From the NCBI RefSeq assembly GCF_007859935.1, contig NZ_SJPO01000001.1, forward strand, positions 434,001 through 498,000: a DNA stretch of 64,000 nucleotides, given 5' to 3'. This stretch comes from Posidoniimonas polymericola (GTDB lineage: Bacteria; Planctomycetota; Planctomycetia; Pirellulales; Lacipirellulaceae). This document shows positions 1 to 64,000 of this stretch, piece by piece. Within the stretch, counting starts at the first letter, position 1. Each line of letters opens with the position of its first letter. The position numbers and the translations under genes are program-made. Under the pieces are notes generated by a model. It was not told the DNA's origin and made no database searches. It worked only from the letters and a program-made list of their open reading frames with translations.

Positions 1-1
1 G

Positions 2-643
2 ACGGCCGACGCCGATCATGTCGAGACCAACGGCCTCACCGCCGCGGTGGTCGTCGACCGCCGTTCTCTGTTAGGCCTGGGGGGCTCGGTCATTGCCCGG
101 CCGATGCCCGAGGTCCCGGTGCTCTGCGTGCTCGACGGCGCCGAGGGCGCCGCGCTCGAGGCGCTCCGCCGCGGGGCTTGGGACGTGCTGGTGCCGCCGT
201 TCGAGGCCCGCGACCTGCAGCGGCTGATGGAGCCGCTGGTCGCCGAGGGCGTCCGCCGCGCAGGCGACCGCGAGCTGATCAAAGACTTCTATTCCCGGCT
301 CAACGCCCTGACCGACGCCGAGAGCGAGGTCATGGAGGCGGTCTGCGACGGCAAGCTCAACAAGCAGATCGCGCGGGAGCTGAATGTCAGCATCCGCACG
401 GTCGAGCAACGCCGCCGCCGGGTGTTCACCAAGATGGACGTGCCGTCGGCGGTGCCGCTGGCGTGCCGTGTCTCGGAGGTCCGCACGATCGAGCGGCTGT
501 CTCGGCCCGCCACGCTGAGCCCTCCGCCCGCCGACCCGCTGGGCCACGCACCGGCCATGGGTCCCGCTCCACCGGCGCCGACCCGGATGCCCGCCATCGC
601 CGTGCCGACCTACAGCGCCGCTCCGATGAACCAGCCTTGCTGA
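2..643 (+). CDS. LuxR/FixJ-type response regulator, 5' end cut by window
   Basis: The reading frame is open from base 2, so the true start lies outside the window; the GTG at 47 is internal. The visible part begins in a receiver-like domain: the run PVLCVLDGAEG followed by ALRRGAWDVLVPPF matches the beta4-alpha4-beta5 end of FixJ/NarL receivers, with a proline where the conserved Lys-Pro stands. A LuxR-type helix-turn-helix lies at about nt 308-437 (LTDAESEVMEAVCDGKLNKQ, then IARELNVSIRTVEQRRRRVF). A Pro/Ala-rich tail of about 65 residues follows. The role is probably DNA-binding transcription control. The missing Lys suggests either a degenerate receiver or signalling by another route. The phosphorylated Asp is not visible. 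Confidence 0.85.
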   Translation, partial: TADADHVETNGLTAAVVVDRRSLLGLGGSVIARPMPEVPVLCVLDGAEGAALEALRRGAWDVLVPPFEARDLQRLMEPLVAEGVRRAGDRELIKDFYSRLNALTDAESEVMEAVCDGKLNKQIARELNVSIRTVEQRRRRVFTKMDVPSAVPLACRVSEVRTIERLSRPATLSPPPADPLGHAPAMGPAPPAPTRMPAIAVPTYSAAPMNQPC

Positions 644-717
644 GCGGCCGCCGGCAGTGGCGACATTGACCCACCTGGGGGCAGGGGCCCGCCGCGACAG
701 CTTGCGGCGGGCCGGGG

Positions 718-1800
718 TCAAAACAGCCATTGCTGGCCGCCGGCCGCGGCCGGCGGCTTGAAGGCGGCGGCGTTGAGCCGCTCGCCGTCTACGTAGCCCA
801 GCTTCCGCTTGAACGCGCCGAAGGCTTGGCCGATCTGCAGCGCGTACGCGCCCTCGCCGCGGTGGCGGACGCCAAACCGCGAGTCGTTTAGTTTGCCGCC
901 GCGCACCGCGCCGATCATCGCCGTGACGCGTTCCAGCGACTCTGGCGCCGCGATCCGCAGCCAGTCCATGAACACCTCCTGCACGCCTGGAGGGAGCCGC
1001 AGCAGCGTGTAGCCCGCCTGCACGGCGCCCGCCTCACGGGCGGCGGCGAGGATCGCCGGCAGCTCGCTGTCGGTCAGCCCAGGGATCACCGGCGCGGCCA
1101 TCAGCTGCACCGGGATCCCGGCGTCGGTCAGCTCGCGTATCGCACGGAGCCGCGCCGCGGGGGAGCTGGTCCGCGGCTCCATCTTCCGCGACAGCTCCGC
1201 GTTGAGCGTTGGGATCGAGATCGCCACCCGGCCGGCCCCGTGCGCAGCGAGCTGCTGCAGCACGTCGATGTCGCGGGTCACGCCCGCGTTCTTGGTGATG
1301 ATCCCCACCGGCTGCAGGCACTCGGCCGCGACCTCCAGGCAGCCCCGCGTCAGCCGCAGCTGCCGCTCGATCGGCTGGTAGCAGTCGGTCACCCCGCTGA
1401 AGGCGATGGTCTCTGGGGTGTAGCGGGGCCGCGCGAGCCACTCCCGCAGCAGCGCTGGCGCCCGCCGCTTGACCAGGATCACGCTCTCGAAGTCGATCGC
1501 CGGGTCCAGCCCGAGGAACTCGTGGTACGGCCGGGCGTAGCAGTAGCTGCAGCCATGCTCGCACCCGCGGTAGGGGTTCACGCTGTAGCGAAACATAATG
1601 TCCGGCGAGCTGTTCTCCGTCACCACACTCTGCGAGTCGTCGTCGAAGAACCGCGTCGGCGGCCGCCGGGCGAGGTCCTCCAGGATGTCGTCCTCGGCCA
1701 GGTGCTCGTGGTCGGCCTCGAGCTGCAGCGGCTCAAAGCGGTTGCCGACCGGCGCCTGGGCGCCGCGGCCGCGGAGCGGTTTGCCGGGTTCACGTGCCAT
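718..1800 (-). CDS. PA0069-family radical SAM protein
   Basis: A 360-residue protein. The [4Fe-4S]-binding CxxxCxxC motif is CEHGCSYCYAR (Cys80, Cys84, Cys87), preceded by NPYRGCEHG, which is typical of the PA0069/Rv2578c family of radical SAM proteins related to spore photoproduct lyase. The following TIM-barrel strands (AFSGVTDCYQP, GIITKNAG, VAISIPTL) are as expected. The ATG at 1800 gives a normal family start; the longer upstream frame reads into non-coding DNA. The substrate of this family is not established. It stands alone, divergent from the next gene. Confidence 0.9.
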   Translation of the reverse strand: MAREPGKPLRGRGAQAPVGNRFEPLQLEADHEHLAEDDILEDLARRPPTRFFDDDSQSVVTENSSPDIMFRYSVNPYRGCEHGCSYCYARPYHEFLGLDPAIDFESVILVKRRAPALLREWLARPRYTPETIAFSGVTDCYQPIERQLRLTRGCLEVAAECLQPVGIITKNAGVTRDIDVLQQLAAHGAGRVAISIPTLNAELSRKMEPRTSSPAARLRAIRELTDAGIPVQLMAAPVIPGLTDSELPAILAAAREAGAVQAGYTLLRLPPGVQEVFMDWLRIAAPESLERVTAMIGAVRGGKLNDSRFGVRHRGEGAYALQIGQAFGAFKRKLGYVDGERLNAAAFKPPAAAGGQQWLF

Positions 1801-2152
1801 GCACGGTAGTATACGGGTGTTTAGTGCCTGTGCAATGCCGCCATCCCTTGCGGTTGCGTTTGCACAACGCAGCGGGGCCCGACGTCCTGGGTTTGCCTCA
1901 CCGGCTCCGTCCGACCGGTTCTGGGCGGTTTGCTCGAAAGCGTTGTGAACAAACACGTTAGCTCCCGGGGCTGGCCTTTTCCGGAGCGACTGGCGCCGCG
2001 GGTGCGTTGGTCGTTGGGCACAAGCGAACCGCTTCCTCCCTCGGATTCGCCTTGAGTTGATTGCGGCGTACTGCCGGGGGCCCCGTCCCCTCGGGCCCCC
2101 GGCAGCCGCCCAATCCAGCGACCCAACCCAACGACCCGACGAGCCGAACCCT

Positions 2153-2983
2153 ATGCACGCTATCGAACTTGTGGATGTTGCGGGAGTCTTGAGCCTCGGA
2201 GCCCAGGGGCTGCTCGACGACTGCCCGCAGATCTCGCAGGACGCGCTCACCGAGTACTGGACCTCGTCGCGTTGCCGGCTCGACGCGTGGGGCCGCCAGC
2301 TCCGCAGGTTCGCCTCGCCCGGCGCCGACCTGGCCGGGGCCGAGTTCCGCTCGCTCGCCGAAGAGGTCCTCCTCAGCGAGGCCCACACCCGCACCCTCGC
2401 CGCGCTCTGCGTGCTGCACGACTCCCGCTGGGGGGGCGAGCAGACCGCCGGGGCCATCGCCCGCAACGTCCTCGCCGGCCACGACGAGGCGGTCCGCCGA
2501 CTCAAGCCGCTGCTGTCCCAGTCGCCCGAGAAAGAGTTTGTCCACATCCAGAGCCGCGCCCGCCGCTGGACCGACCTCCTGCTCGGCTACCTGCTGCCGT
2601 GCTGCAGCGCCCCCGGCAGCAAGAGCCCCGACGGCCACGTCATCGAGTTTTCGTTCGACCCGCAGCGGGTGGTCGACTTCGCGTTCGACGCCGGGGCCCA
2701 CTCCGGCCACTCGGCGGTCGACGTGCAGCGGCTCTTGTCGGCCAGCCTGCGGATGACGCTGCAGGGCTGCTACGCCGAGCCGGTCTGCGGCGAGAACAAC
2801 CAACGCATCGCGGGCGCCAGCCTCGGGTTGTTCGGCCCCGAGGCGTTCGACTCGTTCGGCGTGCTCCGCAGCACCTGGGTGCGGCGGCTCGAGCACACCA
2901 CCGACGAGACCCTCGGCATGATCGACGGGCTGTTCGCCGAGAAGCCGCTCCCCGCGCCGACCCCGGCCGTAAAGCGGTTCTAG
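2153..2983 (+). CDS. hypothetical protein (276 aa)
   Basis: I do not recognise this family. The ATG at 2153 follows an intergenic stretch; codons upstream of it (from 2057) are Pro/Ala-rich with no protein character. The product is soluble, with no signal peptide or membrane segment. It is rich in Trp/Arg/Leu helices (for example LTEYWTSSRCRLDAWGRQLR) and has a central helical part with FVHIQSRARRWTDLLLGYLL. A conserved-looking C-terminal part contains SFGVLRSTWVRRLEHTTDE. The base composition and codon third positions fit the neighbours, so it is a real gene. The function is unknown. Confidence 0.75.
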   Translation: MHAIELVDVAGVLSLGAQGLLDDCPQISQDALTEYWTSSRCRLDAWGRQLRRFASPGADLAGAEFRSLAEEVLLSEAHTRTLAALCVLHDSRWGGEQTAGAIARNVLAGHDEAVRRLKPLLSQSPEKEFVHIQSRARRWTDLLLGYLLPCCSAPGSKSPDGHVIEFSFDPQRVVDFAFDAGAHSGHSAVDVQRLLSASLRMTLQGCYAEPVCGENNQRIAGASLGLFGPEAFDSFGVLRSTWVRRLEHTTDETLGMIDGLFAEKPLPAPTPAVKRF

Positions 2984-2997
2984 CGGTCCCCAACCTG

Positions 2998-3165
2998 GCG
3001 GACTTTTGTCCCTTATTCACCCATCGATTCATAGGGACAAAAGTCGCCGCCCACCGCGAGCCCCAAGGCCCGCTTCACACGGCGATAGCAGTCTCTGGCA
3101 AGTCACCCTCCAGTTCCCACGCCCGACTTTTGTCCGTTCTTGCACGCATCCGGGACAAAAGTCGG
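2998..3165. repeat. two hairpins with the same stem core (GACTTTTGTCC)
   Basis: Two inverted repeats sit 77 bases apart in the 356-base gap after the hypothetical gene. The first pairs 3001-3013 with 3033-3045 (13 bp, loop 19); the second pairs 3123-3135 with 3153-3165 (13 bp, loop 17). Both stems contain GACTTTTGTCC/GGACAAAAGTC. No U-tract follows, so they are not classical terminators. They look like a REP-like pair. The rest of the gap (3166-3339) has no gene that I can support. Confidence 0.75.
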
Positions 3166-3339
3166 ATGGTCGCGACTGGCGGTTACCGAGCAAAGCGTCG
3201 CAGCTCGGCCGAGCCAGGCCCCTGACCGCACCTCCATTTGACCGCGCGGGGTGGCCTAAGTTCTACAACGAACTGGCAAGAATTCGAGGTTCGTTTCAGC
3301 CGCTCGGCGGGCGTGTGGCGCGGACCGATAAGAGCCTAG

Positions 3340-3705
3340 TTATGCTTCGCTCAGCACCCACTCGCGGGCGGAGTCGACCTCGGTGTGATCGAAGTACTTG
3401 ATCTTGGCCGTGGTGAACGGGCGGCAGAAGACCGACATCCCCTTCTCCCACTTGCTCTCGCCGACCAGGGCCAGCCGCTCGATGTGATTGAAGTGCTTGA
3501 CGTCAAACTTCAGGTCCTCCCACAGGGCGCCCGCCTCCCAGCCGTGGAAGTCGTGCATCACCACCAGCACGCGGATCTTGCCGTGCTCGCTGATCCGCTG
3601 CTCGATCTCCGGGACGAAGATCTCGTAGGCTTCCTTATTCAGCTTGCCCGTGACCTCGATCTCGACCAGGTTGCCCTGGGCCGCTTCGACTAGTTCGAGT
3701 GACAT
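3340..3705 (-). CDS. SpoIIAA-like (STAS/SEC14-fold) protein
   Basis: A 121-residue protein. The beta-alpha pattern (LVEIEVTGKLNKEAYEIFVP, then IRVLVVMHDFHGWEAGALWE and RLALVGESKWEKGM) matches the SpoIIAA-like/DUF3478 family, which folds like STAS and SEC14 domains. The family's usual length is about 120 residues, so it is complete. The ATG at 3705 has a good ribosome site (GAGGAGA) just upstream on the minus strand. Such proteins are cytoplasmic; their ligand is not well established. It is transcribed alone. Confidence 0.85.
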   Translation of the reverse strand: MSLELVEAAQGNLVEIEVTGKLNKEAYEIFVPEIEQRISEHGKIRVLVVMHDFHGWEAGALWEDLKFDVKHFNHIERLALVGESKWEKGMSVFCRPFTTAKIKYFDHTEVDSAREWVLSEA

Positions 3706-4272
3706 TGTCTCTCCTCGCTTTCGGTTGGGGGCGCCCACCACGGCGACCGCGGTGGGCGTCCGGTGCGACGCGGACCTTTGTCTGCCCTGTTCTCTACGTA
3801 CTCGCCGCCGGCATGGGTTGCTGCGGTTTCGAGCCTCCCCCCGGGCTGCAACCGATTGCACGCGGCGTGCAACAGCCCGCAGGGCCGCTGGATGCCAGTA
3901 ACGATTCACGGCGACGTCTGCCGAGAACGGTTGTCCGCGCCGGTCTCGTGCTGCAACATCAGCGCCGAATGAACCGACCCGGAGATATCGCCCGCCATTT
4001 TTCTCCGTCAATCAACGAGAGGACCGGTTCGCACCGAAGTTTGCGCACGAGTGCGCGCACCTGCCCAGCGGGGGGGCGGGAGATGGGCGACTGCAACCGG
4101 CGGCGTTACGCCGCTAGCGCCATTGGAAGCAGGCGCCGAGAATAGGAACCGCCTTACGACACCCGGTTTAGTTAGGCATCAAGTAGGCTAGGCGTCGCCG
4201 TGTGGGATCGTGCCTGCCAGGCATTGACGCCGATTGCGAAAAGTGGAGCGAGTGGCGGCCGCGGCGCACGAT
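3706..4272. other. 567-base gap without a supported gene
   Basis: Only the upstream region of the SpoIIAA-like gene and a small perfect hairpin (TTGCACG at 3856-3862 with CGTGCAA at 3866-3872) were seen. The open frames here overlap on both strands and have no protein character. Confidence 0.6.
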
Positions 4273-4307
4273 AAAAAGCCACTCCGTGCTGCCCCGCACG
4301 GAGTGGC
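4273..4307 (-). terminator. rho-independent terminator of the pilin-like gene
   Basis: A perfect 12-bp stem (GCCACTCCGTGC at 4278-4289 with its complement at 4296-4307, loop of 6) is followed on the minus strand by TTTTT (4273-4277). It lies 9 bases past the stop codon of the minus-strand gene. Confidence 0.92.
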
Positions 4308-4315
4308 CTGCTGCC

Positions 4316-5488
4316 CTAGTACGCGTCGGCGATGACCTCGCCGTCTTGCCGGTGTGCCAGCTGGTTGAGCACTTCCTGATTGATGTCGTAGTTGAGTGAA
4401 TGCACCGAGCCGTCGGCAAAGACCGCGTTGAAGCCGCCTGGGTGAGCCGCTCCGAACGCGTAGTCGTAATCCTGGCTGCAACTACCGGAATTTCGCGGGG
4501 TGCGGTTGCCAAAATCGATCGCGGAATCGGCGCGTGGCGGAACGATTGCCGCACGCATGTTGTTGCAGTCCCATCCATCTACCCAGCCGGCGTCGTCGCC
4601 GGGATAGCCAATCCCTCCATCGGCCGTGCCGCCGTTGTAGTAGTCAATTGGCACCAGCTTCTCACCGACTACGAACGTCTTGCTCGACCCGTCAACAATC
4701 TTGGCGAAGGTCACCTTTGTCTGCCAACCCTCATGGCGGCCGCCCCCAGACAAGCTTGCCGTGCTGCTATTGACGAGCCAGTCGCAACGCTGCACGACGC
4801 CGTCGAACCCAAAGTACCGCCCGACCCGCTTGAATCCAGAGGCTTGGTTACGGCTAGGCAGCCCAGAGCCACAGCTGCGGCACCCCCAAAACGATTCGCT
4901 GATCTGACGCTGTGCGCCCGGCTGACGGTAGTTTGCCATTTGCAGCTCGGCCAGGTAGGCGTCGTAGTCCATGTCGCCGACCTGCGACCGCGAGGGGCCC
5001 GCGGTAGCAGCGGCGTAGTCGGTCTTTGAGACCCCCGACAGTGAACCCGGGTCAGGTTGCCGGCGCGAGGGGCAGACATACAGTGACACGATCTGGCCGT
5101 TTATTTGTTCAGACTGCGTGAACTGGCTAATCGTGCCCTCTTCTAAGTAGGGGAGAATCTGGTAGGCCCACGTCAAACCCTGCTCAAGCGGGCCGTTGGG
5201 GGGGCCGACCCGCGCGTTCTCGTTCGCTACGCTCCCGGTGTCGGCCAGGTAGTTCTCGATGTCGGCCCCGGGATTGGTGCCGCCGAGTGGGAAGAACTTG
5301 TAGGTGTCGTAGAAGTTCTGGATCGACAGGCCGATGTTCTTCAGGTTGTTCTTGCACTGCATCCGCCGGGCCGACTCGCGGGCCGCCTGGACGGCCGGCA
5401 GGAGCAGCGCGATCAAGATGCCGATGATCGCGATCACCACCAGCAGCTCGACCAGGGTAAACCCGCGGCGTGCGGTGCGGTCGGGCAT
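4316..5488 (-). CDS. DUF1559 protein with type IV pilin-like N-terminus
   Basis: A 390-residue protein. The N-terminus MPDRTARRGFTLVELLVVIA is a class III (prepilin) signal with cleavage expected after Gly9. It runs into a hydrophobic helix and the LLPAVQAARESARRMQC signature of the large planctomycete DUF1559 family. The C-terminal GAAHPGGFNAVFADGSVHSL is the family's characteristic end motif (H-x-G-G-x-N and F-x-D-G-S). The ATG at 5488 is preferred because it leaves the normal short basic leader; an in-frame start at 5509 adds seven residues. It is probably exported and assembled in a pseudopilus or the envelope. The family occurs in very many copies in planctomycetes and its exact role is unknown. 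A strong terminator follows. Confidence 0.93.
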   Translation of the reverse strand: MPDRTARRGFTLVELLVVIAIIGILIALLLPAVQAARESARRMQCKNNLKNIGLSIQNFYDTYKFFPLGGTNPGADIENYLADTGSVANENARVGPPNGPLEQGLTWAYQILPYLEEGTISQFTQSEQINGQIVSLYVCPSRRQPDPGSLSGVSKTDYAAATAGPSRSQVGDMDYDAYLAELQMANYRQPGAQRQISESFWGCRSCGSGLPSRNQASGFKRVGRYFGFDGVVQRCDWLVNSSTASLSGGGRHEGWQTKVTFAKIVDGSSKTFVVGEKLVPIDYYNGGTADGGIGYPGDDAGWVDGWDCNNMRAAIVPPRADSAIDFGNRTPRNSGSCSQDYDYAFGAAHPGGFNAVFADGSVHSLNYDINQEVLNQLAHRQDGEVIADAY

Positions 5489-5587
5489 AGTAGACCTAGG
5501 TAAGAACATCTCGTGCCTTCGATTCTGTTGCGAGGACCGATGGGGCCGCCGCGGGCGAGGGCCCGCGGCGGCCGTGCTCGGGGCGTT

Positions 5588-7087
5588 CTAGCTGCGGCGG
5601 CGACGCAGGCCGACGACCAGCGCGGCCGCGGTCAGGCAGCACAGGCCGGTTGCCGGTTCGGGCACGGCGCCCGCGGCCGCCGACGGGGCGGAAGTGGCGC
5701 CGTAATTGGCGGCCCAGTCGTCGTAGTCGGACTGGTCGTAGGTCGTGCCGAAGCCGTCACGCCAAACCGTGTAGTCGGCGGCGTCGACCATCCCGTCATT
5801 ATTGAAGTCGCCCGCCAGACCGGCGATGGCGGTCATCAGTGAGAAGTCGTCCCAGAAGGCCGACTGGGCTCCGCCGGCCGGGTTGTTGAAGATGTTGTTC
5901 ACGACGCCGGCCACGCGGACCTGGGCGGTGCCCGCCGGCGCGGTGGCCGATAGGCTGTGGTCGTGCCAGAGGTTGTCGGAGGTCTGGCCGCCGTCGACCC
6001 GCAGATCGTACGACGCGGTGTCGATGACCGTGCCCGAGCCGTCCAGGAAGCTGAGCTCCATGAGCATCTGGTTCTCACCGTTGCCCTGGTCGGCGGCGAA
6101 GTTGACCTCGAACCGCGAGGAGGCATTGAACGTGTACTCTACGCCGGCCATGGCCTCGACTGATTGCTGGACAACGCCGTTGGATCCGTCTCCGGCGAAC
6201 GCGCGCACCCACACGCCATTGGCGCCGCCGGTGTCGCCGTTGTTGGCGAAGCCGGCGTACGAGAGCACGTTGACGTCGCTCGGAGTCTCGACAATCTCCC
6301 AGATCTCGCTGAGGACGTCCTCGAGCGTCGGCGGGGTCTCGTTCAGATTGCCGTTAAGGAGCAACTCCGTGCCGGGAGCGCTGTCGTTCGTGAACGAGAA
6401 GTTGTCATAGAACGCCGACTGGCCCGGGTCGATGTTCTCGACCATGTCGATCGCTTTGGCGCTGATGCGGGCTTGGGTGGCGCCTGTCGGGGCGGTCGCG
6501 GTGAGGGGCGTGTGCGAAAGCCAACCCCCACCAGAGAATTGAAAGTCGTCGTTGACGAGGTCGAGCGTGGCGGGCGTTCCAACCGGTGTGCCCGAGCCAT
6601 CAAGCCACTCGATCTCAAAAAAGCTCTGTGTCGGAGTCGGCGTCGCGACGCCGCCGTTTTGCTGGCCGAGCGGAGAGAGCCCGTCGAGCGAGACGACGCC
6701 GCCCGAGTAGTTCTGTTCGAAGTTCGAGGCGCCCGTTAGCGTGTACGAATCGCCCGCGGATACGGCGACCACCTGCGAGAGGATCGCGTTGATGCCGTTG
6801 AAGCTGCGGGCCTCGTCGCCGCCGTTGAACGCCTGCAGCCAGAGGCCCGAACCGCCTTCTTCGTCGTTGATATCGTTGGCGAACCCTACGAGCGCGGCGG
6901 CGCCGACCGGCGACATGCTGCCGTCGCTAATAAACTCCTCAAGCGTCCAGAAAGGGACTTCCCCACCACTAACGGTTGCTTCGAAGCCGCCTGCTGTCAG
7001 CAGCTCCGCGGCGGGCGCCTGCACGGCGATCGACGCAGTTGCTAGGCAGAGAGACAAGACCGCAGAAAGTCGCAAAGTAGTCTTCAT
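5588..7087 (-). CDS. PEP-CTERM protein with duplicated domain and dockerin repeat
   Basis: A 499-residue secreted protein. A signal peptide is seen at residues 1-28 (ending VQAPAA). Two similar halves follow (from LLTAGGFEATVSGG and from LLLNGNLNETPPTL), each with GFAN, a W-x-x-AF segment, an S/N-x-FE segment and an AFxDxFS end, so a domain of about 190 residues was duplicated. It probably has a jelly-roll, carbohydrate-binding type fold (inference). From residue 427 there is a dockerin-like calcium repeat (DFNNDGMVDAADYTVWRDG, then DQSDYDDWAANYG). The end VPEPATG, a hydrophobic helix and RRRR form a PEP-CTERM exosortase signal. It sits downstream of the pectinesterase fusion and two LacI-type operators. 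Confidence 0.88.
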   Translation of the reverse strand: MKTTLRLSAVLSLCLATASIAVQAPAAELLTAGGFEATVSGGEVPFWTLEEFISDGSMSPVGAAALVGFANDINDEEGGSGLWLQAFNGGDEARSFNGINAILSQVVAVSAGDSYTLTGASNFEQNYSGGVVSLDGLSPLGQQNGGVATPTPTQSFFEIEWLDGSGTPVGTPATLDLVNDDFQFSGGGWLSHTPLTATAPTGATQARISAKAIDMVENIDPGQSAFYDNFSFTNDSAPGTELLLNGNLNETPPTLEDVLSEIWEIVETPSDVNVLSYAGFANNGDTGGANGVWVRAFAGDGSNGVVQQSVEAMAGVEYTFNASSRFEVNFAADQGNGENQMLMELSFLDGSGTVIDTASYDLRVDGGQTSDNLWHDHSLSATAPAGTAQVRVAGVVNNIFNNPAGGAQSAFWDDFSLMTAIAGLAGDFNNDGMVDAADYTVWRDGFGTTYDQSDYDDWAANYGATSAPSAAAGAVPEPATGLCCLTAAALVVGLRRRRS

Positions 7088-7365
7088 CGTGAGTAGTCCT
7101 GCTTGAGTAGATGAGCCTTCGCTTGCGCCCCGGCCACCGGTGGATTTCATCAGCAGCGCAATGCCATAAGTGTTCTGAGCGGAGCCGACGGGCGCGAGCA
7201 GAACTGCTGCCGCCGCCACGCCATAGCCGCGAAGCGCTGACGTTGGGAATCGTTGTGGCCGAAAGACAAGTAACAGAAAGAGCCGGACACGAGTCGTACG
7301 CCGGATCGGTCCGCACAAGGACGCACGATCCGACACTAGGATGTTATTAATTCCTGCGAGTCATT

Positions 7366-7377
7366 GCAAGCGCTTGC
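7366..7377. promoter_or_regulatory. LacI-family operator-like palindrome 1
   Basis: GCAAGCGCTTGC is a perfect palindrome with the central CG and the spacing GnAAnCGnTTnC of LacI/GalR-family operators. It lies 279 bases upstream of the PEP-CTERM/dockerin start. Confidence 0.55.
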
Positions 7378-7588
7378 GGAAGATTCTGAGAGATTTGTCT
7401 CAGGGTGATGCGCTGTGCCGCGTTCGCTGGCCCGGACCCAGATTATCGACGAGACAGGCAAAAAGACGCAGTAATTCTGCGATAAGTCACGCCCCTTCCG
7501 ACGCAATCGGCCACCACGCCCCCACCGTCCGACCCCGCCGTCGACGGCGTCCAATCGGGCCAGAGTCGCACGAAATGCAAGGGCGACT

Positions 7589-7600
7589 GAAATCGCTTTC
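7589..7600. promoter_or_regulatory. LacI-family operator-like palindrome 2
   Basis: GAAATCGCTTTC, with flanking T and A, reads TGAAATCGCTTTCA, which fits TGnAAnCGnTTnCA fully. It lies in the same gap as operator 1, 223 bases away (about 21 helical turns). Confidence 0.55.
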
Positions 7601-7718
7601 ATAGCGGCGGATAAGGCGTGGATAAGGCTCGCGTGACCCGAAATGGGCTGATCCGGCGTGTATTTGACGCGTGTTTTCACCCCAGTCTCACACCACGACT
7701 TCCTCTGCGGATGGCCGA

Positions 7719-9614
7719 CTACGGCCGCGCCAGCCGGTCCTCGACCACGTAGCGTTCGAACCCCGGCATCTGCTCGCACAGATCCTGCAGCACCCGCGAT
7801 GCTAGCTCGCGGGCGCCGGCCGGCGAGAAGTGGGTGGCGTCCCCCTCGGTCTGCAGCCGCGCGGCGGTGACCGGGCCGAGGTCGTTGAACAGCTGCTCGG
7901 AGATCGCCCGCAGGTCGACCAGCGTGACCCCTTCTTCGGCGGCAACCGCCCGGGCCGCCTCGGCGTACGGCGCGTTGCCGACGTCCTGCCGCAGCCGGTC
8001 GGTCCCCTCGTCGTACAGCCGGCGGCGGGGCGGGGTCAGCAGCACCGGCACGGCTCCGGCGTCGCGGGCCTCGGCAATGTACCGCCTGAGGTTCGCGCGG
8101 AAGCTGCCCCCCGGCGCCGGGTCGGTCTCACGGCCGGGACCCTTGCCCAGGTTGTCGTTGTGGCCGAACTGGATGAACACATAGTGCGGCCCGCCTGCGG
8201 CCTTGGCCTCGGCCAGGCCGCGTTCCCAGCGGCCCTCGCTGCGGAAGCTCTCGGAGCTGCGTCCGTTGGCGGCGGCGTTGATGACCGTGCTGCGGTCGTC
8301 GAGGAACTTGCGGAGCCCCCAGCCCCAGCCCTGCAGCGTCGACTTGGCGGCGTAGTCGGCCACGGTCGAGTCGCCGATCACCAGGATCACCGCGTCGCGA
8401 CGTGGGGCAGTCTCGGGCAGCTTCACCTGCCCGAGACGTCGCATTGCGAGCGTCGCGTGGCAGCCGTAGAGTGATTCGCCGTTTAAGGTCGCCGGCGCCG
8501 AGTCCTCGTTGCCGCCGGCAAACACCAGCCGCGCGGTCCCGTCGCCGCTGATCAGCTCGGCCTGGCCGCCGTCGGCGCGGGTGACGGTTGCGGCTACGGC
8601 TCCGGCGACCGGCTCGCTGAACCGGACGTAGAGCTTGTCTTGGTGGGTCTCGACCTCGACGACCTCGGGCGGGGACTGGCTCTCCGGGTCCCAGCGGCCG
8701 TCGAACGTCCACGCCGGCGTGATCTGGTCGGGCGTCGGCGATCCGGCGGCCTGGTCGAGGTTGTCGGCGTGCCAGGCGTAGTCGCCCCCGTCACGGTGGC
8801 AGTCATAAAAGTACTTCCGCTCCCACTGGTAGCGGTCTTCCTCGGGCACGTTCGACAGGTCCTTCACAACGCCGATTGGCCGGTCGGCCATGGTCTTCGC
8901 GAAGCGGCAGCCGAGCAGGTAGAACTGGCTCGGGTAGTGGTTGCGGCCGAGCCAGAAGTCCTGCACGCCGTCGAACTCGCAGCCGGTGAGCACAAACTTC
9001 ATGTGCGCCGGGTCCATGTGACCGTCGTGCCAGATGGCGGCGGTGGTGAGCACCTCGTAGAACTTGGAGTCGCGGACGAAGCACCAGCCGCGGGGGCAGA
9101 CAAAGTCGACCGCGCCGCGGAACTCGCAGTTGCGGTGGTAGTACATGCCGTGCGCGGTGTTCCAGAGCGAGAGCGTGTCGCCCCCCTCGCCCACGACGCG
9201 GCAGTCGTCGATGATCACGCGGTTGGGCTGCCCGTAGATGGCGAAGGCGTGCTCGTGGGTCGGCTGGGTGTTGTCGATCGTGAGGTGCTCAAGCACGCAG
9301 TCGTCGCCGTACAGGTTCACGACGCCGGCGCCGAAGCGGTCGTACCGCTTGTGGTACTCCTCACGCGGGAAGTTGAAGTGGATGGTCACGCCGCCACGGC
9401 TCTCGCCACGCAGCGTAACGCGGCTCTGGTCCAGCCGGAGCCGCTCGTTGTAGTGCCCGTTGGGGATCTCGATCACCACCCGCTCGTGGTTGTCGAGCGG
9501 TACTTGGTCGATGGCGTCCTGAATGGAGCTGTCGACCGTAATGGTGCGGACCGACTCGGCGGCCGCGGCCGTGGCGAGCAGCAGCGAGAAGCAGAGGAGG
9601 CAGAGGCTACGCAT
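7719..9614 (-). CDS. secreted pectinesterase (CE8) - SGNH acetylesterase (CE12-like) fusion
   Basis: A 631-residue protein with a signal peptide (cleavage near AAAA/ES, residue 20). Residues 21-290 form a right-handed beta-helix like pectin methylesterases: GAVDFVCPRG carries the catalytic Asp170 and WLGRNHYP the family Arg224. A linker with VRFSEPVAGAV (about 316-395) looks like a small Ig-type domain. Residues 408-625 are an SGNH/GDSL esterase like rhamnogalacturonan acetylesterase: GDST (Ser416), FGHND (Asn486) and GDATHFS (Asp592/His595). It would remove methyl and acetyl groups from pectin outside the cytoplasm. The planned regulation is probably sugar-linked (see the operators downstream). 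The pectinesterase motif is non-canonical (VCPRG instead of IFG). Confidence 0.9.
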   Translation of the reverse strand: MRSLCLLCFSLLLATAAAAESVRTITVDSSIQDAIDQVPLDNHERVVIEIPNGHYNERLRLDQSRVTLRGESRGGVTIHFNFPREEYHKRYDRFGAGVVNLYGDDCVLEHLTIDNTQPTHEHAFAIYGQPNRVIIDDCRVVGEGGDTLSLWNTAHGMYYHRNCEFRGAVDFVCPRGWCFVRDSKFYEVLTTAAIWHDGHMDPAHMKFVLTGCEFDGVQDFWLGRNHYPSQFYLLGCRFAKTMADRPIGVVKDLSNVPEEDRYQWERKYFYDCHRDGGDYAWHADNLDQAAGSPTPDQITPAWTFDGRWDPESQSPPEVVEVETHQDKLYVRFSEPVAGAVAATVTRADGGQAELISGDGTARLVFAGGNEDSAPATLNGESLYGCHATLAMRRLGQVKLPETAPRRDAVILVIGDSTVADYAAKSTLQGWGWGLRKFLDDRSTVINAAANGRSSESFRSEGRWERGLAEAKAAGGPHYVFIQFGHNDNLGKGPGRETDPAPGGSFRANLRRYIAEARDAGAVPVLLTPPRRRLYDEGTDRLRQDVGNAPYAEAARAVAAEEGVTLVDLRAISEQLFNDLGPVTAARLQTEGDATHFSPAGARELASRVLQDLCEQMPGFERYVVEDRLARP

Positions 9615-9673
9615 GGCGAGCGGCTTTCGATGACTGGGGAGAGTGCTCAGGAAGATACCGCTAGGTGAGCTTG

Positions 9674-9859
9674 AAATGGGGACTGGCTCTCGACCGCAAT
9701 ACTAAGCGAGGCCATTGTGTCGGCGCGACTGCGGTCGCGTGCCTGTCCCTTTTTCAAGCGGGGCGTACCAGTGGTCCATCGAAAAAAGGGGACAGGCACG
9801 CCGCGTCCCAGCGTGCCTTGGGATCTTTCCCACTCACGGCGTCGAGCCAGTCCCCATTT
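9674..9859. repeat. nested palindromic element (two inverted-repeat pairs)
   Basis: The outer arms are perfect: AAATGGGGACTGGCTC at 9674-9689 and its complement at 9844-9859. The inner arms are CGTGCCTGTCCC (starting at 9738) and GGGACAGGCACG (ending at 9800), each with a T- or A-tract toward the centre. The GTGCCTGTCCC motif resembles REP-type sequences of RAYT families, but no transposase is next to it. Confidence 0.8.
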
Positions 9860-10162
9860 CTCGACTCGCGACCGAGCGATGTCGCCTCGACGCCCCTCAG
9901 TGTAGTTGGCTCGCGGTGGGACGTCCCCCCACCGGATCGCAAACAAGCGGTCGATAGTCGCATTGTTCAGCCGGAGCGGCGGTTTGAGAGGGCAGACGGC
10001 CAGCGGAGCAAACAGAGGCGGCACGGAGGGGCTGTGCTGATGGGACACCTGCCGACGCTGGCCTGGTGCAAAGTGCGTGGCGGACCCGGGTCGCCGTTGG
10101 TGATTCTCTGGTGGGGGCACGCTCCCTACTTACCTCCAACCACACGAAACAGAGCGATTATC
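9860..10162. other. non-coding leader of the next gene
   Basis: No gene is supported between the nested palindrome and the ATG at 10163. The long open frame that spans it has no protein character before that ATG. A promoter is expected, but no convincing -35/-10 pair was recognised. Confidence 0.5.
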
Positions 10163-10804
10163 ATGATGAAACGCACACTCACTTGGGCGGCCCTGGCCGC
10201 ATTGACGCTGGCGGCCCAGGCTCCACTGGCGGGCGCGGCGGTGATCTTCAACAACTTCGGCCCCGGCAATGATTTCGGCAATGGCGGCCGCGTCGTCGAC
10301 GGCGGCGACGGCGTCGCCGCAATCGGCGACATCGACCAGGCGGTGGCCTTCACCGTAGGCCCTGCGGACCAGATGGCCGAAACGCTTTCGCTGGGCATTT
10401 TCGTCAACGACTCGCCCGCGATCGGAACGGGCCCGGTCGACATCATCCTGGCGATGGACTCTGGCGACGGGCCGGGCGCCGCGCTGCAGACCTACTCCAC
10501 CACCGTCAACGCGACCGGCAAGCAGGTGCTGAATGTCTCGGGTGCGCCGGTGTTGCTCAGTGCGAACACGACCTACTGGGTCGTGATGGACGCCGAAGAC
10601 GAGTTCCGTGGGAGCTGGAACTTCAACACCATTGGAGACATCGGCCTGACCGCCGGCCGCACCGACCTCGGCATCTGGGGCACGCGTCCTCTTGACGACC
10701 GTATGGCGCTGCGGGTCGAAGGCCGAGTGCCGGAGCCGGCCTCGCTGGCGGTGCTGGGGATCGGCGGGATGGTGATTGCCGGGCGCCGGCGGCGCGGGCG
10801 CTAG
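10163..10804 (+). CDS. PEP-CTERM sorted secreted protein
   Basis: A 213-residue protein. The start ATGATGAAA gives a signal peptide (MMKRTLTWAALAALTLAAQA) cut near GAA/VIF. The middle is a beta-rich domain (AFTVGPADQMAETLSLGIFV, then PVLLSANTTYWVVMDA, GSWNFN) of the choice-of-anchor type seen in PEP-CTERM proteins. The end VPEPASLAVLGIGGMVIAGR plus Arg residues is a typical exosortase recognition signal. It is expected to be anchored or released at the cell surface. The function beyond surface sorting is unknown. Its stop overlaps that of the convergent gene by 4 bases. Confidence 0.87.
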   Translation: MMKRTLTWAALAALTLAAQAPLAGAAVIFNNFGPGNDFGNGGRVVDGGDGVAAIGDIDQAVAFTVGPADQMAETLSLGIFVNDSPAIGTGPVDIILAMDSGDGPGAALQTYSTTVNATGKQVLNVSGAPVLLSANTTYWVVMDAEDEFRGSWNFNTIGDIGLTAGRTDLGIWGTRPLDDRMALRVEGRVPEPASLAVLGIGGMVIAGRRRRGR

Positions 10805-11103
10805 CGGCCCGAGCCAAACTCTGCGATCAGCGTGTCACGGAGCTCGATTTCATTCTGGTTGGTGCGAACGCTCGGCGCGTTGAAGTAGACCTCCGCGGCG
10901 GCCTTGTGCATCGGCCCGCCCTGCATCGAGTGGTCCTGCAGGTGGCAGTGGGCAAAGCCGTCCGTCGCCCCCTTCAGGCCTTCGAGCAAACAAATCAACG
11001 CGTCGATCTCCTCGTCGGATCTGAAGAGGACCGAGACGCCCGGCTTCTTGCTGGGTCCGGCGAGCTTGATGTCGGAGAAGGCGAGGTGGTTGGGGCGGGG
11101 CAT
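10801..11103 (-). CDS. hypothetical protein (100 aa)
   Basis: A short soluble protein with a clear coding look (MPRPNHLAFSDIKLAGPSKK, DEEIDALICLLEGL, FAHCHLQDHSMQGG). The ATG is at 11103. The His/Cys/Asp stretch FAHCHLQDH could bind metal, but this is only a suggestion. It overlaps the convergent PEP-CTERM gene by 4 bases at the 3' end and lies 55 bases downstream of another hypothetical gene on the same strand, so the two may be one transcript. I do not recognise the family. Confidence 0.65.
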   Translation of the reverse strand: MPRPNHLAFSDIKLAGPSKKPGVSVLFRSDEEIDALICLLEGLKGATDGFAHCHLQDHSMQGGPMHKAAAEVYFNAPSVRTNQNEIELRDTLIAEFGSGR

Positions 11104-11158
11104 GGGTTGCTACGCATTCCGTCGACGGATTTGAGTGAGCGAGAGCCAGACTCTGAGT

Positions 11159-11551
11159 TCAGGATCCCCACTGTATCACCCAATTGCCGTCTTCGTCGGG
11201 GTGTAGCCCTTCAAAGAAAATGTGGTGCACATCGACGCCGCCGAGCCATTTGGTCTTCTCACGAGTCATCCGCTCAGTCGCCTCATGATCAACTGTCGTG
11301 TCTCTGAACTCACCGCGGAGCCGAATTGAAGACACGAGGTAAGCTGTCGAGGCTAGCTCGGCCTCGGAAAGTGGGCGGAAGTCGTTCGTCGAGTCAACAA
11401 ATACTTCTGGCGCCAACCGGACGGCGGTAATCTTGGCGTCGCTATCGGCCGACAGATTCAGCAATCCGGCGACTGGGTTGGCAGGATTGTTCAGCTCAAT
11501 CTCCAGTGTGCCGCTCAAGCTGTTAAAGAACTCCAACTCAGGACGTTCCAC
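11159..11551 (-). CDS. hypothetical protein (130 aa)
   Basis: The product is a small acidic soluble protein, starting with GTG at 11551. It has a beta-strand pattern (TLEIELNNPAN, AKITAVRLAPEVFVDS) and ends in DEDGNWVIQWGS, an ending seen in several small proteins of unknown function. No signal peptide or membrane segment is seen. The local base composition is less GC-rich than its neighbours, which fits a recently acquired or fast-changing gene. It may be co-transcribed with the following 100-residue gene. The function is unknown. Confidence 0.65.
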   Translation of the reverse strand: MERPELEFFNSLSGTLEIELNNPANPVAGLLNLSADSDAKITAVRLAPEVFVDSTNDFRPLSEAELASTAYLVSSIRLRGEFRDTTVDHEATERMTREKTKWLGGVDVHHIFFEGLHPDEDGNWVIQWGS

Positions 11552-11617
11552 TGGTCGCTCACAATGCTTGACGTTCCTTACCCGCGACGTGATCCGTGTA
11601 ATTCGCCGGACTCCGGC

Positions 11618-13504
11618 CTAAGTCGCCGCCCCTGCTCGCTGCGCCTCGCGCTTCGCCACTAGCGCCCGCACGTGCTCGATATCGTCCTTCGGCGTCGCGC
11701 TGATTAGCTTCTGGGTGTACGCTTCTTTGGGGTTGGCGTAGATGTTCTCCGACGGGCCAAACTCGACGATCTTGCCGCCCTTGTTGCCCTCGGCGTCGGA
11801 TACCGGCATCATCACGGCCATCATGTCGGCCATGAATTTCACGACGCTCAGGTCGTGGCTGATGAAGATGTAAGTCAGCCCGCGGTCTTCTTGGAGCTTC
11901 TTCAACAGGTTCAGCACCTGCGCCTGGACCGACACGTCCAAGGCCGAGACCGACTCGTCGCAGATGATGAACTCCGGTTCCACGGCTAGCGCCCGGGCGA
12001 TGCAGATCCGCTGCCGCTGGCCGCCGGAGAACTCGTGCGGGTAGCGGCGCAGGTGGTCGGCGGACAGTCCGACCTCTTCCAGCAGCGTGGCGGCGCGGTC
12101 GCGGCGGTCGGCCTTGCCCGAGCCGAGCTTGTGGATGTTCATCGGCTCGGTGATCGCCGCGCCGACCGTCATGCGGGGGTTCAGCGAGCCGTACGGGTCC
12201 TGGAAGATGATCTGCATCTGCCGCCGCATCTCGCGGAGCCCGCTGCTGGAGAGGCCGGTCATGTCCACGCCGTCGTACAGCACGCGGCCGCCGGTCGGCT
12301 CGATCAGCCGCAGGATGGCGCGGCCGGTGGTGGTCTTACCGCAGCCCGACTCGCCCACCAGGCCGAGCGTCTGCCCGCGGTAGACGTTGAACGACACGCC
12401 GTCGACCGCCTTCACGTAGCCCACGGTCCGCGACAGCACCCCGCGGCGGATCGGGAAGTACACCTGGAGGTCCTTGACCTCCAAGAGCGGCTTGGTCCCC
12501 TCGTCGACGGTGGTCGTGTCGGGCGGGTGGTGGCCCTCGGTCCACGGGTGGCCGATCGCCTCGAGCTCGCTCTTGGGACTCAGCAACCGGCCGCGGCCGT
12601 GATGCTTGAGTTCGTTCAGCCGCTCCTCGGACAGCTCCTTCTCGATGATCGTGACCTGGCCGCCCACGACCCTGGTCTCCATAAAGTCCTGCACGGTCGG
12701 CAGCAGGCGGTACGGCGTTGCGAGTTTGGGGCGGCAGGCCAGCAGGCCCTTGGTGTACGGGTGCTGGGGCGACTCGAAGATCTGCAGCACGGGGCCGTAC
12801 TCGACCATCTCGCCGCGGTACATGACGAGCACGTCGTCGGCGATCTCGGCGATCACGCCGAGGTCGTGCGTGATGAACAGGATCGCCATGCCGCGGGTGT
12901 CGCGGAGGCGGCGGAGGATGTCGAGGATCTGCGCCTGGATCGTGACATCGAGCGCCGTGGTCGGCTCGTCGGCGATCAACAGCGCGGGGTCGCACGAGAG
13001 CGCCATCGCGATCATCACCCGCTGCTTCTGCCCGCCGGACATCTGGTGCGGGTAGCTGTCGACGCGGACCTCCGGTTCGGGGATGCCGACCTCGTCGAAC
13101 AGCTCGATGGTGCGTTTGCGGGCGTCGGCCTTCGACAGCCCTTGGTGCAGGATGATCGCCTCGGCGACTTGGCTGCCAACCGTGAACACTGGATTCAGCG
13201 AAGTCATCGGCTCCTGGAAGATCATGCTGATCTCGGCGCCGCGGATCTTCCGCATCTCGGGCTCGGGCAGGCCGACCAGGTCCTGGCCGAGGAACGAGAT
13301 CTTGCCCGACTCGATCTGGGCGCTCGACGCCAGCAGCTTCATGATCGACAGCGACGTGACCGACTTGCCCGAGCCGCTCTCGCCGACAATGCCGAGCGTG
13401 CGGCCCGGCTCGACGCGGAACGAAACGTCGTCCACCGCCCGGACGACCCCCTCGTCGGTGTGGAAGTAGGTGCGGAGATTCTGGATATCAATGACGGCGG
13501 ACAT
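11618..13504 (-). CDS. peptide ABC transporter, double ATPase (YejF-like)
   Basis: A 628-residue protein with two ABC ATPase domains in tandem. Domain 1 has Walker A GESGSGKS (41-48), signature MSGGQKQR and Walker [13 protein letters not shown]; domain 2 has [26 protein letters not shown] and [12 protein letters not shown]. Each domain also has the C-terminal extension of Dpp/Opp ATPases. The double-ATPase form, joined to a one-lipoprotein, two-permease operon, is the layout of YejABEF, which imports peptides and microcin C in enterobacteria. It is the last gene of the operon. It energises import at the cytoplasmic face of the membrane. Confidence 0.92.
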
Positions 13505-13628
13505 GGGGGGATCCGGGGTGGTGGGGCTCGGTCGTCGGCGCGGTTGGTTGTAGGAGGCCTCTCCGAGGGCGATTATCGCAAGCAGGGCCCGCGGTCGGAG
13601 ACCCCTCTCACCGTTTTTCGGGCAGCCG

Positions 13629-14765
13629 TTAGTGCCCCGCCTGTTGGAGTCTTGGGTCGGTCGCTTCCTGCAGGCCCTCGCCGATCAGGTTGTAGGCCAG
13701 CACGGTCAGGAAGATCGCGGCGCCGGGGTACAGGATCAGCCACCAGGTTTCTTGGATTGCTGTACGCCCTGACTGGAGCAGCGTGCCCCAGCTCGGGTTG
13801 GGGGGCGAGGCGCCGAAGCCCAGGTAGCTGAGGCCGGCCTCGGTCAGGATGGCCGACGCGATGCCGAACGAGATCGGCACCAAGACCGGCGCCAACGCGT
13901 TCCGCAGCACGTGCCGGCTCATGATCCGCACGCGGCCGGCGCCGATCGCCCGGGCGGCGGTTACGAACTCCATCTGCTTGATCTTGAGGAACTCCGCCCG
14001 GGTGAGCCGCGCGATGCCGGTCCAGCCGGTGACGCCGATCACGGCCATCAAGTGGAAGTTGCTCACCTTGTCCAGGAGCGCGACCAGCGCCAGGATCAGC
14101 ACCAGCCCCGGGATGCACATCACGACCTCGATCAGCCGGCTGAGCACGATGTCGACCCAGCCGCCGAGGTAGCCGGCCAGCGCGCCGATGGTGATGCCGA
14201 TCGCCGCGGCGATGCTCATCGAGATGATGCCGACCGACAGCGCCGTCTGAGAGCCGTGCACCATCGACGCGAACACGTCGAAGCCCTGTTGGTTGACGCC
14301 AAACCAGTTCTGGCGGCTCGGCTTGCCGTCAACTCCCGAGGGGTTCTCCTGGTAGTCCTCCCAGCCCTTGGCGTAGCGGTAGGTCCGCTCGCCCTGGTCG
14401 TTGGTCTCGCGGACGGCGAAGTCGCGGGTGCGGATGCGGCGGTAGGGGTCCTGGTAGACCAGCGGCCAGACGGCCCAGCTGTTGGGGTCGTTCTCCTGCA
14501 GCATGATCGGGTAGCGGTTGAGCACGCGGTCCTTGCGGAAAATCGGGTTCTCCCAGCCGCGTTTGTAGTAGCCCATCACAGGGAAGTAAATGCTCCCCTT
14601 GTAGCTGCAGATGATTGGCTTGGTGCCGGCGATAAAGGGCGCGAACAGCGCGACCATCGCCAGCAGCACCACGTACGCCAACGCAATCATTGGCAGCTTG
14701 CGTTTGCGGAATTGGCGCCAGGACTCGAGCCAGAAGCCGGGGGATTTCTTGGGTTGGTCCGTCAT
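13629..14765 (-). CDS. peptide ABC transporter permease (YejE/DppC-like)
   Basis: A 378-residue membrane protein. The N-terminal cytoplasmic stretch and first helix ([20 protein letters not shown]) are followed by an unusually long extracytoplasmic part (about residues 50-160, with [19 protein letters not shown]), as in YejE-type permeases. The DppC-type membrane core follows with the EAA loop ([20 protein letters not shown]). It pairs with the upstream permease to form the channel. The gap to the ATPase gene is 124 bases, and the upstream permease gene ends 36 bases before this start. Compared with E. coli DppC (about 300 residues) the extra length is the loop. Confidence 0.9.
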
Positions 14766-14801
14766 TCGTGTCGCGGGGCGCCAGTCCGGTCGATGGTCTT
14801 A

Positions 14802-15785
14802 TTATTGGTACGTGACGCGGGGGTCGACCACCGCGTACAGCAGGTCGGCCACCAACTGGCCGGCGAGCGTCAGCACGCTGAACATCAGCGTCAGGCCCAT
14901 GATTGTCGGATAGTCGCGTTGCAGAATCGACTCGAAGAACAGCCGGCCCATGCCGGGCCAGACGAAGATCTGCTCCAGGATGACCGCGCCCGACAGCAGG
15001 CCTGGCAGCGTCAGGCCGAGCAGCGTCACGAGAGGGATCAGCGTGTTGCGGAAGGCGTGCTTCCACAGCACCGCGGCGCGGCTGACGCCCTTGGACCGCG
15101 CGGTGCGGATGTAGTCCTGGCGGATCACTTCCTGCATGTTCGCCCGGATGAACCGCGAGTAGTAAGCCAGCGACGCGTAGGTGAAGCAGGCGATCGGCAT
15201 CGCCGCGTGCAGCATGATGTCCCACGCCTTGCCGGCGGTGGAGAGCTGCGCGTAGTTGTCCGAGGTCAGGCCGTACAGCGGCAGCCAGTCGAGCTTCACG
15301 TAGAACAACAGCTGCAGGTAAAGCGCGGCTACGAACGAAGGGAGCGAGTACAGCCCGTACAGCAGTGTGCTGACGGTCCGCTCGGCGATGGTCCCGTTCT
15401 TGGCGGTCGCCCATAGGCCGAGCGGGATCGACAGCAAGTACGTCAGCAGCAGCGACGTGACCGACAGCAGCAGAGTGGCGGGCGCCCGCTCTCCGATCAA
15501 CTGTGCGACAGGTTTGTTGTTCCTGGGGATGCTTACTCCCAGGTCTAGATGCACCGCGTCGCCTAGCCACCTCCAGTAGCCGACATACCATGGCTTATCG
15601 AGGCCGTATCGCTTCTCTAGAAGGGCGTAGTCCGCATCGGACATCTGCCGGTTCGGGTCCATCATCGCCGGGTCGGTGGTCAGCGGCGTGCCCGGCATGA
15701 ACCGGATCAGCCCGTACACGACGAATGTGACGAGCCAGAGCGTGAGCACGGCGATGCCGATGCGGCGTATCAGGTAGTTCAGCAT
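14802..15785 (-). CDS. peptide ABC transporter permease (YejB/DppB-like)
   Basis: A 327-residue permease of the DppB/OppB type. The N-terminus MLNYLIRRIGIAVLTLWLVT and the downstream RFMPGTPL are family hallmarks; the periplasmic part follows (YGLDKPWYVGYWRWLG). The membrane core has about five more helices and the EAA loop ARSKGVSRAAVLWKHA. The C-terminus DPRVTYQ is the typical last motif. It is the first permease of the operon, 72 bases after the binding protein gene. Confidence 0.92.
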   Translation of the reverse strand: MLNYLIRRIGIAVLTLWLVTFVVYGLIRFMPGTPLTTDPAMMDPNRQMSDADYALLEKRYGLDKPWYVGYWRWLGDAVHLDLGVSIPRNNKPVAQLIGERAPATLLLSVTSLLLTYLLSIPLGLWATAKNGTIAERTVSTLLYGLYSLPSFVAALYLQLLFYVKLDWLPLYGLTSDNYAQLSTAGKAWDIMLHAAMPIACFTYASLAYYSRFIRANMQEVIRQDYIRTARSKGVSRAAVLWKHAFRNTLIPLVTLLGLTLPGLLSGAVILEQIFVWPGMGRLFFESILQRDYPTIMGLTLMFSVLTLAGQLVADLLYAVVDPRVTYQ

Positions 15786-15857
15786 AAAGCCAGCGGCGGG
15801 CGGCGTGTGGCGTCGGGGGGCAAGGGCGGGGGCGGAGAGCTGGTGAAGTCCCCGGCC

Positions 15858-17861
15858 CTACGGCGCCGCGTCGGGGACCCACAGGCTGCCGAAGCCGGGG
15901 CTGTAGCCGAACGGACCACGCGGGCTGAAGTTGTAGCCCCGCAGCTTCTTGTTGAACCCGTAGAAGCTGCTGCGGTAGAACAGCCAGGTGTAGGGCTGGT
16001 CCTCCCACAGCTGCATGTGGATGTCGGCGTAGATCTTGGCCCGCTTCTCGCGGTCGAACTCCCGCTTGCCCTGCTCGAACAGCTCGTCGACCCGCTTGCT
16101 GGAGTAGTTGCCGTAGTTGCGGCCCTCGTCGGTGCCAAAGATGTTCTGGTTGGTGAACGGGTCGGTGCCGGTGCCCCAGCCCGCCATCATCGCGTCGAAC
16201 TCGTGGTTGCGGGACTTCTCCTGCATCACCGTGAACTCGGTCGGCTTTACGTTGCAGACAATGCCCAAGAGGTCCAGGCACTCCTTCATCAGCGTGGCGG
16301 TCTTGATGCCGGTTTCGGTGGTGTAGGTGGTGAGGGTGAACTCGAACTGGCGGCGGCGGCCGTTGATCTCCTTGTCGAGGATGCCGTCGCCGTCGGTGTC
16401 CTCCCAGCCCGCCTCGGCCAACAGGTCCTGCGCCTTCTCGAGGTCCTGCTTGACCGGCTCCGGGCCGTCCTTGGGGAACATCCAGGCGTCGGGGTGGTAG
16501 TTGCCGCGGGACTGCTCGTACAGGCCGTAGCAGATGGTCTCGAGCAGCTCCTCGTAGTCCACCGCGTAGGTCATCGCCCAGCGGACCCGCTGGTCCTTGA
16601 AGAACGGCGACTCGACGTTCCAGATGAAGTGGAACTCGACCCACTCGGTGTCGTAGACCTTGGTGTTGTTCTCGTAGAAATCGTCGCCGTTGGTCTGGGT
16701 GACCCACTGTTCGGGGCGGAGCTCCATCTGGTCGATGTCGCCCGACTTGAGCGCCAGGAGCGCCGTGTTGAAGTCCTCGATCCGCTTCACACGGACGGTT
16801 TTGAAGTACGGCTTGTCCCGCACCTGCTTGCCGTTGTGCATGTAGTAGTCCTCGCGCCGCTCGAGAACGAACTCCTGGCCGCGGGTCCGCTTCACCAGCT
16901 TGTAGGGGCCGGCGACTACGGGGTCGTCCTCCAACCGGCTGTGCTCCTTGCTGCGGGCGAGCGTCGGGTCTGCGGGGATCGTCTTCTCGTAGATGTGCTT
17001 CGGGATCAGCGAGATCTGCATGTTCTCGGTGTTGGTCGGCAGCGACTCCTTGTGGAAGATCACCAGGGTGTGGTCGTCGTACGCCTTGACCCACTTCAGC
17101 TCGTCGACGCCCGAGCGGACCGCGGGGACCACGACCGCCTCGGTCATGATGGCCTTGAACGAGTACTCGTAGTCGTGCGCGGTGACCGGCGTGCCGTCCG
17201 ACCAGAGGACGTCGTCGCGCAGGACGAACTTGTCGACCATCTTGTCCTCGCTGGTCTGCCAGCTCTTGACGGTCTCACTAGTGGCGAACCAGTCGAAGTT
17301 CTTGTCGAACGCGAGGATGCCGCTCATGGTCAGGCTGCCGTACTCGAACTCGGTGACGCTGCTCGCCGAGAGCGGGTTGGTGCTCTTCAGATCGCCGCCG
17401 ACGTGCCGCGTCACCGAAGCGTTGTGGTCGACGCCCGAGCCGTCCTTGGGGGCGAGCCTCCCGAGCGCGGCGCGCATCTTGGCGTTGTTCTCGGGCGAGT
17501 CGTTCTTGAGCTTGAGCGCCTCGGCGGCGGTGATCTCGGGCGCGGGCTGCTCGGCCAGCAGCTCCCGCATCACCTGCAGGCCGTCACGCACGGGCCGGTC
17601 CTGCCAGTTGGCGTTGGCGTCGACCTCCTCGAGCGGCGGCGGGTCGAACGGCTCGAGCAGGTCGGCCAGCTTGAACGGCTTGGCCGGCGCGTCGTCCTCG
17701 GCGGCGGCGTCGCCTGGGGCGGCGCCCGCTTTGTCGGCGGCCGGCGTATCGGTCGAGGAAGAAGAGGTGCAGCCAACGACGGCGAGCAGGGTCAGCAGCA
17801 GCGGAACGCAGAGAGTCGGCCGGAGATACGAACCGGGCGTCGTCGGGCAGCGGAGAATCAT
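15858..17861 (-). CDS. peptide-binding lipoprotein of the ABC importer (SBP family 5)
   Basis: A 667-residue protein. The start at 17861 gives a lipoprotein signal with lipobox LAVVGC; a start at 17915 would add an unlikely 18-residue leader. An acidic/Ala-rich linker of about 50 residues follows. The binding domain shows the family-5 features VLRDDVLWSDGTPVTAHDYE, GAGPYK-like VVAGPYKL and the C-terminal DQPYTWLFYRSS. The protein is longer than usual (about 530) because of an insert of roughly 90 residues before the conserved domain. As the first gene of the operon it would deliver peptides to the two permeases. The substrate is inferred from the family only. Confidence 0.9.
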   Translation of the reverse strand: MILRCPTTPGSYLRPTLCVPLLLTLLAVVGCTSSSSTDTPAADKAGAAPGDAAAEDDAPAKPFKLADLLEPFDPPPLEEVDANANWQDRPVRDGLQVMRELLAEQPAPEITAAEALKLKNDSPENNAKMRAALGRLAPKDGSGVDHNASVTRHVGGDLKSTNPLSASSVTEFEYGSLTMSGILAFDKNFDWFATSETVKSWQTSEDKMVDKFVLRDDVLWSDGTPVTAHDYEYSFKAIMTEAVVVPAVRSGVDELKWVKAYDDHTLVIFHKESLPTNTENMQISLIPKHIYEKTIPADPTLARSKEHSRLEDDPVVAGPYKLVKRTRGQEFVLERREDYYMHNGKQVRDKPYFKTVRVKRIEDFNTALLALKSGDIDQMELRPEQWVTQTNGDDFYENNTKVYDTEWVEFHFIWNVESPFFKDQRVRWAMTYAVDYEELLETICYGLYEQSRGNYHPDAWMFPKDGPEPVKQDLEKAQDLLAEAGWEDTDGDGILDKEINGRRRQFEFTLTTYTTETGIKTATLMKECLDLLGIVCNVKPTEFTVMQEKSRNHEFDAMMAGWGTGTDPFTNQNIFGTDEGRNYGNYSSKRVDELFEQGKREFDREKRAKIYADIHMQLWEDQPYTWLFYRSSFYGFNKKLRGYNFSPRGPFGYSPGFGSLWVPDAAP

Positions 17862-18074
17862 CGAGAGTCCCGTGGTGGTGCGCAGGCGCTTCGGGGCGCA
17901 GTTAGGCGGCGGCAAATCCCCCCTAAAGGGCGCATGCTATCACGGTCGTTTCCCGCGGGTCAATGACGATTGCGGCGACCGAAGCCGCAACGACCGAAGC
18001 CGGGATGACCAAACCGCCGCACGACCGTGTGCTGGTCGGTTCGGCTTGGTCACTGGGCGTTCACCCAAACGGTG

Positions 18075-18857
18075 CTAGCGTCCCAAGAGTCGGTCGACCG
18101 CGGCGCCGATATCGGGCTCGCGCATCAGCGACTCGCCGACCAGGATCGCGTTGACGCCCGCGTCCTCGAGCATGCGGACGTCGTCGTGCGTGCGGATGCC
18201 GCTCTCTCCTACGAATACGCAGTCGGGCGGGGCTTGTTCACGCAGCCGCACGGTGTGCTGCAGGTCGACCTCGAACGTGTGCAGGTTGCGGTTGTTGACG
18301 CCGATCAGCTTGGCGCCCGCCGCGACCACGGCTTCCATGTTCTGCGGATCGTACAGCTCGACCAGCGGCGTGAGGCCGAGCTCGAGCGCCGCGTCGTGCA
18401 GCCGCTTCAGCTCGTCGGCGGTCAGGCACTCCGCGATCAGCAGCGCCGCGTCGGCGCCAACGCTGCGGGCCTCCAGCAGCTGGTGCTCGTCCAGGATGAA
18501 GTCCTTCCGCAGGCAGGGGAGGCCCACTGCCGCGCGGACGTTCCGAAGGTAGTCGAGGCTCCCCTGGAAGTACTGCTCGTCGGTCAGCACGCTCAGGCAG
18601 GTCGCGCCGTGGGCCTCGTAGGTCTTGGCGATACGGACCGGGTCGAAGTCGTCGCGGATCAGCCCGGCCGAGGGGCTCGCCTTCTTCACCTCGGCGATCA
18701 GCTTGATCGGCCCCACCGCGGCGAGGGCGGCGAAGAAGTCCCGCGGTGCCGGCGCGTCGGCGATCGCCGCGCGGAGCTCGGCCTTCGGGCGGAGCGACTT
18801 GGCCTGGGCGATCTCGTCGCGCTTGGTGGCGACAATCTTGTCGAGGATGGTGGGCAT
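18075..18857 (-). CDS. trpC: indole-3-glycerol phosphate synthase
   Basis: A 260-residue TIM-barrel enzyme of tryptophan synthesis that closes the indole ring of CdRP. The motifs are clear: IAEVKKASPSAG (catalytic Lys and phosphate loop), CLRKDFILDEHQ (catalytic Lys), ALLIAECL, GVNNRNLHTF and the phosphate-binding FVGESGI. The length is typical for a single-function TrpC. It is not next to trpB and trpA, which lie at 61.8-64 kb, so the pathway is split in this genome. Confidence 0.97.
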   Translation of the reverse strand: MPTILDKIVATKRDEIAQAKSLRPKAELRAAIADAPAPRDFFAALAAVGPIKLIAEVKKASPSAGLIRDDFDPVRIAKTYEAHGATCLSVLTDEQYFQGSLDYLRNVRAAVGLPCLRKDFILDEHQLLEARSVGADAALLIAECLTADELKRLHDAALELGLTPLVELYDPQNMEAVVAAGAKLIGVNNRNLHTFEVDLQHTVRLREQAPPDCVFVGESGIRTHDDVRMLEDAGVNAILVGESLMREPDIGAAVDRLLGR

Positions 18858-19064
18858 GGGTCAGAGGTGGGAACCGCCAAGACGCCGAGACGCCAAGGGA
18901 GCCGCCGAGCTAGGAAGATGTCAGGGGTAAACTTGAGGGTGCCGGGGGCGCTCCGCGGCAGCGGAAGCCCCCGATCCGGAACGGACGGCCGGCAAGTACA
19001 TCGCGGGGGCTTCCCTGGCGGGAGCGCCCCCGGCACCCACCGTTCGGGGATTCTGCCCAAGTCG
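18858..19064. repeat. palindromic repeat, family C copy 1 (18-bp arms)
   Basis: Perfect 18-bp arms at 18937-18954 and 19021-19038 (core GTGCCGGGGGCGCTCC) enclose an inner pair (GGAAGCCCCCG-type near 18963 and CGGGGGCTTCC at 19004-19014). A near copy lies at 53713-53811. The stretch also holds a GCCAAGACGCCGAGACGCCA run next to the trpC start. Confidence 0.85.
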
Positions 19065-20390
19065 CTACGACAAAACTCGCATCAGTTCTTTGACCACCGC
19101 TTCGGCAGTCAACGCAACCGTGGTCGACTCGCCGGTGCCCAGGTTCTTGACCTGCACCTGGTGGTTGGCGAACTCGTCGCCGCCGGCGATCAGGGCGGCC
19201 TTGAAGCCCTTCTTGTCGGCGTACTGTAGTTGCTTGCCGAGCTTCTTGGGCTCGGGGTACACCTCGCAGCCGATGCCCGCTGCGCGGACCCGGGCGGCGA
19301 GCTTGAGGTAGTCGCCCAGCCGCGAAGCTTCGAACAGCGGGATGAACACCTCGGCCGTCGTCTGCGATGTCTCAATCAGCTCAAGCTCTTCCATCGCCGA
19401 CAGCAGCCGGTCGAGCCCCAGCGAGCCGCCGATGCCGGGGAGCTGCTGCTTGGTGTAAAGGTCCGCCAGGTTGTCGTAGCGGCCGCCGCTGGCGATGCTG
19501 CCGATGCCCGGCAGGTCGTCGAGGGTGGTCTCGAACACGAGGCCGGTGTAGTAGTCCAGACCGCGGGCGATCGACACGTCGATCTTGACGCGGTGGTCGG
19601 GCACGCCGGCCGAGGAGACCGCGTGCATCATCTCGCGGGTTCGCTTGAGGGCGGCCTCGCCGTCGGCGTCGCTCGAGATCATCGGCTCGACGGCGCTGAG
19701 CACCTCGTCGCAGCCGCCGCGGAGCTGCGAGAAGTCGAGGATGGCGGTCGCCTGTTCGTGCGAGGCCCCGGCCGACTCGCACAGCTCGGCCTCGACCTTC
19801 TCCCAGCCCGCCTTGGACAGCTTGTCGAGCGCGCGGAGCACGGCGGTCGACTGGTCGGCCAGGCCGAGCTGCCGCAGCACGGCGTTGAGGATGCCGCGGT
19901 TGTTGACGTGGATCGTGAACTTGTCGAAGCCGATGGCGGCGAGCAGGTCGTTGATGACGAGGATGGCCTCGATGTCGGCCGCCACGGCGGTCGTGCCGAT
20001 GGTGTCGAAGTCGCACTGCATGAACTCGCGGTAGCGGCCGCGCTGGGTGTTCTCGCCCCGCCACACGGTGGCGATGTGGTAACGCTTGAACGGCGTGCCG
20101 AGCTGGCCGATGTGCTGCGCCGCGAACCGCGCGAGCGGCACCGTGAGGTCGAACCGGAGCCCGACGTCGCGGCCGCCGTGGTCCTGGAACCGGTAGAGCT
20201 GCTTGTCGGTCTCGTCGGAGCCCTTGCCGGTGAGCACCTCGAGGTACTCGAGCGCGGGCGTGTCGATCGGCGCGAAGCCGAACGAGCGGTACACCCGCCG
20301 GGCGGTGTCGATGAGCCGCTCGCGGGGGATCATCGCCTCGGGCAGGTAGTCGCGGAAGCCCTTGAGGGTGCGTGGTTGGATCAACGACAT
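19065..20390 (-). CDS. hisS: histidyl-tRNA synthetase
   Basis: A 441-residue class II synthetase that charges tRNA-His. Motif 2 is seen as WRGENTQRGRYREFMQCDFD, the histidine A-region as RGLDYYTGLVFE, and motif 3 as GIGGSLGLDRL. The C-terminal anticodon-binding domain (VFIPLFEASRLGDYLKLAAR) follows. The ATG at 20390 is chosen because it gives the usual PRTLKGFRDYLP start; codons upstream of it derive from a repeat. The N-terminal LKGFRDYLPEAM is a slightly divergent form of the usual KGTRDYLP. Confidence 0.96.
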   Translation of the reverse strand: MSLIQPRTLKGFRDYLPEAMIPRERLIDTARRVYRSFGFAPIDTPALEYLEVLTGKGSDETDKQLYRFQDHGGRDVGLRFDLTVPLARFAAQHIGQLGTPFKRYHIATVWRGENTQRGRYREFMQCDFDTIGTTAVAADIEAILVINDLLAAIGFDKFTIHVNNRGILNAVLRQLGLADQSTAVLRALDKLSKAGWEKVEAELCESAGASHEQATAILDFSQLRGGCDEVLSAVEPMISSDADGEAALKRTREMMHAVSSAGVPDHRVKIDVSIARGLDYYTGLVFETTLDDLPGIGSIASGGRYDNLADLYTKQQLPGIGGSLGLDRLLSAMEELELIETSQTTAEVFIPLFEASRLGDYLKLAARVRAAGIGCEVYPEPKKLGKQLQYADKKGFKAALIAGGDEFANHQVQVKNLGTGESTTVALTAEAVVKELMRVLS

Positions 20391-20399
20391 AGGTCGATT

Positions 20400-20482
20400 C
20401 ACCACAAAGACACGAAGGCACAAAGACGAACGGCGGGGAGGCTGCTCAGCGGCTTCTGCTTGGTGTCTTTGTGCCTTGGTGG
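20400..20482. repeat. inverted repeat of CACCACAAAG type
   Basis: The arm CACCACAAAGACACGAAGGC (20400-20419 and on) faces a complementary arm GTGTCTTTGTGCCTTGGTGG (about 20462-20481). It abuts the hisS start. Confidence 0.7.
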
Positions 20483-20532
20483 TGTAATAGGTTGGCTGTG
20501 TGAAGCGTCATGAACGGAGCGAGGAGCTCATT

Positions 20533-20594
20533 AGCCGCGGGGCGTTAGCCCCCGGTTCTATTCGCTCGAACCGGGGGGCTAACGCCCCGCGGCT
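20533..20594. repeat. palindrome, family D (26-27-bp arms)
   Basis: Arms at 20533-20558 and 20568-20594 pair over 26 bases with one bulged G. The sequence core is GCGGGGCGTTAGCCCCCGG. It is between hisS and the YkgJ gene, 28 bases past the latter's stop. It could also act as a transcription barrier, but lacks a U-tract. Confidence 0.85.
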
Positions 20595-20622
20595 CATCAC
20601 GTCGTCCACCATCCTGCGCGTC

Positions 20623-21087
20623 CTACGCCACGACGGCCAGCGGATCGGGCTTCTTGCTGCGGATGCTCTCGCTCTTCTTCTGGAAGCGGGCCTCGGTGTA
20701 CTCCCAGACCTGCTCGTGGGTCTCGAGGTAGAAGTCGTAGGTCCAGTCCTCGTCGTACTCGCAGTTGTCGAAGGTGTAGTCGCGGCAGATCTGCGGGCGG
20801 GTCTCGTAGACGCCGCAGCGGTAGTCGTCGCCCAGCTTCTCGCAGACCGTGTGCACCAGCAGGTACCAGTCCTCGTCCTCCTTGAAGAAGGTCGAGTTGT
20901 GGTGTAGCACGATCCAGCGGATGTACTCCATGTCGGCCGCCTCGGAGGGCGTCTCGTACGGCACGGCGATATAATGACAGCACTTGGCCGTGCAGTGTTC
21001 GCACAGGTTGCCCCCTTTGGGCAGGTCCTCGCGGCGGATCCGTTTCGTTCCGAAGGCCGGAGCGCTAGGGGCAGGGGCGGTAGGCAT
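20623..21087 (-). CDS. YkgJ-family cysteine-cluster protein
   Basis: A 154-residue protein. A cysteine cluster CEHCTAKCCHY (Cys29, 32, 36, 37) and a second set in RCGVYETRPQICRDY match the zinc or iron-sulfur binding YkgJ/UPF0153 family. The ATG at 21087 is the first with a family-like start; the longer frame adds 11 residues. The role of the family is not established. It is cytoplasmic, with no membrane segment. It is followed by a palindrome. Confidence 0.88.
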   Translation of the reverse strand: MPTAPAPSAPAFGTKRIRREDLPKGGNLCEHCTAKCCHYIAVPYETPSEAADMEYIRWIVLHHNSTFFKEDEDWYLLVHTVCEKLGDDYRCGVYETRPQICRDYTFDNCEYDEDWTYDFYLETHEQVWEYTEARFQKKSESIRSKKPDPLAVVA

Positions 21088-21390
21088 CGTGGGCGGCTCT
21101 CCTTTGCTTGATCGGTGCAAGCCGCCTAATCTACCATGCGTGGTAGAGCGGCGGAAGATCGCGGCTCAACTAGCAGCCGGCCAGCTACGCAGGTAGCCGG
21201 CGAGCTACTCCTCGGCGGAAGCCCCGCCGGTTGCTCGGCTGGTTGCTCGGCTGGCCGGAGAGCTGTGGGGAATCGCTTGAGGGACCAACTCCGCTCCTTC
21301 GGTTGACCCGGCGAGGCGTAGCTCGCCGGCTATTGCTGCTCCGTTGAGGGGCCGCATTGGGGTTAACTCTCAACACGTTATTGTCTTACT
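21088..21390. repeat. repeat-filled gap (GAGGCGTAGCTCGCC copy 1)
   Basis: No gene is supported. The last part (21310-21332) holds the first of four copies of the GAGGCGTAGCTCGCC-core repeat. Shorter related pieces (AGCTACGCAGGTAGCCGGCG and similar) fill 21175-21260. Confidence 0.7.
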
Positions 21391-21921
21391 ATGACGCTTG
21401 CCCGCAGCTTCCCGCCGATTGCCGCCCTTGGGGCTCGGGTGCTAGTGCTGGGCTCGATGCCGGGCGCGGCCTCGCTGGCGGCGGTCGAGTACTACGCCCA
21501 CCCACGGAACGCGTTCTGGCCGATCATGGGCGAGCTGTTCGGCGCCGGGCCGGAACTGCCCTACGAAGCCCGCGCCGCGCGGCTCCGCGAGCACGGCGTG
21601 GCGGTCTGGGACGTATTGCGAGAATGCCGCCGCGCGGGGAGCCTCGACGCCAGCATCGTCGTGGCGTCGGAGCGGGCGAACGACTTTCCGGCATTCCTGG
21701 CAAGATTCGACCAGGTTGAGCGAATCTACTTCAACGGGCAGAAAGCCGAGGCCGCGTTCCGCCGGCACGCCGCGCCGCGGCTGCCAGACGACTGCCTCGA
21801 CCGCCTGACGCTAACCCGACTGCCGTCGACCAGCCCGGCGCACGCGGGGATGAGTTTCGCAGAGAAGCTGGCAAACTGGCGTCAGGTGTCCGACCACGCC
21901 GGAAAGCCAGTCAACCAATAG
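21391..21921 (+). CDS. DNA glycosylase, deoxyinosine/uracil type (UDG family 6-like)
   Basis: A 176-residue repair enzyme that should remove deaminated bases. The motifs VLVLGSMPGAASL, YYAHPRNAFWPIMGELF and RLPSTSPAHAGMSF match the hypoxanthine-DNA glycosylase branch of the uracil glycosylase fold. The length is complete for the family (about 160-180). It stands 12 bases before the next gene on the same strand, so the two may be co-transcribed. Family assignment is from motifs; the substrate is inferred. Confidence 0.88.
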   Translation: MTLARSFPPIAALGARVLVLGSMPGAASLAAVEYYAHPRNAFWPIMGELFGAGPELPYEARAARLREHGVAVWDVLRECRRAGSLDASIVVASERANDFPAFLARFDQVERIYFNGQKAEAAFRRHAAPRLPDDCLDRLTLTRLPSTSPAHAGMSFAEKLANWRQVSDHAGKPVNQ

Positions 21922-21933
21922 GGGAGGGGAGAG

Positions 21934-22362
21934 ATGAACCACGACCAGCCGAGCGCGACGAACCCGTACGAGAGCACGCACGCCGAGCCCGTCGAGGGCC
22001 AGGACTGGTCGCTGGCCGACGGCCCGACCAAGCAGTGGGCCATGATCATGCACTTCTCGCAGCTCGCCAACTACGCGGTCCCGCCGGCGGGCCTGATTGC
22101 GCCGATCGTCATCTGGCGGCTCAAGAAGGACGCGCTGCCGGGCATCGACGCCCACGGGCGTAACATCGCGAACTGGGTCGTCAGCTCGCTAATCTACCTT
22201 GTGCTGACCTTCGTGCTGTTCATGACAGTCGTCGGCATCCCGATCGCGTTCCTGCTGGGCGGGATCGTGTCGATCCTGATGCTCGCCTACCCGATCATCG
22301 GCGGCATCAAGGCCAACGACGGCGTCGCGTGGCGCTACCCCGGTGCGTTCCGGATCTTCTAA
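21934..22362 (+). CDS. DUF4870 membrane protein
   Basis: A 142-residue membrane protein. A polar N-terminus of about 35 residues is followed by the DUF4870 signature (TKQWAMIMHFSQLANY, then GLIAPIVIWRLKKD) and AHGRNIANWVVSSLIYLVL, with two to three more helices. The family usually has 100-140 residues; the role is unknown. A strong ribosome site (GGGGAGGGGAGAG) precedes the ATG. Its stop overlaps the convergent NUDIX gene by 4 bases. Confidence 0.9.
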   Translation: MNHDQPSATNPYESTHAEPVEGQDWSLADGPTKQWAMIMHFSQLANYAVPPAGLIAPIVIWRLKKDALPGIDAHGRNIANWVVSSLIYLVLTFVLFMTVVGIPIAFLLGGIVSILMLAYPIIGGIKANDGVAWRYPGAFRIF

Positions 22363-22925
22363 CGCGACTCCAGCCAACGTTCGCTCTTGCGCAGCAGCCG
22401 CAGCACGCTCTCCTCCTGCGTCAGGGCGTGGACCTCGCGGGGCGTGCACCAGCGGACGTCGTGCGACTCGTCCGACACCGCGATCGGCGTCGGCTGGTCG
22501 GTGGCCAACAGGAACCGCAGGTCGTGGTGTTCGTGCGCCGGCTCGGTGACCTCGCCCGCGGCGTTGCGCCGCTCCGGGATCCGATGAACATCGATGTCCA
22601 GCGGCTCGGGCGAGAGGGCGAAGATCCCGTCCAGGCCCGACTCCTCGGTCGCCTCGCGGATCGCCACCCGCAGGACGTCGCGGTCGCCGTCGGCGTGACC
22701 GCCGGGCTGGAGCCACTTGTCGAGCTTGCGGTGGTGCAGCAGCAGGCACTGCGTCCGGTCGGGCGAGAGCACCCAGGCGCTGCCCGTGATATGCCCCGGC
22801 ACGCAGGTCCGCTCGAAGCAGTCGTCGTGCGTCGAGGCCAACGCCCGAACGCGCTCGACCATCGCGGCTTCATCGGGGTGGGCCGATTGGTACTGGTCGA
22901 GGATCTGCAGCAGGGGGTCGTTCAT
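22359..22925 (-). CDS. NUDIX hydrolase
   Basis: A 188-residue protein. The NUDIX box GGHADGDRDVLRVAIREATE (then ESGL) has the REXXEE core, but the first Glu of the G-x5-E signature is replaced by Arg, as in related GGHADGD-type NUDIX proteins. A C-terminal HEHHDLRFLL segment fits the fold. It would split a nucleoside diphosphate-linked substrate, not further definable. The start is the ATG at 22925. Confidence 0.9.
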   Translation of the reverse strand: MNDPLLQILDQYQSAHPDEAAMVERVRALASTHDDCFERTCVPGHITGSAWVLSPDRTQCLLLHHRKLDKWLQPGGHADGDRDVLRVAIREATEESGLDGIFALSPEPLDIDVHRIPERRNAAGEVTEPAHEHHDLRFLLATDQPTPIAVSDESHDVRWCTPREVHALTQEESVLRLLRKSERWLESR

Positions 22926-22963
22926 TAGTTGTTAACCCGTATCGCGGCGGGGCCAGCGTGTTT

Positions 22964-23049
22964 CTCGTAGCCCTCGGCTCTGCCGGGGGATGGAATCACG
23001 GCAGTGTTCAAAAGCGGGGCAGTCCCCCGGCGGAGCCGGGGGCTACGAG
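22964..23049. repeat. imperfect palindrome (27-base arms)
   Basis: Arms at 22964-22990 and 23023-23049 pair imperfectly (CTCGTAGCC ... GGCTACGAG outside, GGGGGA/TCCCCC inside). It lies between the NUDIX and the lipoate ligase genes. Confidence 0.7.
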
Positions 23050-23084
23050 GTGAATCGACGTGGCGACGCGGACCTATATTTTGA

Positions 23085-23879
23085 TTACCGCTGCAGGTTC
23101 CAATCATCGCGGCGGTAGTACTCGTCGGCCAGCTGCTCGACGAGAGCGGCAGGGTAACGGCCGAGGTCTTCGATGGCGGTGAAGCCGCGGCGGAGGGCCT
23201 CGATCAGTGTATCGCTGTCGGCGTCGAGATTGGTGAGGAACTCGCCGTGCTCGCGCTGGTCGCGGTAGTCGGGCTGGCGGGGCGGGTGCTTGAGGTACTT
23301 GGCGATGTCCTCGATTGGCAGCCCGTGCATCAGCGTGCCGTGGTACAGCAGCCACTTGCGGGCGACGCGCAGGCTGTTGCCAGAGAACTTCAGCAGCCGC
23401 TCGCCGTCCGGCACGACGAGGTCGCTCTGCCCGGCGCAGCGGACGCCCGGCGCGATCTCGGCGAGCGAGGTGGTCAGCACGCCCAGCACAAATTGGTGGG
23501 CCCGGTCGACCGCGGCTAGTTCGGGCCGCTTGGTCAGGTCGAGCAGCGTGGTGTACATCAGGCAGCCGCGCCCGGTCAGGATGGTCGCGCCGCCGCTGAC
23601 GCGCCGCAGCACCGGCACTCTGTCGGCCTGGCAGGCCTCTTGGTTGACCTCGTCCTTCACGCGTGACGAGCGGCCCAGCACGACCATGGGCGTGGGGGGC
23701 TCCCAGACGCGGAGGACCTCGGGGTGATGGGGGCCGTCGGCCGCGGCGTCTAGCTGGGCGCCTTCAAGCAGCGCATGATCGAGCGCCAGGTTGTGGGCCG
23801 GGTCGGCGAAGGTGTGCTCCAGCCACCGCAGCCGCAGCGGCGGTCCGGACTGGGGCGGCGTCTGACAGGATACTGGCAT
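23085..23879 (-). CDS. lipoate-protein ligase A family protein
   Basis: A 264-residue protein of the biotin/lipoate transferase fold. It shows RRVSGGATILTGRGCLMY (the RRxSGGG loop, here SGGAT), the lysine loop LLKFSGNSLRVARKWLLYHG and TLMHGLPI, which correspond to the lipoate ligase/octanoyltransferase signature. The ATG at 23879 is chosen; the longer open frame upstream runs into non-coding DNA. It would attach lipoyl or octanoyl groups to dehydrogenase E2 or GcvH proteins in the cytoplasm. Ligase versus octanoyltransferase cannot be decided from sequence alone. Confidence 0.88.
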   Translation of the reverse strand: MPVSCQTPPQSGPPLRLRWLEHTFADPAHNLALDHALLEGAQLDAAADGPHHPEVLRVWEPPTPMVVLGRSSRVKDEVNQEACQADRVPVLRRVSGGATILTGRGCLMYTTLLDLTKRPELAAVDRAHQFVLGVLTTSLAEIAPGVRCAGQSDLVVPDGERLLKFSGNSLRVARKWLLYHGTLMHGLPIEDIAKYLKHPPRQPDYRDQREHGEFLTNLDADSDTLIEALRRGFTAIEDLGRYPAALVEQLADEYYRRDDWNLQR

Positions 23880-24185
23880 GCTTGACGATTGTAGGGGTTG
23901 CGCGATCGGTGGCGAGCCCGGACCCGCACGAAGTTGCCCGCAGACGGCTGGGCCCGGCGCGAGTGTCGGCCAACAATGAGTCGGGCGCACAGATTCTCTG
24001 AGCGTCCCAACTCGAAACAGGCTTGAATCTTTTTTGCCTGCTAGCAGTTGTAAGGGAAGAAATTGATTTGCCGCGCGGCGGTTCGTCACGCACACTTCGG
24101 ACAGGGAAGGGATCCCTCCGGACACGGTGCTGCGCGGCCGTCCGGCTTTTCAAAGGGATATACCAAGCAAGTCGGGTCAATCTGT
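23880..24185. other. divergent promoter region
   Basis: This 306-base gap lies between the divergent lipoate ligase and the YTV-like gene, so it should hold both promoters. No operator or gene was recognised. Confidence 0.5.
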
Positions 24186-25412
24186 ATGTGCCAACGTGTC
24201 CTAAACTGTGTGCTCGCCCTGGTTATCGGCCTGGGGCCGATCGCCGGCTCCCGTCCCGCCGCCGCCCAGGGCCCCAGCGGAACATCGTGCTGCGGCCAGA
24301 CCTACCGCGTCGAGTGCCAGACCGTCTACGACGAGAAGCAGGTCACCTGCTACAAGACCACCTACGAGACCGTCTGCGAAGAGCGGCAGGTGGTCCACAA
24401 AATCCCGACCTACGAGACCCAGTACCGCCAACGCACCTACAAGGTGATGAAGCCGGTGCAGGAGACCTCCATGCGCGAGGTCCGCTACACGGTGCAGCGG
24501 CCGGTCTACGAGACCCACTACCGAGACGCCAGCTACAACCAGGTCCGCAACGTCGTCGAGACCTCCTACCGCGACGAGTGCTACTCCGTGCAGCGGCCCG
24601 TCTGGGAGACCAGCGAGCGCACCGAGCGGTACGTCGTGCAGCGGCCCGTTTGCGAGACCGTCTACAAGCCGCAGGTGCGGACCGTGATGCGCCCGGTCAC
24701 GACCTTCAAGACCGACTACGTCGACCAGGGCTGCTACGTCAACCAGGTCGCCGTGACCCCGGGCACGACCTCCGGGCCGCGGCTCCGCTGGATGAGCCCG
24801 CAGCAGACGGTCGACCCGGCCACCGGCGTCGTGCAGACGGTGCGTCCCGGCCTGGCGTGGGTCAACCAAACCACGCCGCCGCAGCAGCACGTGCAGCAGG
24901 TCTGGAAGCCGAACGTCGTGGCGGTGCAGAAGCCGGTCGTGACGATGGTCGCCCAGCAGGTCACCGAGAACGTGCCCGTGCAGGTGCAGCGGATGGTCTC
25001 TGAGGTGCAGTGCCGCAAGGTGCCGGTCCGGGTCTGCCGGATGGTCACCGAGCAGCTCACCCGCAAGGTGCCCGTGCAGACCTGCCGCCAGGTGGTCGAG
25101 CGGATTGAGCGGAAGGTTCCCGTCCGGGTCTGCCGGATGGTTAATGAGCAGCGTGTCTGCAAGGTGCCCCACACGACCTGCAAGATGGTCGCCGAGGAGC
25201 GGGTCGAGAACATCCCGGTGCGGGTCTGCAAGATGGTCGAGAAGGTCGAGACCATCCGCACCCCGCGCGTGATCACCAAGAAGGTGCCGGTGACCTACAC
25301 CTACAAGGTGCCCCGCACGGTGACCTACCGCGTGCCGATCGAGGAGCCGTGCTGCGACACGTGCGCGTCGGTCGAGGCGCCGGTGGATAACCTGTTTGCA
25401 ATGCTCCACTAG
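24186..25412 (+). CDS. secreted Cys/Tyr/Val-rich repeat protein (YTV-like)
   Basis: A 408-residue protein. The ATG at 24186 gives a signal peptide (MCQRVLNCVLALVIGLGPIA, cut after AAA/Q). The first half has repeats of about 20 residues with Y-E-T and Y-x-V-Q-R-P-V (RYTVQRPVYETHYRD, CYSVQRPVWETSERT). The second half repeats V-P-V-R-V-C-R-M-V-x-E and similar at about 16-residue spacing. The end has VPVTYTYKVPRTVTYRV. This fits the YTV-type envelope proteins described from Rhodopirellula. The even Cys spacing suggests disulfide cross-linking in the cell wall (inference). Confidence 0.82.
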   Translation: MCQRVLNCVLALVIGLGPIAGSRPAAAQGPSGTSCCGQTYRVECQTVYDEKQVTCYKTTYETVCEERQVVHKIPTYETQYRQRTYKVMKPVQETSMREVRYTVQRPVYETHYRDASYNQVRNVVETSYRDECYSVQRPVWETSERTERYVVQRPVCETVYKPQVRTVMRPVTTFKTDYVDQGCYVNQVAVTPGTTSGPRLRWMSPQQTVDPATGVVQTVRPGLAWVNQTTPPQQHVQQVWKPNVVAVQKPVVTMVAQQVTENVPVQVQRMVSEVQCRKVPVRVCRMVTEQLTRKVPVQTCRQVVERIERKVPVRVCRMVNEQRVCKVPHTTCKMVAEERVENIPVRVCKMVEKVETIRTPRVITKKVPVTYTYKVPRTVTYRVPIEEPCCDTCASVEAPVDNLFAMLH

Positions 25413-25594
25413 GCGGCGCCTTCCCCCTAAGCTGCCCGATAGATGCAATCGGTTCGTCGTGCCGAGTGCAGGGCCGCCGTGGGGCCCCTCTTACCGCTCT
25501 GCGCATTGACTTCGCGCCCTGCCTGCGCGACACTGCTAGGCCTCTCAGTAGTCGCCCATTGAAGGAGACTAGGCCCTCAGCGAAGCCAGGACGG

Positions 25595-26611
25595 ATGACG
25601 CTTCTTACGATCAACGGCACGGACCGCAGCGACGCGGCCGATCCTTCGGCCCGCTACAGCGCTTCGGTGCTCGCCCACGCGGCCGGCGTCAGCGAGGCGG
25701 CCGTCCGCCGCTGGACGCGGCGGGGCTACCTGCGGGCGGTGGTCGGTTCTCGCGGCGCCCCCGGTTACGGCTTTGTTGAGGCCCGGGTCGCGCGCACACT
25801 GGCCAGGCTGACGTCGGCCGGCATGTCGCTCGATCAGGTCGACCGCGTGGTCGACCGGCTCACCGAGTCGGCGCCCGCCGGATGCCGCCCGCTCGCCGAG
25901 TGGGATATCGCCCCGCACGGGGACACGGTTGTCGTGCTCTCGGACGGTCGGGCCCGGGACCCGGCCGGCCAGCTGATGATGGAGTTCGACCGCCCCGCCG
26001 GGCCCGCCTGTTGGTCCGACGACCACCACCCGTCGGTGCTGCCGTTTGAGTCGATGGCAGCCGATTGCGACAGCGGGCTGCCGTTCGATCCGGACGAGGT
26101 CCGCGACGAGGCGACCGAGCTGCTCGAGCAGGGCGACTACCTGCTGGCCGAGCAGATGTTCCGCTCGCTGTTGCTGGCGGGCGAGGGCGAGCCGCTCGAC
26201 CACCTGGCGCTTGGTGAGTGCCTGAGCCGCCAGGGCGACCTGTCTGCCGCCCGCGAACGGTACGCGGTCTGCTTGGAGCAGGACCCCGATTCGCTGGCCG
26301 CACGCCTCAGCCTGGGGGGCGTCTACCAGCAATTGGGAGAGTGGGAATTGGCCGCGGGAGCGCTGGAGGGCGTGCTGGCCCAGGCGGACGATTGCGTCGA
26401 CGCGTTGATCCCGCTTGCCGAGGTATACGACCAATTGGGGCGGGAGGAAGAGGCCCAGGGCCTCCGCCGCCGGCTGCTGCGACACGCCCCCGAGGGGCCC
26501 TGGGCCGCCGAGGCCCGCGCCCGCCTTACCGAGCCGTGCGACGCCGCCGACGATCAGGCCGCAACGGCCCCCGAGGTTGAAAATCCCTCCGGTTTCCCTA
26601 TTCTGCAGTGA
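25595..26611 (+). CDS. MerR-type HTH fused to TPR repeats
   Basis: A 338-residue protein. Residues 20-95 look like a MerR-type winged helix (YSASVLAHAAGVSEAAVRRW, TRRGYLRAV, then ARLTSAGMSLDQVDRVVDRL). A linker of 80 residues is followed by three to four TPR-like units (LLEQGDYLLAEQMFRSLLL, CLSRQGDLSAARERYAVCLE, YQQLGEWELAAGALEGVLA, YDQLGREEEAQGLRRRLL). The protein probably binds DNA and a partner protein. The ATG at 25595 is preferred since upstream codons are in the 3' region of the YTV gene. This architecture recurs in planctomycetes; its target is unknown. Confidence 0.8.
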   Translation: MTLLTINGTDRSDAADPSARYSASVLAHAAGVSEAAVRRWTRRGYLRAVVGSRGAPGYGFVEARVARTLARLTSAGMSLDQVDRVVDRLTESAPAGCRPLAEWDIAPHGDTVVVLSDGRARDPAGQLMMEFDRPAGPACWSDDHHPSVLPFESMAADCDSGLPFDPDEVRDEATELLEQGDYLLAEQMFRSLLLAGEGEPLDHLALGECLSRQGDLSAARERYAVCLEQDPDSLAARLSLGGVYQQLGEWELAAGALEGVLAQADDCVDALIPLAEVYDQLGREEEAQGLRRRLLRHAPEGPWAAEARARLTEPCDAADDQAATAPEVENPSGFPILQ

Positions 26612-26692
26612 TCGTGAGCCGGGGCGAGCCAGGCGGACCGCCCCCACAGCGCTGACACGAGGCGCTAGAACGAGGCTGAGACTAGAGCACCT

Positions 26693-28123
26693 ATGGGCGA
26701 AGTCCTATTCCAGTACAAGCGGGTCGACCCCACCACCTGGGCGTACCTTTCGTCGCTGCTCGCGATTGCGTTGTTCTTTAAGTTCAATCGCTTCTGGAGC
26801 GTGCGCAACTTCGACCTGCTGCTGGTCATCCTGCTCGCGCCCGGGCTGCTGTGCATCAAGCTCGGCCTGGAGAAGAACGCCACCGGCGCCGACGGCTTCG
26901 GCATCGAGATGTTCGGCTACATCTGGCTGTTCTCGGTCAATGCGTTGCTGCTCCTGCGGATGCTGCTCGACTCGGCGATGGTCCGGCGGCCGCTGCTGGA
27001 GTCGAACCTGACGGTCGGCGGGCTGAGCTTCCTGACGGCGTCGCTGCTGCTGTTCCTGACCGCCAACGTCATCAACGGCACGCCGGAGAAGGCCGACATC
27101 TTCGCCGCGCAGCGGGCCGAGCACGTCCGCAACGTCGAGACCTCGGACGTCGAGAACCGGGTGCTCGAGACCCACGGGCCCGGGTTCACGCTGTTCTTTT
27201 TTTTGCCCCACATCTCGACCCAGACGGTGATGGGCAACGAGCCGGTCGCCCCGGCCGAGTCGTCCGACGGTCTTGGGGACGGTTTCAATGACGGGGCCCC
27301 CGGGGGCGACGCATCTGCCGAGCAGTCCGGCGACCAGCCGCCGCCGATCTCAACCGCGCAGCGCGTCACCGCCAAGATCATGGCGATCTTCTCGCAGATG
27401 ATGATCGTGCTGGGGATGGTGCTGGTCGCCGCGCGGCACTTCGACAACATGCGGATGGGCATCGCCGCCGCGACGCTCTACCTGCTGCTGCCCTACACCG
27501 CGATGTGGACCGGCGCCGTGACCCAGGCGCTGCCCGGCGCGCTGCTGGTGTGGGCCGTGCTGTGGTACCGCCGCCCGCTGGTGTCGGGCGCCCTGATCGG
27601 GGCGCTGTGCGGCAGCATCTACTACCCGATTTTCCTGACGCCGCTGTGGATCGCGTTCTACTGGAACCGCGGCCTGGCCCGGTTCCTGATCGGGTTCGGC
27701 GTGTCGATCGGCGTGCTGGTGGTGGTGCTGCTGTTCACGTCGTTCGACGTGACCGGCTTCCGGCCGGACGTGTTCACCGACCGCCTGACGCAGATGTTCG
27801 GGGTGTTCTGGCCGCGGATGGACGACCAGGACGGCGTCTGGCACTACTGGAACGCGGTCTACCGGCTGCCGGTGATCATGACCTTCCTGTGCCTGAGCGT
27901 CAGCTTCCTGGTGTGGCCGTCGCAGAAGAACCTGGGGACGCTGCTGTCGTGCTCGGCGGCGCTGATGATCGGCACGCAGTTCTGGCACGCCCACTCCGGC
28001 GGCATGGCCCTGGCGTGGTGTCTGCCGGTGATGCTGCTGACGATCTTCCGGCCCAACCTCGAGGACCGCGTCGCGGTTGACGTGGTGTACGGCAGCCGCG
28101 GGAGCCGCACGAAGGCGAGCTAG
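26693..28123 (+). CDS. polytopic membrane protein, possibly glycosyltransferase-related
   Basis: A 476-residue protein with about ten hydrophobic segments (for example LLLVILLAPGLLCIKLGL, LTASLLLFLTANVI, SQMMIVLGMVLVAA, ARFLIGFGVSIGVLVVVLL). A polar stretch between about 185 and 235 (Gly/Asp/Pro-rich) interrupts them. The topology and the central AATLYLLLPYTAMWTGAVTQ remind me of GT-C-type membrane glycosyltransferases, but no catalytic Asp motif could be defined. It stands 81 bases after the MerR-TPR gene on the same strand. Function unproven. Confidence 0.75.
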   Translation: MGEVLFQYKRVDPTTWAYLSSLLAIALFFKFNRFWSVRNFDLLLVILLAPGLLCIKLGLEKNATGADGFGIEMFGYIWLFSVNALLLLRMLLDSAMVRRPLLESNLTVGGLSFLTASLLLFLTANVINGTPEKADIFAAQRAEHVRNVETSDVENRVLETHGPGFTLFFFLPHISTQTVMGNEPVAPAESSDGLGDGFNDGAPGGDASAEQSGDQPPPISTAQRVTAKIMAIFSQMMIVLGMVLVAARHFDNMRMGIAAATLYLLLPYTAMWTGAVTQALPGALLVWAVLWYRRPLVSGALIGALCGSIYYPIFLTPLWIAFYWNRGLARFLIGFGVSIGVLVVVLLFTSFDVTGFRPDVFTDRLTQMFGVFWPRMDDQDGVWHYWNAVYRLPVIMTFLCLSVSFLVWPSQKNLGTLLSCSAALMIGTQFWHAHSGGMALAWCLPVMLLTIFRPNLEDRVAVDVVYGSRGSRTKAS

Positions 28124-28168
28124 CGGCAAGCCCGCGATGCTGCGTAGCGCTTGGGAGTAACTGAAGGC

Positions 28169-28229
28169 GGAAGCCATCAGGTAGGCGGCGGCCCACGCTG
28201 CGGGGCTCGAATCCCGCGGGCTTCCGCCA
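28169..28229 (+). pseudogene. possible truncated tRNA-Sec-like fragment
   Basis: The 61-base stretch begins GGAAGCC and ends GGCTTCCGCCA, the typical ends of bacterial selC (acceptor stem, G73, CCA). A TCGAATCCC T-loop-like stretch and a D-arm-like AGGTAGGCGGC are in the correct order. The anticodon arm and variable loop are absent, so it cannot be functional. It might instead be a chance palindrome of the GGAAGCC...GGCTTCC repeat type seen at 18963 and 53738. Confidence 0.3.
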
Positions 28230-28243
28230 GCGGTTACCCCGAT

Positions 28244-28630
28244 CTACGCCGAGGCAAAGTCGCCGGGGCTGATCCCTAGGTCGACGATGCTGCACGCGAC
28301 GATCGGGTGCAGGCCGAGCGCCTCGGCCCGTTCGACCACCTCGGGGGCGTCGGCGCCCGGGTTGAGCCAGAACTCGCGGCAGCCCTTGGCGGCGATTTCT
28401 TCGAGCAGGCCAAGGGTAACGTCCGGCGGCAGGTAGACGCTGATGCGGTCGAGGCTCTCGACCGGCACGTCGGCCAGTGTGCAGTACGTCGTCAGGCCCT
28501 CGATCTGGCCCCCCTTCGGGTTCACGGGGTAGACCTCGTAGCCCTGCCTCTGGTGGGCGCGGACCGACTTGTTGCCGTACTTGGATCGGTTGCTGCTCGC
28601 TCCGAGAATCGCCGCGGTTGGTTTGGGCAT
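28244..28630 (-). CDS. CoA-binding domain protein (YccU-like)
   Basis: A 128-residue single-domain protein with a Rossmann fold: AAILGASSNRSKYGNKSVRA (N-terminal strand and loop), YEVYPVNPKGGQIEG, DRISVYLPPD and EFWLNPGA. This matches the CoA_binding domain family of succinyl-CoA ligase alpha-subunit type, with YccU-like length. It is probably cytoplasmic. The ligand is inferred to be CoA or an adenine nucleotide. The stop of the longer gene upstream lies 3 bases away, so the two genes form a unit. Confidence 0.9.
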   Translation of the reverse strand: MPKPTAAILGASSNRSKYGNKSVRAHQRQGYEVYPVNPKGGQIEGLTTYCTLADVPVESLDRISVYLPPDVTLGLLEEIAAKGCREFWLNPGADAPEVVERAEALGLHPIVACSIVDLGISPGDFASA

Positions 28631-28633
28631 CGG

Positions 28634-29836
28634 TTACTCGTCACGTCGGAGGTCGACCACCTGGGTAGTGGTCCGATTGGCCAGCCACCTGCGCCACGCC
28701 TGCTCGTCGTAGCCGAAGTTCTCGCCGGTCATCTGGACCAGCGCGGTCCTCACCTCGGGGTTGCGGAGGTCGCGTCGAATAACCTCCGCCTTGCCGTTGC
28801 CGAACGTGAACCCGCCGCGAGAGTCCATGCCGATGTTGGTCTCGCCGGGGGCGTCCGGCCCGGCCTTGAACTCGTGCGTGGTGATCAGCGCGCCGATCAA
28901 GGCGCCCAAGGTCTCTTCGGCGCCCAGCATACCGAGGGCCGCGCCGGCGCGGTTGACGATCGGGTTGCTCGCGCTGCTCAGCGAGCGGGTGTAGATCTCG
29001 GCCAGGCCCGGGCGGTTGGCCTTGATCAAATGCTCCAGGCAGGTGACGCGTTCCTCGTGCCGCTGCGAGTTGAGCGACAGCGTCGCCAACGCCTGCACGG
29101 TGGCGGGGTGGTCGATCTGGGCGGCCGTGGCGATCAGCAGGTCGCGGACGTCGAGGTTTTGTTCTCGGCTCAGCAGCCGCACCAGGGCCGAGGCGGCCGC
29201 CGGGTTGCGGAGCTGCTGGAGCTCCTCGGCGGCCATCATCGCCTCCTGCGGCTTCGACGACCCGAGGTCCCGCCGCCAGCGGGCGAGCTGCTTCTTCCAG
29301 TTGACGGCCAGCTCGGAGCCGCGCTCGCTGCGCTGCAGCAGCTCGACCTCCTGCGGCGTGCGGTAGCGCCCGTCGTAGCGAACCAGGCCGCGCGACTCCA
29401 TCAGCTCGTCGCGGGTCATCCACTTGCCGCGGTGCACGCTGTAGCCCAGCAGCTGCCGCGCTTCTTCGTGGTTGGGGTCGAGCTCGATGACCCGCCGGGT
29501 GTGGACCTTGGCCTCGTCGTCCAGCCGGTTCGTGCGGCACCACTTGGCGAGGTCCCAGTTGGCCTCGGCGGTGTCGGGCACGGTTGCGGCGCGTTGCTGG
29601 TAGGTCGAGGCCTCGGCCGATTGTGGGATCGCACTCCGCACGTCCGATCGGTTGAGCGTCACGCGGCCGCCGCCGGCGAGCTCGAGGTAGATCTTGTCGC
29701 GGTCGCCGTCCTCTTGATTGACCAGCTGCCCGACAAGCCGGCCGCCGCTCTCGAGCACCACCACGTCAGCGGCGGCTGCGGTGGCGAGCAACGCCAGCAA
29801 CGACACGACCAGCAGGGGGCGGGGGGCAGAAAGCAT
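28634..29836 (-). CDS. secreted HEAT/TPR-type repeat protein
   Basis: A 400-residue protein with a signal peptide (MLSAPRPLLVVSLLALLATA, cut before DVVV). The N-terminal part (VVVLESGGRLVGQLVNQEDG) is a small beta domain; a TPR-like region follows (ANWDLAKWCRTNRLDDEAKV). A helical HEAT-like array runs from about 180 to 320 (EAMMAAEELQQLRNPAAASA, LLIATAAQIDHPATVQALAT, LGMLGAEETLGALIGALI). The C-terminus has RRWLANRTTTQVVDLRRDE. This combination is common in planctomycetes. It lies 3 bases upstream of the CoA-binding gene. The role is unknown, likely protein binding outside the membrane. Confidence 0.82.
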   Translation of the reverse strand: MLSAPRPLLVVSLLALLATAAAADVVVLESGGRLVGQLVNQEDGDRDKIYLELAGGGRVTLNRSDVRSAIPQSAEASTYQQRAATVPDTAEANWDLAKWCRTNRLDDEAKVHTRRVIELDPNHEEARQLLGYSVHRGKWMTRDELMESRGLVRYDGRYRTPQEVELLQRSERGSELAVNWKKQLARWRRDLGSSKPQEAMMAAEELQQLRNPAAASALVRLLSREQNLDVRDLLIATAAQIDHPATVQALATLSLNSQRHEERVTCLEHLIKANRPGLAEIYTRSLSSASNPIVNRAGAALGMLGAEETLGALIGALITTHEFKAGPDAPGETNIGMDSRGGFTFGNGKAEVIRRDLRNPEVRTALVQMTGENFGYDEQAWRRWLANRTTTQVVDLRRDE

Positions 29837-29993
29837 GCGACAGGCAGTGGGGGAGGGCGACTTGTCGAGAGGGCGGGTCGTGGGCGGGCGGGGCGTTCTC
29901 TATTATAAGGGCCAGCCGCGACCGCTGGCGACTATTTCGTCGCCGGCGGTCCGATTCAATCCGCATATCCTGTGCAGCCGAACCCGCCTAGCG

Positions 29994-30548
29994 ATGGACA
30001 CCCCACCGAACGAGCCCGCGGGTCCGCCCGCTGGGTCGGGCGACTCGCCAGTTAGTCGTCACCGGGCCGAGGGCCCCGCGAGTCTCGCCTGCGCGGTGGT
30101 GACCGTTTCCGACACCCGCACCGAGGCCGACGACCGCGGCGGCGGTGCAATCCTGGAGCTGTTGGCGTCTTCCCCCCATCGGGTGGCCGCGCGGCGGATC
30201 ATCCCCGACGAGCCGACGGTCATCAACGATGCGATCTGCGCGTTGGTCGATCAGCCCGACATCGACGCGGTGCTGCTGACCGGCGGCACCGGCATTGCGC
30301 CCCGCGACCACACGATCGACGTCGTCGAGCGGCTGCTCGACAAACGCCTGCCCGGCTACGGCGAGTTGCTGCGGATGCTCAGCTACCAGCAGGTCGGCTC
30401 GGCCGCGATGCTGAGCCGCGCTACCGCCGGCGTCGTCGGCCAGACCATCATCCTCACCATGCCCGGCAGCCCCGCCGCGGTGCGGCTCGCGATGCAGGAG
30501 CTGATCCTGCCAGAGCTGGGGCACCTCGTGAGCCAGGCCCGCGGGTAG
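29994..30548 (+). CDS. moaB: molybdopterin-binding protein (MoaB/Mog family)
   Basis: A 184-residue protein. The molybdopterin-binding motif LLTGGTGIAPRDHTIDVV and the C-terminal ILTMPGSPAAVRLAM are characteristic of MoaB/Mog, which act in molybdenum cofactor synthesis. The first strand CAVVTVSDTRTEADDRGGG also fits. The ATG at 29994 gives a short disordered leader of about 25 residues; earlier in-frame codons overlap the divergent gene. MoaB and Mog cannot be separated by these motifs alone. Confidence 0.9.
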   Translation: MDTPPNEPAGPPAGSGDSPVSRHRAEGPASLACAVVTVSDTRTEADDRGGGAILELLASSPHRVAARRIIPDEPTVINDAICALVDQPDIDAVLLTGGTGIAPRDHTIDVVERLLDKRLPGYGELLRMLSYQQVGSAAMLSRATAGVVGQTIILTMPGSPAAVRLAMQELILPELGHLVSQARG

Positions 30549-30576
30549 CACGACCCGTCCCGATTGCCCCGATCAG

Positions 30577-30645
30577 CCCACGGCGCCAGCCGTGAGACTG
30601 CCCAACGGGTTGGTCCCATGGCTGGCGTCACGGGCCGTTCAGTGC
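30577..30645. repeat. palindrome, family E copy 1
   Basis: CCCACGGCGCCAGCCGTG at about 30577-30594 faces an imperfect complement (CATGGCTGGCGTCACGGG near 30618-30635). A better copy is at 44158-44246. The 252-base gap between the MoaB and nuclease genes shows no gene. Confidence 0.7.
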
Positions 30646-30800
30646 CTGCGGGCTGGCGGCGCCGCCGGCTGACGACTTCGGTTGCTAGCACGCTGGGGAT
30701 CGATCTTGCCCCGGTGTCGAGGGTTGCCTAAGCTCCCCGCTCGCGCGCCGGATTGCGCGCGGTGAATGCCATCCCACGCCCGTGCCCAAGGAGGGGCGCC

Positions 30801-31916
30801 GTGCAACGTCTACTCATGCTCGCGATGCTTAGTGCGCTGCTGGGTGGCGGGTACATGTTCACGCAGGGGATGAGCGTCGGCGACCTGCAGAAGGTCGTCT
30901 CGGCTGGCAAGCAGGCCGCGCAGCAGTACTCTTCCAATGGCCAGGGCGGCGGCCAGCCGGCCTACCAGCCGCAGTCCCCGCCGCCGATGTCCCCCAGCGC
31001 GGCCGGCTACGTGCCGTCGCAGCCGGCGGCGGGCTCGACCATCCGCATCGGCAGCTACAACATCGAGAAGTTCGGCGACAAGAAGGCGAGCAACCCGTAC
31101 GTCATGCGGACCCTCGGCGCGATCGTCAAGAACCTCGACCTGGTCGCGATCCAGGAGATCACCACCCAGGACGAGTACTTCATCGACAAGTTCCTGGAGC
31201 AGTACGTCAACAACACCGGTCGGCGGTACTCCCGTGTGGTCGGGCCGCGGCTCGGCCGCAGCTCCTACAAGGAGCAGTACGCGATCCTCTACGACACCAA
31301 CACCATCGAGTTCAACCCGCAGCTCAACTACACGCTGCAAGACTACGACGACCTGCTGCACCGCGAGCCGCTGGTCGCGATGTTCCGCGCCCGGGCGGCG
31401 CCGAACCCAGACGACCGCTTCAGCTTCGTGATCATCAACGCGCACACCGACCCCGACGAGACCGCGCAGGAGTTCGACGCGCTCGCCCAGGCGTACCTGG
31501 CGGTGCAGCGGAGCAGCGTCATTGGCGGCCAGCAGGAGGACGACATCATCCTGCTCGGCGACCTCAACACCAACGTCCCCGCGGCCAGCCCGTACCGCAA
31601 CGACCCCGGCAGCCGCAGCCTGCGGCCCTCGGACCTCGGCGGGCTGGGGCGGTTGTCGTACCTGTACCCCGTGATCCGCAACCAGGCGACCAACACGTCG
31701 GGCAGCAAGCTGAACGACAACCTGCTGATCCACCGTGGCGCGACGGTCGAGTTCACCGGCCGCTCCGGCGTGATCGACGTGCAGGGCGTGTGGGGCCTGA
31801 GCCCCGACCAGGCGCAGCTGGTGTCTGACCACCTGCCGGTGTGGGCCGAGTTCAGCGTCTTCGAGAGCGGCGCCCCCGGCCGCATGGCGACCCGGCCCGT
31901 GCAGCCGACGCGGTAA
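30801..31916 (+). CDS. secreted or membrane-anchored endonuclease/exonuclease/phosphatase family protein
   Basis: A 371-residue protein. The GTG at 30801 is chosen because AAGGAGG lies 7 bases upstream; a start at 30753 lacks one. A hydrophobic N-terminal helix (LLMLAMLSALLGGGYMFTQG) and a Pro/Gln-rich linker lead to a DNase I-like domain. It has IRIGSYNIEKFG, VAIQEI, IINAHTDPDE, LLGDLNTN and VSDHLPVWAEF, which hold the metal and phosphate-binding residues (Glu, His/Asp, Asp/Asn, Asp/His). It is probably a nuclease at the cell surface or in the periplasm. The substrate is not known. Confidence 0.9.
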   Translation: MQRLLMLAMLSALLGGGYMFTQGMSVGDLQKVVSAGKQAAQQYSSNGQGGGQPAYQPQSPPPMSPSAAGYVPSQPAAGSTIRIGSYNIEKFGDKKASNPYVMRTLGAIVKNLDLVAIQEITTQDEYFIDKFLEQYVNNTGRRYSRVVGPRLGRSSYKEQYAILYDTNTIEFNPQLNYTLQDYDDLLHREPLVAMFRARAAPNPDDRFSFVIINAHTDPDETAQEFDALAQAYLAVQRSSVIGGQQEDDIILLGDLNTNVPAASPYRNDPGSRSLRPSDLGGLGRLSYLYPVIRNQATNTSGSKLNDNLLIHRGATVEFTGRSGVIDVQGVWGLSPDQAQLVSDHLPVWAEFSVFESGAPGRMATRPVQPTR

Positions 31917-32194
31917 CGCGGTGCGTCAACCGCGCCGACGCCCTCCTAGTCTCGTCCGCTCGGCGGGGCTTTTCTCGGTCAGACCACACGCTACAGGCCG
32001 AGGGTTGGCCTCGCGATCGATCGCGTTTGCGGCTTACGACTTGCGATTGAATACCGGCCCGAGAGGTGGCTGTTTTATGCCAAGAACCGGTTGGCGGATG
32101 ATTGTCTTGGCGTTGCGCCCGTGCTAGTTTCGTGGCGCTACCGCGGTGGTCGATCTTTTCTGAAGTCCGCATCTGTAACCGGGAGGTTCCTGCC

Positions 32195-34597
32195 ATGCGC
32201 CGCCAATGTCTCTGTGCAATTGTTGTGCTGGCGATCGCCAGCGCTGCCCCGGCCGCGGAGTTCAACCGCTCCTCGCTCCCGATCACGCAGCCGCCGTTCA
32301 AGGGCAAGATCGGCCTGACTCCGGCGGAGTCGACCAAAGACTTCCCCGCCCAGGTCGCCGCTCCGAAGGGCGCGCCCAACGTCCTGGTCATCCTGACCGA
32401 CGACGTCGGGTTCGGGGCGAGCAGCACCTTCGGCGGGCCGATCCCGACCCCGACCTTCGAACGGCTGGCGCGATCGGGGCTCCGCTACAACCAGTTCCAC
32501 ACGACCGCGCTCTGCTCGCCGACCCGGGCGGCCTTGATAACCGGCCGCAACCACCATCGCGTCTCGACCGGAGTCATCATGGAGGCCGGCGTCGGCTACC
32601 CCGGTTACAACACGCTGGTCCGTAAGTCGTGCGGCACGATCGGCCAGATCCTCAAGTACAACGGCTACAACACGTCGTGGTTCGGCAAGAACCACAACGT
32701 GCCCGACTGGCAGTCCAGCCAGGCGGGGCCGTTCGACCTGTGGCCCACCGGTTTGGGATTTGAGTACTTCTACGGCTTCGTCGGCGGCGACACGAACCAG
32801 TGGGCGCCCGCGCTGACGGAGAACACCCGTCCGATCGAGCCCCCCGCCAACGACCCCGACTACAACTTCGACGTCGACATGGCCAACCGCGCGATCGCAT
32901 GGATGCGGATGCAGAACGCCGTCGCGCCCGACAAGCCGTTCTTCTGCTACTACGCCACCGGCACGGCCCACGCGCCGCACCACGCCCCCAAGGAGTGGAT
33001 CGACAAGTTCAAGGGCAAGTTTGACCAGGGCTGGGACCAGGTCCGGGCCGAGACCCTCGCCCGCCAGAAGAAGCTAGGCGTCGTGCCCGAGGGGACGCGG
33101 CTGACGGAGCGTTCGGAGGGGATCGCGGCCTGGGACTCGCTGAACGACAAAGAGAAGGAACTCTACGCCCGCATGATGGAGGTCTACGCCGCCGCGCTCG
33201 CGCACGCCGACCACCAGTTTGGCCGCATCATCGACGCGATCAAAGAGTCGGGCGAGCTCGACAACACGCTGATCATCTACATCCAGGGCGACAACGGCGC
33301 CAGCGCCGAGGGCAGCGCTCAGGGCCTGCTCAACGAGATGACGTTCTTCAACAACATCGAGGTGCCGTTCGACACCGTTTACGAGCAGAGGGCCGAGCTC
33401 GGCGGGCCGATGGCCTTCAATCACTACCCGATCGGCTGGGCCCACGCCATGGACTCGCCATTCCAGTGGACCAAGCAGGTGGCGTCGCACTTCGGCGGCA
33501 CCCGCAACGGGATGGTGATCTCGTGGCCCAGCAAGATCAAGGAGGCGGGGCGGGTCTGCCCGCAGTTCCACCACGTGATCGACATCGCGCCCACGATCCT
33601 CGAGGCAGCCGGCCTGCCCGCGCCCGAGTCGATCGACGGCGTCACCCAGGAGCCGATGGACGGCGTCAGCCTGGCCTACACGTTCACCGAGCCGAAGGCC
33701 GAATCGAAACGCACCACGCAGTACTTCGAGATGTTCGCCAACCGGGCGATCTACGACAACGGCTGGGTGGCGTGCACCAAGCCGCCGATCGCGCCGTGGG
33801 TGAGCGTCGCCGACCCGGTCGACATCGTCGAGGGGTATGAGTGGGAGCTGTACAACATCAGCGAGGACTTCTCTGAGTCGAACAACGTGGCGTCGCAGCA
33901 CCCGGACAAGCTCCGCGGGCTGCAGCGGCTGTTCTACATCGAGGCGGTCAAGAACGACGTCCTGCCGCTGGACAACAGCAAGGTTGAACGGCTGGACGTC
34001 ACCAACCGCCCGAGCCTGACCCGCGGCCGCGACGAGTTCACCTACTACGACGGCATGACCCGCATCCCAGAAGGGTCGGCGCCCGACATGAAGAACAAGT
34101 CGTTTGGCATCACCGCCGTGGTCGAGGTCCCCGAGGGGGGCGCCGAGGGCCTGCTGATGACCCAGGGGGGCCGCTTCTGCGGACTCGGGTTGTACCTGCT
34201 CGAGAGCAAGCCGGTGTTCGTCTACAACCTGGCCGACGTCGAGCGGTACCGCGTGGAGTCGCCGCAGCCGCTTGGCCCGGGCGAGCACGTCGTGACGCTC
34301 GACTTCCGCTACGACGGCGGCGGTGTCGGAAAGGGGGGCGTTGCGACGCTCAGTGTGGACGGCAGCGAGGTCGCGTCAAAGCAGCTCCCTCGCACCATCG
34401 GCTACCGCATGTCGCTCGACGAGACCCTCGACATCGGCGAGGACACCGGCACGCCCGTGAGCGAGGACTACCAGGTCCCGTTCAAGTTCACCGGCGAGAT
34501 CGACAAGGTGACCATCAAGATCTCCGACCACGAGCTCACCGACGAGCAGCTCCACGAGTACCGCCAGCAGCAGGTCAAGGCGGCGCTGTCGCGGTAG
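32195..34597 (+). CDS. secreted arylsulfatase (S1 family, formylglycine type)
   Basis: An 800-residue protein with a signal peptide (cut at PAA/EF). The sulfatase domain starts with [13 protein letters not shown] (metal-binding Asp pair). The [12 protein letters not shown] motif holds Cys107, to be oxidised to formylglycine. Further residues are [18 protein letters not shown] and QGDNGA. The C-terminal 250 residues include a beta-sandwich-like part ([15 protein letters not shown]). The ATG at 32195 has GGGAGG 8 bases before it. Such long sulfatases desulfate sugars or aryl sulfates outside the cell and are very numerous in planctomycetes. It stands alone. Confidence 0.94.
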
Positions 34598-34817
34598 GCA
34601 GGCCCTGCCAGCGGCCTCCGCGATTGCCGGCGAAAAGGCGATACGCCAGTCCTTTGGTTGGCGATGATGCCGAGGGACTTCTGGGTGTCGACTTGGTAGA
34701 ATACGCAAAGCGGCAAGCACCGCCAAACGGCGCGGGCCGGCGTCGTTTTCTTTTGGCGACGAGTGCCGGCCGCGCGGTCCCTTCGGGCGAACCCGACCAA
34801 CGCAAAAAGGCCAGGCG

Positions 34818-35141
34818 ATGAACGCGTCCCATCAGGTGTCCAAGCACGCGAAGGAGCTGGAGCAGGCCAACGAGATCCTGCGGGAGTGGAACCGGCAGCA
34901 GCTGGTCGTGGCGGCCTACATCGCCTTCCCCGCCGCCGTCGGCCTGATCTTCGCGCTAGCCTTTACCGGCCTCCTGGGCGGCGCCGCGCTGCCGGTGGGG
35001 TGCGCGCTGGGACTGACGGCCGGGGTTGCGCTGTGCCGCGATCTGGTTCGCAGCCGCAGCGGCTCGCTCTGGATAGCTTTTGCGCTGGTCGCGCTGTTGT
35101 GGCTCGCTGCGATCGGCGTGGCGTTGATCTCACTGCTGTGA
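34818..35141 (+). CDS. small membrane protein (107 aa)
   Basis: An amphipathic N-terminus (HAKELEQANEILREWNRQQL, probably coiled coil) is followed by three hydrophobic segments: AAYIAFPAAVGLIFALAF, a Gly/Ala/Leu-rich segment (LPVGCALGLTAGVALC) and LWIAFALVALLWLAAIGVAL. It is not recognisable as a named family. It stands alone between the sulfatase and another hypothetical gene. Function unknown. Confidence 0.7.
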   Translation: MNASHQVSKHAKELEQANEILREWNRQQLVVAAYIAFPAAVGLIFALAFTGLLGGAALPVGCALGLTAGVALCRDLVRSRSGSLWIAFALVALLWLAAIGVALISLL

Positions 35142-35364
35142 GTGCAAGCGGCGAACGGCGTTGGCTATCGGTCTTGTTCTGCGATCTCGAGTGGCCCCGC
35201 TGCTGTTAGGTGCCTGCGCTGGTGCCTGCGCTGGTGCGTCGCGTAGTAAGTTCCTCGTCGTTCCGAAGCGATTTGTCAGTCGACGCGAACACTTGTGCTA
35301 CTCTCATCGGCTACGAACCAACCGTGCTGGGTTCAATCGCGTACTCAATAGACGAGGCAACACA

Positions 35365-36099
35365 ATGATTCGGCTTCTTGGCGTGTTTGCCGCGTTTGTG
35401 GGCGCGGTGGTTGTTGCGGCGGAGCCGCGCCCTTTGCTGGTGATTCAGGAGCGGGACCCGTGGCGCATGGTTATGGGGTCGGACAGCGCCAAGTTTGTAC
35501 TCTACGACGATGGTTCGATCATCTACCTCCGATCCGAACCGATTCCGGGCGATCCATTTGCGCGGCGGACCGTGGCGGACGCCAAGGCCCAGGTCGAGAA
35601 ACTGCTCGGCTTCGATATCGCCACCGCCGAGGACAATTATGAGCTTACGTGGACCACTGACCAGGTGACGACTACAGTTTGGACCCCTGCTAAGCAGATC
35701 CGCATCTACGGTAATTGGCGAGAGCGGCCTGCTAGGGGAGACCGCGAACAGTGGGCGACTCTTCCGGCCGAGCTCCGACAGGCGCTGACGCGGATAGAAG
35801 AGCAACGCGAGGCTGAGGGCAAGCCGTGGCTCCCAGAGTCGATCGAGGTGATGCTGTGGCCTTACGGAAACGCGCCCCAGGAATCAATTGTCTGGCCGGC
35901 CGCGTGGCCAGGCCTCGACGCCCCCACAACCCTCAACCGCGAGAATCTCTATCTTGTCTTCATGCCGTCGGAGCTGCTCCCGGATCTCCAGAAGTTCTTG
36001 GCGGCGCGGAAGCGAAAGGGCGCCGTGTTGATCGGAGGCAAGAAGATGTCGGCTGCTTACCGATTCCCGTTTGTCGGAGAGCAGGCTTGGATGCCGTGA
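35365..36099 (+). CDS. secreted hypothetical protein (244 aa)
   Basis: The ATG at 35365 gives a signal peptide (MIRLLGVFAAFVGAVVVAAE, cut at AA/EP); codons before it are of a different character. The mature part has FVLYDDGSIIYLRSE, ELTWTTDQVTTTVWTPAKQI and ESIEVMLWPYGNAPQESIVW. These are beta-strand-rich with no known catalytic motif. The base composition is lower in GC than the flanking genes. No family is recognised. It may act outside the membrane. Confidence 0.7.
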   Translation: MIRLLGVFAAFVGAVVVAAEPRPLLVIQERDPWRMVMGSDSAKFVLYDDGSIIYLRSEPIPGDPFARRTVADAKAQVEKLLGFDIATAEDNYELTWTTDQVTTTVWTPAKQIRIYGNWRERPARGDREQWATLPAELRQALTRIEEQREAEGKPWLPESIEVMLWPYGNAPQESIVWPAAWPGLDAPTTLNRENLYLVFMPSELLPDLQKFLAARKRKGAVLIGGKKMSAAYRFPFVGEQAWMP

Positions 36100-36297
36100 T
36101 GGCGAACCTGTCGGAACAAACGACTCTGGCGCGCCTACTAGCCACCAACATCGCCGTTTGCAGAGCACCCGTACGCGTATTCGACCCCACCGCGTGACTC
36201 GCTTCGACAACGAACTCGGAAAGACTCGCGGGCCGCGGCCGGTGGTGACGAGTCTCAGCGTGGCAACCGCATCGGGCGAGCGCGTTTCAACCCGCTA

Positions 36298-36732
36298 TTA
36301 TCGCAATGACTTCTGCATCAGGACGTGGGCAATGCCGACTTCCTCAAACTCCTGGCCAACCTGCCGATAGCCGAGCTTGCGGTAGAAACCAGCGGCCGGC
36401 ACGCGGGCGTGGAGCCGCACGTTCCTGTAGCCCCGTTGGAAGAGCTCTCGCTCGAGCGATTCAATCAGCTTGCGCCCATGGCCCCGCCCCTGCGTGTGCC
36501 GCACGACCGCCATCTGCCGGAGCTTAACCTCGCTCGGTGAGATCGGCTTCGCCACCACGCACGCCTGCAGCTCATCGCCCTCGAAGAGCCCGAAGTGCAG
36601 CTGGTTGGCCTCGAGGGCGAGCTCCTCCTCGTCGAGGCTGAGTCCGAGCGGGGCTCGCAAGACCTCTTGCCGCAACCTGCACGCGTGGCGGTAGTCGTCA
36701 GAGCTGTGGGCAATTTCGCGAAACTGTAGCAT
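36298..36732 (-). CDS. GNAT-family N-acetyltransferase
   Basis: A 144-residue protein. The acetyl-CoA binding segment VRHTQGRGHGRKLIESLERE has the Q/R-x-x-G-x-G/A pattern. Before it is the typical GDELQACVVAKPISPSEVKL-type strand region, and after it VRLHARVPAAGFYRKLGY, the conserved motif B. The ATG at 36732 is the first with a family-like start. The substrate amine is not known. Confidence 0.9.
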   Translation of the reverse strand: MLQFREIAHSSDDYRHACRLRQEVLRAPLGLSLDEEELALEANQLHFGLFEGDELQACVVAKPISPSEVKLRQMAVVRHTQGRGHGRKLIESLERELFQRGYRNVRLHARVPAAGFYRKLGYRQVGQEFEEVGIAHVLMQKSLR

Positions 36733-36828
36733 CGGGGGCGATGTCCTCTGCAGAGCAACCAAGCGGGCAGAAGCCGAGCGTTTGGCTTCGACTTACGCCG
36801 TCGCGAGCGTGAAGCAGACCGCACGGCT

Positions 36829-38523
36829 TTAATCCTCCTCGTACGCCTTGCCTGCCTTGTACCGTTTCAGACATTTTTTCATGTGAGCTTTCTCTTCCTC
36901 GGGCGCCGAGTCGAGAGCCTTGCGCTGACACTCGACGGCGTCGTCGAAGCTGCCTTGCGCCGCGTGGGCTGCTGCAAGCACGTAGTGGTCGTCGTATCCC
37001 ATGTCACCTGAGAGTTTGCGAGACTCTTCCGCCAATTGGACGGCGCGTTCTCCATCACGGAATCGAACGTCGGAACAAGTTGCCAGAATCCAGGCGAGGG
37101 TTCTGTACCTCGTGGAATTTTCTGGGTCGAGACGGATGGACTCGTGGTAGTCGGCGATCGCCTCTTGGAAGCTGCCACTTCTCGTCCACGCAACTCCGCG
37201 GTTGTTGTACGCAGAGGGGTCGTCGGGGTCGAAGCGTATCGTTTCGGTGAAGTCAGCGACTGCCTTGGTGTACTCACCTAGCCTAGTAAACGTGTTGCCA
37301 CGGTTGTTGTAGGCGTCGGCGTGCTGTGGGTCGCAGCGAATGGCCTCGCTGTAGTCCGCAATCGCTTTGTCGGGCTCACCTCTTCGATCCCAATTGAGGG
37401 CCCGATTGAAGTAGGCATCGGCGTATTGTGGATCGAGGTTGATGGCTTCGCTGCAGTCGGCGATCGCCTGGTCGTATTCTTCAAGTTCCGTCCACGCTTT
37501 GGCACGGTGATAGAAAAAATACTTTGCAGAGGAGTGCCTCGGTTCGAGACCAATCGCTTCGGAGTAGTCGGATACTGCCTTCGTGTATTCGTCTAATCGG
37601 GCCCAGGCACGTCCGCGGACGTAGTAGACAAGAGCGTCCCCGGGCGCGAGATCGATCGCTTTGGTGTAATCGGAAACTGCCTTCGTGTATTCGCCTTTCC
37701 GGGCCCAGGCACGCCCACGGTCGCTATACGCAAGGGCGTCCCCGGGGGCGAGGTGGATGGACTCGGTGAAGTCGGCGATCGCCTTGTCGTACTCCTCCTT
37801 CGTCATCCAGATCCGGCCACGGCTATGAAACGCGTACGCATCCACTGGGTTGAGGTGGATTGCCTCCGAATAGTCGTCGATCGCCTTGTCGTGCTCGCCC
37901 TTCACGGCCCAACAGTACGCGCGGCTTAGGTAGGTATGGGGGGACTGGGGGTCGAGTCGGATGGCATTGGTGAGGTCATCAATCGCATCGTCGTGATCAC
38001 CTTGTTCAGACCGAAGGCGGCCACGACTGCCTAACGCGTACGCGTCTTGCGGGTCGAGAGCGATGGCCTCTGAATAGTCGTCGATTGCCTTGCTGTCCTT
38101 TCCTTGCATGGACCAGGCGTAGGCGCGGTTTTGGTAGCAGTCGGGAGAGGTTGGATCGAGATGGATGGCCGCCGTGAAGTCGGCGATCGACTTGTCGTGC
38201 TCACCAGCCTTCCCCCAGGCCCTCCCGCGACCGCAGAGCGCGAACACGTCCTGTGGGTCGAGTTGAATGGCTTTGTTGTAGTCGGCGATGGCCTTGTCGT
38301 GCTCGCCGTTCTGGCTCCAACTGAAGCCGCGGTGCACATAGGCGACGGAATCATTCGGATCGAGAGCGATGGCTTCACTGAAGTCGGCGATGGCCCTGTC
38401 GTGCTTACCGAGCTCTCTCCACCTAGACCCCCGTTCGATGTAGGCGACGCAATCACTTGGTTCTAAGCGAATAGACTCGTCGCAACCTGCAATGGTTGCA
38501 TCGTGCTCGCCCATTTCACTCAT
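36829..38523 (-). CDS. TPR repeat protein with about 14-15 repeats
   Basis: A 564-residue protein almost wholly made of 34-residue TPR units with the pattern G-x-x-D-K-A-I-x-D-Y-S-E-A-I-x-L-D-P (EHDKAIADYNKAIQLDPQD, EYTKAVADFTETIRFDPDD). The C-terminus (about 60 residues) is a different helical cap with GYDDHYVLAAAHAAQGSFDD. No signal peptide, enzymatic domain or membrane helix is seen. The ATG at 38523 is preferred over a TTG at 38532. The nucleotide repeats are highly similar, and the local GC is lower than in the surrounding DNA. Such arrays scaffold protein complexes. Confidence 0.87.
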   Translation of the reverse strand: MSEMGEHDATIAGCDESIRLEPSDCVAYIERGSRWRELGKHDRAIADFSEAIALDPNDSVAYVHRGFSWSQNGEHDKAIADYNKAIQLDPQDVFALCGRGRAWGKAGEHDKSIADFTAAIHLDPTSPDCYQNRAYAWSMQGKDSKAIDDYSEAIALDPQDAYALGSRGRLRSEQGDHDDAIDDLTNAIRLDPQSPHTYLSRAYCWAVKGEHDKAIDDYSEAIHLNPVDAYAFHSRGRIWMTKEEYDKAIADFTESIHLAPGDALAYSDRGRAWARKGEYTKAVSDYTKAIDLAPGDALVYYVRGRAWARLDEYTKAVSDYSEAIGLEPRHSSAKYFFYHRAKAWTELEEYDQAIADCSEAINLDPQYADAYFNRALNWDRRGEPDKAIADYSEAIRCDPQHADAYNNRGNTFTRLGEYTKAVADFTETIRFDPDDPSAYNNRGVAWTRSGSFQEAIADYHESIRLDPENSTRYRTLAWILATCSDVRFRDGERAVQLAEESRKLSGDMGYDDHYVLAAAHAAQGSFDDAVECQRKALDSAPEEEKAHMKKCLKRYKAGKAYEED

Positions 38524-38862
38524 GTTCGTCAACTCACGCGTTTGGCAACGTGTTGCTCTTTGAAGGCAGTCGTGCTGGCGCCATCGCCAAGTTGGAAACC
38601 AGTAACTCGAGGGTAATTGTAACCTTCACGCAACACGACGTGAAACAGGATCAGGTCTCATGGGGGGGGAGGCAGGGGCACTGCTGCTTGGCGAACTTGG
38701 CGTCCTGGCGGCTCGTTCCCTCCCAGCCCTGACGTTCCTGGCCGCCCGCAAGAACTTCTCCATTTCGTTGTAGAAAGTAGGCCACCCAGCGCGGTAGATT
38801 ACACGCACAACTGAGGCATCGAGCAGAGCTCAGGGCGGTCGCCGTCCGAGAGTATCCAGCAG
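38524..38862. other. gap without a supported gene
   Basis: The DNA between the TPR gene start and the phage-like block has lower GC and no gene. It includes, on the minus strand, a segment (about 38755-38800) similar to 3242-3290; both encode a RAGWPxFYNE-like stretch that may be a remnant. Confidence 0.5.
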
Positions 38863-38920
38863 AGCCCGGCCCGAGGGAGCGTCGCTAACCATGCGGCGCC
38901 CTTCGGGCCGGGCTTTTTTT
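38863..38920 (+). terminator. terminator-like hairpin before the phage block
   Basis: The 5' arm AGCCCGGCCCGAGGG (38863-38877) and 3' arm CCCTTCGGGCCGGGCT (38899-38914) pair with few mismatches; T7 follows. It insulates the first gene of the block from upstream reading. A similar structure is at 48753-48795. Confidence 0.8.
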
Positions 38921-38954
38921 GTGCCCGTACCGAAAACGGAGCGAAAGGAACGCC

Positions 38955-39545
38955 GTGAAACGCGTCGTGAAAACACTGGCCGAGGCCGCGCCCGATATCC
39001 ACGATGGCGACCTCTTGCTGTTCCGCCGCCGGGGGCTGATTGCGATTGCGGGTCGGGGTGAGCACGCGCACGCCGCCAAGGCGGTCCGCTGGGGCGACGA
39101 CCTGTACTGCGTCGAGGTCCGCGAGTGGCACGGCGGCCGGGCGGTGACGCTCGCCAGCCAGGTGGGGCGCTACCCCGGCCGCATCGACGTTTTCGCCGCC
39201 AACCCGCGGCGGCGGTGGCCCGAGTACGACCGCGCCGCCGCCGCCCGCTACATGCGGCGGCTGGCGGGCTGCGACTACGGCTACGCGGCCGTGCTGCGGG
39301 CGGCGCTCTTGCACTTGCCCGTTGTGCGGGCGCTCGTCAGGCCCCAAACCGAGGACGATGCGGCCAAAGACGACGCGTCGGACCAGCGGCCGCCGTTCTG
39401 CAGCCAGGCGTGCGCCATGGCCGACCGCGTTGCGGGCGGGGTCGACCCGACGCCGCACTTGGCCGACCGGCTGACCGAGCCGGCCGATCTGGCCCGCAGC
39501 CCGTTCTACGAGTACCGATTCACCCTCTGTGGAGGCGATCAATGA
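38955..39545 (+). CDS. phage-type papain-like (permuted NlpC/P60-like) protein
   Basis: A 196-residue protein, GTG start at 38955 with AAAGGAA before it. The GDLLLFRRRGLI start followed by a His region (GRGEHAHAAKA) and a late Cys in PFCSQACAMADRVAG has the order His first, Cys last, as in permuted papain-like amidases such as YiiX. It would cut peptidoglycan peptide or amide bonds. The next gene overlaps by 4 bases (ATGA). No signal peptide is seen, so it could reach its target with a holin or as a virion part. The enzyme role is inferred. Confidence 0.6.
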   Translation: MKRVVKTLAEAAPDIHDGDLLLFRRRGLIAIAGRGEHAHAAKAVRWGDDLYCVEVREWHGGRAVTLASQVGRYPGRIDVFAANPRRRWPEYDRAAAARYMRRLAGCDYGYAAVLRAALLHLPVVRALVRPQTEDDAAKDDASDQRPPFCSQACAMADRVAGGVDPTPHLADRLTEPADLARSPFYEYRFTLCGGDQ

Positions 39546-40714
39546 CCCGACGACGCAACAGTCGCCGCGAGTTCGAGTTGGCCGTGCTGGTCGCCCTGAC
39601 CGTGGCCGCCGCGTTGGCGATCGTGGCGAGCTGCCGCGGGCAGTGTCCCGGCGGCGTCTGCCCCGCACCTAATGCTCAGCGGCCGCCGCAGCGGCCAATA
39701 CAGTGGAGCGAGGTCCAGCTCGGACCGCTGCTGTCGGCGGCCATCTGCCGCGTGACGAATCACCACGATGGCCACCACGCCGGCAGTGTGGAGCTCGGCA
39801 CAGGCACGCTGATCCGCGGCCGCGACGGCCGGCCCTACGTGCTGACCTGCAGCCATTTGTTTGACGCCGGCGTCGGGCGGATGACGGTGCGATTCGCCGG
39901 CGGGGGAGAGACGCCGGCCTCGATTGTCGCCCGCGACACGGCGCACGATGTAGCGTTGCTGGCGACGAACGCGGCCGCCACGCCGGTTGCGCACGCCGAG
40001 TACCAGAACGACCGCACGCTGGTCGCCGCCGGCCTGGGAGGCGATGGTCGCCTGCGGGCGGTGCGCGGCGACGCGGCCGGCAAGTCCACGCCTAACGGGG
40101 CCCGCTACCCGAGTGTCGTGATGCACGGCGCGGTGCGGCCGGGCGACTCCGGCGGGCCGCTGCTCAATGCCGAGGGGCACGTGATCGGCGTGGTGTGGGG
40201 CGCCCGCGGGAAGACGACCTACGCGACGGTCGGCGAGCCGCTCAGGGAGCTGCTGGAGCGGCTGCCACCAATTGAAGCGACGCCGCACGAGCCACGCGTC
40301 GCCGCCAACCCGCCCCAGATCGCACCGCCTCCCGAGTGCCGCTGCGAATGCCAGTGCGCCGGCGACTGCGTGCAGCGCGGCGACCTCGACCGCTACGCCA
40401 CGCTGGCCGACCTCCAGCGGATCGGCGTGCAGGGCGAGCGGTCACCGCCGCCCGCCGTTGACGCGGGGGGTGGGCACGGCGATTTGCTCTCGGGCGTGCT
40501 CGCCGCAGCGGCGACGGCGCTCGGCATCGGCGGTCCCGCAGGGGTGGCGTTGTTCGCCGCCAAGTTGCTGCTGCGGCGCCGCACCTCGCGATCGAGTCAG
40601 AGCCGCGGCCAGGGAGGTCCGCGCCGCGGCAGGTTTCCGCGCAAACCGGCAACGCCCGACCGACCAGCAGCAGTACGAGTGGAGCCAGCAAGAGAGCCGC
40701 CCGATCGCCGTTGA
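39542..40714 (+). CDS. trypsin-like serine protease, probably ended early by a frameshift
   Basis: 390 residues in the annotated frame. An N-terminal membrane segment (ELAVLVALTVAAALAIVASC) precedes a chymotrypsin-fold domain with the triad His105 (LTCSHLF), Asp136 (DTAHDVALL) and Ser203 (RPGDSGGPLL). A Cys-rich linker (CRCECQCAGDC) and a hydrophobic stretch (SGVLAAAATALGIGGPAGVA) follow. Past about nt 40596, codon third positions lose GC in this frame and regain it in the +1 frame, so the true protein probably continues to 40898. It overlaps its upstream neighbour by 4 bases. A role in particle maturation or in outer protein processing is possible. Confidence 0.8.
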   Translation: MTRRRNSRREFELAVLVALTVAAALAIVASCRGQCPGGVCPAPNAQRPPQRPIQWSEVQLGPLLSAAICRVTNHHDGHHAGSVELGTGTLIRGRDGRPYVLTCSHLFDAGVGRMTVRFAGGGETPASIVARDTAHDVALLATNAAATPVAHAEYQNDRTLVAAGLGGDGRLRAVRGDAAGKSTPNGARYPSVVMHGAVRPGDSGGPLLNAEGHVIGVVWGARGKTTYATVGEPLRELLERLPPIEATPHEPRVAANPPQIAPPPECRCECQCAGDCVQRGDLDRYATLADLQRIGVQGERSPPPAVDAGGGHGDLLSGVLAAAATALGIGGPAGVALFAAKLLLRRRTSRSSQSRGQGGPRRGRFPRKPATPDRPAAVRVEPAREPPDRR

Positions 40715-40898
40715 CACCCCTCCGCCGCCCCCGGCCGTAAGGCGCGAGACGCACTACGTCCCCTACGAGAACGACCGCTTCGCTCGCGCGCACCAATGGG
40801 CCAGCGAACAGGTCGCCCGCAAGTTCCCCGGGGCGGTGGAGGTTTTGACCACGCTGGACTCGTTGATCAAGCAGCAGATGAACGGGAGTGACAGCTAA
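40596..40898 (+). pseudogene. out-of-frame C-terminal part of the trypsin-like protein
   Basis: In the +1 frame relative to the protease gene, the stretch encodes about 100 residues with strong coding character (QQQYEWSQQESRPIAV, ETHYVPYENDRFARAHQWAS, KFPGAVEVLTTLDSLIKQQM) and ends with TAA at 40896. It has no credible own start codon or ribosome site. The simplest reading is a +1 frameshift near 40590-40596 (TCGCGATCG); a sequencing error or programmed shift cannot be told apart. Confidence 0.6.
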
Positions 40899-41070
40899 TC
40901 CCCCTCCCCGGCAGGGGGAGGGGTTAGGGGAGGGGGCAGAGTTTTCCGGTAGTTGGGGCTTCCCTGTACGAGCTCCCAAAGGATAAGCCACAGGCGTGGA
41001 TTGTGGTCCTCCAACCCCCTCCCTCAATCCCTCCCCCTGCCGGGGAGGGAGGACACGCTTGCGACCCGTG
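40899..41070. repeat. composite GC-rich repeat, copy 1
   Basis: It has a G-rich box (GGGGGAGGGGTTAGGGGAGG) preceded by its short complement, a middle segment ending near TTCCCTGTAC, and a C-rich box (CCCCCTCCCTCAATCCCTCC) with a short G-rich complement. It fills the spacer after the protease region. Confidence 0.85.
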
Positions 41071-41125
41071 AGCTCGCCAACTACTTCGCACGACCCACAG
41101 CACTTCACCCAACAAGGAATCAACC

Positions 41126-41959
41126 ATGCCAATCACCAACACCGATGCGGTCCTGTGGTACAACGTCGGCGTCTTTGGCGACGCCGGGTACGCGGTGCCC
41201 AATTGGTCGAACGACGTCGGCAGCCTCAATCCGCAGGTGCTCGACTGGGTCGAGCTGGTGGGACGCAACCTGTTCCACATCATGCACCACGAGGACGCCG
41301 ACCTGCGGATCCCGCCGTCGATCAACACCTGCAAGCGGGTGCACAAGCTGTACCTCCGCGCGGCAAACATCCTGGCCGGCAGGGCCGTGCCCGCGGGCGT
41401 CGACAACATGGAGGTCCGCCACGCCCGGCCCGCCGGCGAGGTGTTCCGCGTCTACCCGGTGCCGTACTTCAAGGTCCGCAACCCGTTCCTGCGGCGGTGG
41501 GCGGGGCTGATCTTGGTGTCGCTTTCCGAGGCCATGCAGCACACCGAGAACCGCAAGGAGATGGAAATCTCCACTGCGTTCGCCGGCACGGTCGGCCAGT
41601 ACGTGCGGCGGGTCTACACCAACATGGCGATCGAGCTGTTCGGCAAGACCCGCGAGGCGGCCATCGCCGACGGCTTCGCGCTGACCGACGCCGACCTCGC
41701 CGCGTACAACCCCGGCGCGTTCTTCACCTCGACCGAGATGGTCGACACCGTGCCGCGGCTCGACCGCGTGTTCACCGAAGACCGCCTCGAGGTCCTGGCC
41801 GAAGGGATCTCCGTCACCGAGCTCCCCGCCGACATCGGCCCGTGGCCGACCAACCTGACCAACTTCTACAGCGGCGTGCGGAGCGATGGTGTGATGCCGG
41901 GGGCGACGAGCGGCGGCAGTGGCGCTACCGCTGCGCCGATCATCCCCCCGGCGCCGTAA
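41126..41959 (+). CDS. phage-type structural protein, unknown (277 aa)
   Basis: I do not recognise the family. The N-terminus (MPITNTDAVLWYNVGVFGDA) and a compact fold with many aromatic and Arg residues (WVELVGRNLFHIMHHEDADL, YPVPYFKVRNPFLRRWAGLI) are followed by an Ala-rich stretch and a Gly/Ser/Pro-rich end. Location at the left of the morphogenetic genes and its own repeat-bordered transcription unit suggest a virion protein, for example a fibre, scaffold or tail-like part. There is no signal peptide. A good A-rich leader precedes the ATG. Confidence 0.6.
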   Translation: MPITNTDAVLWYNVGVFGDAGYAVPNWSNDVGSLNPQVLDWVELVGRNLFHIMHHEDADLRIPPSINTCKRVHKLYLRAANILAGRAVPAGVDNMEVRHARPAGEVFRVYPVPYFKVRNPFLRRWAGLILVSLSEAMQHTENRKEMEISTAFAGTVGQYVRRVYTNMAIELFGKTREAAIADGFALTDADLAAYNPGAFFTSTEMVDTVPRLDRVFTEDRLEVLAEGISVTELPADIGPWPTNLTNFYSGVRSDGVMPGATSGGSGATAAPIIPPAP

Positions 41960-41963
41960 CGGG

Positions 41964-42135
41964 AATCCCCCTCCCCTGAAGGGGGAGGGGTTAGGGGAGG
42001 GGGTAGTTTGTCCGTTAATACACGCCTTCCTGTACTAGTCCACGGCCTTTCTGACAGGCGTGCCGCTAGGTAATTCCTCACCCCACCTCCGACCCCTCCC
42101 CATCGAGGGGAGGGGGGACACGCTCGCAACTCGTG
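41964..42135. repeat. composite GC-rich repeat, copy 2
   Basis: It has the same order as copy 1: CCCCTCCCCTGAAGGGGGAG box, GTTTGTCCGTTAATACAC, CTTCCTGTAC, then a C-rich box near 42080-42115. It is followed by a GAGGCGTAGCTCGCC copy at 42206-42228. Confidence 0.85.
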
Positions 42136-42205
42136 TACTCACTTCACCCCCTCCCACAGTGTTTTCGAAAAGCGGGCTCCCCCAGAGGGGGAAGGGACTA
42201 ACGAC

Positions 42206-42228
42206 GGCGAGGCGTAGCTCGCCGGCTA
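42206..42228. repeat. GAGGCGTAGCTCGCC repeat, copy 2
   Basis: A 23-base repeat identical to 21310-21332, 46522-46544 and 48254-48276, with a self-complementary core (GGCGAG...CTCGCC). It lies just upstream of the small membrane protein gene. Confidence 0.85.
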
Positions 42229-42247
42229 CTCCAACCAACTCACACCC

Positions 42248-42484
42248 ATGACCCGAGTCACCCACGACCGCGTGCGGCTGGCGCCTGCCGACTGGGGCGG
42301 GCTCTGCTCGCTCGCGTTGACCATTGCGATGCTCGTCGGCGCGACGCTCTACAAGGTGCACGACGCCGCGGCGGCGGTGCGGGCGCGGCAGGCGCGGATC
42401 GACGCCGAGCTCTCGCACCTCGACACGCAGGTCAAACGCCTGCAGCAGGACGTGCGGCTGCTATTGAGAAAGGACGAACCATGA
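42248..42484 (+). CDS. small single-helix membrane protein with coiled coil
   Basis: A 78-residue protein. One membrane helix (GGLCSLALTIAMLVGATLYK) is followed by a coiled coil (ARQARIDAELSHLDTQVKRL). The layout resembles phage spanin or holin-associated proteins, but also small anchors. The stop overlaps the next gene's start by 4 bases (ATGA), so the two are translationally coupled. The link to DNA-handling genes suggests anchoring of the ParB-like protein, or a lysis role; neither is proven. Confidence 0.65.
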   Translation: MTRVTHDRVRLAPADWGGLCSLALTIAMLVGATLYKVHDAAAAVRARQARIDAELSHLDTQVKRLQQDVRLLLRKDEP

Positions 42485-43038
42485 ACGTACGCGACCGCGT
42501 GACCGAACTCCGCCGTGTGCCGGCGGGCTGCCTCACGCCGCACCCGCTCAACTGGCGGACCCACCCCCAGGGGCAACGGGCGGCGATGCAGGCCGTGCTG
42601 GGCGAGCTCGGCTACGCCGCCGCGCTGGTCGCCCGCGAGCTGCCCGACGGATCGCTGCAGCTGATCGATGGGCACCTGCGGGCCGAGGTGACGCCCGACG
42701 CCAGCGTGCCGGTATTGCTCGTCGACCTCGACGACCTGGAGGCGGCCAAGCTGCTCGCCACGCACGACTCCATCGCCGCGCTGGCCGGCGTCGACCGGGA
42801 GTCGCTCGACGAGCTGCTCGGCCGCGTCGAGACCGAGAGCCCCGAGCTGCAGGCGGTGTTCGACGGGCTGGCCGCGCAGGCAAACCCGACCGGCGTCGAC
42901 GTGCCGGCCAACCTGCCTGACCTCGACATCCCCGAGACCTACCAGGTAGTGGTCGACTGCCGTGACGAGGCCGAACAGTTTGAGGTGTACCAAGCCATGC
43001 GAGAGGAGGGACGCAAATGCCGCGTGTTGACGCTGTAG
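42481..43038 (+). CDS. ParB/Srx-fold domain protein
   Basis: A 185-residue protein. LTPHPLNWRTHPQGQRAAMQ and the box LIDGHLRAEVT (GHxR type) are hallmarks of the ParB-like nuclease/CTPase domain. The C-terminal half (from about 100) is not typical and holds LDELLGRVETESPELQAV. There is no helix-turn-helix for parS binding, so it is not a chromosome-partition ParB. In phages such proteins are placed near packaging or methylase genes. It overlaps its neighbours by 4 bases (upstream) and 22 bases (downstream). Confidence 0.8.
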   Translation: MNVRDRVTELRRVPAGCLTPHPLNWRTHPQGQRAAMQAVLGELGYAAALVARELPDGSLQLIDGHLRAEVTPDASVPVLLVDLDDLEAAKLLATHDSIAALAGVDRESLDELLGRVETESPELQAVFDGLAAQANPTGVDVPANLPDLDIPETYQVVVDCRDEAEQFEVYQAMREEGRKCRVLTL

Positions 43039-44249
43039 TTGAGTGCCCGGTGCACGACTCGTTCCGGGTGCAGCAGGCCGCAGGCTTGTTCGACGTGCCG
43101 CTCGGCGAGCGGGCGAGCGAGCGGTTCACGGTCGAACTTCCCGACCTGGCAGACGACTGGCAGATCGGCCTGATTGTCGGCCCGTCAGGAAGCGGCAAGA
43201 CGACCGTCGCCCGCCACGCGTACGGCGAGCGGCTATTCAAGTCGGCCGACTGGCCGGCCGACCGCGCCGTGGTCGACGCCTTTGACCCGTTGCCGGTCCG
43301 CCAGACGGTTGGCCTGTTCACGGCCGTCGGGTTCAGCTCGCCGCCGTCATGGGTCAAGCCGTATCGAGTTCTATCGCGGGGGGAGCAGTTCCGCTGCGAC
43401 CTGGCCCGGGCATTGGCCATTGCGGATTGCAGATTGGGGACTGTGGATTCATCGGATTCTGCCCCAATCAAATCCGCCATCCGCAATCCCCAATCCGAAA
43501 TCCCCCTGGTCGTGTTCGACGAGTTTACGAGCGTCGTCGACCGCAACGTGGCGCGGGTCTGCTCGGCGGCGGTGGCGAAGGCAATCCGCAGCGGGCGAGT
43601 GCAGAAGCGGTTCGTCGCCGTGACCTGCCACTACGACGTCGCCGCGTGGCTGACGCCGGACTGGACGCTCGACATGGCCGACTGCCGGCTGGCTCGGGGG
43701 TGTCTTCGACGACCGCGCATCCGATTGGAGATCCATCGCTGCCGGCTGGAGGCGTGGCGGCTGTTTGCGCGGCATCACTATCTGACTGGCTCGCTCGCCC
43801 CGCAGGCCCGCTGCTACCTGGCGACCTGGGATGGAGCGCCGGTGGCGTTCTGCGCGACGCTGCCGGTGATCGGCCGCAAGGGGCACCGGCGGTTCACGCG
43901 GATCGTCACGCTGCCGGACTACCAGGGGATCGGTATCGGCTCGCGCGTCGTCGAGGCGGTCGCGCAGCTCCACCGCGAGGAGGGCCTGCGGATCAGCGTC
44001 ACCAGCAGCCACCCGGCATTGATCCAGCATTGCAAGGCGTCGCCCTACTGGCGGACTTCGAACGTGAAACGCAATCGCCAACGCCACGCCGGCACGCACC
44101 TGCACCCCAACTACCGCGACTGCACCGGCCGGATGGTGGTGTCGTTTGAGTACGTCGGTCCCACGGCTGGCGCCGTGGGCTGTTCACCATCCAAACCCGA
44201 ATTGCGTAGCCAACCAAATCCTAGCCCACGGCGCCAGCCGTGGGACTGA
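43017..44249 (+). CDS. ABC-type ATPase fused to GNAT acetyltransferase domain (COG2401-like)
   Basis: A 410-residue protein. The ATPase has Walker A GPSGSGKTT (55-63), signature LSRGEQ (119-124), Walker B LVVFDE (164-169) and a His switch TCHYD (203-207), but no membrane partner. Residues 240-375 form a GNAT domain with LPDYQGIGIGSRVVEAVAQL. Between signature and Walker B, residues 135-162 come from an AATCCGCAATCC-type chromosomal repeat that stays in frame. From residue 380 the tail is read from a CCCACGGCTGGCGCC palindrome. A ribosome site GAGGAGGG precedes the ATG, inside the upstream gene. The fused proteins are known only by sequence; function unknown. Confidence 0.85.
   Translation: MPRVDAVVECPVHDSFRVQQAAGLFDVPLGERASERFTVELPDLADDWQIGLIVGPSGSGKTTVARHAYGERLFKSADWPADRAVVDAFDPLPVRQTVGLFTAVGFSSPPSWVKPYRVLSRGEQFRCDLARALAIADCRLGTVDSSDSAPIKSAIRNPQSEIPLVVFDEFTSVVDRNVARVCSAAVAKAIRSGRVQKRFVAVTCHYDVAAWLTPDWTLDMADCRLARGCLRRPRIRLEIHRCRLEAWRLFARHHYLTGSLAPQARCYLATWDGAPVAFCATLPVIGRKGHRRFTRIVTLPDYQGIGIGSRVVEAVAQLHREEGLRISVTSSHPALIQHCKASPYWRTSNVKRNRQRHAGTHLHPNYRDCTGRMVVSFEYVGPTAGAVGCSPSKPELRSQPNPSPRRQPWD
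43422..43502 (+). repeat. AATCCGCAATC-type repeat inside a coding region
   Basis: A palindromic chain (GGATTGCAGATTGGGG ... CCCCAATCCG) inside the ABC-GNAT gene. A related segment is at 63423-63453 just before trpA. It keeps the frame (81 bases = 27 codons). Confidence 0.75.
44158..44246. repeat. palindrome, family E copy 2
   Basis: GTCCCACGGCTGGCGCCGTG near 44158 faces CACGGCGCCAGCCGTGGGAC ending at 44246, with a middle of about 50 bases. The stop codon of the ABC-GNAT gene lies in its right arm. Confidence 0.85.
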
Positions 44250-44265
44250 ACGACATCGCACACAA

Positions 44266-44709
44266 ATGCCAGAACTAACCGAACAACAGAAGCAAGACCT
44301 CTGCAACCTAGCCGCGGTCGGCTGCCGCCGCGAGACCGCCGCGCGGTTCGTCGGCCGCACCGTGGCCGAGATTGCCGAGGTCACGGAAGCCGATCCCGAG
44401 TTCGCGGTGCGGCTATGCCGTGCTGAGGCGACCGTCGAACTCGCCCACATGCGGTGTGTGCAACAGGCGATCCGGGACGAGAAGAACTACCGCGCCGCTA
44501 TCTGGTGGCTCGAGAACGCCGCGCCCGAGGGCTACCTCCGCCGCACGACCGACGCGCTCAGCCGGGCCGAATTGAACAAGCTGCTCGCGGCGATTATCGC
44601 CGCCATCGAGAGCGAGGTGGCCCGTCCCGAGGAGCGTGACGCGCTCGCCGGGCGGCTCAGCGAACTCACCACGCAGCAGGACGACATCATCAAGGAGGGG
44701 CGTTCATGA
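44266..44709 (+). CDS. phage terminase small subunit-like protein
   Basis: A 147-residue protein. LCNLAAVGCRRETAARFVGR and TVAEIAEVTEADPEFAVRLC form a helix-turn-helix of the small-terminase type. A helical part with LAHMRCVQQAIRDEKNYRAA and the segment AIWWLENAAPEGYLRRT follow, seen in several terminase small subunits. The ATG at 44266 is 16 bases after the ABC-GNAT stop. It would recognise the DNA to be packaged and load the large subunit. It overlaps the large-subunit gene by 4 bases (ATGA). Confidence 0.78.
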   Translation: MPELTEQQKQDLCNLAAVGCRRETAARFVGRTVAEIAEVTEADPEFAVRLCRAEATVELAHMRCVQQAIRDEKNYRAAIWWLENAAPEGYLRRTTDALSRAELNKLLAAIIAAIESEVARPEERDALAGRLSELTTQQDDIIKEGRS

Positions 44710-46283
44710 CAACCATCGGAGCATCCTTCCGGCCGCCTGGCTGGACCTCGCAGCGGGTCACAAGGGCGCTGCAGCAGGTCGCGCGAGCGGTGGCGGCCTC
44801 GGCGGCTGCGGTCCGTTCGGCAGACGCCGACGCGTCGCTCGACCTGCTGGCGTGGGGGCAGCGGTACCTGCCGCTGCATTTTTCCAAGCCGCCATCGGCC
44901 ATGCACCGTTGGCTGGCCGAGCACGCCGACGCGATGCAGGCCAGCCGCGGCGCGAAGGTCAACCTAATCGGCCCCCGCGGCGGCGCAAAGAGCACGGTCG
45001 GCACGCTGGCGGCGGTGCTGCGGGCGGCGGTCACGGGGCGCGAGAAGTACATCTGGATCGTGTCGGCCACGCACAGCCAGGCCCACAACCACCTGGCGAA
45101 CCTCAAGCACGAGCTGACCGACAACCGGCGGCTGGCGGCGGCCTACCCGGCGGCGACCGGGCCTGCCAAATGGTGGCGAGCGTCGTCAGTGCGGCTGGGG
45201 AACGATGTCGTGATCGAGGCGTTCGGCGTCGGCCAGCGCCTGCGGGGCCGCCGGATGGGCGCCGCGCGGCCAAGCCTGATTGTCTGCGACGACCTAGAGG
45301 ACGACCGCCACATCGCCTCCGCCGCGGCCCGCGACGTCAGCCGGCAGTGGTTCTTCGGCACGCTGCTCAAGGCGGGGGCCGCGGGCACAAACGTCATCAA
45401 CCTGGCCACCTCGCTGCACCGCGACGCACTCGCCCCGCGGCTGCACCAGACTCCCGGCTGGGCGTCGCGGGTGTTTGCGTCGATCGAGGAATGGCCCACC
45501 GAACAAAATCTCTGGGCCGAGTGGGAGCGGCTCTACTGCCTGCCCGACGAGGACGCCGCTCAGCAGGCCGCCGTGTACTACGAAGCGAACCGCGACGCGA
45601 TGCACGCCGGCGTGCGGGTGCTGTGGCCCGAGTCGGAGGACCTGCTCGCGCTGATGCGGCAGCGGGTCGAGGGGGGCGTCACGGCGTTCGAGCGCGAGAA
45701 GCAGGGCTGCCCGATCGACCCCGAGCGGTGCGAGTGGCCCGCCGAGTACTTTGGCGAGCACGCCTGGTTCGACGACTGGCCCGACGGCCTGCGGCTGCGG
45801 GTGATGGCGCTCGACCCGAGCAAGGGCGGCGACGCCCGGCACGGCGACTACTCGGCTTATGTGCTGCTCGGCGTCGGCCCCGGCGGTGTGCTGTACATCG
45901 ACGCCGACCTCGCGCGACGGCCGACCGCGCAGATGGTGGCCGATGGTGTGGGGCTGCTCGAGTCGTTCCGCCCGCGGTCGTTCGGCGTTGAGGCCAACCA
46001 GTGGCAGCAGCTCCTGGCGGCCGAGTTCCAGAGCGAACGCGCCCGCCGCGGCCTCTTGGGCCAGGCGATCGCCGAGATCCACAACCACACCAGTAAGGCG
46101 ATGCGGATCCGCCGGCTCGGCCCGTACCTGTCGCAGCGCCGCTTGCGTTTCCGCCGCGGCTCCCCCGGCGCCCGGCTGCTGGTCGAGCAGCTGCAGGACT
46201 TCCCCCTCGCCAGCCACGACGACGGCCCCGACGCCCTCGAGATGGCCGTGCGGTTAGCAGAGGAAATCTGGCAGAGCGGGTAA
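44706..46283 (+). CDS. phage terminase large subunit
   Basis: A 525-residue protein. The ATPase has Walker A GPRGGAKST (89-97), Walker B LIVCDDLE (191-198) and a coupling motif around INLATSLHRD. The nuclease domain of RNase H fold starts with MALDPSKGGDARHGDYSAYV (Asp370, Asp381) and ends with the acidic HDDGPDALEMAV. The length is typical of terminases. A strong ribosome site (AAGGAGGGG) lies just upstream. It should power DNA into the prohead and cut it. All motifs look intact, so packaging may still work. Confidence 0.92.
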   Translation: MTTIGASFRPPGWTSQRVTRALQQVARAVAASAAAVRSADADASLDLLAWGQRYLPLHFSKPPSAMHRWLAEHADAMQASRGAKVNLIGPRGGAKSTVGTLAAVLRAAVTGREKYIWIVSATHSQAHNHLANLKHELTDNRRLAAAYPAATGPAKWWRASSVRLGNDVVIEAFGVGQRLRGRRMGAARPSLIVCDDLEDDRHIASAAARDVSRQWFFGTLLKAGAAGTNVINLATSLHRDALAPRLHQTPGWASRVFASIEEWPTEQNLWAEWERLYCLPDEDAAQQAAVYYEANRDAMHAGVRVLWPESEDLLALMRQRVEGGVTAFEREKQGCPIDPERCEWPAEYFGEHAWFDDWPDGLRLRVMALDPSKGGDARHGDYSAYVLLGVGPGGVLYIDADLARRPTAQMVADGVGLLESFRPRSFGVEANQWQQLLAAEFQSERARRGLLGQAIAEIHNHTSKAMRIRRLGPYLSQRRLRFRRGSPGARLLVEQLQDFPLASHDDGPDALEMAVRLAEEIWQSG

Positions 46284-46331
46284 TGGGGCGACTTCAGAGC
46301 CTGTATGAATTACCGCCGCGACGCGGCGCAA

Positions 46332-46505
46332 AATCCCCCTCCCCTGTAGGGGGAGGGGTTAGGGGAGGGGGCTGAGTTGTCCGTTAGGGGCCGTAGTCCT
46401 GTGCCAAAAGCAATCGCTTGGCGCGTAGGCGGTCCGCTGTGGTGAGGCCAACCCCCTCCCTCAATCCCTCCCCCTGCCGGGGAGGGAGGACACATTCGCA
46501 ATCCC
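46332..46505. repeat. composite GC-rich repeat, copy 3
   Basis: It follows the terminase gene. G-rich box (GGGGAGGGGTTAGGGGAGGG), GTTGTCCGTTAGGGG, GTCCTGTGCC, C-rich box (ACCCCCTCCCTCAATCCCTC). A GAGGCGTAGCTCGCC copy (46522-46544) follows it. Confidence 0.85.
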
Positions 46506-46521
46506 TGCTCCTGCGTTCCCC

Positions 46522-46544
46522 GGCGAGGCGTAGCTCGCCGGCTA
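46522..46544. repeat. GAGGCGTAGCTCGCC repeat, copy 3
   Basis: A 23-base copy identical to the other three, 29 bases upstream of the portal ATG. Confidence 0.85.
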
Positions 46545-46572
46545 TTTCCCATCGTCGACTAGGAGTTGCTCA

Positions 46573-47952
46573 ATGCCCAACGACATCAACACCACCCTCA
46601 ACCAACTCCGCAGCCGGCTCTCGGAAGCCTGCGGCGACCTGTGGCACGACTTTGTCGATCCCCGCGACGCGTACGCCGGCGAGGACGGCGAGTGGTGGGC
46701 GCCGCTGGTCGCTAGCGGCGGCGGTGGGCAGCGTGTCGACACGCCGCTCGACGAGCACGGCCTGGCCCGCCTGCGGGACGAGTGCCGGCGGCTGGCGGTG
46801 CACAACGAGTTCGCGATCAACGGCCACGAGAACCGCGTCAATTACATCGTCGGCGCGGGGCACGTCTACCTGGCGACGCCGCGGAAGGGCCGCCACGCGC
46901 CCGACGCCTTGGCGGGCCGGGTGCAGGCGGTGCTCGACGAGTTCCAGCACGAGAACCGCTGGCACAGCCGCCAGCAGGAGGTGGTCCGCCGCCTCGACCG
47001 CGACGGCGAGGCCTTCCTGCGGTTCTTCACCGCCGGCGGCGTGACCCGGGTGCGGGTGATCGAGCCCGACCAGGTCGCCGCGCCAGAGCGGGCCCGGCAC
47101 GACCCGCGGGCGAGGTTTGGCGTCGTGACCGAGCCGGGCGACGTCGAACGCGTGCAGGGCTACTACGTCGACGGCCGCTTCGTGCCGGGCGGCGAGGTGC
47201 AGCACCGCAAGGCGAACGTCGACGCGAATGTGCGGCGCGGCCTGCCGCTGTACGCCGGCGTGCGGAGCAACCTCCGCCGGGCCGAGCGGCTGCTGCGGAA
47301 CATGAGCGCGGTGGCCGAGGTGCAGTCGGCCATCGCCCTGATCCGCCGGCACCGCACCGGCACGCGGACCGGCGTCGAGCAGTTTGCCGACCAGGCCGCG
47401 TCCAGCACGCGGACCGACGCCGGCGGCCGCACCGAGCGGATCACGCAGTACGGCCCCGGCGCGATCCTCGACGCGCCCGCCGGGCTGGAGTACGAGTTCC
47501 CCGCCACCGGCATCGACGCGTCACGCTTCGTGGCGGTGCTGCAGGCGGAGCTGCGGGCGATCGCCGCGCGGCTGGTGATGCCGGAGTTCATGTTCACGAG
47601 CGACGCGTCGAACGGCAGCTACGCGTCGACGATGGTCGCCGAGGGCCCGGCGGTGCGGATGTTCGAACGGCTGCAGGCCAACCTGATGCAGGACGACTGC
47701 GAGGTGATGTGGCGGGTGATCGACAACGCCGCCAGGGCAGGGCGGCTGCCCCGTGATGTCCGGCAGCAGATCGAGATCCAGATCACCCCGCCGTCGCTGC
47801 ACGTGCGTGACCCGCTGAAGGAAGCCCAGGTGAACAAGATCGCCCACGCGGCCGGCGTGCTTTCGCCCCAGACTTGGAGCCAACGGCTGGGGTTGGACTA
47901 CGACCAGGAGCAGATGAACCTAAAGATGCACGAGCATCGAGGGGAGCAATAG
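46573..47952 (+). CDS. phage portal protein
   Basis: A 459-residue protein. The N-terminus (GDLWHDFVDPRDAYAGEDGE) and the middle (FAINGHENRVNYIVGAGHVY, EFQHENRWHSRQQEVVRRLD, DGEAFLRFFTAGGVTRVRVI) follow the wing-stem pattern of portal proteins; the FMFTSDASNGSYASTMVAEG stretch is a typical crown/stem motif. The C-terminus (VLSPQTWSQRLGLDYDQEQM) matches portal ends. It would form the dodecameric DNA gate. The size is normal. Confidence 0.88.
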   Translation: MPNDINTTLNQLRSRLSEACGDLWHDFVDPRDAYAGEDGEWWAPLVASGGGGQRVDTPLDEHGLARLRDECRRLAVHNEFAINGHENRVNYIVGAGHVYLATPRKGRHAPDALAGRVQAVLDEFQHENRWHSRQQEVVRRLDRDGEAFLRFFTAGGVTRVRVIEPDQVAAPERARHDPRARFGVVTEPGDVERVQGYYVDGRFVPGGEVQHRKANVDANVRRGLPLYAGVRSNLRRAERLLRNMSAVAEVQSAIALIRRHRTGTRTGVEQFADQAASSTRTDAGGRTERITQYGPGAILDAPAGLEYEFPATGIDASRFVAVLQAELRAIAARLVMPEFMFTSDASNGSYASTMVAEGPAVRMFERLQANLMQDDCEVMWRVIDNAARAGRLPRDVRQQIEIQITPPSLHVRDPLKEAQVNKIAHAAGVLSPQTWSQRLGLDYDQEQMNLKMHEHRGEQ

Positions 47953-47984
47953 CTAGTCGCTGCGCAGCAGCGGCGGCGGCGGCC

Positions 47985-48185
47985 GTAGTCCTCCTCCCCT
48001 AAAGGGGGAGGGGCTAGGGGAGGGGGCTGAACGTTCAGAACGTGGACGCGTTCCTGTACCAGCCGGTGTCCTTACGCCCTCGTCAGGAATGAGACATCGC
48101 GATTTGCGACCCGACCCCCTCCCTTGGTCCCTCCCCCTTCCGGGGAGGGAGATAGAAGCTCGCCGCTTCGCGGCTTGCTCTGATG
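47985..48185. repeat. composite GC-rich repeat, copy 4
   Basis: This copy after the portal gene has the middle segment CTGAACGTTCAGAACGTGGA, TTCCTGTACC and GTCAGGAATGAGACATCGCG, a C-rich box and the tail GCTCGCCGCTTCGCGGCTTG. It is among the longest copies. Confidence 0.85.
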
Positions 48186-48376
48186 CAGCAGTCACTTGGA
48201 TTCACTCATTCACTTCGAGAGAAGCTCCACTTGCAAACCCAAACCCGGGGCCCCGGCGAGGCGTAGCTCGCCGGCTATTTTGGGTCGTTCTTGTACCCTC
48301 AAGCAAGGCCTCCACAAGATGTAGAAACGCCTACTTCTTTGTAGAAAAGAGCCGCGCGATGCAGAGAATAGAGAGC
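48186..48376. repeat. spacer with GAGGCGTAGCTCGCC repeat, copy 4
   Basis: The 23-base repeat is at 48254-48276. No gene is supported before the small DUF2292 gene. Confidence 0.75.
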
Positions 48377-48565
48377 ATGAGAACCACCCAAATGACAACA
48401 CGATCGCGGGCGGAAAAAATCGGTCAGGCCCAGGTGGTGCTGACCGAGGTGTTGAGCAAAATCGCCCGGCCGGGGTACTTCGGCGTGGCGACCCTGACGG
48501 TTCACCTGCAGGACGGACACGTGCAGCAGGTGAAGGTGATGACTGAAAAGCAGATCAAGGTTTAA
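48377..48565 (+). CDS. DUF2292 (YezD-like) small protein
   Basis: A 62-residue protein. The ATG at 48377 is preceded by GAGAG; start codons at 48359 and 48392 are possible alternatives. The C-terminal pattern (VLSKIARPGYFGVATLTVHL, QDGHVQQVKVMTEKQIKV) matches the YezD/DUF2292 family (I-x-x-I-x-Y/F-G-x-V-x-I-x-V-x-D-G-x-V-V-Q-I-E-x-x-E-K). Most relatives have about 60 residues and lie near sulfur-assimilation genes; here it is inside the phage-like block, which is unusual. Confidence 0.7.
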   Translation: MRTTQMTTRSRAEKIGQAQVVLTEVLSKIARPGYFGVATLTVHLQDGHVQQVKVMTEKQIKV

Positions 48566-48752
48566 CTCCCACTCCCTCCCCCTCTGGGGGAGGGCCGGGG
48601 TGGGGGCGCCCTGCTAGTGAGCATGACCCTTTGGTCCTAAAGCAGAGATCGGCCATGTAGCCAACGCACCCCCTCCCTAAACCTCCCCCAAAGGGGGAGG
48701 GGATTACTTAACGGTATCGAACGAGCCTGACCCAACTCAGGCATCCCCTTCG
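48566..48752. repeat. two half-units of the composite repeat
   Basis: C-rich/G-rich boxes at about 48572-48607 and 48668-48702 (for example CCCCTCCCTAAACCTCCCCC) in the spacer after the DUF2292 gene; the middle part is different from the full copies. Confidence 0.7.
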
Positions 48753-48795
48753 AGCCCACCCTGGCGCCCACGCGGCGCCTCGGTGGGCTTTTTTT
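48753..48795 (+). terminator. rho-independent terminator-like hairpin
   Basis: AGCCCACC (48753-48760) and GGTGGGCT (48782-48789) form the base and GGCGCC/GGCGCC the upper part of a stem; TTTTTT follows. It ends in GGGCTTTTTTTGTGCCC, the same string as at 38911-38925. Confidence 0.85.
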
Positions 48796-48816
48796 GTGCC
48801 CCGAGCGAGGAACCCA

Positions 48817-49704
48817 ATGCCCGAGACTTCTTCCCACCCCAACCCGCTGCAGGAGTTCGTCGACTCGCGCGACCAGCCGCTGCGGCTCGACCGCGCGGCG
48901 AGCGTGCTGCGGGGCGTCAAGCTGCTGGGGCTGCAGAGCCGCAACCAGCGGGAGTACCGCGAGGACGCCCTCCGCCGCGCGATGACGCTGTACGAGGGAG
49001 CCCGCGTGAACGTCAACCACCCTGCGGGCGACCCGCTCGCGCCGCGGGACTACCGCGACCGCCTGGGCGTGATCCGCGGGGTGGAACTGCGGACCGGCGA
49101 GGGCCTGTTCGGCTCGTTGCACTTCAATCCGAAGCACCCGTTGGCCGAGCAGCTCGCCTGGGACGCCGAGCACGCGCCGCACAACGTCGGGCTGTCGCAC
49201 AACGTGCTCGCCCGCACATCGCGGCACGACGGCCGCACAGTGGTCGAGTCGATCGAGCACGTGCAGAGCGTCGACCTGGTGGCCGACCCGGCGTCCACCG
49301 CGGGCTTGTTCGAGCACCAGTCGCCAGCCGCTCCGGGTGACACGAACGCCGAACTCGAGCAGCAGGTCGCCGAGCTAACACAAGCGGTCGAGCGGGCCGA
49401 GCACTCCGCGCGGGTCTACCGGCTGCTGGCCGAGCACGGCCTGCGGCCGTCTACCGGCGCCGGCAAAGAAGGCGTCAGTGGCGGCGCCGCTGTCAGCGAG
49501 GCCTTTATCGCCGCGCTGCACGCGACCCGCGACCCTGCCGCACTAGAGCAGCTTGTGGTCGACCGGGCCCGGCTGCTCGACGAGGCGACCCGGGAGAGCT
49601 TCGGCCCGATGACGCTGTCGCGAGAGCAGCCGCTGCTCGGCGAGTCGGCGCCCGAGCCGGTCAGCACCGGCGACTTTGTCCGGGCGATCACGCGTTCCAA
49701 GTAG
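48817..49704 (+). CDS. phage prohead protease, probably fused to scaffold
   Basis: A 295-residue protein. Residues 30-165 look like a phage maturation protease: VNVNHPAGDPLAPRDYRDRL (His68), GLSHNVLARTSRHDGRTVVE (Ser127) and the common end VQSVDLVADPASTAGLFE. Residues 172-215 are a coiled coil (ELEQQVAELTQAVERAEHSA), and the C-terminal 80 residues are a helical part, as in proteases with an attached scaffold (delta) domain. A GAGG ribosome site lies before the ATG at 48817; an in-frame GTG at 48796 is less likely. It would shape and mature the capsid. Confidence 0.83.
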   Translation: MPETSSHPNPLQEFVDSRDQPLRLDRAASVLRGVKLLGLQSRNQREYREDALRRAMTLYEGARVNVNHPAGDPLAPRDYRDRLGVIRGVELRTGEGLFGSLHFNPKHPLAEQLAWDAEHAPHNVGLSHNVLARTSRHDGRTVVESIEHVQSVDLVADPASTAGLFEHQSPAAPGDTNAELEQQVAELTQAVERAEHSARVYRLLAEHGLRPSTGAGKEGVSGGAAVSEAFIAALHATRDPAALEQLVVDRARLLDEATRESFGPMTLSREQPLLGESAPEPVSTGDFVRAITRSK

Positions 49705-49795
49705 CCGCTGGTTCTCCGAGCCGGCGGCAAACGCGGAGGAGCCGCGGCGCTTAGCAATGACCCCTGTTTTGTCTTCTACGAGAGGAGCCCCTTCT

Positions 49796-50269
49796 ATGGC
49801 GAACACAATGCGATGGCGCTACGGCGCAACCAACCCCGTGGTGCTGGCGGTCGACTCGGCGACCGTCATCGAGATTGGCGACCTGGTGTATCTCGCCACC
49901 GACGACGCCCGTCCGGCTGGCGACCAGCTCGACCAGGGGACCGAGTCGCTCAACCAGCAGACGCTGCACGCCGAGTTTGCCGGCGTGGCGATGCAGCACA
50001 GCGCCGCGGGCGACACCCAGCCGATCCGCGTCGCGACGACCGGCGTGTTCGATTTCCCGTGCGACGCGGCGACCTTCGAGGTCGGCGACCTGATCGGCCC
50101 GATCGAGAACGCCGCCGGCGACGCCCTCGAGAACCAGAAGGTCAAGGCCGTGGCCGGCATCGGCGCTTCGGTCGGCCGCTGCGCCGCCCGCGCGCCCGAC
50201 GCCGCCACCCGCGTGCTGGTCGACGTCGTCAGCAGCCTGATGCGCGGCGGCGTGCAGGCCGTGGCGTAG
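49796..50269 (+). CDS. capsid decoration (cement) protein-like, DUF2190 type
   Basis: A 157-residue beta-rich protein: PVVLAVDSATVIEIGDLVYL, VAMQHSAAGDTQPIRVATTG, VFDFPCDAATFEVGDLIGPI and RVLVDVVSSL. These follow DUF2190-type decoration proteins (usually about 110-160 residues) that sit outside HK97-type capsids. The ATG at 49796 has GAGAGGA just upstream. Position between protease and capsid gene fits. It may stabilise the expanded capsid. Confidence 0.78.
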   Translation: MANTMRWRYGATNPVVLAVDSATVIEIGDLVYLATDDARPAGDQLDQGTESLNQQTLHAEFAGVAMQHSAAGDTQPIRVATTGVFDFPCDAATFEVGDLIGPIENAAGDALENQKVKAVAGIGASVGRCAARAPDAATRVLVDVVSSLMRGGVQAVA

Positions 50270-50275
50270 TTCACA

Positions 50276-50415
50276 ACAAATCCCCCTCCTCTTGATGGGG
50301 AGGGGCTAGGGGAGGGGTGAGGACCCGCGAGGCAGGTCAGCCTTGAGTGCTTGTTTGGGCAAACCACGTCCGAACTTCTCCCCCCACCCTAACCCTCCCC
50401 ACGAGGGGGAGGGGA
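50276..50415. repeat. two half-units of the composite repeat
   Basis: A G-rich box (GGGGAGGGGCTAGGGGAGGG) at about 50282-50318 and C-rich box (CCCCCACCCTAACCCTCCCC) at about 50381-50415 lie between the decoration and capsid genes. Confidence 0.8.
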
Positions 50416-50449
50416 TGGACATCTTTCATTTCTATCAGGAAACAAACCT

Positions 50450-51604
50450 ATGCTGAACTATCGCGAACTCAAACGCCGCTACGACCTCGACGGCCCGCAG
50501 CAGACGGTCGAGCACCTCACCACCGCGCTCGAGGAGCAGCAGCTCCGCCCCGAGGACTTCAGCCTGCGGGACCTGGCCGAGGCGCTCGTGCCCGACGGGC
50601 GCGAGTGGGTCCGGACGCTCGACCCGCGGGCCGACTCGGTCAGCCTGCGAGAAGCCGGCGACGGCGTCGACGTGACCGCCTTCCAGAATGTCGCGGGCCA
50701 GGTGGTGCGGTCGAAGGTGCTGGCCGCCTACCAGCAGGAGGCGTTCGTCCTCTCCAAGCTGGTCGACACCATTCCGACGCGGCTCGACGGCGAGAAGATC
50801 CCCGGCGCGACCCGCGTCGCCGACTCGATCGACCAGGTCGAGCCCGGCATGCCGTTCCCGAGCCTCGGCTTCGGCGAGGACTACATCGAAACGCCCTCGA
50901 CCTCCAAGCGTGGATTCATCGTGCCGGTGACCCGCGAGGCGGTCTTCTTCGACCGCACCAACCTGGTGCTCTCCCGGGCGGCCGAGGTGGGCGAGATCCT
51001 CGGACTGAACAAGGAGAAGCGGCTGCTCGACCTGCTCGTGGGCGTCACCAACAACTACAAGCACAACGGCGTCGCGTACGACACGTACCAGGCGAGCACG
51101 CCGTGGGTCAACGAGCTGACGGGCAACGCGCTGGACGACTGGACCAACGTCGACGCGGCCGAGCAGCTGCTGGCGGACATGCTCGACCCGGCGACCGGCG
51201 AGCCGGTGCTGCTGGGCGCGACGCACGTGCTGGTGATGCCGGCCTACCGGCACGCGGCGCACCGCGTGTTCAACGCGTCGGAGATCGCCTACACCGGCTC
51301 CGGCAGCGGCACGACCACCAGCGCGGCCAACCCGCTGGGCAACTACACGGTGAAGGAGAGCCGGCTGGCCTACCGACGGGTCATTGCTGCGGGCGAGGCG
51401 GCAGCCGACGCCAAGAAGTGGTGGTTCCTGGGCGACCTACGCCGCGCGTTCGCCTACATGGAGAACTGGCCGATCACGGTCACCCAGGCGCCGGTCGGCA
51501 GCGAGGCCGAGTTCACCAACGACATCATGCTCCGCTTCAAGGCGAGCGAACGCGGCGCCGCCGCGGTGCTCAACCCGCGGTACGTCGTGAAGTGTACGGG
51601 CTAG
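50450..51604 (+). CDS. phage major capsid protein (HK97-fold)
   Basis: A 384-residue protein. An N-terminal helical arm (about 1-60) is followed by an E-loop/P-domain pattern: FQNVAGQVVRSKVLAAYQQE, GEDYIETPSTSKRGFIVPVT, REAVFFDRTNLVLSRAAEVG, and the late MPAYRHAAHRVFNASEIAYT and ENWPITVTQAPVGSEAEFTN. These match the Mu-type/HK97-fold major capsid family in arrangement. The next genes are connectors, so the order protease, decoration, capsid, adaptor is that of a phage head module. The length suggests no missing part. Confidence 0.88.
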   Translation: MLNYRELKRRYDLDGPQQTVEHLTTALEEQQLRPEDFSLRDLAEALVPDGREWVRTLDPRADSVSLREAGDGVDVTAFQNVAGQVVRSKVLAAYQQEAFVLSKLVDTIPTRLDGEKIPGATRVADSIDQVEPGMPFPSLGFGEDYIETPSTSKRGFIVPVTREAVFFDRTNLVLSRAAEVGEILGLNKEKRLLDLLVGVTNNYKHNGVAYDTYQASTPWVNELTGNALDDWTNVDAAEQLLADMLDPATGEPVLLGATHVLVMPAYRHAAHRVFNASEIAYTGSGSGTTTSAANPLGNYTVKESRLAYRRVIAAGEAAADAKKWWFLGDLRRAFAYMENWPITVTQAPVGSEAEFTNDIMLRFKASERGAAAVLNPRYVVKCTG

Positions 51605-51640
51605 GTCGAGCGTTGAACGCGGCCGAGTAGTTTGCCCTAC

Positions 51641-51860
51641 GGAATCCCCCTCCCCTGAAGGGGGAGGGGTTAGGGGAGGGGGCTAAACGTTCAGGACGAG
51701 AACGTGCTCCTGTACTCGATGCTTTTTACGGCACTCGTCAGGAATGGGACATCGCGCTACACGACCCGACCCCCTCCCCCATAAAGCCAGAATTGGCCCT
51801 CCCCCTTGGGGGAGGGAGATGAGTTCGCGCCGCTGCGCGGCTTGCTGCGATTGGCAATGC
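51641..51860. repeat. composite GC-rich repeat, copy 5
   Basis: G-rich box, CTAAACGTTCAGGACGAGAA, CTCCTGTACTCG, CGTCAGGAATGGGACATCGC, C-rich box (CCGACCCCCTCCCCCATAAA) and the tail CGCCGCTGCGCGGCTTGCTG. It lies after the major capsid gene. Confidence 0.85.
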
Positions 51861-51904
51861 CGCGTTGAATCGCACCTTCCGCCTTCGATGACGTTTGCTC
51901 GCTG

Positions 51905-51985
51905 ATCCTCACCCCACCCCCCAGCCCCTCCCCATCAAGGGGAGGGGAGCTAATCCCTTCCTCCCCCATTGGGGGAGGGGATTTT
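51905..51985. repeat. half-units of the composite repeat
   Basis: C-rich and G-rich boxes (CCCCACCCCCCAGCCCCTCC, GGGGAGGGGAGC, GGGGGAGGGGATTTTTAAGG) run up to the next gene; the last one overlaps its ribosome site. Confidence 0.8.
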
Positions 51986-52000
51986 TAAGGAGCCCGACTC

Positions 52001-52219
52001 ATGCCAACCGACGCGACCCAACTCCAAACCATCCGTCAGCAGACGCTGGACCTGATTGAGGAGATCCGATTGAACCCCAAGCCGACCTACTGGCTCGACG
52101 GCCAGCGGGTGCACTGGCAGGAGTACGTCGAGTCGCTCGAGCGGTCGGTCGACTGGTGCGACAAGAAGCTGTTCGAGTGCGAGGTGTTTGAAATCCGTAG
52201 CCAAGGAGTCTGTCGCTGA
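52001..52219 (+). CDS. small phage protein (72 aa)
   Basis: A 72-residue soluble protein: LQTIRQQTLDLIEEIRLNPK, then PTYWLDGQRVHWQEYVESLE and DWCDKKLFECEV. The W-x-D-G-x-x-V-x-W-x-x-Y segment recurs in short phage proteins beside head-tail connector genes. The stop overlaps the next start by 1 base (TGATG), so translation is coupled. AAGGAG precedes the ATG. The function is unknown; a role at the portal vertex is possible. Confidence 0.7.
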   Translation: MPTDATQLQTIRQQTLDLIEEIRLNPKPTYWLDGQRVHWQEYVESLERSVDWCDKKLFECEVFEIRSQGVCR

Positions 52220-52866
52220 TGACCGTACTGAATGCAGAAGCTGATTTTGCGAGCGTGATCGATGGCCTGCAGTCGGTCACCGTGCAGCGTGAAGCGGGCG
52301 GGTCGGTTGTCGTGGCCGCGGCTCGGCTGGTGAGTCGCGCGGTGGGCGAAGAAGACTCGTCGGGCGGCGGGGTGCTGATCGAAGACCTGGTGTGGGACCT
52401 TCCGTGGCCAGACGGCGCCGCGTCGATCGACGTCGGCGATGAGATCGAGCACGGCGCGAGCGGCAGCTGCGTCGTGCTGCGGGTCGAGCAGCGTGGGCCG
52501 GGCGTGCGGTACCGCTGCACGGCCCGCGACGTCACCATCAGCGATGCGACCAGCGTGCTGGTGGACCTCGAGAGCCCGGTCTGGGAGGACCTTGGCTCCG
52601 GGCCCGAGATCACCGGCTGGACCACGATCGCCGCCGACGTGCCGGCCCACATCCAGCCGGCGGTTGTCGAGCACGACTACAGCGGCGACCCGACCGTGTC
52701 GGCCAGCACGTTCACGGTTTCGTGCGAGGCGGTCGACGACCTCGAGCTGTGCGAGCGCGTCGTCGCGGCCGACGGGGCCGAGTACCGCGTCGACCGCGTC
52801 CTCGACGACGGCCGCATCGACAAGCTGCCGGTGCTGGAGGTGACCCAGACGGTTGCCGCGAGTTAG
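52219..52866 (+). CDS. phage head-tail connector/adaptor-like protein (215 aa)
   Basis: A 215-residue beta-rich protein: SVIDGLQSVTVQREAGGSVV, IEDLVWDLPWPDGAASIDVG, SCVVLRVEQRGPGVRYRCTA, and EYRVDRVLDDGRIDKLPVLE. No catalytic motif. Its position after the capsid gene and its size fit a head completion protein. After it no tail tube, tape measure or baseplate gene is seen before the opposing regulator at 53007. Family membership is inferred from position and fold impression. Confidence 0.6.
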   Translation: MTVLNAEADFASVIDGLQSVTVQREAGGSVVVAAARLVSRAVGEEDSSGGGVLIEDLVWDLPWPDGAASIDVGDEIEHGASGSCVVLRVEQRGPGVRYRCTARDVTISDATSVLVDLESPVWEDLGSGPEITGWTTIAADVPAHIQPAVVEHDYSGDPTVSASTFTVSCEAVDDLELCERVVAADGAEYRVDRVLDDGRIDKLPVLEVTQTVAAS

Positions 52867-53006
52867 CCCTTTGTGACGCTACTCCGCTCGGGCGTGAGCC
52901 GAAAAACGAGGACCGGCTCGACGCGCGGAGTGGGGTGGAAATCAGGGTTGTCGTGACGCGTCGTGCCTGCCCCCATTTCAAGATCACCGAGCGGAAGATC
53001 GCCGCA

Positions 53007-53579
53007 CTAACGTCGTTTGGGAAGCGGCTCGATGTTGTTGACCTGGCGATCGATGTCGGTCACGCGGGCGTAGAGCACCTCGATCAGCGCCGCCAGCACC
53101 TCGGCCTGGTCGGACTCGAGCACGACGCGGGCGCAGTCCATCAGCTCGCGGTTGGCGTTGAGCCGCTGGGCCTCCAAGCGAACGCCCTCGGCGGTCAGCG
53201 CGCCGCCGACGCCGAACCGGCTGGCGAGCTCGGCGTAGTCGGCCGGCGTCCAGCCCGCGAACAGCTCGGGGTAGGCGGCCGCCTGCTCGGCGACCAGCGG
53301 GTTGGTCGCCAGGTCGAACGCCTCGGCGGTCATCCCGCTCGGCGCGGCGAACAGCTCTTCGGTCTCGACGCCGAGCGACTCGGCCAGCCGCTGCACGGTC
53401 TTGGCGTGCGGCTGCTTGTGACCCTGTGCGATGCCGCGGATGGTCCGCCCGTCGAGCCCCGACGCCGCCACCACGTCCTCGTACGTCAGCCCGTCACGCG
53501 CCATCAGCCGCCGCAGGTTGTGCGCGACCAACGCAGTGGGGTTCAGCGGAGAGTTGGCAAGCGGGCTCACGGCAGGCAT
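53007..53579 (-). CDS. XRE-family helix-turn-helix regulator
   Basis: A 190-residue protein, ATG at 53579. The N-terminal XRE domain is clear: VAHNLRRLMARDGLTYEDVV, AASGLDGRTIRGIAQGHKQP, AKTVQRLAESLGVETEELFA. The C-terminal 100 residues are helical (AEQAAAYPELFAGWTPADYA, DCARVVLESDQAEVLAALIE, DIDRQVNNIE) and may sense a ligand or dimerise. It faces the phage-like block and lies just past its last gene, so it could be its regulator, but no operator is recognised. XRE domains are common, so phage control is only an inference. Confidence 0.85.
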   Translation of the reverse strand: MPAVSPLANSPLNPTALVAHNLRRLMARDGLTYEDVVAASGLDGRTIRGIAQGHKQPHAKTVQRLAESLGVETEELFAAPSGMTAEAFDLATNPLVAEQAAAYPELFAGWTPADYAELASRFGVGGALTAEGVRLEAQRLNANRELMDCARVVLESDQAEVLAALIEVLYARVTDIDRQVNNIEPLPKRR

Positions 53580-53712
53580 GCTGGCTGGGGAACGGCCCGC
53601 CGGGTTGAGGGAGCTGGGTGTGCGGGCGATATACAAAGGTACACTCAGGCTGGGCGGCCGTCAAATCTGGGGCTGATTGGCCCGCGGTTGATCGGAGTCG
53701 TCATGAGAGCGT

Positions 53713-53811
53713 GGGTGCCGGGGGCGCTCCCGTAAGGGAAGCCCCCGACGCGTGCCGCACGGGGCTAGCTAGCTCCGGGGCTTCCGCTGCCGCGGAGCGC
53801 CCCGGGCACCC
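53713..53811. repeat. palindromic repeat, family C copy 2
   Basis: Arms 53713-53730 and 53794-53811 pair with one mismatch and match the arms at 18937-19038. Between them are GGAAGCCCCCGACGCG and CGGGGCTTCC. Confidence 0.85.
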
Positions 53812-53820
53812 AATCGTGGT

Positions 53821-54579
53821 CTAAAACTCAACCACCATCCCATCCTCCGCCACGACAAGTTCTGCGAACGCCTCGCGGGCCATTGCTAGGTCGAGGGGCT
53901 GGTCGGATTCGCACATCGGGTTCATGTGCACCATGACGAGTTGCTTGGCGCCGGCGGCGGCGGCGTTCTGCGCGACGTCCGTCGCGCAGCTGTGGCCAGT
54001 GAGCTCGGCCCAGTCCCGCTCGTCGTCGTTGAAGTACGCCTCGTGCACCAGCAGTTCGACGCCCTGGATGTGCTCGAGGTACGCCGCGTCGGGCCGGGCG
54101 ATGGTGTCGGTGACGTAAGCCAGGCTCCGTGCAGGCTCGGTGTCGGTCGCGGGCCAATCGAGTCGGTACCCGACCGAGCCGCCGGGGTGCTCGAGCGGAA
54201 ACCAGGTCAACCTGCCACCCTGCGGCAACGCGACGCTGTCGGCGAGCGGCGTGAACGTGCAGGGCGGGGCGACCGGGAACAGCAGCTTGTTGAACAGGCA
54301 CTGCTCGACAACTTCCAGCTTCTCGGGCTCACCGTGCACGCGGATGCGCCGGGCGCCCTGGCCGTCGAACAGGTTGAGCAGGCACGTGAGGCCGAACACG
54401 TGGTCGAGGTGCGCGTGCGACAAGAAGATGTCGAGCGACTCGGTCTCGAGGTGCTGCTGAATCTGATAAGCGGCCGTGCCGGCGTCGAGCACGACGCCGA
54501 TCTCGGGTATCATCAGGCACGCGGTGTGGCGTCGGCGGTTCGGGAAGTAGCCGCCGGTGCCGAGCAGGGTGATTTTCAT
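53821..54579 (-). CDS. metallo-beta-lactamase-fold hydrolase (RNase Z-like)
   Basis: A 252-residue protein. The metal motif is LSHAHLDHVFGL (HxHxDH), with LLGTGGYFPNRRRHTACLMI at the start and further metal ligands in AYVTDT and VMVHMNP (late His). The pattern and size suit RNase Z/cyclic-nucleotide-phosphodiesterase-like MBL proteins, though the RNase Z exosite arm is missing. The ATG at 54579 starts with MKITLLGTG, as the family does. It is probably a cytoplasmic hydrolase of unknown substrate. Confidence 0.88.
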   Translation of the reverse strand: MKITLLGTGGYFPNRRRHTACLMIPEIGVVLDAGTAAYQIQQHLETESLDIFLSHAHLDHVFGLTCLLNLFDGQGARRIRVHGEPEKLEVVEQCLFNKLLFPVAPPCTFTPLADSVALPQGGRLTWFPLEHPGGSVGYRLDWPATDTEPARSLAYVTDTIARPDAAYLEHIQGVELLVHEAYFNDDERDWAELTGHSCATDVAQNAAAAGAKQLVMVHMNPMCESDQPLDLAMAREAFAELVVAEDGMVVEF

Positions 54580-54760
54580 CTGATACCGCGACCTAAGATG
54601 GTAGTACGAACCACTCAATTGAGCGTTGCATGGTGATGGCACCGAAGCCGACCGGCGGAAGGCCGGTTTCCGTGCCCGAGGGCTTCCAGCCAGGAACTCA
54701 TTTACCGCGCAACCATCAGCACTCAAGTCTAGCACGCCAGGCTCCAAGGCGACAATCAGG

Positions 54761-55819
54761 ATGACCAGCACGACCCGATCCCGTATCACGCTCGCCCTCT
54801 CTGCACTCGTGGTCCCGCTGGGGGCCGCGTTAACCGGTTGCGGCGGCAGCGGCAGCAGCACTCCAGCCAAGCAGGAAGTGGTGGTCTACACCGCGCTCGA
54901 CCAGGAGTTCTCCAAGACGCTGTTCGACGCCTTTACGCGGCAGACCGGCATCGAGGTCAAGCCGAAGTTCGACGGCGAGTCGACCAAGACCACCGGGCTG
55001 GTGGCGGCGCTGATCGCCGAGAAGGACCGCCCCCGCAGCGACGTGTTCTGGAACAACGAGGCCCTGCACACGCTGCGGCTCAAAGAGCTCGGCCTGTTGG
55101 CGCCGAGCCCGACAGCCGCCGCGGCCGACTACCCGCCCGAGGCCCAGGACCCCGCGGGGCTGTGGCACGGCTTCGCCGCCCGCGCGCGGGTGCTGATCGT
55201 CAACAACAACATCGTCCCCGAGGCGCGGCGGCCCGACTCGATCAACGACCTGGTCGACCCGCAGTGGTACGACCGGGTGGGGGTCGCCAAGCCGTTGTTC
55301 GGCACCACGGCGACCCACGCGGCGTGCCTGTTCGTCGCGCTCGGCGAGGAGGAAGCCAAGGCGTACTTCGAGGGCGTCAAGCGCAACGCGCGGATCCTGT
55401 CCGGCAACCGCCAAGTCGCCCGCGCGGTGGCCAGTGGCCAGCTGGCGTTCGGCCTGACCGACACCGACGACGCGATGCTCGAGGTTGAGTCGGGCGCGCC
55501 GGTCTCGATTATCTACCCCGACCAGCAGGACGACGAGCTCGGCACGCTGTTCATCCCCAACACGCTTTCGATGCTCAAGGGCTGCCCGAACCCTGGACCG
55601 GCGCAGCAGCTAATCGACTACTTGCTGTCGCCCGACATCGAAGGCCGCCTGGTGATGGGCCCGAGCGCCCAGATCCCGCTCAACAGCAAGACCGCAGCCA
55701 AGCCGCGGGTCGAAACCCCGGCGACCGTGAAGGCCATGGACGTCGACTTCGCGGCGGCTGCTGAGGCTTGGGACAGCGCGGCCGAGTTCCTGCGGGATGA
55801 GTTTACTGCCGGTAACTAG
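54761..55819 (+). CDS. iron(III)-type ABC transporter binding lipoprotein
   Basis: A 352-residue lipoprotein. The signal ends in a lipobox (GAALTGC), with Cys as first mature residue. The domain EVVVYTALDQEFSKTLFDAF, RPRSDVFWNNEALHTLRLKE, PDSINDLVDPQWYDRVGVAK, GDLAFGLTDTDDA-like QLAFGLTDTDDAMLEVE and FIPNTLSMLKGCPNPGPAQQ is that of Fe(3+)/2-aminoethylphosphonate-type (FutA/AfuA) binding proteins. The ATG at 54761 is chosen. No permease or ATPase gene is next to it, so its partner must lie elsewhere. The substrate is inferred from the family. Confidence 0.88.
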   Translation: MTSTTRSRITLALSALVVPLGAALTGCGGSGSSTPAKQEVVVYTALDQEFSKTLFDAFTRQTGIEVKPKFDGESTKTTGLVAALIAEKDRPRSDVFWNNEALHTLRLKELGLLAPSPTAAAADYPPEAQDPAGLWHGFAARARVLIVNNNIVPEARRPDSINDLVDPQWYDRVGVAKPLFGTTATHAACLFVALGEEEAKAYFEGVKRNARILSGNRQVARAVASGQLAFGLTDTDDAMLEVESGAPVSIIYPDQQDDELGTLFIPNTLSMLKGCPNPGPAQQLIDYLLSPDIEGRLVMGPSAQIPLNSKTAAKPRVETPATVKAMDVDFAAAAEAWDSAAEFLRDEFTAGN

Positions 55820-55831
55820 AGTCAGCGGCTC

Positions 55832-56134
55832 ATGAAGCGTCGCGGCTACGCCGCGCATGATGCTGCTATTGCCGCGCCGGCACAGAGCAAGCCGCGCAGC
55901 GGCGCGACTTGATCTCCCTCCCCCATGGGGGGAGGGATTAAGGGAGGGGGTCGGGTTGCAAAGCACGTTGTCGCGCGCCTGACTATCGTCGAGCTGCTAG
56001 ATCAATACAGGAGAGTTTTCAATTAACGGAGAATTCAGCCCCCTCCCCTAGCCCCTCCCCCTTCCGGGGAGGGGGATTTAGGCTCGCCGCTTCGCGGCTT
56101 GCTCTGAGCGCGCGGCGGAGCCGCGACGCTTCAT
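55832..56134. repeat. 303-base element with 16-bp terminal inverted repeats (composite repeat, copy 6)
   Basis: The perfect 16-bp arms are ATGAAGCGTCGCGGCT (55832-55847) and its complement (56119-56134). An inner 12-bp pair (GAGCAAGCCGCG, 55885-55896; complement 56093-56104) and G/C-rich boxes enclose a middle part that, on the minus strand, reads CTGAATTCTCCGTTAATTG and CTCCTGTAT like the other copies. It is the only copy in inverted orientation and the best bounded one. No open frame of note is inside. Confidence 0.85.
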
Positions 56135-56148
56135 AGTTCGCCACCAAC

Positions 56149-56799
56149 TCAATACCCGTAATGGGCCGCGGCGTGGAGCTTGGCTTGCTCCTCTTCGTTC
56201 AGCCCTTCGATCTTCAACGGGTTGAAGCCGTGGTCGCGGGTGAGGTGGGTCCAGAAGGTCATGCCGCTGACGCCGGCCTCGGGGATCTCGACCGTGGTCA
56301 TCCACTCACGGAGCTCCTCGGCGTTGAGGCTGCGGAGCCACTTGCTGGGGGGCCGGCCGTGGCGGGCGCGGCGGACGGCGAGCGGCTCGCCCGGATCGCT
56401 GGGCGGGTCGTCTGGTTCTGGGATCGGCTCGGCGTCGTCCATGACGGACTGCTTGCCGAAGCGCACCTCAGCGGGCACAAGCTCGTCGGGCAGGTAGCCT
56501 GTCTTCTCGGTGTACCGCTCGCCGTTGTGTTTCTTGATGGGCGTGGTGATGCCGGTCACCCGCCACTTGCCGTCGACGAGCTCCTCGCGCTCGAACCACC
56601 GCCAGTAGTCGTCCTCGCCGATCGTCCAGTGCACGGCAGCCTCGGTCGACTCGGGGTCGACCGGCGGGGCGGGCGTCGGGTTGGGCTCGGTCGCGCGCAT
56701 CGCCAGCGCTGCTAGCTGGTCGAGCCCCTGGGAGCCGAGTTTTTCTGACAGGCCAAACAGGCCCATCCCGACCATGAAGGCGAAGCGGCGACGATTCAT
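56149..56799 (-). CDS. hypothetical protein with Tat-like N-terminus (216 aa)
   Basis: The start MNRRRFAFMVGMGLFGLSEK has a twin-Arg-like stretch followed by a hydrophobic segment, so export by Tat is plausible; an ATG at 56862 would add 21 residues. The mature part is acidic and Pro-rich in the centre, with WTIGEDDYWRWFEREELVDG, VTGITTPIKKHNGERYTEKT and HAAAHYGY at the end. HTHLTRDHGFNP-like residues are present (FWTHLTRDHGFNPLKIEGLN). No known family. A repeat element lies 14 bases past the stop. Confidence 0.7.
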   Translation of the reverse strand: MNRRRFAFMVGMGLFGLSEKLGSQGLDQLAALAMRATEPNPTPAPPVDPESTEAAVHWTIGEDDYWRWFEREELVDGKWRVTGITTPIKKHNGERYTEKTGYLPDELVPAEVRFGKQSVMDDAEPIPEPDDPPSDPGEPLAVRRARHGRPPSKWLRSLNAEELREWMTTVEIPEAGVSGMTFWTHLTRDHGFNPLKIEGLNEEEQAKLHAAAHYGY

Positions 56800-57063
56800 T
56801 TCTGACAGGCCCGGGTAGCGGCGGGGGAGGTATTCGACCGGAAACAACCGTGGAATAAACATAGCCCGGGCCCGGCGACCAGGAGCGGCGCCCCCAAGCG
56901 GGGTGTGCTCGCCGAAACATCCCTCAAGGTCGGCGCAACCGGCACCGATACCTGTTAGGTCGGACCCTCCTGCGCAGGGACAGCGGCCCGTCCGACGGCG
57001 TCCCCGCTCGCTGCTAGCAGGCGGGGAAAGAAGTTCGATGAACCTCAGCGCAAGGACGCGCTC

Positions 57064-58008
57064 ATGTCGGCGACCTACAGCAGCTTTGACACCCTGACGA
57101 TTGGCTCCTACCAGGGCGAGGCGTCGCACGGCGGCCCGATGCTGCCGGTGCTCGCGGCGATCCCCGCGATTGGACCGCAGGCCAAGGCCGCCGCCCCGGC
57201 GCCGCCGGTCGAGGCCCCACCGGCCCCGCTGGTGCGGAACGAGGCCGCGCACGCCGCCGAGGTAGCGCCGCCGCGGTCCCAGGCCGCCGCGCCGCAACCG
57301 CCGGCGCACCAGGCTCCAGAGACGCCGGCGCCCACGCCCGCGGCCCCGCTGCCGCGTCCCCAATTCAATCCGGCGCCAGTTGCCGACGCCGCGCCAGACC
57401 CTTCGGAGGACCTCTGGCAGGAGTCCTCTTGGGCGGCCCAGCTGTTGTCGCTCGAGACCACGCTTCGGCCGCACGCCCGGCTAATCCTGCTGGCGGCGTT
57501 GATCGCGATTACCGGTCTGATGCTGGTCGTGTTGCGCTCGCCGGTCGAGGTGCTGCCGGACTCTCTGCCCAGCAACATGGTCGACTCTACGGAGGTTCCA
57601 GCCCTTAGCGAGGTGCAGGGCGCCGTGATGGTGGCGGCCGACGCGGGGTCGTCCGCTCCGCGGCTCGACCCGCTGCCGTCGATGCCCGGCGTGTCGATGC
57701 CGGGCGCGTCGCCGGCGCGGCCGTCCGCCACCGTGACCGCGGCCGGCCCGGCCAGCATGCCGGTGGCCCCGTCAGGACGGGCCGGGATGGCCGACATCAC
57801 GCCGGTCGAACCGCACCGCACCGCGTCGGTGGAAATCGAAACCACCCCGGCGGCCGCGGCCGAGCGGGAAGTACGGGTCGCCCAGGCGCCCGCCTACCCG
57901 AGCACCAGCTACACGGCGCCGGCCTGGCCGGTCGAGACCTCGACCACGCCGCCCCACGCCCAACTGCAGTGGCCCACCAAACCCTCTAGCGCAGGCATGC
58001 AGCAATGA
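57064..58008 (+). CDS. single-pass membrane protein, Pro/Ala-rich (314 aa)
   Basis: A Pro/Ala-rich N-terminal half of about 120 residues, one membrane helix (LILLAALIAITGLMLVVL, about residues 140-158) and a Pro/Ser/Thr-rich C-terminal half. No enzymatic motif. It is the first of three adjacent plus-strand genes; its stop overlaps the next start by 4 bases (ATGA). With its P-loop-like and ExeA-like neighbours it resembles the membrane component of an exopolysaccharide export set (inference by context). Confidence 0.7.
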   Translation: MSATYSSFDTLTIGSYQGEASHGGPMLPVLAAIPAIGPQAKAAAPAPPVEAPPAPLVRNEAAHAAEVAPPRSQAAAPQPPAHQAPETPAPTPAAPLPRPQFNPAPVADAAPDPSEDLWQESSWAAQLLSLETTLRPHARLILLAALIAITGLMLVVLRSPVEVLPDSLPSNMVDSTEVPALSEVQGAVMVAADAGSSAPRLDPLPSMPGVSMPGASPARPSATVTAAGPASMPVAPSGRAGMADITPVEPHRTASVEIETTPAAAAEREVRVAQAPAYPSTSYTAPAWPVETSTTPPHAQLQWPTKPSSAGMQQ

Positions 58009-58862
58009 GCTTTACGGATCAGGCCTTCATCAAGGCGTACCGCACCGACACGCAGACGGAGCCAACCCCGGTCCCGCGTCCCGTGTCGCACTCGCACGAG
58101 ACGCACCGGCACGGCCCCCACGCCAACTTCGCCAAGTCGCCCGAGCGGCGGCCGCTGTCCGAGGCGATCGCCGAGGAACGCGCCGCGCAGGCCGCCCACG
58201 CGGCCCAGCAGCAGCCGGCCGGCGTGCAGGCTTCAATCGCCGGCGTGACGCTGGCGACCTTCGCCGTGCCCGAAGTGGCTTCGCGGCTCGCGCTGGAGTG
58301 CGGCGAAGAATACCGCCGCATGATGGCCTACGCGTCGCGCTCTGGCGGGGTGATCGGGCTGCTCGGCGCCGGCCACGGCGTCGGCTGCAGCACCACCACG
58401 CTTGCCGCCGGCCTGGCAATCGCCGCCGACGGCCGTGCCCCGGCCGCCGTGATCGACGCCGCCCCGGGCGAGCCCGGTCTGGCGCGGTCGCTTGGCGTCT
58501 GCGACTGCCGGTCGCTGTCCCGCACGCTTGAGAATGGCGGGGCGGCCGCCGACGCGCTAATCTATGGCGCGGCTCAGAACATCTCGCTCGGCTTTGCGTT
58601 CGACGAGCACACGGTCGACGAACGCCGTGTCAGCGGCGCGCTGCGGGGCCTGATCGCCGACCACTCGGCCGTGCTGGTCGACCTTGGCTGCGACATCGAG
58701 TCGATCGCCACCCAGCCCGCCCGCGGAGCCGACTCGCTGCGGCTCGACGCCGTGGTGCTGGTCCGCCGCGCGAACGCCAACGAGGCCGACCTGATGTTCG
58801 CCCGACGGGTGCTGACCGCCGCCGGACAAAACGTGATCGGCGTGGTGGAGTCATTCGCTTAA
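58005..58862 (+). CDS. MinD/BY-kinase-like ATPase fold protein with altered P-loop
   Basis: A 285-residue protein. Residues 1-100 are disordered and His/Ala-rich. The rest follows the deviant Walker ATPase fold: GGVIGLLGAGHGVGCSTTTL (about 114-133), AAVIDAAPGEPGLARSLGV and SAVLVDLGCD. In the P-loop the Lys before Ser/Thr is replaced by Cys (GVGCSTT), so ATP hydrolysis may be lost. The arrangement of Asp motifs suits CpsD/BY-kinase-like or MinD-like proteins. It follows the membrane protein and precedes an ExeA-type ATPase. Confidence 0.8.
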   Translation: MSFTDQAFIKAYRTDTQTEPTPVPRPVSHSHETHRHGPHANFAKSPERRPLSEAIAEERAAQAAHAAQQQPAGVQASIAGVTLATFAVPEVASRLALECGEEYRRMMAYASRSGGVIGLLGAGHGVGCSTTTLAAGLAIAADGRAPAAVIDAAPGEPGLARSLGVCDCRSLSRTLENGGAAADALIYGAAQNISLGFAFDEHTVDERRVSGALRGLIADHSAVLVDLGCDIESIATQPARGADSLRLDAVVLVRRANANEADLMFARRVLTAAGQNVIGVVESFA

Positions 58863-58885
58863 CCGGCTGCCACCCGCGCCGGGCT

Positions 58886-58943
58886 CTACTTCCATCGGCC
58901 ACTAGCCACCAGCCACCAGCCACTAGCCACTAGCCACTAGCCC
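58886..58943. repeat. short tandem repeat, GCCACTA/GCCACCA units
   Basis: About seven heptamer units (GCCACTA or GCCACCA) run in tandem from about 58895 to 58940, in the 91-base gap before the ExeA-like gene. Confidence 0.8.
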
Positions 58944-58953
58944 ACGCTCAGTC

Positions 58954-59775
58954 ATGTACGCCGACTACTGGCAACTCGACGCCAAGCCGTTTGAGCCGCA
59001 CCCGGACGAGGAGTCCTACTTCCCGTCCGAGTCGCACGACGGCGCGCAGCTCAAACTCCGCTACGCGCTGGATCAGCGGCGTCCGGCCGCTGCGCTGGCA
59101 GGCCCTAGCGGCGTCGGCAAGACGCTGCTGGTCGACCGGATCATCGCCGACCTGGGCGACCACGCCGGCCCGGTGGTGAAGGTGGTGTTCCCGCAGATGT
59201 CGCCCCGCGACCTGCTGACGCACATCGCCGACGCGCTCGAGGCGCCGCTGCCCGAGAACCCTCGCCGCAGCACCGACGAGGCGGTCGCTCGGATCGACAA
59301 GGCGCTCGCCGCGAGCGTCGCCGCCGGCCGCCACACGCTGCTGGTCATCGACGAGGCGCACCTGCTCGAGGACGGCGGGCTGCTCGAAACGGTCCGCCTG
59401 CTGCTGAACCTGGCCGCCGGAGCGACGCCGCGGATGACGCTGCTCTTGGTTGGGCAGATGGGTCTGCTCTCGGCGATGGGCCGCGCGACCTCGCTCGAGG
59501 AACGCCTGTCGGTCAAGACGCTGCTCCGCTCGTTCGTCTCCGAGGAGACCGCCGAGTACCTGCAGCACCGGCTGAACGCCGCCGGCGCGAGCCGCGAGGT
59601 GTTCACCCCCGCTGCGGTCGAGGCGGTGCACCAGATCACCGGCGGCATCCCCCGCCAGATCGACCGGCTGTGCGACCTCGCACTGCTGGTCGGCTTCGCC
59701 GAACAGCTCGCCGTGATCGACGAGCCGCAGATCCACTCGGTCAGCAAGGAGCTGCTGGCCTTGTCCACCGACTGA
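58954..59775 (+). CDS. ExeA/GspA-type AAA ATPase (XrtA-locus ATPase-like)
   Basis: A 273-residue protein. It starts MYADYWQLDAKPFEPHPDEE, close to the MYxxFFGLxxxPFxxxPDPxFLY of ExeA-like ATPases. It has Walker A GPSGVGKT (50-57), Walker B LLVIDEAHLL (about 128-137), a sensor-type LLLVGQMGL and an arginine-containing RLSVKTLLRSF segment. A winged part at the end (TGGIPRQIDRLCDLALLVGF) is typical. Related ATPases accompany XrtA/PEP-CTERM exopolysaccharide loci. It may power assembly or export at the membrane. Confidence 0.87.
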   Translation: MYADYWQLDAKPFEPHPDEESYFPSESHDGAQLKLRYALDQRRPAAALAGPSGVGKTLLVDRIIADLGDHAGPVVKVVFPQMSPRDLLTHIADALEAPLPENPRRSTDEAVARIDKALAASVAAGRHTLLVIDEAHLLEDGGLLETVRLLLNLAAGATPRMTLLLVGQMGLLSAMGRATSLEERLSVKTLLRSFVSEETAEYLQHRLNAAGASREVFTPAAVEAVHQITGGIPRQIDRLCDLALLVGFAEQLAVIDEPQIHSVSKELLALSTD

Positions 59776-59949
59776 CTGTCCGCCGACTGATTGGCGGCCG
59801 ACTAGACGGCGGCCGGTTTGTCTGCGGGCGAATCGGTCGGAGCGACGATGACTACGCAATCAAGATGCGAGCCAGAATTGTCAGCGGCTGGAGTTCCCTG
59901 GGGGGGCGCTCCACTCGCGGGCGGTACTGGCTCGCTCTTTTTTTGCGTG

Positions 59950-60786
59950 CTACCGACGCTTCTGACAAAACCGACAGAAGAACGTCGACCGCTGCGCTTG
60001 CACGATCCGCTCGATCGGGGCCTCGCACCGAGGGCAGGGGAGTCCCGCGCGGTCGTACACGCGGTGGCAGTTCTGGTAGCCGCCGTCCTGGCTGAGGGCG
60101 TTGCGGTAGGTGCCGTCGGACAGCGTGGAGCCCTCGTGCTTGATCGCCTCGTGCAGCACGGCGTGCGTCGCGTCGACGATGCGCGTCCACTGCGGCTTGG
60201 TGAGCCGGTCGCACCGTGCCTGGGGGTGCACGCCCGCGACGTGCAGGATCTCGGCCGCGTACAGGTTGCCGATGCCGGCGACCGCCTTCTGATCGAGCAA
60301 GCCGACCTTGATCTCGCGCCGGCTACCGCCGAGCCGCGCCCGTAAGGAAGCGTCCGTCACGGCCAAGGCATCCGGACCGAGCTTGTCCGGGCCAAGGGCA
60401 GCGTCGAACTCCGCTGGCGTCAGCAGGCGAACATTCCCCAGCCCGCGGCGGTCCCAGTACCAGAACGAAGCATGCTCCCCGCCGTCGACATCGAACCGCA
60501 CCCGCAGGTACAGCGGATCCGGCGGGTCGGCGGTCAGCACCAGCCCGGTCATGCGGGGCTCGAGGATCACCGCGTCGCCCGAAGCCAGCCGCACGACCAC
60601 CCGCTTGCCGATCCGGTCGACCGCCGCCACCGCCTGACCCACCGCCCGGCGGCGGAACGCGTCGACCCGCGGCGCAAACAAGATCGGCTTCCGCGGGCAC
60701 GGCAGCCGCTCGACGCCGGCGATCACTCCGCCCGTGATCCCGGCGACGCCGCGGCGCATGGTTTCAACTTCGGGGAGCTCGGGCAC
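59950..60786 (-). CDS. mutM: formamidopyrimidine-DNA glycosylase (Fpg)
   Basis: A 278-residue DNA repair enzyme that removes oxidised purines such as 8-oxoguanine. Start MPELPEVE (GTG start) gives catalytic Pro after processing of Met. RIGKRVVVRL includes the beta-elimination Lys; a helix-two-turn-helix (LLDQKAVAGIGNLYAAEILH) and a C-terminal zinc finger CPRC...FFCRFCQKRR are intact. The gene is not in a repair operon. All residues needed for activity are present. Confidence 0.97.
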   Translation of the reverse strand: MPELPEVETMRRGVAGITGGVIAGVERLPCPRKPILFAPRVDAFRRRAVGQAVAAVDRIGKRVVVRLASGDAVILEPRMTGLVLTADPPDPLYLRVRFDVDGGEHASFWYWDRRGLGNVRLLTPAEFDAALGPDKLGPDALAVTDASLRARLGGSRREIKVGLLDQKAVAGIGNLYAAEILHVAGVHPQARCDRLTKPQWTRIVDATHAVLHEAIKHEGSTLSDGTYRNALSQDGGYQNCHRVYDRAGLPCPRCEAPIERIVQAQRSTFFCRFCQKRR

Positions 60787-60819
60787 TGACGCGACGTTGT
60801 GAGGACGGGAAGTAGGGAA

Positions 60820-60861
60820 CGCTAATGGCCGCTGGTCAGTGTCAATTAGCGGCCATTAGCG
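60820..60861. repeat. palindrome, family G (14-bp arms)
   Basis: CGCTAATGGCCGCT at 60820-60833 and its complement at 60848-60861 form a perfect palindrome. A related imperfect element is at 63053-63112 (GGAACACTAAT and ATTAGTGTT). Confidence 0.85.
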
Positions 60862-60870
60862 GTGTTGATG

Positions 60871-61716
60871 CTAGGGGCCCGTGCAGATCATGCGGTAGCC
60901 AGACCATCGCAGGGCGACCGCAGAAACGGCGCCGCCGATGATCGCCCCGGAGTTGAACCAGGAGAAAATCCAGAGCAACTCGCCCCAAGCAGGCATAGGG
61001 CCTAGGCTGGTAGCGATGAAGGTCGCGCCCAGAACGCAGGCGCCGACCACCAGTGCGAAGACTGCTAACGGTCGGGTGTTGAAACGGTCGGCCAGGATGA
61101 GGTGCACGAGAACCGGGGTCGGCAGGACGAGCAAGGTGAACACGATCGGCAGCGTCACAGCTTCTACACCTCTGCTCAGGTGGTCTGTCGTGAAAGCGAC
61201 GGCCTTTGCCAGCGCGCACAGAGCCGCAACGATGGTTGTCCAGCCAATCAGGAAGCGTAGACCGAATTGGGCAACGGAGGTAGCGGGGGTCTGCAAGCCG
61301 GCCGTTGAGATGCGGACAAGCCGCCAGCCGGTCTTCCACCGCAGCACAGCGAACAGTCCCCAGAAGGTGAACGCGATCACCGCGAACAACACGGCGATCA
61401 TTGCGTCCCACTCCCGCAGGCTGGACATCAGCAGCAGAAAAATGCACGCGGCGGTACCCGTCGGCGCCCGCAAGACCCACGACGCCTGTGTCCAGGCGGC
61501 CCACCAGGCGCACACCATCGGTTGTGAGAGGAGCACCCCAATCAGCAGCCCACCAACCTCCTCACTATCGGGGCCATCGCCGGCAATGGGGTTGAAGAGG
61601 AAGCCGAACAGCCCATGTGCCGCCAGCAGCGCCAGTGGCCCCCACACCGCCGGGCGCCACCCCGTCTCGCCGGGCGTCGAGGCCGATTCTTCGGCGTTAT
61701 CGTCGGTTTCGTCCAT
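60871..61716 (-). CDS. polytopic membrane protein, unknown (281 aa)
   Basis: An acidic N-terminus (MDETDDNAEESASTPGETGW) precedes about eight hydrophobic segments (for example GPLALLAAHGLFGFLF, LLIGVLLSQPMVCAWW, MIAVLFAVIAFTFWGLFAVL, LPIVFTLLVLPTPVLVHLIL). No conserved transport motif is seen. It stands between mutM and trpB on the minus strand, divergent from trpB. Function unknown. A planctomycete-specific membrane protein is the most I can say. Confidence 0.75.
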   Translation of the reverse strand: MDETDDNAEESASTPGETGWRPAVWGPLALLAAHGLFGFLFNPIAGDGPDSEEVGGLLIGVLLSQPMVCAWWAAWTQASWVLRAPTGTAACIFLLLMSSLREWDAMIAVLFAVIAFTFWGLFAVLRWKTGWRLVRISTAGLQTPATSVAQFGLRFLIGWTTIVAALCALAKAVAFTTDHLSRGVEAVTLPIVFTLLVLPTPVLVHLILADRFNTRPLAVFALVVGACVLGATFIATSLGPMPAWGELLWIFSWFNSGAIIGGAVSAVALRWSGYRMICTGP

Positions 61717-61818
61717 CGCTACCCGTCCGGCTCCGCCTTGCTAAAGTGGTAGGTACCGCCGACAATTGACCGACTACAGACTACCAGAAACCGCACGCCT
61801 GCAGGCAGAGCGTCCCCG

Positions 61819-63033
<1,215 letters not shown>

Positions 63034-63052
63034 TTCCGGCAAAGAAGGAGTA

Positions 63053-63112
63053 GGAACACTAATTGCCGCTGATGGACTTCAATGAGAGCTCATTAGTGTT
63101 GATCAGTGTTCC
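63053..63112. repeat. imperfect palindrome related to family G
   Basis: GGAACACTAAT (63053-63063) is matched by ATTAGTGTT (63092-63100) and AGTGTTCC (63105-63112). It sits 20 bases past the trpB stop. Confidence 0.7.
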
Positions 63113-63169
63113 CTAACGTCATCGCTCGAATGCCGGAACGGCGCTGTCGCTAGTTCCTGCCTACCTCTA

Positions 63170-63310
63170 ATGTCAGCTATGAATTTCATCCTCGCCCGTA
63201 CCGCCCTGATGGAACGCCTGAGCGTGACCTCGCAGATCATTGTGGGGGTGTCGCTGTTGATCTCGCTGGCGTTCGTCGTCTGGCTGCTGACCCGCCGGCC
63301 AAAGGCGTGA
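63170..63310 (+). CDS. 46-residue membrane ORF between trpB and trpA
   Basis: ATG at 63170 or 63179, TGA at 63308. The product has an amphipathic start (MNFILARTALMERLSV) and one membrane helix (SQIIVGVSLLISLAFVVWLL) with a basic end TRRPKA. It is shorter than the 60-residue cut-off of common ORF lists. Its third codon positions are GC-rich, as in real genes here. The function is unknown; the linkage to trpA may be accidental. Confidence 0.55.
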   Translation: MSAMNFILARTALMERLSVTSQIIVGVSLLISLAFVVWLLTRRPKA

Positions 63311-63422
63311 ACGGCGGTGACTTTGGCTGCTTACCGATGGCCGTGGGCTCGAGGAAAGTGGCACTCCGCAGCCCGCGACGCCGGGGCTATACTGGTCTTC
63401 CCTGCTGCGCTGGGCGCCGGTG

Positions 63423-63453
63423 AATCCGCAATCTGCAATCCCGAATCCGAAAT
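63423..63453 (+). repeat. AATCCGCAATC-type repeat at the trpA start
   Basis: AATCCGCAATCTGCAATCCC followed by GAATCCGAAAT leads straight into the trpA ATG (63452). It is the partner of the repeat at 43422-43502. No Shine-Dalgarno is visible in it. Confidence 0.7.
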
Positions 63454-64000
63454 GCCTTCGATCCCCGACCTGTTCCAGAACCTCCGTGCCGAGGGCCGCA
63501 AGGCGCTCATGCCGTTCGTCACCGCGGGCGACCCCGACCTCGACTTCACCGCGGCGGTGCTGAAGGAAGTGATCGGCCGCGGCGCCAGCCTGTGTGAGCT
63601 CGGCATCCCCTACAGCGACCCGATCGCCGACGGGCCGGTAATCCAGGCGAGCTACACCAGGGCGCTCGGCAAGAAGATCAAGCTGGCCGGCATCCTCGAG
63701 ATGCTCGGCGGCGTCTGCCCCGAGGTCGACGCGCCGATCGTCACGATGGTCAGCTACGCGATCATCTACCGGCACGGCGTCGAACAGTACTGCGCCGACG
63801 TCAAGGCCAAGGGGGTCAGCGGGCTGATCGTGCCCGACCTGCCAGTCGAGGAATCGCCGCGGCTGGCGAAGGTGACCGGCGAGCACGGGCTGAGCCTGAT
63901 CCAGCTGGTCACGCCGACCACGCCGCGCGAGCGGGCGCTGCGGATCTGCGAGACGTCGACCGGCTTCGTGTACTACGTGAGCGTCGCTGGCATCACGGGC
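63452..64000 (+). CDS. trpA: tryptophan synthase alpha chain, 3' end cut by window
   Basis: 183 codons are visible, open to the window end. MPSIPDLFQNLRAEGRKALM, FVTAGDPDLDFT and CELGIPYSDPIADGPVIQAS are TrpA hallmarks (the catalytic Glu in the ELGIPYSDP strand and Asp in ADGP). Further on are MVSYAIIYRHGVEQYC, GVSGLIVPDLPVEES and FVYYVSVAGITG. TrpA splits indole-3-glycerol phosphate and passes indole to TrpB. The last third of the protein lies outside the window. Confidence 0.97.
   Translation, partial: MPSIPDLFQNLRAEGRKALMPFVTAGDPDLDFTAAVLKEVIGRGASLCELGIPYSDPIADGPVIQASYTRALGKKIKLAGILEMLGGVCPEVDAPIVTMVSYAIIYRHGVEQYCADVKAKGVSGLIVPDLPVEESPRLAKVTGEHGLSLIQLVTPTTPRERALRICETSTGFVYYVSVAGITG

Follow-up and report, generated by a model that had tools for sequence, protein, structure and literature searches.

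A C-rich palindromic core nested in a probably older inverted repeat of Posidoniimonas polymericola, and a candidate DUF559 endonuclease partner

We analysed a 64,000-nt stretch of the Posidoniimonas polymericola genome (contig NZ_SJPO01000001.1, positions 434,001 to 498,000; hereafter the window), in which a composite of nested inverted repeats at positions 55832-56134 fills the gap between two converging genes with stops at 55819 and 56149. The locus holds the following features.

54626-55819, plus strand: upstream gene, extracellular solute-binding protein (SBP_bac_6), converging on the element; start approximate
55832-55856, plus strand: outer 25-nt palindrome, REP-like unit 'a', left copy, holding the reported 16-bp end; the palindrome also stands alone elsewhere in the genome
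55883-56106, no strand assigned: core element, comprising the middle hairpins, the C-rich doublet and the interior; proposed ORF-less mobile derivative
55883-55906, plus strand: middle GC-rich hairpin CAGAGCAAGCCGCGCAGCGGCGCG, its first 14 bases being the reported inner pair; several core copies have it at their left edge
55913-55950, plus strand: left C-rich unit, a diverged variant with an outward hairpin (55915-55937), a connector and an inward third arm AGGGAGGGGG
55951-56038, no strand assigned: core interior, its centre variable in a 14-copy alignment that also shows blocks of partial conservation (TCGGGT..GCAAA, CCTGAC, TACAGGA, TAACGGA)
56039-56078, minus strand: right C-rich unit, with inward arm CCCCCTCCCC, connector TAG and outward hairpin CCCCTCCCCC/GGGGAGGGGG
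56083-56106, minus strand: middle GC-rich hairpin, right inverted copy
56110-56134, minus strand: outer 25-nt palindrome, right inverted copy
56149-57474, minus strand: downstream ORF converging on the element, taken as the longest frame; no Pfam match in its 3′ part; region conserved in the sister species

The original prediction, made from the letters alone, described this locus as a 303-base MITE-like unit with perfect 16-bp terminal inverted repeats around an inner 12-bp pair. The repeats themselves are real and somewhat longer than described. The 16-mer ATGAAGCGTCGCGGCT occurs exactly at 55832-55847 (plus strand) and 56119-56134 (minus strand), and the three other matches to it in the window each carry 2-3 mismatches. 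The outer inverted pair extends to 25 nt with one mismatch (55832-55856 and 56110-56134), the inner pair consists of 14 perfect bases (55883-55896 and 56093-56106), and the outer pair also encloses an imperfect inverted pair of 76 nt (79%). Folding of the focal strand far exceeded that of its shuffles as DNA (z = -11.6) and as RNA (z = -13.7), with 0 of 100 shuffles equal in each case, indicating that the structure is not a product of chance. An Rfam scan of the window gave 0 matches at gathering scores. No target-site duplication was seen at the focal copy, whose flanks read GCGGCTC and AGTTCGC, in agreement with the prediction.

The distribution of the ends speaks against the 303-base unit. 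Genome-wide, the exact 16-mer has 11 copies, and with at most 2 mismatches it occurs at 51 places, versus 8 for the reversed pattern. Two of the 11 exact copies make up the focal pair, another two lie head to head in a tight doublet of 46 bp at C1:235949-235994, and seven are single: one at the C1:501897 copy discussed below and six elsewhere, of which the one on contig C11 adjoins a C-rich unit. The focal pair is thus the only inverted copy with exact ends in the window, as had been stated, but not in the genome. The prediction had proposed a search for further inverted pairs at about 300 bp; a query with all 303 bases found 71 matches in this genome, and the focal one alone spans both ends. 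The best other copy (C1:501897-502146, 88%) covers query positions 55-303 only and therefore lacks the left outer palindrome. The syntenic gap in the sister species (G001, same genus) retains the outer pair, with 1 and 2 mismatches in the 16-mers, around an interior that holds one C-rich hairpin and is otherwise different and shorter. The pair is therefore no insertion boundary in the sister species, and its presence in both species around different interiors suggests that it probably predates their split and that the interior was remodelled. We rejected the 303-base unit on the strength of the one-ended best copy, the single end motifs and the sister pair around another interior. The outer 25-nt palindromes are members of an unrelated REP-like family that probably stood at this convergent intergenic site before the two species separated.

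The C-rich units inside the composite belong to a dispersed family. In each unit, a connector such as TAG links a hairpin to an additional, third copy of one of its arms; connectors read by eye include CTAG, TTAG and other variants, with no consistent GTAG tag. There are 44 exact CCCTCCCCTARCCCCTCCC units in the 6.26-Mb genome, a count of exact matches for which the backward-read pattern, itself resembling the unit, is no independent control. Units less than 600 bp apart form 10 inverted pairs, all with the hairpins facing out, and 2 direct pairs, and an alignment of 14 core copies covers the C-rich units and some of the interior. By simple ORF picks, 12 of 15 core copies (7 in the window, 1 in stretch L046, 2 in L052 and 5 in L056) are clear of ORFs; two of the others overlap weak ORFs (42035-42418 and 48089-48565), and the third extends a few bases into an ORF. 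In some copies (L052, L056 and window 51801-51850) an extra small hairpin, for example CCCGT..ACGGG, replaces the connector. The other copies in the window that we compared with the sister species are listed here.

40895-41070, minus strand: C-rich doublet; other-subtype doublet at the sister-species site
41962-42135, minus strand: C-rich doublet; other-subtype doublet at the sister-species site
46315-46490, minus strand: core copy; sister-species site without C-rich hairpin
47970-48184, minus strand: core copy; sister-species site without C-rich hairpin
50277-50416, minus strand: C-rich doublet; one hairpin at the sister-species site
51626-51851, minus strand: core copy with further hairpins after it; sister-species site with two differently arranged hairpins

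Several other repeats and genes surround these copies. C-rich elements occupy several gaps in a run of phage-type genes at 38900-52900 (portal PF05136, capsid PF25209, cement PF09956), a stretch that is syntenic in the sister species and hence kept vertically, perhaps as a GTA-like element or a domesticated prophage. Inverted palindromes GGGTGCCGGGGGCGCTCC..GGAAGCCCCCGAC lie at 18937-19040 and 53711-53811 and also beside a Y1 match at C3:191995, and are perhaps a RAYT-linked REP family. Y1 genes (L009, L013 and loci of relatives) are flanked by palindromes of the CCCAGGGCG..GCCCTGGG type and others. A 30-nt palindromic repeat ending GGCGAGGCGTAGCTCGCCGGCTA.. at 21306, 42202, 46518 and 48251 is another REP-like family, and a repeat protein at 36829-38532 has a 102-nt period and looks TPR-like by eye.

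At three places in this genome, inverted C-rich units enclose a short ORF (C3:481891-482355, C3:483052-483512 and C4:470992-471483), and these three ORFs are all of the PF04480 (DUF559) matches that we found in it. All three genes are thus bracketed by inverted C-rich units in the orientation seen in the focal core, and little besides the DUF559 ORF fits between the ends of each element. The two C3 genes read as bare ORFs between palindromes, and the C4 copy (C4:471081) has an internal stop and still lies beside C-rich palindromes. The focal core interior yielded no DUF559 remnant (90 of 100 shuffles score as well). The original prediction had proposed looking for a transposase with matching ends; what carries matching ends here is the DUF559 endonuclease gene, and among 35 loci of the Y1 family, the one transposase family searched, none has these ends on both sides.

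We then compared the 300 nt left of each DUF559 gene with the reverse complement of the 300 nt to its right, using 100 dinucleotide shuffles as reference. Flanking inverted repeats beat all 100 shuffles at 51 of 65 stand-alone DUF559 loci: 17/19 in the family, 19/22 in the phylum (Planctomycetota) and 15/24 in named records of a plasmid collection, the last comprising Alphaproteobacteria (7/12), Deinococcota (4/4), Cyanobacteriota (4/5), Betaproteobacteria (0/1) and Gammaproteobacteria (0/2). The 14 loci without a significant pair include the entire beta- and gammaproteobacterial sample (E. coli, N. gonorrhoeae and Photobacterium), and among the 51 loci that passed, a few (L197, L198, L211, L216) have pairs that are marginal or consist of something other than C-rich palindromes. 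Random slots passed in 18 of 1000 cases (6/400 in the window, 6/300 in other stretches of this genome, which had been chosen for holding repeats or Y1 genes, and 6/300 in relatives). None of 30 control genes for solute-binding proteins passed, nor did any of 12 fused or weak DUF559 domains. Two further DUF559 loci outside the 65, the C4 gene of this genome (in L063) and one on contig C3 of G006 (in L255), beat all shuffles.

The 65 loci were selected as follows. From the family, 11 of 30 loci were left out (L167-L174, L177, L180 and L181: loci at contig edges, the two pieces of a broken gene, and weak domains that are part of larger frames); from the phylum, L204-L210 were left out as weak or partial, and L158 had already been counted. 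Twelve of these 18 left-out loci make up the fused or weak control, which excludes L206 and L208 (contig ends) and L167, L168, L177 and L180. The plasmid-collection sample comprises 24 of the 34 records with DUF559 matches.

Palindromes and proteins also vary together. Similarity between repeats correlates with similarity between proteins (Mantel r 0.348, reached in 0 of 5000 permutations, with kinship not controlled), and genomes with several DUF559 genes (G006, G019, G052) carry different palindromes that are matched within each element. C-rich matches occur in 8 of 10 family genomes with a DUF559 gene versus 5 of 13 without a full one (one-sided p = 0.057), a count that takes the broken gene of G018 as a DUF559 gene; genome G004 has 32 C-rich matches and only two weak DUF559 domains. 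The G018 gene lies in two pieces (C1:1923818-1924133), still beside C-rich palindromes.

The genes sit in varied contexts. In Deinococcus psychrotolerans, a DUF559 element lies between paaD and paaZ, where Deinococcus sp. QL22 has 83 bp; no exact junction or target-site duplication was found between these two, as the spacers are too diverged. Three other Deinococcus records carry DUF559 at differing points between hpaB and hpaE. In Sphingomonas, DUF559 occurs between sufB and sufC, and also within a transhydrogenase gene run, and an Azospirillum sufB/sufC record, taken unaligned, is without the DUF559 insert. Phage records gave 2 DUF559 matches, and in IMG/VR no relative was confirmed.

A few arrangements were recorded by inspection. 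In Deinococcus (L213, L215, L226) and Synechocystis (L216), the unit appears by eye to be reversed relative to Planctomycetota, with the third arm outside and the hairpin next to the gene. Among cyanobacterial plasmids, a DUF559 gene with C-rich palindromes adjoins a DUF1156 gene in L216 and L219 and lies inside one long annotated CDS in L233; in L234, where the pair is not significant, the DUF559 gene adjoins the BREX gene pglX. On plasmid pTHN of Novosphingobium sp. THN1 (L212), CGTCATTTGC..GCAAATGCCA flank the DUF559 gene and look by eye like a CGTC-tagged REP.

Six residues are invariant in 15 DUF559 sequences (E28, D57, E68, D70, H74, D81), and the DUF559 profile matches two PDB entries: 3hrl, endonuclease-like (4.3e-35), and 3r3p, a 'mobile intron protein' (1.3e-5), which we take to be I-Bth0305I; further matches have E 0.11 or worse. 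Homology to a homing endonuclease is thus found via 3r3p. From its sequence, stand-alone DUF559, at roughly 110-150 residues, is predicted to be a Vsr-like endonuclease of the EDxHD/PD-(D/E)XK type. One report (PMC9403480) places a DUF559 gene in the EDxHD homing family. In another, the Caulobacter DUF559 protein VsrA is argued to be a likely mismatch-repair enzyme, as a prediction (PMC12907096), and such a role is a real alternative function for DUF559.

The comparison with the sister species rests on conserved synteny: the window from 38.8 to 64 kb is collinear with contig C5 of G001 over most of its length, and L056 with C4 of G001 except for the stretch before site B. We counted hairpins with a fixed pattern, in slices widened equally in both genomes, at 12 syntenic gaps that hold at least two hairpins here. 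The sister species has none at six (46.3k, 48.0k, A, B, C and D), one at three (50.3k, the focal site and E) and two at three (40.9k, 42.0k and 51.6k), a two-genome comparison in which gain and loss look alike. At site D, G001 keeps a weak look-alike of the hairpin, and the gaps at A and B differ in other sequence too. No exact junctions or target-site duplications could be determined at the sister-species sites, the spacers being too diverged. The gaps at 40.9k and 42.0k contain doublets in both genomes, of a different subtype in each species; the presence of two hairpins in the sister species at 3 of 12 sites suggests that the sites are shared hot spots or old. The prediction had also called for empty sites in relatives: the outer pair proved to be kept in the sister species, and sites without a C-rich hairpin, by the pattern used, were found there opposite core-type doublets at 6 of 12 gaps.

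We also asked which DUF559 ends the hairpins at these 12 sites resemble. Of the 26 units in this genome, 21 are nearer to its own ends; in the sister species, 6 of 9 units are likewise nearer to the ends of that species (one-sided Fisher p = 0.015). The references were six ends from three genes here and two ends from one gene in the sister species, and the units are not independent, so that the match is support and not proof. At the focal site, the right unit scores 39 against the ends of this genome and 20 against those of the sister species, and the left unit matches weakly, at 25 and 22. On contig C3, the locus with two DUF559 elements measures about 1.7 kb between matched flanks, and the corresponding stretch of the sister species measures about 110 bp, with one hairpin and no gene. 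Single hairpins at sister-species sites are compatible with a target that was not invaded or has decayed.

Taken together, most of the stand-alone DUF559 genes tested lie between inverted repeats, units of this kind recur in the focal core with matching orientation, and some sites in the relative are without the element. We therefore favour, with a probability of roughly 60%, the reading that the core at about 55883-56106 is REPIN-like and non-autonomous, an ORF-less form derived from a DUF559/palindrome element and nested within an older pair from another palindrome family. The description of the locus as a non-autonomous mobile element accordingly carries over to the core, which has many copies, sister sites without it and a candidate partner, and not to the 303-base unit.

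Four other explanations were weighed against this one. A true 303-base MITE that ends in the 16-bp (25-nt) repeats and was moved by an unseen transposase would account for the perfect inverted ends, the strong fold and the one near-full copy with one of the ends. It is very unlikely, since the end motif belongs to a palindrome also found solo, the only near-full copy lacks one end, the outer pair surrounds another interior in the sister species and the focal copy has no target-site duplication; several full-length copies sharing both terminal repeats were not found, and the palindrome core (at most 3 mismatches) occurs at 0 of 35 Y1 loci, L136 alone having the 16-mer with 2 mismatches. It is quite unlikely that the C-rich doublets are REPINs whose mobility is provided in trans by a RAYT (Y1) transposase encoded in this genome. 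They do look like REPINs, this genome has six Y1 matches and Y1 is present in 39 of 40 family genomes, but no Y1 locus among the 35 has the C-rich unit on both sides (L138 has one match at up to 4 mismatches), and 19 of them have significant flanking inverted repeats of their own, with other sequences. We rejected a Y1 transposase as the partner of the C-rich ends on this count.

The hairpins might instead be bidirectional terminators or mRNA-stability elements under selection, beside which DUF559 genes merely land. The focal and C1:501897 copies lie between convergent genes, most copies are clear of picked ORFs (12/15), and hairpins occur at 6 of 12 sister-species sites as well. We regard this as unlikely because it leaves unexplained the matched, element-specific pairs around DUF559 genes in many lineages, the six sister sites without a hairpin and the tendency of units to match the DUF559 ends of their own species; a DUF559 origin is compatible with later use of inserted hairpins by the host. 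DUF559 genes and palindromes could also both be cargo of a third mobilising agent, such as replication slippage, recombination between palindromes or a phage. Palindromes generally recombine easily, and copies lie beside the portal, cement and capsid genes of the window. We consider such an agent quite improbable, as the three elements of this genome hold little but the DUF559 ORF and the association holds across several phyla and operon contexts. It is possible that another enzyme mobilises the core in trans.

For the favoured DUF559 reading, the observed ends and orientation shared by core and genes, the DUF559 association and the sister-species differences suggest a scheme in which cleavage, copying and the direction of change are inferred, drawn by analogy with REP/RAYT and homing. 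The autonomous form would be a stand-alone DUF559 endonuclease gene between same-orientation C-rich units. The palindrome would serve as the recognition site of the nuclease, with the connector that separates the arms as a possible point of contact; the recognition sequence of Vsr is CTWGG, and one idea is that a CTAGG connector resembles it. The nuclease would nick or cut at solo or donor palindromes, and during repair whatever lies between two palindromes would be copied into the break, so that doublets arise with or without the nuclease gene. The shared hairpin ends suggest that a DUF559 enzyme, rather than a classical transposase, may spread the C-rich repeat family.

Such an element would resemble several known systems without matching any of them. 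With REP/REPIN sequences and their RAYTs, as described by Bertels and Rainey 2011 (PMC3116915) and Di Nocera 2013 (PMC3733652), it shares the inverted pairing of palindromic units dispersed between genes, an autonomous gene with cognate palindromes on either side and the presence of different families within one genome. It differs in that the partner is a DUF559 endonuclease and not a Y1 HUH transposase (at the 35 Y1 loci, the C-rich unit is found on both sides at none and on one side at one), and in that the C-rich unit is a hairpin with a third arm copy that lacks a consistent GTAG tag. EDxHD homing endonucleases such as I-Bth0305I (PMC3943268) are similar in that the DUF559 profile matches 3r3p and the sister C3 site with its single palindrome resembles an uninvaded target; unlike them, DUF559 elements appear to come without intron or intein, occupy many dispersed sites, have inverted palindromic ends and are accompanied here by many ORF-less derivatives. 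Bacterial MITEs are likewise short, non-coding and intergenic with inverted ends, but here no target-site duplication was seen, the ends are palindromes that also stand alone, and the Y1 genes searched include no transposase with the same ends. CGTC-tagged REPs, which Di Nocera 2013 (PMC3733652) states to have no dedicated transposase, are comparable in this respect, and a CGTC-like palindrome flanks the Novosphingobium DUF559 gene (one locus, by eye); the C-rich unit itself differs from them in sequence.

At the title and abstract level we found no literature linking DUF559 genes to flanking palindromes, in a search that covered subscription journals thinly, so that a prior description is possible. 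More broadly, and tentatively, with somewhat less than even confidence, we propose that genes for stand-alone DUF559 endonucleases represent the autonomous members of a mobile-element class of their own, which crosses phyla and has palindromic ends. They would spread by palindrome cutting and gap copying, would generate C-rich hairpin repeats in many bacterial genomes and may also provide the partner that CGTC-tagged REPs are missing. REP-like palindromes rank among the repeats commonly found on bacterial chromosomes, and some families, the CGTC REPs being the case stated by Di Nocera 2013, are without a known mobiliser. If the proposal is true, many orphan 'endonuclease domain-containing' genes would gain a function, and the repeats would gain an origin.
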